Virus record (IMG/VR): IMGVR_UViG_3300045825_000402
Span: 1 to 24,735 of that record
Strand: one strand, 5' to 3'
DNA: 24,735 nt
Origin: a virus
Part shown: piece by piece, positions 1-24,735 of the stretch
Layout of the letters: each line of letters starts with the position of its first letter
Position numbering within the stretch: the first letter of the stretch is position 1
The notes under the pieces: generated by a model
Database searches by the model: none
Seen by the model: the letters and a program-made list of their open reading frames with translations, nothing else
What the model was told of the DNA's origin: nothing
Translations under genes and position numbers: made by a program

Positions 1-4
1 AGGA

Positions 5-208
5 TCACGTATCAGACTGACGCTGTTTCATCCCACCTGCGCCTGGGGCTGTAGCGGTTGTTGCTCTTTGTATCGCCCGCGCCGTAGCGCGCAACGAAAT
101 TGAGATTGCCGGGGTTTCGATGGCCTTTTGCAAACCAATGCCAAGACGACGCAAGCCTGATTTTCCATAGGCTTGGAGTAAGTAATCGTTGGCTAAATTG
201 GCTTGCAT
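5..208 (-). CDS. Small basic protein, first leftward gene (lambda N position)
   Basis: A 67-aa ORF on the minus strand with a strong Shine-Dalgarno (GGGAGG) six bases before its ATG at 208, which decides this start over the longer overlapping frame. I do not recognise the family. The protein is rich in Arg, Lys, Ala and Thr with no membrane segment; basic residues are spread along its length and the tail is Gly/Lys/Gln-rich. It is the first gene behind a leftward promoter with a repressor operator, the place lambda N occupies. By position it could be an early regulator or antiterminator, but no N-type arginine-rich motif is obvious. The gene is complete, ending four bases from the window edge, so what follows it is not visible. 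Confidence 0.55.
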   Translation of the reverse strand: MQANLANDYLLQAYGKSGLRRLGIGLQKAIETPAISISLRATARAIQRATTATAPGAGGMKQRQSDT

Positions 209-249
209 AGTGCCTCCCGTTTTTGAGTGCAGACGTTTGCGACGGGAGA

Positions 250-279
250 AGTATAGATTTACTTAACATTAATTGTCAA
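250..279 (-). promoter_or_regulatory. Leftward early promoter (PL-like)
   Basis: On the minus strand a perfect -35 TTGACA (plus-strand 274-279) and a -10 TATACT (250-255) are separated by 18 bp. A start near 243 would give a leader of about 35 nt before the ATG at 208. The whole promoter lies inside the 39-bp operator, so repressor binding would block it. The rightward promoter before the cro-like gene has the same geometry. Confidence 0.7.
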
Positions 280-290
280 GCAAATCTAAA
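252..290. promoter_or_regulatory. Operator OL-like, 39-bp two-block palindrome
   Basis: Core dyad CTTAAC-N7-GTCAAG at 262-280 is flanked symmetrically, after 3-bp gaps, by TATAGAT (252-258) and ATCTAAA (284-290). Read on the minus strand the core CTTGACAATTAATGTTAAG matches the site at 1639-1657 in 17 of 19 positions. Two copies placed as in lambda OL and OR make this a likely binding site of the repressor encoded at 1277-1594, the Cro-like protein, or both. Confidence 0.7.
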
Positions 291-297
291 CTTTATG

Positions 298-303
298 TAT
301 AAT
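298..303 (+). promoter_or_regulatory. Possible -10 of a rightward promoter for the 74-aa gene
   Basis: A perfect TATAAT lies at 298-303, about 45 bp before the ATG at 350. The only -35-like hexamer, TTGTCA at 273-278, is 19 bp upstream and falls inside the operator. If used, the promoter would be divergent from the leftward one and also repressor controlled. The spacing is poor, so this is tentative. Confidence 0.35.
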
Positions 304-349
304 AATTATTGCAGGGACGTCCTGCGGTTTAATTTACAAAGGAAATGTA

Positions 350-574
350 ATGGAAATTGTGGACAAAGATGAGCTTATTAGCCTGATGCGAAACAGATAC
401 GGCGATCTTACACGGGAGGAATTTAATTCGTTGCGCACAAAATGGCGAATTGAGTTTTTAGAAAACAAAAAAGAAGATGACGGCTGCGGGCACGGCTTAA
501 TTCGCTTTCTATACGATAGTGAATTTACTCCCTGCCATTGCGGGCTTTTGTCTCCAGCACCAAATCATAAATAG
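350..574 (+). CDS. Hypothetical protein, 74 aa
   Basis: An ORF with an AAAGGA Shine-Dalgarno before its ATG. The protein is charged (Asp, Glu, Arg, Lys) over residues 1-45, then has a Cys/His cluster (CGHG near 45-48, CHC near 61-63) that might bind a metal. The family is not recognised. It lies downstream of the OL-like operator, divergent from the 67-aa gene, in the interval where lambdoid phages often keep non-essential genes. Its last 50 bp overlap, tail to tail, the 69-aa gene on the other strand; one of the two may end earlier or not be expressed. Confidence 0.5.
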   Translation: MEIVDKDELISLMRNRYGDLTREEFNSLRTKWRIEFLENKKEDDGCGHGLIRFLYDSEFTPCHCGLLSPAPNHK

Positions 575-734
575 CAATAGCAATTTCCGGTGTGGCACGC
601 TCCTCGAATATGGCTTGGGCCATATCCCAGCTAAGTTCGAGCGTGCCTGCTGTTTGTGTAAGCGCACCTCTGATTTCATCGGGAATATCATTAGTGATTT
701 TTAGCTTCTTATCGAACGGATTATTTGTTTTCAT
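525..734 (-). CDS. Hypothetical protein, 69 aa, last gene of repressor operon
   Basis: A 69-aa acidic, helix-rich ORF following the DUF4468-like gene by 12 bp on the same strand, so probably cotranscribed with the repressor in a lysogen. It has no signal peptide, membrane segment or known motif. The ribosome site before the ATG at 734 is weak, which would fit translation coupled to the gene before it. Its 3' end overlaps the convergent 74-aa gene by 50 bp. Its place corresponds to the rex genes of lambda, but no similarity to Rex proteins is visible. Confidence 0.5.
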   Translation of the reverse strand: MKTNNPFDKKLKITNDIPDEIRGALTQTAGTLELSWDMAQAIFEERATPEIAIAIYDLVLETKARNGRE

Positions 735-746
735 GTTTGAGTGAAA

Positions 747-1226
747 TTACCAGTTATCATATATTTTTTGTTTTATAACAGAGTCGGAAAGCGAATCAGA
801 AAGGGCAATTAATGCTGGTTTTATAACTTCCATTTCATCTTCCTTTACGGGGTATTTGGCAGCAGGATAGCCAGCTGAAGGGGGCCATGATTTATTTAAA
901 TTAAAAAAAGTAATGCGCAGCTTTTGTTCTTTGGTATCTATTTTCATGGTGAACTCTAATTTCCAGTCCCCTTTGGACATGCAAGAAAATACACCATCGC
1001 AGGGGTATTTTATGTTTGCATTTCCAATGATGGTACCAGCCTCTTTATCTTCATTTTCAATTACGGATTTAGCTGATTTAAAGTTTTCAGCAATCCATAT
1101 TTTAGTTGCTGAAAATATTTGATTTTTTGATTTTCCTGTAATATCACTAATATTTTGAACTGTTAATTCTTCAGAAAAACAATTAGTTGAGCATGTCAGC
1201 AGTGCAATTATTAATAATTTTTTCAT
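747..1226 (-). CDS. Secreted DUF4468-like protein (candidate lysogenic conversion gene)
   Basis: A protein of 159 aa. The start at 1226 is chosen because AAGGA lies five bases upstream and the product then begins with a signal peptide: MKK, a hydrophobic core at residues 4-11, and possible cleavage near residue 18 before EE. A Cys at residue 12 does not form a good lipobox. The mature part resembles DUF4468 proteins with a TBP-like fold: an amphipathic start near 40-60, a strand-rich middle containing GTIIGNA, and a LEFTMKID...KLRITFF hairpin near 90-108. Function is unknown in the family. It follows the repressor by 50 bp on the same strand and so should be expressed in lysogens. It is strongly AT-rich compared with the structural genes, suggesting separate acquisition. 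Confidence 0.7.
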   Translation of the reverse strand: MKKLLIIALLTCSTNCFSEELTVQNISDITGKSKNQIFSATKIWIAENFKSAKSVIENEDKEAGTIIGNANIKYPCDGVFSCMSKGDWKLEFTMKIDTKEQKLRITFFNLNKSWPPSAGYPAAKYPVKEDEMEVIKPALIALSDSLSDSVIKQKIYDNW

Positions 1227-1276
1227 ATCATTCCTTGTCAAAGTTAAATTTCAGTTGAATTTGTAACTGGATCACG

Positions 1277-1594
1277 TTATTGGTTACCGTTTGTTCCATC
1301 GTCTGATTCAGAAAGCGAATTCCCGATTCTGTACCATTGAGCTCTTTCCTTAACGCCCAAACTTTGCGCAATCATATCTGCTTTGGAAATTTCACCGGTG
1401 TAAATCCAATTTAAAGAAATATCAGAAAATTTCTTATGCGTTTTCAATAATAACAACTTGTCTATTGGAGGGGTTTGAGTGTCATTTTCCCATTGTGATA
1501 CCGCCCCTTTTGAAACGCCACAAAGCTCTCCGAATTTTTCACCGGAAAGATTATGTGATTCTCTTAATTGCCTCACTCGCACTCCAATACTCAT
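1277..1594 (-). CDS. Phage repressor, HTH XRE family, short CI-like
   Basis: A 105-aa protein with an XRE/HTH_3 domain at about residues 5-67: the recognition region reads GELCGVSKGAVSQWEN and the domain closes with LNWIYTGE, typical of phage CI-type repressors. A longer frame extends upstream but runs through the operator, so the ATG at 1594 is used. There is no LexA/S24 peptidase domain, so RecA-stimulated self-cleavage as in lambda CI is not expected. The residues after 80 (KERAQWYRIGNSL) could help dimerisation. It is divergent from the cro-like gene with a dyad operator between, and it heads a leftward operon including the DUF4468-like gene. There is no good Shine-Dalgarno. Confidence 0.85.
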   Translation of the reverse strand: MSIGVRVRQLRESHNLSGEKFGELCGVSKGAVSQWENDTQTPPIDKLLLLKTHKKFSDISLNWIYTGEISKADMIAQSLGVKERAQWYRIGNSLSESDDGTNGNQ

Positions 1595-1621
1595 GCTGGG
1601 ATTGTATAGCGCCCCCAAGCA

Positions 1622-1650
1622 ATTATAGTTTAGATGCGCTTGACTTTTAA
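1622..1650 (-). promoter_or_regulatory. Repressor maintenance promoter (PRM-like)
   Basis: On the minus strand a perfect -10 TATAAT (1622-1627) follows a poor -35, TTAAAA, with 17-bp spacing. This resembles lambda PRM, which needs activation. The -35 lies within the operator core, so a bound repressor could touch polymerase. The predicted start near 1615 leaves a leader of about 20 nt before the ATG at 1594. Confidence 0.5.
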
Positions 1651-1667
1651 TGTTAAGCCGATTTAAA
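1629..1667. promoter_or_regulatory. Operator OR-like, 39-bp two-block palindrome
   Basis: Core CTTGAC-N7-GTTAAG at 1639-1657, flanked after 3-bp gaps by TTTAGAT (1629-1635) and ATTTAAA (1661-1667). Layout and sequence copy the site at 252-290. The inner and outer blocks of each half are about one helical turn apart, suggesting contacts on one DNA face. The site overlaps both the rightward promoter and the repressor promoter. Confidence 0.75.
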
Positions 1668-1669
1668 CT
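1640..1669 (+). promoter_or_regulatory. Rightward early promoter (PR-like)
   Basis: -35 TTGACT (1640-1645) and -10 TAAACT (1664-1669) with 18-bp spacing, the same geometry as the leftward promoter. The expected start is at 1675-1677, at the ATG of the cro-like gene, so the transcript may be leaderless. Confidence 0.6.
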
Positions 1670-1676
1670 GTTTAGC

Positions 1677-1895
1677 ATGAAAACTCCAATTGAAATAATA
1701 ATCGAGGCGGGGGGCGGTGTAAGCCAACTCGCATATAAACTCAAGATTAGTAAAGGTGCTGTTAGCCAATGGCATCGTGTACCTATAGCGCGCGCACTTG
1801 ATGTGGAACGCATTACCGGTATTCCGCGTTCCAAATTGCGGCCCGATATTTTTGGTAAAAATCCAGAACCAACCAAACAACAGGAGCCCGCTTGA
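1677..1895 (+). CDS. Cro-like transcriptional regulator, YdaS family
   Basis: A 72-aa HTH protein matching the YdaS/Cro family pattern: an N-terminal helix ending in a GGG turn (EAGGGVSQLAYKL), recognition segment SKGAVSQWHRV, and the typical tail ERITGIPRSKLRPDIF. In lambdoid phages this protein represses the repressor gene and its own promoter to favour lytic growth. The frame opens earlier, inside the operator; the ATG at 1677 fits the family length and the promoter. No Shine-Dalgarno precedes it and the predicted transcription start coincides with the ATG, so translation may be leaderless. It is the first gene of the early operon and divergent from the repressor. Confidence 0.85.
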   Translation: MKTPIEIIIEAGGGVSQLAYKLKISKGAVSQWHRVPIARALDVERITGIPRSKLRPDIFGKNPEPTKQQEPA

Positions 1896-1950
1896 TGCGC
1901 CCCTCAATTCTTCTCTCCTCCCTGGAAGAAGCCCGCGCTGCTGCGGTTGG

Positions 1951-1988
1951 TCCCGTCCGGCTTCCCCTTTCCGGGCGGGATTTTTTTT
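1951..1988 (+). terminator. Intrinsic terminator after cro-like gene
   Basis: A 10-bp stem UCCCGUCCGG/CCGGGCGGGA (1951-1960 and 1971-1980, one G-U pair, 10-nt loop) is followed by eight more T. It lies between the cro-like gene and the CII-like gene, the position of lambda tR1, so early transcription must leak through or be antiterminated. Confidence 0.75.
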
Positions 1989-2081
1989 GTTTGGCTTTAA
2001 GGGGTAAGGAATCGTATTTTTCATCAGGGCAGTCTAGAGCGGTTAATAAAACCGCGTAACCACAAGTAAAAAGGGGTTTCT

Positions 2082-2534
2082 GTGGCAAATCGAAATGATT
2101 ATCTGGCAATGATCCGCGCTTATCCGGGCGGCTGGGAGGCGATGGCTGCGGCGTGCGGTTTGTCGAAAATGGGGTTAGAAAATCGTGTCTACGAACGTAA
2201 AGGGCAGTGTATCTCGGTGCACCTGGCCGAACAGATACAGGCATTTTCTGTCACCACATTATTTGCCGAAGGTGTGGCGCGTGATGCGGGAGGTTTTTTC
2301 ATTGCGCTGCCCGAGGGTAACGAGGTAGGCAACGATGAGCTGCTGGATGAGTTTAATTTGTTGTATCAGGAAATAGGCGAGCTGTCCGGTAAGTTTCGCG
2401 AGTACATCAAAGACCGCGAAATCGATAAAGTCGAACGCGCCGCTCTGGATCGTATCGGGCAAGATATTCATCGCACGGTGCACGAGCTGCTGGCGTTGAC
2501 GTATCGCGTGTATTGCAGGCCGGAAAAATTATGA
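2082..2534 (+). CDS. CII-like phage regulatory protein (CP76/YmfL family)
   Basis: A 150-aa protein starting at a GTG preceded by AAGGGG. It shows the features of phage CP76/YmfL-type regulators: an N-terminal HTH-like region (GGWEAMAAACGLSKMGLENRVYE, about 16-38), a conserved stretch at about 39-70 (KGQCISVHLAEQIQAFSVTTLFAEGVAR), then an acidic helical C-terminal half likely for oligomerisation. Such proteins occupy the cII place in many proteobacterial phages and are thought to influence the lysis-lysogeny choice. It is the second early gene, downstream of the terminator. Its stop overlaps the next start (ATGA). Confidence 0.75.
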   Translation: MANRNDYLAMIRAYPGGWEAMAAACGLSKMGLENRVYERKGQCISVHLAEQIQAFSVTTLFAEGVARDAGGFFIALPEGNEVGNDELLDEFNLLYQEIGELSGKFREYIKDREIDKVERAALDRIGQDIHRTVHELLALTYRVYCRPEKL

Positions 2535-2782
2535 TAGATGACAGCATTGTAAGTTTCCCTTTGCCCTATGATTTTCCCGAGGGTAAAGCGTGGGCCGCGA
2601 TTCGCCAGGGCGTGGTGATGAATATGATTTATATGCAGGTGCCCGACGGTATCAGCTTCCCGGTGCACCGCAATCGTTCGCGTGCCAGTCTGGCCAAAGA
2701 TGGCGAAGTGTGGACCGGCTCAATCATTCGCAATCGCTTTTTCCCCGCGTTTTCTTCAACCGATATCCGGTGCGAAAAATGA
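2531..2782 (+). CDS. Hypothetical early protein, 83 aa
   Basis: The start at 2531 overlaps the previous stop in ATGA, and the gene ends in another ATGA, so it is translationally coupled on both sides. The product is a small mixed alpha/beta protein with no clear motif; the C-terminal part has an RNR...RASLAKDGEVW segment. The family is not recognised. Its position between the CII-like regulator and the replication gene suggests an accessory early function. Confidence 0.65.
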   Translation: MIDDSIVSFPLPYDFPEGKAWAAIRQGVVMNMIYMQVPDGISFPVHRNRSRASLAKDGEVWTGSIIRNRFFPAFSSTDIRCEK

Positions 2783-3006
2783 CCACAGGCATTGACGCAT
2801 GCGCTTTGTGTGTTGCCGATTCTGGCGTGCATGATTTTTCAAGGGTGTGCTGTACAGCGCGCTATATCGTGAGCATTCCGCTCAAACAAAACCGCGTGGG
2901 TTGGCTAGAGCGAATCAAGGCGCGCAAGCCTGCTGATTTTCACGCCTCGCTGTTATTGCAAGTTAAAGCACGTTGGGCACTGAAACGGGGGGGGGCTAAT
3001 GGATAA
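2779..3006 (+). CDS. Small Cys-containing early protein, 75 aa
   Basis: The start at 2779 overlaps the upstream stop (ATGA) and the end overlaps the start of the replication gene by 8 bp. The N-terminal half has CALC (residues 8-11) and a CC pair followed by ARY (24-28), which could form a small zinc site. The rest is basic and helical (KARKPADFHASLLLQVKARW). Similar short Cys-bearing proteins are common before phage replication genes, but I cannot name the family. A longer frame upstream duplicates the coding region of the 83-aa gene and was not used. Confidence 0.6.
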   Translation: MTTGIDACALCVADSGVHDFSRVCCTARYIVSIPLKQNRVGWLERIKARKPADFHASLLLQVKARWALKRGGANG

Positions 3007-5050
3007 GCCGCGCGCTGTCTGGTCGCCGATTACCCCCGTCCCCGCAGATGCGCCAGCCGCCCGCTTGCGGCATAACACGCGCGGGGAGCCGCTGCGTGCG
3101 TTTATCTATTATGATCAACAAAATCAGTTATTGGGCTATACGGCGCGCTTTTTAACTTCAAGCGGCGAAGCGGTGCACATGCCAATGACCTGGTGCGCCG
3201 ATCAGGACGGTATGCACGGTTGGCGCTGGATTCAATTTGCGCGCTATAGGCCGCTATACGGCCTTGAGCAGCTGAGCGAAAGCATCGAAGATAATTCAAG
3301 CTGGGTAGTGATTGTCTTTGATGAAAACGAAGCTGAAGCGGGCAAGAAGTTAATTCCTTGGGCACGCTTTGTATCATGGCCGGGCGGTATTCGCAAAATA
3401 GATGAGGTCGATTGGTCAGTATTGCGTGAGCAAAATATTGTTATCTGGCCAACTCTGTCGCGGGATCGCGCCAAGGTGCGGCGTGACGATGAAACAGGTG
3501 GCGCGATTCTGCCACGCGAAAAGCAATCGAACTGGGTCGCTGCACTTAAGCTTGAAAAAATCCTATTGGGTTTTAATTGCAAAATATTGGGGATCGTGAA
3601 TCCGTTTGATCAGCCTGATTTGCCAGAAAACTTCGGCCCAGCCATTGCCGAATTGCATCATTGGGACGAAAAGCGCGTCACAGATTATGTGTTTGCCAAT
3701 GCCGGCAAAGGCATTGGGACAGAGCAAGAGCAAAAGGTACGCAAAGGGCGTGGTGAGCGTATCGAGGCCGATCCACCAGTTGAGCCTGTAGTGCCTGAAT
3801 TCAAGCCGGAAGACGGCTGGGAATTTCACCTGATCCGCAAAAATGGCGAACTGGTGAACTGCCTGGCAAACGTGCACGATTGTTTAGCCAATTCGCCCGA
3901 GTGGCAGGGCGTGATCAAATTTAACGATTTCACCATGGCGGTGGATAAATGCGCATTGCCCCCCTATGCGCACGCAGAAATTGGCGAATGGACTACAACC
4001 GACGATTCCCGCACCGCCATGGAATTGAGCCGCAAATTCAGGTTTACGCCGTCCTCGGTGTTGATTAAAGAGGCAATCGAAGTCATTGCGAGAGAAAACA
4101 GTTATCACCCCGTGCGCGATTGGTTGCGCAGCCTGAAATGGGATGGCATTAGCCGTGTGGATGATTGGTTATCAGATTATCTGGGTGTACCCAAAACAGA
4201 ATACTCCTGGCGTGTGGCGCGCTGGTTTTTAATGGGTATGGTGGCGCGCGTGATGCGTCCGGGTGAAAAGTTTGACTATTGCCTAGTGCTGGAAGGTTCG
4301 CAAGGCCGCTTGAAAAGCACTACGCTCAGTATTCTGGGTGGTGCGTACTTTGGTGATACGGACATCAACCTTGATAACAAAGATTCCATGACTGCGATTC
4401 GCGGCAAATGGCTGTATGAGTTTCAGGAATTGGGCAGTTTGGCCAAACACGAATCATCTAAACAAAAGAGTTTTATTTCGCGCCGGATTGATGAGTTTCG
4501 ACCCGTCTACGGGACGCGCGAAATTAAATGCCCGCGCCAGGTGGTGTTTGCTGGCACGACTAACGAGGAACTGGGTTGGAATAAAGACCCAACAGGCGGT
4601 CGTCGTTTTTGGCCAATTCAGATTTTGAGTGAGATTAATATTCAGGGCTTAAAAGATGCGCGTGAGCAGCTCTTTGCCGAGGCTTTGGCATTGTTTGATA
4701 GCGGTGAACGTTTTCATCCGATCAGCGATGAGCAGCGCGTTATTTTCGATCCTGAGCAGCTAAAACGCGAACAACAGGATTCACTGGTCGACATCTTGCA
4801 CGACTGGGTAGATGACCAATACCGTGATTTCTCCCTGGCCACTGCCGCCATTGATGGTTTAAAAGTAGATGCATCCAAATTGACAAAGGATTTGCAAACC
4901 CGGGTGGGTTATGCGCTCAAGAAACTCGGCTGCAAGAGAGTCGAAAAACGTAACGGCATGATTCGCTATTGGTACAGTCCGCCACAGAAACCGGACAAAA
5001 AGCTGAGTGACCTGCCTGTTAAAAAGGAGGATGACAATGAGCCATTTTAG
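2999..5050 (+). CDS. VapE-family replication protein (degenerate TOPRIM plus helicase)
   Basis: A 683-aa protein with a VapE (virulence-associated E) P-loop ATPase domain at about 365-600: a WDGISRVDDWL lead-in, Walker A GSQGRLKS (433-440), a Walker B-like WLYEFQEL (471-478), and the family block FAGTTNEELGWNKDPTGGRRFWPI (517-540). Residues 100-155 resemble a phage primase TOPRIM region (VVIVFDENEAEAG...VSWPGGIRKI...DWSVL...IVIWP), but the usual EGEK reads DENE and the WPDAD acidic pair is missing, so catalysis there is doubtful. Such proteins start phage DNA replication as helicase or primase-helicase. The start overlaps the preceding gene by 8 bp behind a G-run. It ends seven bases before the iteron array, as expected for an initiator next to its origin. 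Confidence 0.9.
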   Translation: MDKPRAVWSPITPVPADAPAARLRHNTRGEPLRAFIYYDQQNQLLGYTARFLTSSGEAVHMPMTWCADQDGMHGWRWIQFARYRPLYGLEQLSESIEDNSSWVVIVFDENEAEAGKKLIPWARFVSWPGGIRKIDEVDWSVLREQNIVIWPTLSRDRAKVRRDDETGGAILPREKQSNWVAALKLEKILLGFNCKILGIVNPFDQPDLPENFGPAIAELHHWDEKRVTDYVFANAGKGIGTEQEQKVRKGRGERIEADPPVEPVVPEFKPEDGWEFHLIRKNGELVNCLANVHDCLANSPEWQGVIKFNDFTMAVDKCALPPYAHAEIGEWTTTDDSRTAMELSRKFRFTPSSVLIKEAIEVIARENSYHPVRDWLRSLKWDGISRVDDWLSDYLGVPKTEYSWRVARWFLMGMVARVMRPGEKFDYCLVLEGSQGRLKSTTLSILGGAYFGDTDINLDNKDSMTAIRGKWLYEFQELGSLAKHESSKQKSFISRRIDEFRPVYGTREIKCPRQVVFAGTTNEELGWNKDPTGGRRFWPIQILSEINIQGLKDAREQLFAEALALFDSGERFHPISDEQRVIFDPEQLKREQQDSLVDILHDWVDDQYRDFSLATAAIDGLKVDASKLTKDLQTRVGYALKKLGCKRVEKRNGMIRYWYSPPQKPDKKLSDLPVKKEDDNEPF

Positions 5051-5073
5051 CCCAAAGGTGGGGAACGTAGGGC

Positions 5074-5280
5074 AAGGTGGGGAAGGCTGTAACCCGCGCC
5101 AACGCTCAGGGTTCCTAACCTTCCTAACCTTCCTAACCTTTTTTCCTCCCGCGTACACACGAGCGCAGGCACGCACACCCGCGCATATACGCGCGTGCGC
5201 GCATGACCTCATTTACGTTAGGAAGGTTAGGAAGGTTAGGAACCCTGGCGTATTTATTGGCTTACAGCCTTCCGCACCTT
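5074..5280. repeat. Nested inverted repeats around a 79-bp core
   Basis: The inner arms 5107-5137 and 5217-5247 are a perfect 31-bp inverted repeat made of three iterons plus CAGGGTT/AACCCTG. The outer arms 5074-5092 and 5262-5280 are a 19-bp inverted repeat with one mismatch. The spacers between inner and outer arms are 14 bp on both sides, and ACGC/GCGT pairs can extend the inner stem past a one-base bulge. The structure can form a large cruciform in DNA or a long hairpin in early mRNA. Confidence 0.9.
5138..5216. other. Core of the palindrome with alternating purine-pyrimidine tract
   Basis: The 79-bp loop between the inner arms starts with a pyrimidine tract (CTTTTTTCCTCCC) and continues with a long mostly alternating purine-pyrimidine run about 5148-5205 (GCGTACACAC, GCACGCACAC, GCGCATATACGCGCGTGCGC). 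Such sequence favours Z-DNA or easy distortion under supercoiling. No gene is credible here. Confidence 0.6.
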
Positions 5281-5291
5281 TTGAAAAGGTG
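5275..5291. repeat. Short palindrome CACCTTTT-G-AAAAGGTG
   Basis: An 8-bp perfect inverted repeat with a single central base, formed where the last reverse iteron (5270-5278) meets the next forward iteron (5288-5296). It could be a paired initiator site or a small hairpin ahead of the 58-aa gene. Confidence 0.6.
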
Positions 5292-5311
5292 GGGAAGGTG
5301 AGGAACCTCTC

Positions 5312-5488
5312 ATGAGTGCCGATTTGCCAAAAATGTTTTATGGCGATCCGGCCAATTGTATTGATGCACTTAGGCGCTTGCGGGAAAAGGAAAAGCGCAA
5401 AGCTGAAATCGCCCGAAAACATAAACGGCGCAGAATTCAATGGTTAGTTAAAAAAGTTTTGGGAAAGGGCAAACATCTTGGCATTTAA
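5312..5488 (+). CDS. Small basic protein, 58 aa
   Basis: A short ORF with a good Shine-Dalgarno (GAGGAA, six bases before the ATG at 5312), itself part of the last iteron. The product begins with MSADLPKMFYGDP and continues as a very basic helix (residues 21-50, with LRRLREKEKRK and RKHKRRR), so DNA or RNA binding is plausible. It overlaps the next gene by 11 bp. The family is not recognised. Because of its size it is easily missed, but the ribosome site, coupling and fit between two genes support it. Confidence 0.65.
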   Translation: MSADLPKMFYGDPANCIDALRRLREKEKRKAEIARKHKRRRIQWLVKKVLGKGKHLGI

Positions 5489-5843
5489 CACGTACATTAA
5501 TAATCGGCTCAATCATTGGGCCACATGGTCATTGCAACGCATGCAAGGCGGCTTAGGCTACCCTCGGGAATGTTCCTATACTCGTTTGATCGAACGCTCT
5601 GGCAACGGCTTTCATTCACCCAATTTTGATGAGGATGCCTGGCTAGTCGAAAAAGCAATCCAGTCGCTACCAGACTCTTTAAAAGATACTGTTCAAGTGT
5701 TTTATTTGCGCGTTGGCACAATAGAACAAATGGCAAAAGAATTACATTGCCACCGCGTTACCATCTATGCGCGAATAGATGTGGCGCATAGCAAAATCAT
5801 GGATTGGCTGAACGACGAAGCATGTGGCGTAAGGTTGTTATGA
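5478..5843 (+). CDS. Q-like late antitermination protein
   Basis: A 121-aa protein starting at TTG (5478), with AAAGGG upstream and overlapping the previous stop. The N-terminal WATWSLQR.GGLGYP stretch and the C-terminal helix-turn-helix (residues 79-115: DTVQVFYLRVGTIEQMAKELHCHRVTIYARI) resemble phage antitermination Q proteins, which carry a sigma-region-4-like DNA-binding part. Q proteins load on polymerase at the late promoter and let it pass terminators. The context is strong: a promoter and an intrinsic terminator follow immediately, then the late genes. The exact Q subfamily is not certain. Confidence 0.7.
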   Translation: MAFNTYINNRLNHWATWSLQRMQGGLGYPRECSYTRLIERSGNGFHSPNFDEDAWLVEKAIQSLPDSLKDTVQVFYLRVGTIEQMAKELHCHRVTIYARIDVAHSKIMDWLNDEACGVRLL

Positions 5844-5852
5844 AAATAGTAT

Positions 5853-5882
5853 TTGACAGCACACTACAAAATAGGGTTAAAT
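5853..5882 (+). promoter_or_regulatory. Late promoter (PR'-like)
   Basis: A perfect -35 TTGACA (5853-5858), 18-bp spacer and -10 TTAAAT (5877-5882). The start would be near 5889, about 25 bp before the terminator stem, giving a short leader RNA as at lambda PR'. It lies directly after the Q-like gene. Confidence 0.6.
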
Positions 5883-5913
5883 CTGCGAAAATGTGTTTCA
5901 GTGTCACTTCAAT

Positions 5914-5945
5914 AAACCCGCAGCCCGAAAGGATGCGGGTTTTTT
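5914..5945 (+). terminator. Intrinsic terminator in late leader (tR'-like)
   Basis: A 9-bp stem AAACCCGCA/TGCGGGTTT (5914-5922, 5934-5942) with an 11-nt loop, continuing into a run of T up to 5945. It ends one base before the HNH gene start. It should stop late transcription unless the Q-like protein acts. Confidence 0.85.
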
Positions 5946-5946
5946 A

Positions 5947-6336
5947 ATGCCAATAGCAGCAGCCAAGCCCTGTAGACATTACGGTTGTAGTGCACTTGTG
6001 CGTGATGCTGGTGGCTATTGCCTCGCACATAAGCGAGCCGTTCAACAGAAGGTCGAGCAACAACGAGAAACATCTAACCAACGCGGCTATGGTTACAAGT
6101 GGCAGCAAGCACGCGCACAGTACCTGCGAGAAAACCCGCTTTGTATGTGCACAGAGTGCCAGGCAGGCTTACTGCGTGTTGTGCCAGCGACTGATGTTGA
6201 TCACATCATCCCGCACAAGGGCAACATGAAGTTGTTCTGGGATAGAAACAACTGGCAAGCACTAAGTAAAAGTTGTCACAGCAAGAAGACAGCTAAAGAA
6301 GATGGTCGCTGGGGGGTAGGGGGTAAAAATCTCTAG
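5947..6336 (+). CDS. HNH endonuclease, packaging-associated
   Basis: A 129-aa protein with an N-terminal Cys/His cluster (CRHYGCS...CLAHKR, residues 9-31) and an HNH nuclease core: a CMCTEC zinc knuckle (68-73), DVDHIIPH (82-89), NNWQAL (100-105) and CHSKKTAKE (109-117). HNH proteins just upstream of terminase genes are known in HK97-like phages (HK97 gp74), where they assist DNA cutting by terminase. The ATG at 5947 follows the terminator U-run; a GTG further upstream would put the terminator inside the gene and is unlikely. There is no clear Shine-Dalgarno. Confidence 0.88.
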   Translation: MPIAAAKPCRHYGCSALVRDAGGYCLAHKRAVQQKVEQQRETSNQRGYGYKWQQARAQYLRENPLCMCTECQAGLLRVVPATDVDHIIPHKGNMKLFWDRNNWQALSKSCHSKKTAKEDGRWGVGGKNL

Positions 6337-6412
6337 CGAGTCAAAACCCTAGACCGGTGGGTTAACCAAATTCTTTCGTGCGGGAGTTATCGGGGTAGGG
6401 GGGGGTAGCAAA
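6311..6412. other. Candidate cos/terminase-binding region with G-rich direct repeats
   Basis: Two related G-rich blocks, GGGGGGTAGGGGGTAAAAAT (from 6311, crossing the end of the HNH gene) and GGGGTAGGGGGGGGTAGCAA (from 6392), lie 80 bp apart between the HNH gene and terS. In HK97 the cohesive-end site lies between the HNH gene and the small terminase gene. Placement supports cos here; the nick sites cannot be read from sequence alone. Confidence 0.4.
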
Positions 6413-6415
6413 TCG

Positions 6416-6435
6416 AAGTGGAGACGTCTCCACTT
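6416..6435. repeat. Perfect 20-bp palindrome
   Basis: AAGTGGAGACGTCTCCACTT is fully self-complementary with no spacer. It lies in the HNH-terS gap beside the G-rich repeats and just before a terminator-like hairpin. A perfect dyad there could be a protein-binding or nicking site for packaging. No T-run follows it. Confidence 0.75.
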
Positions 6436-6450
6436 AAGAGCACTTATCAC

Positions 6451-6478
6451 GGGCGACCTGTTTTGGGTTGCCCTTTTT
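6451..6478 (+). terminator. Terminator-like hairpin before terS
   Basis: Stem GGGCGACC/GGTTGCCC (6451-6458, 6466-6473, one G-U pair), 7-nt loop, followed by five T. It sits 17 bp before the small terminase ATG, inside the late operon, so it would need antitermination or act as a processing or attenuation site. Confidence 0.55.
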
Positions 6479-6494
6479 CATTTGGAGAATTGAC

Positions 6495-7046
6495 ATGGGA
6501 TCAAGAGGGCCGCAAAAGCTTCCCGCCAATGTCCATTATTTGCGTGGAAACGCAAGTAAACTTTCTTCATCTGAATTGCAGGATGATTTCAATCCAGAAG
6601 TCGAGATCCCAAACTGCCCCAAGCATTTATGGGCTGAAGCCAAAAAAGAATGGAAACGCGTATCTGTTGAGCTGGAAGAATACGGCCTGATCTCCAAATT
6701 AGATCGTGCTGCGCTGTCACTTTACTGCCAAGCCTGGGCACGTTTGGTTTGGGCCGAAACGATGATGACGCGCGCGATGGATATCGCCGAAGAAAAACGG
6801 CTCGCTTGCGAAGCAAAAGGGGAAGCATGGACCGGCGGTGACGGCATTATGGTCCCCAGTCCCAACGGCTCTTTGGTCTATTCGCATCATTGGGTAGTTC
6901 AGCGCCGCGCGGCGCAAGAAGTTCACTGGTATTTGCAAAGTTTTGGAATGTCACCCAGCGCGCGCTCACGAGTTAAATCGAGTGACAATCGGCAGCAATC
7001 ATTGCCGCTTGACGGGGGCGGCGAAAATTCATGGGACGCGATTTAA
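6495..7046 (+). CDS. terS: Terminase small subunit, P27 family
   Basis: A 183-aa protein with the P27-type small terminase pattern: an N-terminal MGSRGPQKLPANVHYLRGN, then CPKHLWAEAKKEWKRV...LEEYGLISKLDRAALSLYCQAWARLVWAE (about 40-90), then a C-terminal AAQEVHWYLQSFGMSPSARSRV (about 140-161). It recognises the packaging site and hands DNA to the large subunit. The ATG at 6495 has TTGGAGAA upstream. It overlaps the large subunit gene by 16 bp. Confidence 0.92.
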   Translation: MGSRGPQKLPANVHYLRGNASKLSSSELQDDFNPEVEIPNCPKHLWAEAKKEWKRVSVELEEYGLISKLDRAALSLYCQAWARLVWAETMMTRAMDIAEEKRLACEAKGEAWTGGDGIMVPSPNGSLVYSHHWVVQRRAAQEVHWYLQSFGMSPSARSRVKSSDNRQQSLPLDGGGENSWDAI

Positions 7047-8770
7047 AAATCAGTTTTGGCGATATCGCCACGCAATACGCGCACAATGTAGTTGAGGGCC
7101 GCATCATTGCATGCAAATGGGTGAAGCTGGCAGCTCAAAGGCACCTGAATGACCTGACATTATCAAAAGTCGGTCACTGGAAATATGTATTCAATCCAGA
7201 ACTTGAAGATACCCAAGGTAAAAAATATTTCCCAGCTGAGCGCGTATGTCGCTTTGCTGAACTCATGCCGCACATCAAAGGTGACTGGGCTGCGCAGCGC
7301 AAACTTATTCAACTTGAGCCTTGGCAGATATTCATACTGGCCAGTATTTTTGGCTGGGTAAATCGTTCGACTGGCAAGCGCCGGTTTCGCGTAGCTGATT
7401 TATTCGTGCCACGTAAAAATGCCAAGAGCACGATCGCCAGCATCATCGGACTTTACATGTTTGCGGTAGATGGCGAGTTTGGCGCGGAAGTTTACAGCGG
7501 CGCTACTTCGCAAGACCAGGCCATGGAAGTATTCAGACCTGCGCGATTGATGGCCGGGACGGTGCCCGAGTTTCGCCAGCGTTATAGCATCACGGTCAAT
7601 GTCTCCAATCTATCGGTGACAGAAAATAACAGTAAATTTGAGCCAGTGATTGGTAAACCCGGTGATGGCGCATCACCATCCTGCGCAATCGTAGATGAGT
7701 ATCACGAACACAAAACGCCCGAACTATACGAGACTATGCAAACCGGTATGGGGGCAAGATCACAGCCGCTGATGCTGGTGATTACAACTTCCGGTACCAA
7801 CGTTTCCGGCCCTTGTTACACGCACCAGGTAGAGCTACAAAAGATATTGCAAGGAATGATCGAAAACGATCAGCGCTTTGGCATTATATTTACTATAGAC
7901 GAAGACGACGACTGGACCAGTGATGAAGCGCTGGTCAAAGCCAATCCCAATTTCGGAATTTCAGTTGACGGTGAATTTTTAAAGCTACAGCAACGCGACG
8001 CGGTTGCCGATCCGCGCAAGCAAAATATTTTTAAGACCAAGCATCTGAACATCTGGTGCGCAGCTGCATCACCCTGGATCAATCTTTACAACCTTCAGCA
8101 ATGCGGTGACCCCTCGTTATCACTAGATGATTTTGTAGGCGAAGAATGCATTATCGGCTTGGACCTGGCCTCTACCACCGACATTGCCAGCAAAGTGCCC
8201 GTGTTCAAACGCAATATTAATGGGGTTGATCATTTTTATGCGTTCTCTCATAACTATGTACCGGAGTCGGCAGTACTAAAAGCGGAGAACGTACACTACC
8301 AAGGCTGGGTAAAGTCGGGACATCTGATCGAAACATCGGGCAATATGATCGATCTCGAATACATACAGAACGAGATACTGGATGATACGCACCAAGTGAA
8401 TGTACGCGAAGTTGCCAAAGATCAGTGGGGAGGCCAGCAGCTGGGATCCAACCTCGCAAATCAAGGCATCGAGGTAGTAGATATACCGATGCAAACTCGT
8501 TACCTGAGTGAGCCGATGAAATTTATTGCCGCATTGATCGACGCTGATCCACCGCGCTTTCATCACGATGGAAATCCCGCTTTCATCTGGATGATGAGTA
8601 ACGTCGAAGTGAAGTCGGACCATAACGAAAATATATTTCCGCGCAAGCAAGCCGCGCAAAACAAAATTGATGCTGCTGTTGCACTGATAGTCGCCATGTC
8701 GCGCGCTATGGTGGATGGCAATAGCAAATACCCCGTCATCGACGAAAATTACGAACTTCTGGTGGCTTAA
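7031..8770 (+). CDS. terL: Terminase large subunit
   Basis: A 579-aa packaging motor of the Terminase_1 type. The ATPase half has the variant Walker A VPRKNAKST (126-134) and Walker B CAIVDEYHEH (218-227), with the coupling motif VITTSGT (250-256). The nuclease half has GLDLASTTD (376-384), VAKDQWGG (461-468) and KIDAAVALI (545-553), acidic positions expected for a RuvC-like fold. It cuts concatemers and pumps DNA into proheads through the portal. It overlaps terS by 16 bp and shares one base with the portal start (TAATG). All key motifs appear intact. Confidence 0.96.
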   Translation: MGRDLKISFGDIATQYAHNVVEGRIIACKWVKLAAQRHLNDLTLSKVGHWKYVFNPELEDTQGKKYFPAERVCRFAELMPHIKGDWAAQRKLIQLEPWQIFILASIFGWVNRSTGKRRFRVADLFVPRKNAKSTIASIIGLYMFAVDGEFGAEVYSGATSQDQAMEVFRPARLMAGTVPEFRQRYSITVNVSNLSVTENNSKFEPVIGKPGDGASPSCAIVDEYHEHKTPELYETMQTGMGARSQPLMLVITTSGTNVSGPCYTHQVELQKILQGMIENDQRFGIIFTIDEDDDWTSDEALVKANPNFGISVDGEFLKLQQRDAVADPRKQNIFKTKHLNIWCAAASPWINLYNLQQCGDPSLSLDDFVGEECIIGLDLASTTDIASKVPVFKRNINGVDHFYAFSHNYVPESAVLKAENVHYQGWVKSGHLIETSGNMIDLEYIQNEILDDTHQVNVREVAKDQWGGQQLGSNLANQGIEVVDIPMQTRYLSEPMKFIAALIDADPPRFHHDGNPAFIWMMSNVEVKSDHNENIFPRKQAAQNKIDAAVALIVAMSRAMVDGNSKYPVIDENYELLVA

Positions 8771-10269
8771 TGAAATTACCGAAATGGATCAGCGGAATGT
8801 TTGCATCCGACGGCGGAGATCGTTCAGTCTGGGGGAACTTCTGGTTTTCGCCAGTTAACTCTATCGGCGGCGGAATTAACGTCACATCTGCGTCGGCCAT
8901 GCAGCTGTCCGCCGTATTTCGCGCAGTGAGTCTGGTATCGGGGCACCTAGGCATGATGCCTATTCGTTTTTATAAAGCCGGTACCCGTAAACGCATTACC
9001 AAACACCCGCTGCTAAAATTATTAAATGTGCGCCCGAACAAATTTCAGAACGCCATGGAATGGCGCGAAATGATCCAGGGACACTTGGAGCTGCGCGGCA
9101 ACTGCTACAACGAAATCACCGCTAATTCCAAGGGTGAAATCGTAGAACTGATGCCGCGCCACCCCGATCTGGTAACGATCGAACAACAAGACAATGGTGA
9201 TTATCGCTATCGAGTGATGAGCCTGAACGGCACCAGCCGCATCGTGCCGCGTGGCAATATGTGGCACATACGCGGCCTTTCATCAAACGGAGTTACCGGC
9301 CTGTCCGTAATCGAATGCGCACGCGAATCATTCGGGCTTGGGCTGGTAGCGCAAAATTATGGCGCCCGTTTCTTTGCCAACGATGCCAAGCCAACTGGTG
9401 GCTGGATAGAGTATCCCGGACAATTCAAAGACACCGCATCAAAGCGCGCCTTCCGTGAATCGGTACAAGAGGCCCAATCATCCAAGAATAAAGGCAAGAT
9501 CATGGTCATGGATATGGGTATGAAATATCATGAAGTGGGTATAAGCAACCAGGATGCGCAGTTTTTAGAAACGCGCAAGTTTTCCAACAGTGAAATCGCC
9601 CGCTGGTTTGGCGTACCACCACACAAAATCGGCGATTTAGAAAAAGCCACGTTCAGCAACATTGAACAGCAAGCACTGGAATATATTCAAGATGCACTAC
9701 TTCCACGCGGCGCGCGTAATTGCGCAAGCATTACCGCCGAATTACTTTTTGACGATGAAGAAATTGATGTTGAATATGATTTCCGCACCCTGCTCAGGGG
9801 CGATTCTGCCGCTCGCCGCGCTTATTACCATGGCGGTATTCTGGACGGTTGGTTAACGCGTAACGAAGCGCGCGACATGGAAGGCTACGAACCACTGGAC
9901 GGACTGGATGAACCGCTAAGACCACTCAACATGGTTGAAGAAGACGAAGCGGAAGATTTTGAAGAAGATACTGAGGCCGCTGAAAAACCAGCGCAAGAAA
10001 AACTCGAACCCAAAGACATGACTGATGACGACGCAAAAGAATCAGATGATGCAAAAGAATCAGCCGCCCGTCTGCGCGCCATACTCTCCGGTAACGCCAG
10101 CCGCATTGCGCGACGCATGATCAAATCTGGCACGATTGAAACTGATTTGATCGTTACCGCTCTTGCAGTATCACTGGAAAAAGTGAATGCCTGGGAAGCC
10201 ACATTGCCAGCAGGTGTCACACTTGAGTATTTAACCGCCTCGTTATTAAAGCTTGGAGAATCCGCATGA
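8770..10269 (+). CDS. Portal protein, HK97 family
   Basis: A 499-aa portal with the HK97-type signature region VTSASAMQLSAVFRAVSLVSG (38-58), MMPIRFYK (62-69), HPLLKLLNVRPN and GNCYNEI, and the crown-adjacent RWFGVPPHKIGDL (about 277-289). It forms the dodecameric ring for DNA passage. The C-terminal end differs from compact relatives: an acidic low-complexity segment about 387-430 with DDAKES repeated twice, then a helical tail to 499. It begins in the TAATG junction with terL and ends in an ATGA overlap with the protease. Confidence 0.95.
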   Translation: MKLPKWISGMFASDGGDRSVWGNFWFSPVNSIGGGINVTSASAMQLSAVFRAVSLVSGHLGMMPIRFYKAGTRKRITKHPLLKLLNVRPNKFQNAMEWREMIQGHLELRGNCYNEITANSKGEIVELMPRHPDLVTIEQQDNGDYRYRVMSLNGTSRIVPRGNMWHIRGLSSNGVTGLSVIECARESFGLGLVAQNYGARFFANDAKPTGGWIEYPGQFKDTASKRAFRESVQEAQSSKNKGKIMVMDMGMKYHEVGISNQDAQFLETRKFSNSEIARWFGVPPHKIGDLEKATFSNIEQQALEYIQDALLPRGARNCASITAELLFDDEEIDVEYDFRTLLRGDSAARRAYYHGGILDGWLTRNEARDMEGYEPLDGLDEPLRPLNMVEEDEAEDFEEDTEAAEKPAQEKLEPKDMTDDDAKESDDAKESAARLRAILSGNASRIARRMIKSGTIETDLIVTALAVSLEKVNAWEATLPAGVTLEYLTASLLKLGESA

Positions 10270-11195
10270 AACGCGCCATCCTGATCGCTGAATTTTTATC
10301 CACGCCGTGGGCCCTGATGCCCGAACGCTTGCAGGCTTTTGCCGGAGTACTCGGGCGCTGGCAAAAAGGCGAACCCGCTGCTGATTCTGTCATGGCGAAA
10401 ATTAGCGAAGACAAACAATCGAGAAGCGCCAAACAAGCCAACAACGTCGCTGCTGGCGGCGGGGCCATTGCCGTACTACCTTTTTACGGCGTAGTCACCC
10501 AGCGCGGCAACATGGTTGATGATATTTCCGGCGGAGGTTCTGCAAGCACACAGCGCTTTACCCAATCGCTACGCGACGCCCTTGCCGATCCGTCCATCGG
10601 TAGCATCCTCATTGATATCGACAGCCCCGGCGGAAGCGTTTACGGAGTCGCAGAACTGGCCAGTGAAATTATCGCCGCCCGAGGCCAAAAACAAATCGTT
10701 GCGATTTCAAATAGCCTCGCCGCTTCAGCAGCCTATTGGGTCGGCTGCGCAGCGTCTGAATTTTATGTCACACCGGGCGGCGAAGTCGGCAGCATCGGCG
10801 TGTGGCAAGCACACGAAGACTGGTCGAAAGCGATGGATGAAGCGGGCGTAAAGACTACGCTGATTTCAGCGGGCAAATTCAAAGTTGAGGGCAACCCCTA
10901 CACGCCACTGGATAGCGATGCGCAAGCCTTCATGCAGTCACGCGTGGATGATTATTACGGCGCTTTCACCAAAGCTGTTGCCAAAGGTCGCGGTGTAAGC
11001 ATCAATGACGTGCGCAACGGCATGGGGCAGGGCCGCGTACTCGGCGCGGATGCCGCTCTGGCTGAAAAGATGGTCGACGGCATCATGACTTTTGATGACG
11101 TGATTGCAAAAATGCAAAAAGATGCCAAGGCCGCTTCACGCGCCAGCGCCTCAAGACTCGCCTCCGCAAAACGCGAGCTCGAAATTATCGGCTAG
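10266..11195 (+). CDS. Head maturation protease, S49 (SppA-like) family
   Basis: A 309-aa protein with an S49 peptidase domain at about 66-275: LIDIDSPGGSV (115-125), the nucleophile Ser in NSLAASAAYW (149-158, likely Ser154), GSIGVW (175-180), and the likely general base Lys in SAGKFKVEGNPY (201-212, Lys204 or 206). In HK97-like phages a protease in this place trims the scaffold part of the capsid protein. The start overlaps the portal stop (ATGA). The Ala/Ser/Lys-rich C-terminus could target it into the prohead. Its gene is separated from the capsid gene by hairpins and a terminator-like element. Confidence 0.92.
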   Translation: MKRAILIAEFLSTPWALMPERLQAFAGVLGRWQKGEPAADSVMAKISEDKQSRSAKQANNVAAGGGAIAVLPFYGVVTQRGNMVDDISGGGSASTQRFTQSLRDALADPSIGSILIDIDSPGGSVYGVAELASEIIAARGQKQIVAISNSLAASAAYWVGCAASEFYVTPGGEVGSIGVWQAHEDWSKAMDEAGVKTTLISAGKFKVEGNPYTPLDSDAQAFMQSRVDDYYGAFTKAVAKGRGVSINDVRNGMGQGRVLGADAALAEKMVDGIMTFDDVIAKMQKDAKAASRASASRLASAKRELEIIG

Positions 11196-11206
11196 ATACA
11201 GCCACC

Positions 11207-11230
11207 CGTTGCCCGCCAATGCGGGTAACG
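11207..11230 (+). other. Intergenic RNA hairpin, 10-bp stem with CAAT loop
   Basis: CGTTGCCCGC/GCGGGTAACG (11207-11216, 11221-11230) pairs over 10 bp with one wobble. No T-run follows. It precedes the terminator-like hairpin at 11263 in the 111-bp gap before the capsid gene and may protect or process the transcript. Confidence 0.6.
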
Positions 11231-11262
11231 CCTGCCCGATGGCAGATCGTGTCAAACCAAGC

Positions 11263-11292
11263 AACCGCCTTTGGGCGGTTTTTTATTTTTTA
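11263..11292 (+). terminator. Intrinsic terminator-like hairpin before capsid gene
   Basis: Stem AACCGCC/GGCGGTT (11263-11269, 11274-11280) with a 4-nt loop, followed by TTTTATTTTTT. It is a good terminator by form but lies inside the late operon, 15 bp before the capsid start. It may be passed by the Q-modified polymerase, or serve as a 5' stabilising hairpin for capsid mRNA. Confidence 0.7.
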
Positions 11293-11306
11293 AAAAGGAA
11301 AATGTC

Positions 11307-12584
11307 ATGAGCAAGAAACTTCGTGAACTACAAAGCAAAAAAGCCGCGCTGGTAACATCCGCGCGCGCCATTACCAACATTGGCGACAAAGAAGCACGCG
11401 ACCTGAACGCGGAAGAAATCACCGAGTTCGACACGATCAGCGCACAAATCGCCGCAGCGAATGCCGCCATTGACCGCGAACATGCACTGATCGCCGCTGA
11501 AACTCAAGTTGGCATTTCAGCCGTGCTCGGCAATCAAGTGACTGAGAACATCGAAAACGACCCAATGCGCGGCTTTCACAGCTTTGGAGAATTTGCCAAA
11601 TCAGTTGCACAAGCCAATGTTCGTGGCGCGGTAGATAAACGCCTGGGCTTCAACGCCGCAACGCCTTCCACTTTTGGCAACGAAGCAACCGGCACCGACG
11701 GCGGCTTTGCCATACCACCGCAATTTTCTGCCGACATCTGGCGCTTATCGCTAGGCGAAGACAGTCTGATCCCGTTGACTCAAAATACCGAAATCGCCGG
11801 TAACAGCATGATCTTCCCGAAAGACGAATCTACACCCTGGGGCGGCACAGGCGTACAAGCCTATTGGCAAAGCGAAGCAACAGCAGCCAGCCAAACCAAG
11901 CCTCAACTGGGTAATGATGCGCTGATCCTGCAAAAACTGATGACGCTCGTGCCCGTGTCGAATGAAATGATCGATGACGGCTTTGCAATCGGCTCTTATC
12001 TGAGCGCAGTGGCCCCGGAACGTATTACCTGGAAAGCAAACGAAGCGATTTTGTTTGGCGATGGCACAGGTAAATGCCTGGGCGCACTCAATTCCAATGC
12101 CCGCATTATTCAGGCAAAAGATGCAGCACAAGCCGCCGGTACCATTTCCTCAACTAATATCAGTAATATGGTCACGCGCCTGATTGCCGGTGAACTCAAA
12201 AACGCGGTATGGATCGGCAACCCGGACATTTTGACTGCGCTTGAAGCGATGGTCGTTGGTAACTATCCAATCTTCCTACCTTCGCAAAATGCCGCAACCG
12301 GTTCTTACGGTATGCTCAAAGGCCGTCCACTGCAATTGAGCGAACACGCCGCCGCCTTCAGCTCGCAAGGAGATTTGAATCTGCTGTCCCTGAAAGGCTA
12401 TCGCACCATAACCAAAGCCGGTGGCGTTCAGACAGCCACCTCAATGCACCTGTTCTTTGATGCGGACGCAACCGCGTTCAGATTCACTTTCCGCATGAAC
12501 GGCAAGCCGATTTTGAGCGCGCCGGTTGTGCCACCAAAGAGCGCCAACACCCGCAGCCACTTTATCTCGCTGGCCGCACGCTAA
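11307..12584 (+). CDS. Major capsid protein, HK97 fold
   Basis: A 425-aa protein with an N-terminal helical, charged delta/scaffold part (about 1-110) and an HK97-type capsid domain. It has the E-loop/spine region ending in GFAIPPQFSADIWR (133-146), KLMTLVPVSNEMIDD and a WKANEAILFGDGTGKCLGAL A-domain entry, and NGKPILSAPVVPP near the C-terminus. The start at 11307 has AAAAAGGAAAA upstream; an earlier in-frame start would begin inside the terminator. The protease encoded just before is expected to remove the N-terminal part. Its leader (T-run, AAAAGGAAAA, spacer, ATG) is almost identical to that of the next gene. Confidence 0.95.
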   Translation: MSKKLRELQSKKAALVTSARAITNIGDKEARDLNAEEITEFDTISAQIAAANAAIDREHALIAAETQVGISAVLGNQVTENIENDPMRGFHSFGEFAKSVAQANVRGAVDKRLGFNAATPSTFGNEATGTDGGFAIPPQFSADIWRLSLGEDSLIPLTQNTEIAGNSMIFPKDESTPWGGTGVQAYWQSEATAASQTKPQLGNDALILQKLMTLVPVSNEMIDDGFAIGSYLSAVAPERITWKANEAILFGDGTGKCLGALNSNARIIQAKDAAQAAGTISSTNISNMVTRLIAGELKNAVWIGNPDILTALEAMVVGNYPIFLPSQNAATGSYGMLKGRPLQLSEHAAAFSSQGDLNLLSLKGYRTITKAGGVQTATSMHLFFDADATAFRFTFRMNGKPILSAPVVPPKSANTRSHFISLAAR

Positions 12585-12591
12585 CCGGATT

Positions 12592-12613
12592 AAAGCCGGA
12601 ATCAACCGGCTTT
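12592..12613 (+). other. Hairpin after capsid gene
   Basis: Stem AAAGCCGG/CCGGCTTT (12592-12599, 12606-12613) with a 6-nt loop, followed by an interrupted T-rich stretch up to 12630. It is a weak terminator or mRNA-stabilising element between two probably abundant structural genes. Confidence 0.55.
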
Positions 12614-12644
12614 ATTTCTCACTCTTTTTTAAAAGGAAAACATC

Positions 12645-13094
12645 ATGCTTCCAAATGCAAAAATATCCGAGCAGGCCGCCGTGCTTGCAACTATTAATCC
12701 CGTTTCTCAAGGTGTTGGCACCGCTGTCAGCGGCTGGATTTCCGCTGCCAATTTCGAACGTTTTCAGGCCATGCTTTCTATTGGCGCGTTCGGTGCCGCA
12801 GCTACCGTCGATGCCAAACTACAGCAGGCAACCGATGCGGTGGGCACCGGCGCAAAAGACATCGCCGGAAAGGCCGTTGTGCAACTGTTGGCAGCGGGTG
12901 GCAACAACCGGCAGGCACTGATCAATCTGCGCGCCTCAGAACTGGACGTGAACAACGGCTTCAGTTATTTCCAGCTGAGCGTAACAGTGGCTGCGGCCGC
13001 AACACTGATCGCCGCAAACGTATTGGGCGGTGTGGCAAAAAATCTGCCCGCCTCAGCACTTAACCAGGCCGGTGTAGCTCAAATTATTGGCTAA
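12645..13094 (+). CDS. Structural protein, candidate capsid decoration protein
   Basis: A 149-aa Ala/Gly-rich protein of mixed strands and turns: a NAKISEQAAVLATI start, then GVGTAVSGWISAANFERFQAMLSIGAFG (24-51), a SATVDAKLQQAT-like stretch TVDAKLQQATDAVGTGAKDI (55-74), and a FQLSVTVAAAATLIAANVLG strand-rich end. Proteins with this pattern occur beside capsid genes in many siphoviruses, but I know no experimentally set role. It copies the capsid gene's leader sequence, suggesting equally high expression. Position and composition favour a head surface protein; a second head-completion role is possible. Confidence 0.7.
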   Translation: MLPNAKISEQAAVLATINPVSQGVGTAVSGWISAANFERFQAMLSIGAFGAAATVDAKLQQATDAVGTGAKDIAGKAVVQLLAAGGNNRQALINLRASELDVNNGFSYFQLSVTVAAAATLIAANVLGGVAKNLPASALNQAGVAQIIG

Positions 13095-13101
13095 TCTTAC
13101 T

Positions 13102-13119
13102 GCGGGGCGCAAGCCCCGC
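13102..13119 (+). other. GCAA tetraloop hairpin
   Basis: GCGGGGC-GCAA-GCCCCGC is a 7-bp perfect stem closed by a GNRA-type loop, with no T-run. It is an unusually stable small hairpin between the 149-aa protein gene and the next start, likely affecting mRNA decay rather than termination. Confidence 0.65.
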
Positions 13120-13131
13120 TCATTGGAGAAC

Positions 13132-13347
13132 ATGATGGCAAAAGTAAAAGCCGTGCAGTTCCATTCCGATTTTTGCGAAGCGGGTTTGATCAAATTTCAG
13201 GCCGGGAAAATCTACGCCAAAGACGAGGCAACAACGCGCTGCGTGCTGTTGAATTTTGGTGAAGAAATTACCGTTGACGAAGCGCAGATGGCCTCGACAA
13301 AAGCACCTGAAGTCACTCAGCCAAAAAATGAAGACATCGAAGAATAG
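13132..13347 (+). CDS. Small head-region protein, 71 aa (paralogue 1)
   Basis: It starts at one of two adjacent ATGs (13132, 13135) behind TTGGAGAA. The protein has a beta-rich pattern: KVKAVQFHSDF.EAG.IKFQAGKIYAKDEATTRCVLLNFGEEITVDEA, then a charged tail. It aligns over about 45 residues with the protein encoded just downstream (shared VxF, EIG/EAG, IKF, Y, T, VxLN, E, VDE/VDD). The family is not recognised. Its place between capsid and connector genes suggests a small head or connector accessory. Confidence 0.7.
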   Translation: MMAKVKAVQFHSDFCEAGLIKFQAGKIYAKDEATTRCVLLNFGEEITVDEAQMASTKAPEVTQPKNEDIEE

Positions 13348-13355
13348 GAGCTGAA

Positions 13356-13517
13356 ATGTACAGAGTTAAATTCAACCAGGATGTACACGAAATCGGACAA
13401 ATTAAATTTGCACGCGATGCTGATTATGAACTGACCGAAGAGACGCGCCGCTATGTGGATCTGAACATGGCTGAAGTTATTGAAGTTGACGATCTCAAAA
13501 GCAAAAAAACCGTTTAA
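13356..13517 (+). CDS. Small head-region protein, 53 aa (paralogue 2)
   Basis: An ORF starting at 13356 behind TAGGAG, eight bases after the stop of the related gene, ending at TAA 13515-13517. The product (MYRVKFNQDVHEIGQIKF..., ending in DLKSKKTV) is collinear with residues 3-50 of the preceding protein, lacking its acidic tail and carrying a basic end instead. Tandem duplication followed by divergence is the simplest explanation. It is easily missed because of its length, yet has one of the best ribosome sites in the region. Confidence 0.75.
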   Translation: MYRVKFNQDVHEIGQIKFARDADYELTEETRRYVDLNMAEVIEVDDLKSKKTV

Positions 13518-13523
13518 CAAAAT

Positions 13524-14180
13524 ATGGCTTATGTCCTATTCACACCTCCGGCCGGCGAACCGCTCGATCTGGCAACTGCACGCCTGCACTTGCGCGCCGA
13601 TCCCAGCGCGCTAGACGATACTTTGATCCTCGCGGCTATCTCAGCCGCCCGTGATGCGGCTGAAAATACTACAGCCAGACAGCTGTGCACCGCAACCTGG
13701 AATCTGGTGATGGATCGTTTCCCGCACGCGGGCAGTATAAGTGGTGGTGTGGGTGATTATTTCCCCAAAAACAGCATTGTTTTGAACAAAAGCCCAGTTC
13801 AATCGGTAGTCGAAATTCGCTATCTGGATATGGGGGGCAGCTGGCAAGTGATGCCGTCGACTGATTACGTGGTCGACACCAGCACCGAACCGGCCAGAAT
13901 CACCCCAGTTTTTGGCAAAATCTGGCCGATTTGTATGCCACAAATCGCCTCGGTAATCATTCAGTTCATCGCCGGTTACGGATCCCCGATTTATTCAGGC
14001 GCATCAATCACCGGCTGGACCGGTAACCCGGTCCCGGCGGGCATATTGAACTGGATGAAATTGCGTGTTGGCAGCTATTACGAATACCGGCAAGAGGCAG
14101 TTGTAATCCCCAAAGGAAAAGTTGAATTGCTGCCGTTTATCGACAGCCTGCTCGATCCCTACATGGTCATCACTTACTAA
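13524..14180 (+). CDS. Head-tail connector, phiE125 gp8 / gp6-like
   Basis: A 218-aa protein starting LFTPPAGEPLDLATARLHLRADPSALDDTLILAAISAARDAAENTTAR (about 5-52), the typical pattern of phage phiE125 gp8/HK97 gp6-like connectors with four-helix N-terminal part, then YLDMGGSWQVMPSTDYVVD and a C-terminal IPAGI-like helix (VPAGILNWMKLRVGSYYEYR, about 174-193). It forms the ring below the portal. The start lacks a clear Shine-Dalgarno, six bases after the previous stop. Downstream genes interrupt the usual order of connector and head-closure proteins. Confidence 0.88.
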   Translation: MAYVLFTPPAGEPLDLATARLHLRADPSALDDTLILAAISAARDAAENTTARQLCTATWNLVMDRFPHAGSISGGVGDYFPKNSIVLNKSPVQSVVEIRYLDMGGSWQVMPSTDYVVDTSTEPARITPVFGKIWPICMPQIASVIIQFIAGYGSPIYSGASITGWTGNPVPAGILNWMKLRVGSYYEYRQEAVVIPKGKVELLPFIDSLLDPYMVITY

Positions 14181-14189
14181 AGGAAAAAA

Positions 14190-14462
14190 ATGATCTACCC
14201 CAAATGGAAATACCGCAAACACCCCGACCTGGGGTTTTTTCAATCCACGCTGGTCACCAGCGCAGAAGCTGAACTCGAGCTCGGCACCGAGTGGGATGAA
14301 GACCCGCAAACAACCGGCTTCAAAGTTCGCCCGGCAAACCATGTGCATGTGAGCCACATTGTTGGCAGCACGCCCTTGCACGAGCTGGCCACCGACGCTG
14401 CTGGCGAGCCAGTACTTGCCGATATCGCCATTACCACGACGGGAGACGCATTAAATGCATAA
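14190..14462 (+). CDS. Hypothetical virion-region protein, 90 aa
   Basis: It starts behind AAAGGAAAAAA. The protein begins YPKWKYRKHPDLGFFQSTLV with a following acidic helix (EAELELGTEWDEDP), then VRPANHVHVSHIVG, and ends in a strand-like DIAITTTGDALNA. Not recognised, although similar short proteins with a YPK.KY opening occur near phage tail and fibre genes. The stop overlaps the next start by 8 bp, so it belongs to the accessory block between the two connector proteins. Confidence 0.65.
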   Translation: MIYPKWKYRKHPDLGFFQSTLVTSAEAELELGTEWDEDPQTTGFKVRPANHVHVSHIVGSTPLHELATDAAGEPVLADIAITTTGDALNA

Positions 14463-14967
14463 CATCAAACGCAGCTGGAAGCTTCGCCTCAATATTCTGA
14501 TTGCCCTGATCGGCATCGGGTTCGAGCAAATGATGTTGCGCCTTGGGCTGATCGCCTGCGCATCGAAACTGAATTACAGCCAGGCGTGCGAACAAGCGCA
14601 GCTGAACGCCACCACCACTACCGTTGGCAATGCCGGATTGCTGTATATTTTTTCAGGCGTGCAACCCGTAGGCCCCGCAGGTGCTGACGGCACATTAGTT
14701 GCCGGGCCCTTTACCATGGGTTCGCCCTTTGCCGCTGGCGCGTCGGCTGCCTTGCCGTCGGTACTCAGCCCCACGCTACCCGCAAACGTTAACGCCTCAG
14801 CGTCAGTGCAACCCACTTGGTGGAGAATTAAAACATCTGCATCGGTTGCTGTGCTAGATGGCAGCGCAGGCATATCCGCCGCCGATATGACAATCGGCTT
14901 ACCAACCTCGGGCCAGCCGGTAGCGCTTACCGGCTTTACCATCACCAGCGGCAACTCCGGGCACTAA
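14455..14967 (+). CDS. Accessory virion protein, beta-rich, 170 aa
   Basis: The ATG at 14455 overlaps the upstream stop and has GGGAG nearby. It opens with a basic and hydrophobic stretch (about 1-32: KRSWKLRLNILIALIGIG..), which could be a membrane or core-binding segment. Two in-frame ATGs at 14530 and 14533 would give a shorter product starting at MLRLGLIA. The rest resembles common phage minor structural proteins with an IYSGAQP-type motif, here LLYIFSGVQPVGPAGADGTLV, then a WWRIKTSASVAVLDGSAG strand region and an ALTGFTITSGNS ending. Expected to be a beta-sandwich on the virion; the precise role is unknown. Confidence 0.65.
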   Translation: MHNIKRSWKLRLNILIALIGIGFEQMMLRLGLIACASKLNYSQACEQAQLNATTTTVGNAGLLYIFSGVQPVGPAGADGTLVAGPFTMGSPFAAGASAALPSVLSPTLPANVNASASVQPTWWRIKTSASVAVLDGSAGISAADMTIGLPTSGQPVALTGFTITSGNSGH

Positions 14968-14969
14968 AA

Positions 14970-15713
14970 ATGGCTGATAACACAGCACAAGGCGGTACAG
15001 CAGTTATCGCGGCGGACGATGTAACCACTTTGAATGGGGCGGCATCATCCGCAGTTTTGGTCCAGCGCGTGAAACCCATGTTCGGGCCGGATAATAGCGC
15101 GCGCGATGTTTCAGGCGCTTACCCGCTACCCGTAGACGAAGACCCGCACCGGAATATTTCATTTTACGGTCGCGGATGCTCTTTCCGCATACCAGGACGC
15201 GCAGGCACCACCGGGCAAAACTTATTTGCCTTACATAATGCAACCGCCTCGCCGATATTTGTTGATCTGGAAAGATTAACGATTGATATGGTACAGACCG
15301 TGATTAAAGCGGTGACGGTCCTGCCTCCACACATCCGCCTATACCGTTTTACTGCCCTGCCAACCGGGGGCGCCGCAATTGCCAAAGCCGCTCGTGATAA
15401 TTTGCTCACCTCCAATGCGGCGACAACACTTTGGCAAGACGCGAGCGCAGACGGCACAATCGCTGCTACAGCCCTTGCCGTAACTACCGCCGGGGGAGTA
15501 CTCACCCAGGCTTTTGCGCCCCGGCTCATCACAGCAGCTGGCTACGAAATTATTGACACACTTCCGTTTCTATCCGGCGTAAACGAGCTGGTTACGCTTG
15601 GGCCGCTGGAAGGGGTAGTTTGCCGATTAGAATATACGCTGGCCACACAAAATCCCGTCACGGATATGTGGACGGTTGATTGCAAGTGGACGGAGTACAC
15701 AAAGAACCTATAA
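14970..15713 (+). CDS. Accessory virion protein, 247 aa
   Basis: The N-terminal 55 residues (ADDVTTLNG...VLVQRVKPMFGPDNSARDVSGAYPLPV) follow a pattern very common in phage structural proteins of the form D-G-xx-QRVK-xxG-xx-G-xx-DVS-xxNPLPV. The remainder is a beta-rich domain of about 190 residues (FRIPGRAGTTGQNLFALHN, VLPPHIRLYRFTALPTGG, LEGVVCRLEYTLATQNP) with no catalytic motif. Likely a fibre, whisker or decoration protein. It begins two bases after the preceding stop without a clear Shine-Dalgarno, consistent with coupled translation. Confidence 0.7.
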   Translation: MADNTAQGGTAVIAADDVTTLNGAASSAVLVQRVKPMFGPDNSARDVSGAYPLPVDEDPHRNISFYGRGCSFRIPGRAGTTGQNLFALHNATASPIFVDLERLTIDMVQTVIKAVTVLPPHIRLYRFTALPTGGAAIAKAARDNLLTSNAATTLWQDASADGTIAATALAVTTAGGVLTQAFAPRLITAAGYEIIDTLPFLSGVNELVTLGPLEGVVCRLEYTLATQNPVTDMWTVDCKWTEYTKNL

Positions 15714-15716
15714 TCC

Positions 15717-16853
15717 ATGTCGCTGCTATTATTATTAAGGGCAGCAAGCGGCGGCACAGGTATCAGCGCCACAATCGCGGCAACCGATGCCGCTGATGTC
15801 AGCGCACTCACCGCAACCGTTTCAAGCGTTACCAGTGCCAGTATCGCCGCAACTGATAGCGCGGATTTAACAGCACTCGCAGCAACTGCCTCAAGCATCA
15901 CCAGTGCCAGCATTTCCGCAACGGATAGCGCAGATTTAACTACAGCCACAGCAGCTAACTGGACCAAAGCTCAAATCGCCGCGGCTGACGGCACAGATTT
16001 AAGCGCACTCGCAGCAACCGCCTCAAGCATTACCAGTGCCAGCATCGCCGCAACGGATAGCCCCGACCTGACGGCACTGTCGGCTGCCGTTTGGACGTCT
16101 GCACAGCTTGCCGCCACCGATGGCGCAGATATTGCGACTGCTACAGCAAGCGCCACCACCGGCGCAGCAATCGCAGCTACCGACACAGCCGATAGCACGG
16201 CTTTAACCGCAGCCAACTGGACCAAGGCTCAAATCGCCGGGGTCGATAGCGCCGATTTAACAGCACTTTCCGCAACAGCAGGATCAGTTACCACTGCCAG
16301 CATCACCGCAACCGAAGGCGCAGATAGTACAGCGACTACGGCAGCGAACTGGCTTACCGTACAAATCGCGGCGACAGACACGCCGGACGCGGCATTAACC
16401 GCATCTTCAATCACTACAGGCGCAAGTGTTGCAACCGTTGACGGCTTTGATTTAACCGCCCTTGCCGGGGCGTTTGGCTCGATTACTACCGCCAGTATTG
16501 CCGCCCTTGACGGCAAAGATGCAGCCGCACTATTCGCGGCAAATTGGGCAACGGCAACGCTGGCCGCCATTGATGCAGCTGATCAGGCGAGTTTGGCCAC
16601 ACGCATTACCACCAGCGCGGCTATTTTTGGTACAGACAGCGCAGACCGCAGCGCCTTAACCACCTCGGGCGCAGTCATCGCCTCGATAGCGTGGATGCGC
16701 TTCAGTCAGACCAAGCGCAGTATGAGTTTTACCCAAAGCAAGCGCAGTATGAGCTTTGCAACAGGCAAACGAGCAATGAGTTTCAGCCAGGCCAAACGCA
16801 ACATGAGTTTTAGCCAGACAAAACGCTACATGAATTTTTTGAGGATTGATTAA
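15717..16853 (+). CDS. Ala/Thr/Ser/Asp-rich repeat protein with basic 9-residue tandem tail
   Basis: A 378-aa protein starting MSLLLLLRAASGG. Residues about 16-322 are some fourteen imperfect repeats of 20-23 residues with consensus SASIAATDSADLTALAATAS, alternating between SSIT and NWTK endings. Residues 327-371 are five tandem 9-residue units of the form M-S-F-[ST]-Q-x-K-R-x, then MNFLRID. The body is acidic, the tail strongly basic. Regular hydrophobic spacing suggests a beta-solenoid or stacked-strand fibre. Related repeat proteins with a MSLLLL start occur near phage virion genes, but no function is established to my knowledge. The DNA of the tail is a 27-bp tandem repeat. Confidence 0.75.
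   Translation: MSLLLLLRAASGGTGISATIAATDAADVSALTATVSSVTSASIAATDSADLTALAATASSITSASISATDSADLTTATAANWTKAQIAAADGTDLSALAATASSITSASIAATDSPDLTALSAAVWTSAQLAATDGADIATATASATTGAAIAATDTADSTALTAANWTKAQIAGVDSADLTALSATAGSVTTASITATEGADSTATTAANWLTVQIAATDTPDAALTASSITTGASVATVDGFDLTALAGAFGSITTASIAALDGKDAAALFAANWATATLAAIDAADQASLATRITTSAAIFGTDSADRSALTTSGAVIASIAWMRFSQTKRSMSFTQSKRSMSFATGKRAMSFSQAKRNMSFSQTKRYMNFLRID
16695..16850 (+). repeat. 27-bp tandem repeat, five full copies plus part
   Basis: Units start at 16695, 16722, 16749, 16776 and 16803, with a partial unit at 16830; each encodes MxFxQxKRx. Third-codon positions differ between copies, so the repeats are old and kept for protein sequence rather than being a recent slippage product. 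Confidence 0.9.
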
Positions 16854-17165
16854 ATGGATGTCGTGAACGAAAAAAGCTCTTCCGATATCACCGTCTCATT
16901 TTTTGACAAAACAGGCACACCCGCCGTCCCGGTATCAATCACCTATAGCACCAAATGTATGACCACCGGCACGGCAATCAAAACCGCCATTGCCGTCACC
17001 CCGGCAGCGGTTATCACGATCAGCCTCGACGCACTGGATTCAGCCATTCAAAACAGTATGAATTCAGTCGAAAACAAATTGCTCACCGTGCAAGCAACCT
17101 ATGGCATATATGATCAGTGCAACGACGATTACACCTGGCAAGTACGCAACATGGCGAGCGCGTAA
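16854..17165 (+). CDS. Hypothetical virion-region protein, 103 aa
   Basis: It starts directly after the stop of the repeat protein and its last base is the first base of the next ATG (TAATG). The protein resembles an Ig-like or fibronectin-like beta-sandwich: DITVSFFDKTGTPAVPVSITYSTKC, VTPAAVITISLDALDSAIQ, LLTVQATYGIYDQCNDDYTWQVRN. No family name is certain. It is the last member of the accessory block and may partner the repeat protein. Confidence 0.65.
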   Translation: MDVVNEKSSSDITVSFFDKTGTPAVPVSITYSTKCMTTGTAIKTAIAVTPAAVITISLDALDSAIQNSMNSVENKLLTVQATYGIYDQCNDDYTWQVRNMASA

Positions 17166-17491
17166 TGGCACAAAACATTGGAGATTTTTGCTACCGGGTA
17201 CAGCTACAGCAAAAAACAGTCAGCAGCGATGCCGTCGGCGGCGTTATCGAAACATGGAAAACGATTGACACCGTTTGGGCCGCTGAAGCCGATTCAACCG
17301 CACGCGAGCAATTTATGGCACAAGCACCCGGCTATCACCTCACTCGCGTTGTGCGCATTCGCTTTCGCAGCGATGTGAACGAGTCCTGGCAGGTGATATG
17401 CCATGACGGGCGTATCGGGCGCATCGGATCGTTAAGTTTAGTTGGTAGGCGTGAGGCCATTGATTTGCTATGCGAGGTCGTCAATCAATGA
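17165..17491 (+). CDS. Head closure / head-tail joining protein
   Basis: A 108-aa beta-barrel protein of the phage head-tail joining (SPP1 gp16-like) family: IGDFCYRVQLQQKTVSSDAVGG (5-26), ETWKTIDTVWAAEADSTAREQFMA (29-52), TRVVRIRFRSDVNESWQVICHDGRIGRIGSL (60-90), EAIDLLCE. It closes the portal channel after packaging and binds the tail. The start is at 17165 in a TAATG junction; a longer upstream frame overlaps the previous gene and is not needed. Confidence 0.88.
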   Translation: MAQNIGDFCYRVQLQQKTVSSDAVGGVIETWKTIDTVWAAEADSTAREQFMAQAPGYHLTRVVRIRFRSDVNESWQVICHDGRIGRIGSLSLVGRREAIDLLCEVVNQ

Positions 17492-17988
17492 ACGATATTC
17501 ATATTACCGGGCTATCCGAATTAAATGAGGCCCTGCAAACCCTGCCCGCAAAGATTGAAGCCAATATTTTGCGCGGGGCCCTCAGGTTCGGACAAAACGT
17601 GATTAAAAATGTAGCCAAGGCGCGCTGCCCGGTAGGTGAACCCAGCGCACAGGCCAAAAAATACGGCGCTTACCCCGGCGCATTGCGCGACTCGATCCGC
17701 GTGAGCGCACGCAGCAGCAAAGGCACGGTAACAGTCAAAGTCACAGCCGGAAATAAAATTGCCTACTATGCGCACATGGCAGAATTTGGCACGCGCCCGC
17801 ATGCCGAACTACCCAGCGGAGCCAAAGCATTATTTGTCGCAGGCCGCTTTAAAATGCAAGTGCAACACCCCGGCGCAATCGCCAAACCTTTCATGCGTCC
17901 CGCTTTCGATAACCACGCCCACGCCGCCATACAAGCCGCTGCTGATTACATGGCGGAACGCATCCCGATCGAGCTGGCAAAAAAATGA
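17488..17988 (+). CDS. Neck/tail completion protein, HK97 gp10 family
   Basis: A 166-aa protein with the HK97 gp10 pattern: ITGLSELNEALQTLPAKIEANILRGALRFGQNVIKNVAKARCPV (4-47), GALRDSIRV, then YYAHMAEFGTRPH and a C-terminal AKPFMRPAFDNHAHAAIQA (131-149). It overlaps both neighbours by ATGA, in the standard order head closure, gp10, tail terminator. It acts at the neck during head-tail joining. Confidence 0.92.
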   Translation: MNDIHITGLSELNEALQTLPAKIEANILRGALRFGQNVIKNVAKARCPVGEPSAQAKKYGAYPGALRDSIRVSARSSKGTVTVKVTAGNKIAYYAHMAEFGTRPHAELPSGAKALFVAGRFKMQVQHPGAIAKPFMRPAFDNHAHAAIQAAADYMAERIPIELAKK

Positions 17989-18386
17989 GCGCCCCCGGAA
18001 AAGTTATTAATTACCTGCTCGACAACGATGCAGGCGTAAGCGCACTGGTGGCCTCGCGCATCTACGCACTCAGAGCGCCGGAAGCCGTTTTAAAACCGTA
18101 CCTCATCATTGCAAAAATCAGCGATGTGCGTGATTTACCCATTGATGCCACCAGCGGACTCATTCCCTGCCAGGCGCGTATGCAAGTGAGCTGCTTCGAT
18201 GCCAGCGCCAATGGCGCAAAAGTGCTGGCTGATGCCGTGCGCCATGCGTGCGATTTAAAGAGCGGCACCATCAACACCGTACCTGTTTCCAGCGTGCTTT
18301 GGGACGGTGATTCGCCCGACGCTTACGATTTCGATGTCAATCTGTACCATCAGCCGGTGGATTTTTTAATTCATTATTATAAGTAG
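17985..18386 (+). CDS. Tail terminator, DUF3168 family
   Basis: A 133-aa protein matching DUF3168 tail completion proteins: VINYLLDNDAGVSALVASRIYALRAPEAVLKPYLII (7-42), RMQVSCFDASANGAKVLADAVRHAC (65-89), and a C-terminal YDFDVNLYHQPVDFLIHY strand pair. It caps the tail tube to fix its length and joins it to the head. ATGA overlap with the gp10-like gene. Confidence 0.92.
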   Translation: MSAPGKVINYLLDNDAGVSALVASRIYALRAPEAVLKPYLIIAKISDVRDLPIDATSGLIPCQARMQVSCFDASANGAKVLADAVRHACDLKSGTINTVPVSSVLWDGDSPDAYDFDVNLYHQPVDFLIHYYK

Positions 18387-18395
18387 GAGATAGCC

Positions 18396-19622
18396 ATGGG
18401 TTTAGCAACAGCAATTTTTAAAACGGTAGCCTATAAACTGGAAACCGTCTTTGGTACTGCCGCCGGGGCCGTTGGTGCGCAGCTTTTACGCCGTACAGAA
18501 TCCAGCCTCACCACCAAGCGCGACCAGTTCAAATCGAACGAAATTCGCACCGACTGGCAGATTGGTGATATTCGCCTGGGCATCCGCCGCGTCGACGGCA
18601 ATATCAAGGGCGATTTATCACCCGGCACCTACAAAGATTTATTTGCCGCCGCCTTGCGCCGTTTATTTGTCGCAGATGCCGCCGCTACAGGGTTGACGAT
18701 TACCATCGCCGCCGGATCAGGCGTAACCTACAGCCTCACGCGCACCGCCGGATCGTGGATTACCGACGGCCTCAACACCGGCGATATCGGGCGCTTCACC
18801 GCAGGCGCTTTCAACGCCGCCAATCTGAATAAAAATTTGCTGGTCGTGGGTGTTTCGGCGCTGGCACTCAACGTGATCGTGCTCAACGGCACCACGCTCA
18901 CCGCAGAAGGCCCCATCGCCACGGCAACCTTTACCCCGACCGGTAAAAAGACCTTCATGCCGTCCACCGGGCACACCGACTCAAGCTTCACCATCGAACA
19001 CTTCTTTTCCGATATTTCGCAATCTGAATTGTTCATGGGGTGCAAGCTGAGCAACTTTGATATTGCCATTCCCGCCTCGGGCCTAGCCACCGTGCAATTC
19101 GGCGTTATCGGGCAAGACATGCAATCCGGCGCCGTGCAGTATTACACCGCACCCAGCGCGGTGACATCGAGCGGGTTCGTAGCTGGCGTGAATGGCGTTT
19201 TATTGGCCGGTACCGGAGCCACTACCCCCATGGCAATCTGCACCGGAGTCAATATCAAGTGCGCACTGAATTTGTCCGGGGATCCCGTCGTGGGCTCGCA
19301 ACACGTCGCCTCACTTTTTCCTGGCATCATGACCGTCACCGGTTCATTCACGGCTTATTTTCAAGATGCCATCATGCGTGATGCGTTCCTGGCCGAAACA
19401 GAGCAAAGCTTAACCATCGCCCTGACCACCAATTCGTCAGCTACAGCCGACTTCCTGGCCTTCACCTTGCCGCGCATCAAAATGACCTCAGCCGACAAAG
19501 CAGATGCCGTCGGCAAAGGCATCGTGCAAACGTTTAATTATGAAGGCCTGATGAATACCAACGGCGGCTTGAGCAACAACGGCGATATCACCACATTAAT
19601 GATGCAAGACAGCTTAGCTTAA
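18396..19622 (+). CDS. Major tail tube protein
   Basis: A 408-aa protein behind AGGAGA, following the tail terminator as usual. The N-terminal region (VAYKLETVFGTAAGAVGAQLLRRTESSLTTKRDQFKSNEIRTD) and the repeated VDGNIKGDLSPGTYKDLFAAAL element match long phage tail tube proteins (Phage_tube_2 type). The middle (about 100-190) looks like an inserted beta domain, as length exceeds compact tube proteins of 150-250 residues, and the C-terminal QTFNYEGLMNTNGG...TTLMMQDS closes the tube domain. It polymerises around the tape measure to form the tail. Confidence 0.9.
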   Translation: MGLATAIFKTVAYKLETVFGTAAGAVGAQLLRRTESSLTTKRDQFKSNEIRTDWQIGDIRLGIRRVDGNIKGDLSPGTYKDLFAAALRRLFVADAAATGLTITIAAGSGVTYSLTRTAGSWITDGLNTGDIGRFTAGAFNAANLNKNLLVVGVSALALNVIVLNGTTLTAEGPIATATFTPTGKKTFMPSTGHTDSSFTIEHFFSDISQSELFMGCKLSNFDIAIPASGLATVQFGVIGQDMQSGAVQYYTAPSAVTSSGFVAGVNGVLLAGTGATTPMAICTGVNIKCALNLSGDPVVGSQHVASLFPGIMTVTGSFTAYFQDAIMRDAFLAETEQSLTIALTTNSSATADFLAFTLPRIKMTSADKADAVGKGIVQTFNYEGLMNTNGGLSNNGDITTLMMQDSLA

Positions 19623-19631
19623 GGACTCCCC

Positions 19632-20036
19632 ATGTTAGACGTAAAAACCATACAAAGCGTGCGTACCGCCCGCATTGAAATCCTGCACCCCGTCACCGGC
19701 CAGCCGCTCGAAGCTTACGTGACGATGTTAAGTAGCGATGCACCGGCGCGGCGCACTGCCTTGCTGGATTATCAGCGCGCCTTACGCCGTATCGGCGAAG
19801 GCGACTCCGAAGATCAGCATGCGCAGCGCACCGCCGCACATTTGCAATATATTTCCACCTGCATTTCGGACTGGGAAGGCATTTCAGATGACGGCCAGCT
19901 GGTCGCGTTTACACCTAACGCCGCCGTGACGCTATTACAACGCCCCGAGCTGGACTGGTTACTGAATCAAATAACCATGCACCTGGTCGATTCAAAAAAC
20001 TTCATCGCCGCCCAGCCGAAAGTCTCCTTGCCCTAG
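19632..20036 (+). CDS. Tail assembly chaperone, G-like
   Basis: A 134-aa protein between the tube and tape-measure genes, where siphoviruses encode gpG. The ATG at 19632 has AAGGA upstream. The N-terminal part has a strand pair (TARIEILHPVTGQPLEAYVTM), then acidic helices and the segment AAVTLLQRPELDWLLNQITMHLVD (97-120). Near its 3' end codons 121-123 read TCA AAA AAC, a canonical -1 slippery heptamer; without slippage translation ends 11 codons later. Confidence 0.85.
   Translation: MLDVKTIQSVRTARIEILHPVTGQPLEAYVTMLSSDAPARRTALLDYQRALRRIGEGDSEDQHAQRTAAHLQYISTCISDWEGISDDGQLVAFTPNAAVTLLQRPELDWLLNQITMHLVDSKNFIAAQPKVSLP
19994..20000 (+). other. Programmed -1 frameshift site A AAA AAC
   Basis: The heptamer A AAA AAC fits X XXY YYZ in the reading frame of the G-like gene. 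The -1 frame is open from here through the T-like frame to 20344. In lambda a slippery site in the same place (G GGA AAG) makes gpGT. A possible weak pairing CGCCGC/GCGGCG lies downstream (about 20006-20011 and 20059-20064). Confidence 0.85.
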
Positions 20037-20344
20037 TACGGCATCATTTCAGCCTGGCGCGGCGTATGCAGGACGGCGCTACCGTACGTGATCATCTGCT
20101 GCAAGTGGCAAAAATTACCGGATCCATCCCGCCCGAATTAATCGAGCCTGAATTATTACCCGGCTGCGATGTGGTATGGCAAATGTTCCTCTCGCTGCAT
20201 AACGGTCGTGATGGCGAAAATAAACCCATATCGTGGCGCGATTTATACGCCTGGCAACAAATCCAGAATTTAAGTTTGGATGTGTTTGAAATAGACCTCT
20301 TGATTGCAATGGATCGAGCCGCTTTGGCGGCATTAAAGGAATAA
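20000..20344 (+). CDS. T-like extension of tail assembly chaperone (GT frameshift product)
   Basis: The -1 frame after the slippery site encodes 114 residues (LHRRPAESLLALVRHHFSLARRM..., ending RAALAALKE). An internal ATG at 20066 would give 92 aa, but the ALVRHHFSLAR stretch before it looks like coding sequence and no ribosome site precedes that ATG, so synthesis as a G-T fusion of about 237 aa is preferred. The GT protein binds tape measure and tube subunits during assembly and is absent from the virion. The tape-measure gene starts two bases after its stop. Confidence 0.82.
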   Translation, partial: LHRRPAESLLALVRHHFSLARRMQDGATVRDHLLQVAKITGSIPPELIEPELLPGCDVVWQMFLSLHNGRDGENKPISWRDLYAWQQIQNLSLDVFEIDLLIAMDRAALAALKE

Positions 20345-20346
20345 CT

Positions 20347-22686
20347 ATGGCAACGGTAATCGGTAGCTTGATTGTCGAAATGAGCGCGAACGTGGCGCGG
20401 CTTCAGACGGACATGAATTCCGCCAAAGACCACGTAAAAACAGCGACTGAAGAAATCACCCGTGCCGCTGAAATGGCAAAGGGTGCACTGGCCGCTTTGG
20501 GCATCGGCTTGGGCTTGAACGAATTCAAAGAATTTATCACCCAATCTATCGAAGCCACGGCGCGTTTGAATGAACTCTCTGTGCGCTCGGGCGTTTCGAT
20601 TCAAGATTTGAACGGCCTGCAATATGCAGCTACCCAAACCGGGGCCAATTTTGAAGATATGACCAAGGGTATTAAAAAACTCTCGTTATATTTAACCGAA
20701 GCCTCAATCAATGGCGGCAAACATGCCGATATGCTGGCAACGCTGGGCATTACTGCCAAAGACCCCATGCAAGCCATGTACCAGCTGGCAGATGCGATGC
20801 AACGCATCCCCGATGCAGCCGAACGCACCTATGTCGCGCAACAGTTACTCGGCAAGGGCGGTGAAGCGATGGTCCCCGCCTTATTGGAGGGTAGCGACGC
20901 TTTTAAAGCGTTAGTTGATCGTGGCAACGAACTCAATCCAATTACAGTCGAATACGCAAAAAACTGTAATGAACTAGCCGACAAAATGGAAGCCCTTGCC
21001 TTTGCAGCCAAAGGCAACGCCACCATATTTGCACAGCAACTGGTTCCCGTTTTAACCCAAATATCTGATGAATTTCTAAAAGCAGGTAACAAGGCGGATG
21101 GATTTACGTTAGCGGGGCAGGGCATTGCGGAGGTCATCAAGACATTGGTAGTTTTAGGTGCGAACGTGGCTTATACCTTTGAACAGGTTGGCAAAGGTAT
21201 CGGCGGCACAGTTGCCCAATTAACGCTACTGGCTCAGGGCGATTTTAAAGGCTTTTCAAAGTTACAAGACATGATGGTTGCTGAAGGTGAGGCGGCACGG
21301 ATCGAAATAGATCGCTTTTCCCAAGCAATCCTGGAAAGCGCGCCCAAACAAGCAGAAGCACTTAAAAAACCCCAAGGCGAAATCATCAAGATTGCCGAAG
21401 AAACCAACACCCTCAACAAATCCATGCAAACGCTGGAACAGCGTATCCAGACCCAAACTGATTTATATAAATTGAGTGCGGACGCGGCCAATAAAGTTTC
21501 AGCTACAGAGAAACTCAGAATCGACGTACAAAACATGGTCATCGCCGGTACGCTGACCCTCTCCACAACCGAGCAGGCACACATTAATGTGATGCTCAAA
21601 AAAATGGCCGCCGCTGAAAAGCTGGCAGGGCAACATGCCGACGAAAGAGCCGCGCAAACCGAAGCACAAAAGATCATCGAAAAGGCCAATAGCTCAGCCG
21701 CCGAATCGATCCAGCAAATTGAGTTTGAGCGCGCCTTGCTGGGTAAAACAACCGAAGAACGCACCCGCTTAACCGCTGCCCGCAATATTGATCTGGCGGT
21801 ACAAAAACAAATTGTCGCCCTCAATGCTAATTCGGTATTAGCCAAAGAGCCCGCTTGGCTTGCCAGTTCTACCGCAGCACTTAAAGCCGAAGCCGCCGCC
21901 GCACTCTTAGCCAAAAACGCTTCACTGGATTTGCAAAAAGCACTTGCCGGGCAAAAGCTGGATAAAGTAGGCACCGAAAACGAACAATACAAAGCCAGAT
22001 TAGATGCGCTTAAGGCTTATCATGTTGCCGCGCAAACAGACGATGCCGATTACAAAGTGCAAGTCCAAAATGCCGAATTAGAGCATCAGAACACACTTAC
22101 TCAGCTGGCACAAAGCGGGCAAATGTCGCGCAATCAATTTGAAAAAATGAGCACGATGTCTCAAATCTCGACCATTTCCGGCCTATTGCAAAACGCCACC
22201 TCACAAGCCGCGCAACACAATAAAATTGCCTTCGAGATTAACAAACAAGCCAGCGCGGCCAACGCCATTATTTCCACGCTGGCCGGCGCAACCAAAGCCC
22301 TCGAGCTTGGGCCAATCGTCGGCCCGATCATGGCCGGGGTCATTTATGCGGCCGGTATGATTAATGTGGCTGCCATTGAGTCATCAACTTTTGGCGGGAG
22401 TAACGCTTCCGGGTCCGCGCCGTCAGCGGGGGGTATTTCATCCACCTCAATTCCCGGGCAAGTCGCCAATCCGCATGTGGTGCCGTCAACTGTGACGGCC
22501 ACCACCGCACCCGCCGTGAACGCCCCCGCGATGCAGCCGGTGAACGTTTACATCCAAGGCAACGTCATGACCGCTGATTTTGTGACGAATACAGTAATCC
22601 CTGAAATCAAAAACCAAATCACTAATGCAGACGTCACCATAATCGACCCGCGCAGCCGTCAGGCGCAGATGCTGGCGGGGGCTTAA
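20347..22686 (+). CDS. Tail tape measure protein
   Basis: A 779-aa protein. It opens with VIGSLIVEMSANVARLQTDMNSAKDHV (4-30), the usual tape-measure start, with a hydrophobic GALAALGIGLGL segment. A helical domain follows (ARLNELSVRSGVSIQDLNGLQYAATQTG), hydrophobic helices lie about 254-300, a long coiled-coil-rich Ala/Glu/Lys region about 340-620, and a hydrophobic ALELGPIVGPIMAGVIYAAGMINVAAI near 656-682 that may enter the host membrane. At roughly 0.15 nm per residue the tail would be near 115 nm. AAAGGA overlaps the previous stop and serves as ribosome site. Confidence 0.95.
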   Translation: MATVIGSLIVEMSANVARLQTDMNSAKDHVKTATEEITRAAEMAKGALAALGIGLGLNEFKEFITQSIEATARLNELSVRSGVSIQDLNGLQYAATQTGANFEDMTKGIKKLSLYLTEASINGGKHADMLATLGITAKDPMQAMYQLADAMQRIPDAAERTYVAQQLLGKGGEAMVPALLEGSDAFKALVDRGNELNPITVEYAKNCNELADKMEALAFAAKGNATIFAQQLVPVLTQISDEFLKAGNKADGFTLAGQGIAEVIKTLVVLGANVAYTFEQVGKGIGGTVAQLTLLAQGDFKGFSKLQDMMVAEGEAARIEIDRFSQAILESAPKQAEALKKPQGEIIKIAEETNTLNKSMQTLEQRIQTQTDLYKLSADAANKVSATEKLRIDVQNMVIAGTLTLSTTEQAHINVMLKKMAAAEKLAGQHADERAAQTEAQKIIEKANSSAAESIQQIEFERALLGKTTEERTRLTAARNIDLAVQKQIVALNANSVLAKEPAWLASSTAALKAEAAAALLAKNASLDLQKALAGQKLDKVGTENEQYKARLDALKAYHVAAQTDDADYKVQVQNAELEHQNTLTQLAQSGQMSRNQFEKMSTMSQISTISGLLQNATSQAAQHNKIAFEINKQASAANAIISTLAGATKALELGPIVGPIMAGVIYAAGMINVAAIESSTFGGSNASGSAPSAGGISSTSIPGQVANPHVVPSTVTATTAPAVNAPAMQPVNVYIQGNVMTADFVTNTVIPEIKNQITNADVTIIDPRSRQAQMLAGA

Positions 22687-23208
22687 ATGCCAGGTCGCAT
22701 CACTTACACCACCACGATTGCAAATACGACCATGCAATCGCCGTTGACCGTGGCGAATGTTTTCGCGCTGAATGATGTATTCGCCATGACCCTGCCGGTC
22801 GGATCGGTGCAGGATATAAATTTATATTGGGGCTATACAGCTAATGACCCGTATTACACCGATGTGCGCAACGTCTCCCGATCCGCGTCGGGCGTAGTCG
22901 AAGTATCAAACTTTGGCTCAACCACCGGCTTCACTTTTTCCTTGGCGAATGTAGTTCAGGACCGAAATGCACAAGTGAATGAATTTGCCGTGCTGAATGC
23001 GCTGAATACTGAGTTGATGGCAGGTACCTTAATGACCTGGTATCCCGATTACGACAATTTCCCAGCTGAATATTATAGCTGTGTCGCCAATCAGCGCCTG
23101 AATGCCAAGCGCATCGGCACCACCTCGCGCTGGCAGTTTGATTTTGATTTGATGGTATTGGCCACCGTGCAATTTCCGTCCACCGTACCCACTTTCGCGC
23201 TGGCTTGA
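22687..23208 (+). CDS. Putative distal tail protein
   Basis: A 173-aa protein starting directly after the tape-measure stop. It is beta-rich with many aromatic residues (DINLYWGYTANDPYYTDV, GFTFSLANVVQ, TWYPDYDNFPAEYYSCVANQRL, WQFDFDLMVLATVQFP). I do not recognise the family, but small beta proteins at this place usually form the distal tail ring joining tube and hub. It is followed one base later by the hub-like gene, so the two are probably coupled. Confidence 0.7.
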   Translation: MPGRITYTTTIANTTMQSPLTVANVFALNDVFAMTLPVGSVQDINLYWGYTANDPYYTDVRNVSRSASGVVEVSNFGSTTGFTFSLANVVQDRNAQVNEFAVLNALNTELMAGTLMTWYPDYDNFPAEYYSCVANQRLNAKRIGTTSRWQFDFDLMVLATVQFPSTVPTFALA

Positions 23209-23209
23209 T

Positions 23210-24735
23210 ATGCTCAATACCAACGCCAACTACCGCGCACAAAACAACGGCCTGACCAAATGGCCAGTATATGTTGCCAAGCTTTTTTTCAATGGCGGCA
23301 AAGACGGTACACCGGGCACGAATGATATTTATTTCGCTACCTGCGATGTGAATAACATTGCCAATTTCCCCTATCCGACACACTGGTTCCCGGTACTCAA
23401 ATCCGATTCAATCAGCTCGATGTCGCAACAAGTCGACCCGATCAATGGCGTATCAACGATTGGCAATATCACCCTGACCGTGACCGATTATCAGGGCTCT
23501 GTCTCAGCCATTATTGCCGCCGCCAATAATGCCGGTCACGGCCTGCGTCGGCAGCGCTTGAGCATTTACAAAATGTTCCAGGGTATGGATTGGGCTGATC
23601 GCGTGTTGGTGCGCACCATGCAGATTCAAGACTTAAAACTTTCAGCCCTGAATGAATACACCATCACCGCAGCAGACGTGCAAAAGCGTTTGCAAAAAAC
23701 CATCTTTAACCCGGCGGCAACGGTCACGAGTGCCACTATTGCAGCCTCTGGCGCAGTCACTTTTGCAGTGGACAATGCGCGCAAATTTTTACTCTCAACC
23801 TCAGTTACGTATGGAACAAGCGGATTTATACAGATAGACAGTGAGATTATGCGCTGGACTGTTGCATCTATCAGTAGCTTCACTGTTGCCGCAGTTGATC
23901 GCGGGATACTCGGAACCACAGCCGCCGCGCACGCCGTAAATGCCAACGTAACCGAAGTGATTTATCTGAACGAAAACCCGATCACCATGGCGCTGAAGCT
24001 CATGGAATCTTCCGGTACCGCCCTGGCGAATGGCGCTTATGATGCCTACCCGGCGCACTGGGGTTGCGGTATGGATAGCACCAATGACGTAATGGAAGCG
24101 GATTGGCTGCAAGTCGGCCAGCTGCTTACCGGGCTATCAGCCGTTACCCCGCTGCCTGCGAATGGCCTACAATTCGAGTTTGTGATTAACAAAGGCATTG
24201 TCGCGAAAAAGTTCATCGAGGACTCAATACTAAAAATATTAGGGGCTTTTGGCTTTGTGCGCGGCGATGGCAAATATTCGATTCGCGCCTACAACGATAT
24301 TTCAAACGCCATTAAAGAAAATTGTGCCATTCAGCTCACCCGCGATAACGTCACGCTCTGGGGTGATTTGAATTACAACTATCCTTCCCTGGCAAACCAG
24401 CTCCAAATTAATTATGACGAAGAACCAAAATTGTCGGGTAAATATATCCGCTCAACACTTTTTATTGATGCCGCCTCAGTTAAAAAATGGGGCGATGCAC
24501 CGCAATTAAGCTACAACGCGCAGGGCGTACCGCCTACCTCAGTTTTTATCAAGCAGCTATACCAGCGGTTCCAGCGTGTGCTGGCGCGCTATTCGCGTCC
24601 ACCTATGCAAATATCGCTTACGTTAATGCCCAAGCTGAATACACTGGAAATTGGCGACATGGTGCGTGTCACGTTGCCGATCCGTGATTTAGTCACCGGC
24701 CTGACACTGGATCGTGCGTTTGAAGTGCTCTCGAC
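23210..24735 (+). CDS. Tail tip/baseplate hub-like protein, 3' end outside window
   Basis: An open frame from the ATG at 23210 to the window edge, 508 whole codons without a stop. It begins MLNTNANYRAQNNGLTKWPVYVAKLFF. It has beta-rich segments typical of tail hub proteins (ISSMSQQVDPINGVSTIGNITLTVTD at about 76-101, a KMFQGMDWADRVLV strand pair), an inserted small domain at about 174-240 with GFIQIDSEIMRW and VDRGILGTTAAAH, a motif frequent in phage tail-tip proteins, and later LEIGDMVRVTLPIRD near 482-496. It likely forms the hub at the tail end that holds fibres. The gene name cannot be set without the C-terminus. Confidence 0.8.
   Translation, partial: MLNTNANYRAQNNGLTKWPVYVAKLFFNGGKDGTPGTNDIYFATCDVNNIANFPYPTHWFPVLKSDSISSMSQQVDPINGVSTIGNITLTVTDYQGSVSAIIAAANNAGHGLRRQRLSIYKMFQGMDWADRVLVRTMQIQDLKLSALNEYTITAADVQKRLQKTIFNPAATVTSATIAASGAVTFAVDNARKFLLSTSVTYGTSGFIQIDSEIMRWTVASISSFTVAAVDRGILGTTAAAHAVNANVTEVIYLNENPITMALKLMESSGTALANGAYDAYPAHWGCGMDSTNDVMEADWLQVGQLLTGLSAVTPLPANGLQFEFVINKGIVAKKFIEDSILKILGAFGFVRGDGKYSIRAYNDISNAIKENCAIQLTRDNVTLWGDLNYNYPSLANQLQINYDEEPKLSGKYIRSTLFIDAASVKKWGDAPQLSYNAQGVPPTSVFIKQLYQRFQRVLARYSRPPMQISLTLMPKLNTLEIGDMVRVTLPIRDLVTGLTLDRAFEVLS

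Follow-up and report, generated by a model that had tools for sequence, protein, structure and literature searches.

The closest described systems to the element reported here are the Rep-ori modules of SaPI and PICI elements (Ubeda 2007, as cited in PMC7581432; Fillol-Salom 2018, PMC6092414), in which two sets of iterons flank an AT-rich region directly on the 3′ side of the gene for the self-loading Rep helicase (PMC6092414, PMC7581432) and the origin is read by the C-terminus of Rep (PMC7581432). Repeated initiator-binding words are likewise found at iteron plasmid origins and in the lambda ori, the target of the O protein; there the iterons are longer and direct, are usually accompanied by DnaA boxes and an AT-rich DNA-unwinding element (DUE), and in lambda lie inside the initiator gene. 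The initiators of iteron plasmids (RepA, Pi, RepE) are winged-helix proteins, and the origins recognized by SV40 large T and papillomavirus E1 have a mirror arrangement of sites. Large T and E1 are self-loading helicases which find their own origin via repeated sites with an adjoining opening region, and they bind DNA via an N-terminal domain (PMC7581432).

The VapE family, named after an old association with virulence, is widespread in phages, and VapE-family helicases were found in 666 phage records. The literature searched, whose coverage was thin for subscription journals, says little about where VapE acts in phages; the search returned no paper with both "VapE" and "iterons" and no description of the element presented here. 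We analyzed an array of short repeats next to a vapE gene and consider it very likely, on the basis of comparative sequence evidence, that this array serves a temperate phage as its origin of replication, with the VapE helicase of the phage itself as the reader.

Architecture of the array

The window, which is the whole 24.7-kb stretch of viral DNA analyzed, contains a region with the gene order CII-like regulator, vapE, small ORFs, HNH endonuclease, and terminase. The array occupies positions 5057 to 5305 between vapE and the next ORF (Table 1); its first unit starts 6 bp downstream of the vapE stop codon (TAG, 5048 to 5050), and the genes on both sides have the same direction. Eleven 9-bp units had been reported in the initial annotation. 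Ten of them are exact copies of GGTNNGGAA, but the third forward inner unit (5216 to 5224) reads CGTTAGGAA and has one mismatch. The entire window holds 12 GGTNNGGAA units, whereas 100 dinucleotide shuffles gave 2.2 on average and never more than 6. Along the array, two forward units are followed by a 36-bp step, three reverse units, the core, three forward units, a second 36-bp step, and finally one reverse and two forward units, the distance from outer unit to inner triple being exactly 36 bp from start to start in both arms (5076 to 5112 and 5234 to 5270). The perfect 31-bp inverted repeat noted earlier was recovered at 5107-5137/5217-5247 with 79 nt in between, and the 19-bp inverted repeat with one mismatch falls inside an outer inverted repeat (5074-5095/5259-5280) in which 20 of 22 positions are complementary.

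Table 1. Positions of the array elements and of the vapE features in the window
Feature	Position	Strand	Basis
vapE, 683 aa; DnaG/TOPRIM-fold-like N-terminal region, VapE-like P-loop helicase domain, C-terminal winged helix; proposed initiator	2999..5050	+	PF05272, 7pds, AF2/Foldseek
Predicted winged-helix iteron-reading domain, VapE residues 595-660	4781..4978	+	AF2 model, structure matches, C-terminus/array linkage
Codon of Tyr657, sole VapE position perfectly predicting unit sequence	4967..4969	+	Column scan, tree
Outer unit GGTGGGGAA, left arm	5057..5065	+	Exact unit match
Outer unit GGTGGGGAA, left arm, 36 bp ahead of inner triple	5076..5084	+	Unit match, spacing
Linker motif GGCTGTAACCC adjoining outer unit; family consensus ~gCCTGAAAnCC	5085..5095	+	Two-arm profiles; within outer inverted repeat
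Left-arm inner unit 1 (GGTTAGGAA)	5112..5120	-	Exact unit match
Left-arm inner unit 2	5121..5129	-	Exact unit match
Left-arm inner unit 3	5130..5138	-	Exact unit match
Core, 77 nt, GC 0.60, purine/pyrimidine-alternating, short T/A-rich edges; proposed opening region	5139..5215	.	Composition, alternation scan, profiles
Right-arm inner unit CGTTAGGAA, one mismatch	5216..5224	+	Sequence check
Right-arm inner unit	5225..5233	+	Exact unit match
Right-arm inner unit	5234..5242	+	Exact unit match
Right-arm linker motif (GGCTTACAGCC on + strand), mirrors 5085-5095	5259..5269	-	Inverted repeat, profiles
Outer unit GGTGCGGAA, right arm, 36 bp beyond inner triple	5270..5278	-	Unit match, spacing
Outer unit GGTGGGGAA, right arm	5288..5296	+	Exact unit match
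Outer unit GGTGAGGAA, right arm	5297..5305	+	Exact unit match

The array recurs on the 3′ side of vapE

A single-protein search for relatives of the window VapE yielded 13 loci, in 10 of which the array lies exactly 3′ of vapE; of the remaining three, one is truncated by the end of its contig and two are without GGTNNGGAA. Using an 18-mer from the array as the pattern in a gene-blind scan, we obtained additional loci of the same layout. When layout alone was searched for (two tandem units, 66 to 96 nt, two inverted units, with the NN positions free), 52 viral stretches and 19 GTDB genome stretches matched, compared to 1 match in a control scan with both arms in one orientation. The GTDB matches include Nitrosomonas, Nitrosospira, Thiobacillus, Dechloromonas, Azoarcus, Aromatoleum, Methylovorus, and relatives, and the named host genera are all betaproteobacterial. 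A vapE homologue was present in 81 of the 84 core-layout loci, near-copies of one phage being counted apart, and in these 81 loci the array was always located on its 3′ side, with 116 to 257 bp between the end of the vapE match and the array center. The array is a recurrent family and not unique to the window; the GGTNNGGAA-type arrays with conserved two-arm spacing which the initial annotation had proposed to look for recur beside vapE in diverse phages. At L076, one of the other three loci, the array directly follows a C-terminus of VapE type (...ETYAPF stop).

Two arrays were located on fragments that carry no vapE. The one in L074 (6308-6474) has GGTGGGGAA units and an AT-rich core and lies beside terminase/portal-like ORFs, and the one in L078 (207-338) has an alternating core with TTATCCACA close by.

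In the window, HNH and terminase genes are found within 1 to 3.5 kb downstream, as might be the case if the array were a packaging or recombination site, that is, a cos, pac, att, or resolution site. The array is fixed relative to vapE, however, whereas its distances to the genes for TerS (1.3 to 2.7 kb), TerL (1.8 to 2.9 kb), and HNH (0.7 to 2.1 kb) vary, an endolysin gene follows the array instead in phage PS3, and the protein that covaries with the unit is VapE (see below). We regard such a site as very improbable, and a terminase-linked site in particular was rejected on account of the variable spacing to the terminase genes.

The geometry is conserved even where the unit word has diverged

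Among 70 non-redundant loci, three inner units at 9-bp spacing were present in 65 left and 60 right arms, and the outer unit of opposite orientation was recognizable 36 bp from the inner triple in 57 left and 58 right arms. Beside the outer unit, both arms have a linker motif in common, GGTNNGGAA-g-CCTGAAAnCC (70 loci). The spacing and linker shared by both arms indicate that the element consists of two inverted copies of one half-site. In both unit classes, the consensus (TA or AT) is followed more closely by inner units than by outer ones, which tend to TG/GG or GT (p=8e-10 and p=6e-5 for the two classes); this suggests graded affinity, with strong inner and weaker outer sites.

The geometry was retained in L016 with the diverged units GATATGGAA/CATATGGAA and in L144, whose inner arms use the diverged GGTGTGGGA. 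Neither a DNA search with the array nor a protein search with the VapE C-terminal domain gave a match among named phages, and the layouts in named phages were found solely by reading the DNA 3′ of distant vapE genes. Marinobacter phage PS3 uses the unrelated word GGNNTGACC with spacings of 20, 36, 9, 9, core, 9, 9, 36, and 20, APSE-2 uses the unrelated word GGTTGTTAC with a right arm of 9, 9, and 36, and Pseudomonas phage Haddon has GTNGGACAG at 8 to 9 and 32 to 33 bp. In Staphylococcus phi2958PVL and Paenibacillus phage GIW2016, inverted units with other spacings are located 3′ of vapE. No convincing nested array was seen in Acidovorax phage Aval and Burkholderia phage Mica, and no clear array in the satellite Javan41.

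In APSE-2 (L190, LR794152), the nested GGTTGTTAC array spans 2675-2973 at the 3′ end of vapE and combines the 36-bp arm spacing with an AT-rich core. The same record annotates a putative origin elsewhere, at 113-213 upstream of a cro-like gene.

Residue 657 of VapE tracks base 5 of the unit

The window VapE matched PF05272 (E=1.3e-65) and contains a Walker A motif, GSQGRLKS, at residues 433-440. It also gave a Foldseek match at E=1.3e-21 and a profile match at E=1.3e-67, the latter to PDB 7pds, which is PriRep1 with dsDNA, deposited with six chains and with the molecule name "Similar to D. nodosus vapE." The AF2 model of the full-length protein had a pTM of 0.47. In the model, the C-terminal region comprises helices 595-605, 613-621, and 630-642 and strands 646-649 and 655-658, and when modeled separately this domain matched winged-helix proteins with a best Z of ~7. 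The domain is therefore a predicted winged helix, and residue 657 would lie in a strand of its wing. Relatives that bear the array share the C-terminal domain LDASKLTRDLQTRxGxALRKLGC...R[YF]WY or a recognizable variant. None of the relatives in which the C-terminus differs (L017, L160-162, L165-181, and L183) has a GGTNNGGAA array.

Unit class and residue 657 agreed in 77 of 77 non-redundant loci: F, H, or S at this position goes along with T at base 5 of the unit, and Y, R, or P with a base other than T, nearly always A or G. In Y657 loci, 255 of 264 units have A or G, and in F657 loci all 297 units have T; one of the Y loci, L145, carries a mixture of units. When 645 VapE columns were scanned without bias, residue 657 reached an MI/H of 1.00 and the next best column 0.47. 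On the best tree, built from the helicase part alone, the unit class switched 14 times, at least 9 of these switches being independent and on well-supported branches, and residue 657 changed each time (sign test, p=0.004). Because residue 657 tracks base 5, VapE itself is very probably the protein that binds the array and reads its word. The 58-aa protein, which had been put forward as another possible binder, is not a good candidate, as its ORF was found in 3 loci only. The residue-657 code predicts that a Y657F exchange shifts the preference at base 5 from A/G to T (GGTTAGGAA versus GGTATGGAA triples).

In L017, L167, L174, L177, and L180, which have a different C-terminal domain, inverted TGTCCA units were observed on the 3′ side of vapE, as though the word had been exchanged along with the C-terminal domain.

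Covariation tells who binds but not why, and VapE might bind the array as an operator that controls downstream transcription or feeds back on the supply of VapE, with replication beginning elsewhere. The location of the array between codirectional genes is in line with such a role, and expression could be influenced by those outer units that lie close to the following start codon. On the other hand, the candidate binder is a helicase/primase-like protein and not a regulator, the downstream genes vary (the 58-aa ORF being confined to the 3 loci mentioned and the terminase and HNH offsets being scattered), and an operator needs neither two fixed mirror arms nor an alternating core of 55 to 99 nt. 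An operator role is therefore improbable in our judgment.

The palindrome is probably a by-product of the repeated word

The initial annotation had implied that the large palindrome is selected as such and considered cruciform extrusion. A test of 29 heterogeneous loci, using only the two variable bases of the unit, does not support either idea: facing units across the core were alike in 30 of 65 cases, compared to 29.2 expected by permutation (p=0.46), and selection on arm-to-arm complementarity was not apparent. As facing units match no better than permuted ones, the palindrome appears to be a by-product of one word repeated in both directions. The perfect 31-bp inverted repeat of the window would also fit a palindrome that works as a nucleic-acid structure, either as a DNA cruciform or as a long transcript hairpin serving as terminator, attenuator, or processing site. 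Besides the result for position-matched units, it speaks against this reading that outer units keep the same word in either orientation, that no Rfam family matched, and that the unit word is tied to VapE residue 657; a structural role of this kind is highly improbable.

The core is alternating and GC-rich

The core had been described as a 79-bp alternating purine-pyrimidine tract. It is in fact the strongest alternating 60-mer of the window (L005), but the alternation is not strict, with ~70% of steps compared to ~50% in shuffled sequence and a longest alternating run of 26 nt. Across the family, the core is 55 to 99 nt long. In the 70 loci its mean GC content is 0.61 versus 0.60 in the flanks, and 0.74 of steps alternate versus 0.50 after shuffling, a difference that was significant in 69 of 70 loci. 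The steps CG, GC, CA, and AC are enriched, and the first 5 and the last 6 nt are AT-rich. In the clade of the window VapE, the core is the strongest alternating stretch within ~4 kb in 77 of 81 loci. Outside this clade an alternating peak 3′ of vapE was found in only 5 of 27 loci, and the peak was consequently rejected as a universal mark of VapE. The core of APSE-2 is AT-rich (GC 0.21) and has an (AT)n run.

These properties raise the question whether a Z-prone GC-rich tract is able to replace an AT-rich melting element. We put forward only tentatively, and as a rather unlikely possibility, that the core represents a new kind of DNA-unwinding element, in which a Z-DNA-prone tract would take the place of the AT-rich stretch, flip under negative supercoiling, and perhaps set the topology such that two VapE hexamers have to open only the AT-rich edges of 5 to 6 bp.

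Proposed mechanism and comparison with known origins

The role suggested in the initial annotation, a VapE-linked, initiator-binding origin with two symmetric arms, gains support from the conservation of the layout beside vapE and from the covariation of the winged helix with the unit. In the mechanism that we propose, VapE subunits would use their winged helices to bind the inner triple of either arm. Sites 9 bp apart are turned by about -51 degrees, which is near the 60 degrees between ring subunits, so that each arm could nucleate one hexamer, and the more degenerate outer units may be weaker assembly or control sites. Two VapE hexamers, facing one another across the core, would then open its arm-proximal parts, and recruitment of the host replisome would give two forks. 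DnaA is probably dispensable; the DnaA box TTATNCACA was found near 1 of 70 arrays and not near that of the window. Some points speak against the origin reading: the uninformative GC skew of the window, which shows no turn at 5.2 kb and has its cumulative maximum at ~9 to 10 kb, the arrays of L074 and L078 on fragments lacking vapE, the core that is not AT-rich, the low share of loci (5 of 27) with an alternating peak 3′ of vapE outside this VapE clade, and the pTM value of the full-length VapE model.

The element resembles the SaPI/PICI modules in four respects, namely, the PF05272-family helicase, a homologue of 7pds, the position directly 3′ of the initiator gene (a likeness by position only; 6 bp in the window, 81 of 84 loci), the two iteron sets flanking a central region, and the C-terminal domain setting unit recognition, which is judged here by covariation (77 of 77 loci). 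It differs in having an alternating core instead of an AT-rich center (mean core GC 0.61; window, 0.60) and strict mirror-image arms of fixed 9-bp/36-bp geometry. In addition, it belongs to a whole temperate phage and not to a helper-dependent satellite: the window encodes its own small and large terminase subunits, identified by family search, and portal, capsid, and tail ORFs, recognized by reading. As most SaPI/PICI features are present but the AT-rich center is lacking and the carrier is a phage, we consider the element a variation on the SaPI/PICI Rep-ori module. The claim of a new type of origin had to be dropped, since SaPI/PICI origins already combine a Rep helicase gene with two sets of iterons on its 3′ side (PMC6092414, PMC7581432). 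A type of origin that has been claimed for PICI satellites exclusively would thus extend, in outline, to whole phages, which bears on the exchange of replication modules between satellites and phages.

Compared to iteron plasmids and lambda, the units here are contiguous 9-bp words in both orientations. Unlike a DnaA-dependent iteron plasmid origin, with its DnaA boxes beside direct iterons, the window array has no such box nearby and, in contrast to the lambda iterons, begins past the stop codon of the initiator gene. The proposed mode of action is like that of large T and E1, for which no homology is claimed and whose DNA-binding domain is N-terminal and not C-terminal as proposed for VapE. 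The analysis yields a concrete candidate origin map consisting of a fixed geometry and a one-residue code between helicase and word.

Further features of VapE proteins

The window VapE ends with the acidic tail EDDNEPF (5027-5047). Among 102 non-redundant relatives, 59 end with PF and 74 with F, and these endings occur in both C-terminal domain classes. The tail is similar to the acidic tip of SSB in bacteria, and it might attract SSB-binding replication proteins of the host. In L051, a Nitrosomonas MAG, the VapE reading frame is closed directly behind the winged helix (KAPTEMG stop) and the tail is gone, while the 13-unit array is intact.

An EGEK motif (VapE residues 107-111; window 3317-3331) is kept in 72 of 94 long relatives and absent from 22; the window VapE has FDENE. 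Where EGEK is absent, the DnaG/TOPRIM-like N-terminal part may, as a prediction, have lost catalysis. Finally, L030 (10292-10495) contains a separate ORF of 147 aa that shares 46% identity with the VapE C-terminal domain and is devoid of a helicase part, possibly a stand-alone competitor for origin binding.

What the first reader, a model, noticed from the sequence alone, without database searches (positions are those of the whole stretch)
15717..16853. Repeat protein with SASIAATDSADL-type repeats and a basic MSFSQxKR tail
Some fourteen 20-23-residue repeats, acidic and Ala/Thr/Ser-rich, come in two alternating endings (SSIT and NWTK). They are followed by five tandem 9-residue units with a regular aromatic and two basic residues. 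The strong charge contrast suggests a fibre with a basic docking end, perhaps onto the acidic head surface or DNA. DNA repeats are diverged at synonymous sites, so the protein repeat is under selection. Repeat number may vary and tune length.
Basis: partly seen in the sequence, partly recalled or inferred. Interest (0 to 1): 0.6.

Follow-up and report, generated by a model that had tools for sequence, protein, structure and literature searches.

The report
Modular phage fibre of 21-residue repeats
A bacterial virus carries a long protein built from fourteen copies of a 21- or 23-amino-acid unit, most likely a swappable surface fibre, and similar 21-unit proteins often sit beside the same small connector gene in many other viruses.

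Summary
Window 15717-16853 encodes 378 aa: 14 units of 21 or 23 aa with an invariant Asp, then five basic 9-aa units. The gene ends a four-gene cassette (14190-16853) that also occurs in an otherwise unrelated phage at 79-93% DNA identity. Relatives keep the units but change their number and swap the ends or add a LamG lectin domain. The cassette's 170-aa protein is a relative of the phage 7-7-1 garland protein (profile E 9.4e-8; structural Z 8.6), a fold also seen in a phage neck. Unexpected: among viral contigs chosen by this connector family alone, 34 of 59 encode a 20-23-aa-periodic frame (31 at exactly 21) within 4.5 kb downstream, against 1 of 142 control windows (a lambda ORF beside the tail genes). 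Best reading: a modular adhesion fibre mounted through a garland/whisker-type connector. A basic docking tail is not supported: the tail is the least conserved part, absent even from the relative whose connector is 92% identical. The fibre's fold (pLDDT 54), its place on the virion and what it binds remain unknown.

The parts
13524..14180 (+). head-tail adaptor (Ad1-like), the gene just before the cassette
   Evidence: PHROG 442/40, E 1.5e-13 / 1.1e-7
14190..14462 (+). cassette gene 1, 90 aa, no family found; present in front of the connector in L006, L011 and L012
14455..14967 (+). cassette gene 2, 170 aa, garland/whisker-type connector ('bead')
   Evidence: PHROG 3758 E 6.3e-13; profile of 14 relatives vs PDB 9rkv_A E 9.4e-8; Foldseek 4.3e-4 prob 1.00; VIA Z 8.6, 3.0 A over 123 residues
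14970..15713 (+). cassette gene 3, 247 aa; relatives found only next to repeat proteins that begin MSLLLL
15717..16853 (+). repeat protein, 378 aa (the finding)
15717..15767 (+). N-terminal segment MSLLLLLRAASGGTGIS, shared with L002 and (first part) L011; inferred attachment end
15768..16679 (+). 14 repeat units of 21 or 23 aa (shaft)
16695..16829 (+). five basic 9-aa units M-[RS]-F-x-x-x-K-R-x; variable C-terminal module
16854..17165 (+). 103-aa protein of unknown role, the gene just after the cassette
   Evidence: only weak PHROG 396, E 0.038; none at E 0.01
17117..17491 (+). head closure (Hc1-like)
   Evidence: Pfam Phage_HCP E 1.7e-18; PHROG 25 E 2e-16

Best explanation
The protein is the shaft-and-tip polypeptide of a modular virion fibre. 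Its 21/23-aa units (two predicted strands per unit, one invariant Asp) make a rod whose length changes by whole units; its N-terminus attaches it, through the 170-aa garland/whisker-type connector and the 247-aa partner of the same cassette, to the neck or tail; its C-terminus carries an exchangeable end module, here the basic aromatic 9-aa units, that most likely meets the host surface or another phage-specific partner. The cassette moves as a unit between phages with different head and tail genes. Shown: repeats, cassette, its transfer, connector homology and fold, unit-number change, module swapping, statistical link of 21-aa repeats with this connector family. Inferred: rod shape, polarity, attachment through the connector, adhesion. 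Unknown: neck, tail or head, oligomer, ligand.
For: Unit regularity. Cassette shared with contigs 3300045825_000407/_000256 at 79.4% over 904 bp and 92.5% over 708 bp, with no other DNA similarity to the window outside the cassette (the two contigs are taken as one virus because they abut inside the same gene). Repeat relatives in 8 of 16 examined contigs, with LamG lectin (Pfam E 9.8e-9), with an inserted hydrolase-like domain (L027, my reading, no Pfam hit), beside a GH10-like gene (L011, E 2.1e-5). Connector = garland relative; 9rkv_A is 7-7-1 gp014, which the paper places around the tail fibres. In named phages this connector family lies among tail or fibre genes. Connector-only sample: 34 of 59 loci with a 20-23-aa periodic frame within 4.5 kb; 15 of 21 periodic protein clusters have period 21 (3 of the 15 are minus-strand frames, probably shadows of the coding strand).
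Against: AF2 of the repeat protein is poor (pLDDT 54) and matches no solved fold. No structural or proteomic evidence that this protein is in a virion. PHROG labels the connector family 'head and packaging', at odds with its tail neighbours. 25 of 59 connector loci show no such repeat, and 7 of 14 named connector phages show none at 20-21. Controls are classical phages, not matched environmental contigs.
Confidence: 0.6

Rival explanations
1. The basic 9-aa tail is the string of a bead-on-string network: each 9-aa unit threads or caps one dimer of the 170-aa connector, as the BW3 chain threads A511 connector dimers.
For: The connector's fold family works that way in A511 and is thought to in Milano (paper PMC10811340). 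In 4 of 4 Vibrio phages examined, a tandem 7-aa motif is shared by the Mu gp48-like wedge protein and the gene after the connector (E 1.9e-6, 7.3e-6, 1.4e-7, 0.004), so short tandem motifs do recur on partners of this connector.
Against: L002 has a 92%-identical connector but no such tail; no second carrier of the 9-aa motif in the window phage; the Vibrio motif sits at the N-terminal end of the fibre, not the C-terminal end.
Confidence: 0.13
2. One reading: the tail docks the fibre onto the acidic head surface or onto DNA.
For: Charge contrast 12 K/R to 1 D/E in the last 53 residues.
Against: The tail is the least conserved part and is absent in all relatives outside this phage; the conserved end is the N-terminus.
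Confidence: 0.1
3. Low-complexity spacer: the repeats are a flexible Ala/Thr/Ser linker and the link with the connector only reflects that both are common in fibre modules.
For: Poor AF2 model; different repeats fill the same slot in L024; the only control hit was lambda orf-401 beside the tail genes.
Against: Asp invariant in 43 of 43 21-aa units, strict length rule, no adjacent Trp units, period 21 kept in proteins that the window-based profile does not recognise.
Confidence: 0.17

Closest known systems
Garland proteins gp014/gp012 of Agrobacterium phage 7-7-1 and gp125/gp127 of Milano, and the T4 gp8 / A511 gp105 connectors they are compared with
   Same: The cassette's 170-aa protein is homologous to gp014 by profile and fold. 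Downstream of the 7-7-1 garland genes lie gp010 and gp009, both with period-21 repeats.
   Different: Those are myophage baseplates; the window phage is siphophage-like with the cassette among neck genes. A match to T4 gp8 or A511 gp105 was not obtained here; that comparison is the Milano paper's.
Neck whiskers of Shigella phage Sf14 (gp30/gp31)
   Same: 9c39_K, 108 residues, aligns to the connector with Z 6.7, 3.0 A over 106 residues; gp31 is 110 aa; whiskers hang on the adaptor (PMC11821841), and the window cassette follows an adaptor gene.
   Different: No significant sequence similarity; Z under 8 may be only a common arrangement; assignment of chain K to gp31 rests on length.
Neck fibre of Anabaena phage A-1(L), gp82-gp81-gp80
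   Same: Modular extended fibre with a distal carbohydrate-binding domain (PMC10966104, passages).
   Different: Made of about 14 separate gp81 trimers, not of repeats in one chain; no sequence link tested.
Repeat proteins of other connector phages, e.g. Vibrio phage 367.14 (EQPDALTASGTLTNSG units)
   Same: Period 21, next to a connector gene.
   Different: Window-unit profile does not score it above shuffles (2.7 bits against shuffle maximum 7.6).

Membership tests
garland-type connector (for the 170-aa cassette protein) | sequence profile similarity to 7-7-1 gp014 (9rkv_A) | tested here: met
   E 9.4e-8 with 14 relatives; 0.047 with 6
garland-type connector (for the 170-aa cassette protein) | same fold | tested here: met
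   top Foldseek hit 9rkv_A E 4.3e-4; Z 8.6, 3.0 A, 123 aligned; model pLDDT 69.7
garland-type connector (for the 170-aa cassette protein) | forms dimers that sit on tail fibres | not testable with these tools
   no complex prediction or virion data
T4 gp8 / A511 gp105 (BW3TFN) | structural match to those chains | tested here: inconclusive
   not among the rows listed; the link is the Milano paper's statement
21-aa repeat fibres linked to the connector | period of 21 (or 21/23) residues | tested here: met
21-aa repeat fibres linked to the connector | within a few genes downstream of a phrog_3758-type gene | tested here: met
   connector ends 14967, repeat gene starts 15717
21-aa repeat fibres linked to the connector | sequence relation to units in the other phages | tested here: inconclusive
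   16 of 34 repeat frames score more than 5 bits above the best of 50 shuffles; Vibrio, 7-7-1, OLIVR4, Send513 and V501 proteins do not
phage receptor-binding fibre | virion location and host binding | not testable with these tools
   inferred from neighbours and domains only
any Pfam or PHROG family (for the repeat protein) | profile match at E 1 or better | tested here: not met
   0 families in each

The most novel reading that the evidence does not exclude
Phages of unrelated hosts (Vibrio, Agrobacterium, Mycobacterium, many environmental ones) share one mounting system: a garland/whisker-fold connector paired with a fibre whose chain repeats every 21 residues. The period is conserved although unit sequences have diverged beyond recognition, because each unit must match a fixed beta geometry. 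In 7-7-1 the downstream period-21 proteins gp009/gp010 would then be candidates for the unidentified garland glue or capsid fibres.
Probability: 0.33. Interest if true: 0.78.

Novelty: new variant of a known kind. Interest (0 to 1): 0.6.

Why it matters
If right, it ties a frequent, unnamed low-complexity repeat in phage genomes to a structurally known connector, so that thousands of 'hypothetical' genes could be read as one fibre system. It also names testable candidates (gp009, gp010) for components that the 7-7-1 and Milano structural papers say are unknown, and shows a fibre cassette moving between phages with unrelated virions.

Tried and rejected
Designed armadillo and ankyrin proteins came up for the repeat protein in the PDB sequence search (best E 5.3e-4). 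I reject these as Ala-rich composition matches: the AF2 model is strand-rich, not helical. Foldseek of that model gave nothing at E 0.001 or better; its best rows are S-layer RsaA at E 0.37, not used because the model is low-confidence. No phage record matched the repeat protein, the 247-aa or the 103-aa protein by tblastn, nor the window by megablast; BLAST's low-complexity filter was on.

The genome-contig scan with the connector found 103 pattern matches but no relative, so prophage copies were not seen; only two peptide patterns were used. T4 gp8 and A511 gp105 did not appear among structural matches. A shared short motif between proteins of the window phage, as in the Vibrio phages, was sought and not found. 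The same call shows no shared tandem motif in the other loci whose rows I could read; part of its output was cut.

Whole-gene dN/dS among window units is saturated and not relied on. PHROG's 'head and packaging' label for phrog_3758 is doubted, not disproved. Three literature searches for a 21-residue phage repeat or repeat fibres gave no paper describing it; most subscription papers are not held.

Limits of the period statistics: connector contigs are partly near-duplicates (393 proteins fall into 219 clusters). The controls are eight classical phage regions (lambda, Mu, HK97, D29, VHML, D3, parts of T4 and Sf14), and T4 and Sf14 themselves carry proteins of the same fold or proposed fold (gp8, gp31). 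In one search none of 240 control proteins had best period 20-23 (lambda orf-401 peaked at 35), while by the frame-based test that same ORF gave 21. Of 80 connector loci, 21 with under 2 kb downstream were dropped before the 34-of-59 count.

Full report
1. What is there. The frame 15717-16853 codes for 378 residues. After MSLLLLLRAASGGTGIS come 14 units, five of 23 and nine of 21 residues (the last unit's length is taken as 21). A chain of 14 Asp-type sites at 21/23 spacing compares with at most 3 in 5000 shuffles. In the 43 21-residue units of window, L002, L011 and L013 the tenth residue is Asp in all 43. Units with Trp near the end never follow each other in eight related proteins (0 of 84 adjacent pairs), so the real repeat is a pair of units. 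Then come five 9-residue units with Phe and Lys-Arg at fixed places. Pfam and PHROG have no match at E 1.

2. The cassette. Four genes, 14190-16853, lie between an Ad1-like adaptor (13524-14180) and a 103-aa gene followed by head closure, neck and tail-tube genes. Two contigs of metagenome 3300045825 carry the same four genes between a terminase-like gene and a different portal: 79.4% identity over 904 bp and 92.5% over 708 bp inside the cassette, and no other stretch similar to the window outside the cassette. They abut inside the 247-aa gene and are taken here as one virus, which is inference. In L011 the cassette precedes a tail-tube-like gene, in L013 it precedes a portal-like gene, and in L014, a phage otherwise like the window's, the connector gene comes right after the protease and the first bases of the capsid-gene region. 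So the cassette travels and is not tied to one genome position.

3. What varies. Window, L002 and L011 share the N-terminus and the 247-aa neighbour; L013, L022, L025 and L027 have neither. C-termini differ in all. L022 adds a LamG lectin domain (Pfam E 9.8e-9); L017 begins with the end of a LamG-type protein like L024's (by eye); L027 has a domain inserted between units that I read as SGNH-hydrolase-like from its motifs (recalled; Pfam has no hit). L025 and L027 share both ends but have 4 and 8 units. L002 has a 195-bp three-unit tandem duplication, 87.7% identical. Length change by whole units and module swapping are therefore seen directly.

4. The connector. The 170-aa protein (14455-14967) belongs to phrog_3758. 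A profile of 14 relatives finds 9rkv_A at E 9.4e-8. The predicted fold (pLDDT 69.7) has 9rkv_A as top match (Foldseek E 4.3e-4; Z 8.6, 3.0 A over 123 residues). The sequence of 9rkv_A agrees with 7-7-1 gp014, which the 7-7-1 paper (abstract, sections 8 and 10 and passages read) describes as garland around short and long tail fibres. The Milano paper (section 12 and passages read) says the garland fold resembles T4 gp8 and A511 gp105, that A511 dimers sit like beads on an extended chain, and that the string in Milano is unknown. Next in structure are neck chains of Sf14 and Bas63 (Z 6.7 and 6.6); by length the Sf14 chain is probably gp31, which the paper (passages read) calls a whisker protein hung on the adaptor. 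At Z under 8 this is suggestive only. In 12 annotated or translated named phages the connector lies among tail, fibre or minor-tail genes in most.

5. Period 21 follows the connector. In 25 connector loci, 16 of 214 proteins are strongly periodic (z at least 5, lags 8-40): 11 at 21, one at 23 (the window), one at 20, two at 9, one at 18. Some of these loci were found through the repeat, so I drew a second set by the connector alone, with a query made from Vibrio, Agrobacterium and Rhizobium connectors: 80 loci. There 21 of 219 protein clusters are periodic, 15 of them at 21 (three of these on the minus strand, probably shadows), and one each at 20, 22 and 23. Of 59 loci with at least 2 kb downstream, 34 have a same-strand frame of period 20-23 within 4.5 kb, 31 of them exactly 21; 25 have none. 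Controls: 3 of 240 proteins periodic, none at 20-23; 1 of 142 strand-specific 4.5-kb windows, lambda orf-401, which I recall as part of the side tail fibre gene. Sixteen of the 34 repeat frames score more than 5 bits above the best of 50 shuffles with a profile of window-type units. Proteins of 7-7-1, OLIVR4, Send513, Vibrio 367.14 and V501 keep the period without that likeness. Of 14 named phages picked through the connector, six have a period-21 neighbour, one has period 20, seven have none at this threshold, one of these being cut by the record end.

6. Mechanism. The simplest account is a fibre with an N-terminal mount, a repeat shaft and an exchangeable end. The mount is put at the N-terminus because that end co-varies with the 247-aa partner and is shared where the connector is shared, while the tail is not; in Vibrio 367.14 too the motif shared with the wedge protein is at the N-terminus of the repeat protein. 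The wedge identity rests on Pfam Phage_Mu_Gp48 (E 1.9e-8, 2.7e-5 and 8.1e-6; no Pfam hit in the fourth phage) and PHROG 203 in four of four. The basic tail would then face outwards; Lys/Arg with regular Phe would suit binding of acidic polysaccharide, but that is conjecture. Whether the fibre stands on neck, tail or head is open: gene order favours the neck, connector relatives favour tail or neck, and PHROG's label says head.

7. What failed or speaks against. The repeat protein's model is poor, no solved fold matches it, and no data show it in a particle. The controls are not matched. A string role for the tail is not excluded but has no support in this phage.

8. Verdict. Observation confirmed; interpretation partly supported. 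New variant of a known kind: phage fibres with tandem repeats are known, but I found no description of this 21-residue class or of its link with garland-type connectors in the searches I made.

Noticed in passing
L042 (contig 3300045993_000710, 7500-20000): 3880-7208: The window phage carries a diversity-generating retroelement: a reverse transcriptase (RVT_1 E 1.3e-17) with template repeat 5980-6076 and variable repeat 5452-5548 at the end of a tail-side gene; 9 of 9 mismatches fall on template adenines.
   Followed up: partly
L015 8503-8630 and 12110-12290; L032 5411-5480 and 7690-7760; L034 8412-8490 and 10680-10750; L035 8411-8500 and 10690-10770 (approximate): In four Vibrio phages a tandem 7-aa motif (xQDG or AGEP type) is shared between the Mu gp48-like wedge protein and the gene after the connector, which is a wedge subunit in two of them tested and the 21-aa repeat protein in 367.14.
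   Followed up: partly
L030 6964-7986 and 7980-9407 (phage 7-7-1 gp010, gp009): Both structural-protein genes just downstream of the garland genes have period-21 repeats and basic C-termini; candidates for unidentified garland or capsid-fibre parts.
   Followed up: partly
L024 1404-3467: A LamG-domain protein in the same slot carries a different repeat (PxGVQ-type units) in place of the D..D units.
   Followed up: no
window 1-6354 and 15151-24735: Contig 3300045993_000710 matches both window ends exactly, so the two records are overlapping pieces of one phage, apparently circular or permuted, with a tyrosine integrase-like gene at L042 9516-10511 (by eye).
   Followed up: no
L016 13946-15046 (-): Pseudanabaena phage Pan4 has a reverse-strand frame with strong 9-aa periodicity (z 24.9), unrelated to the finding.
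   Followed up: no
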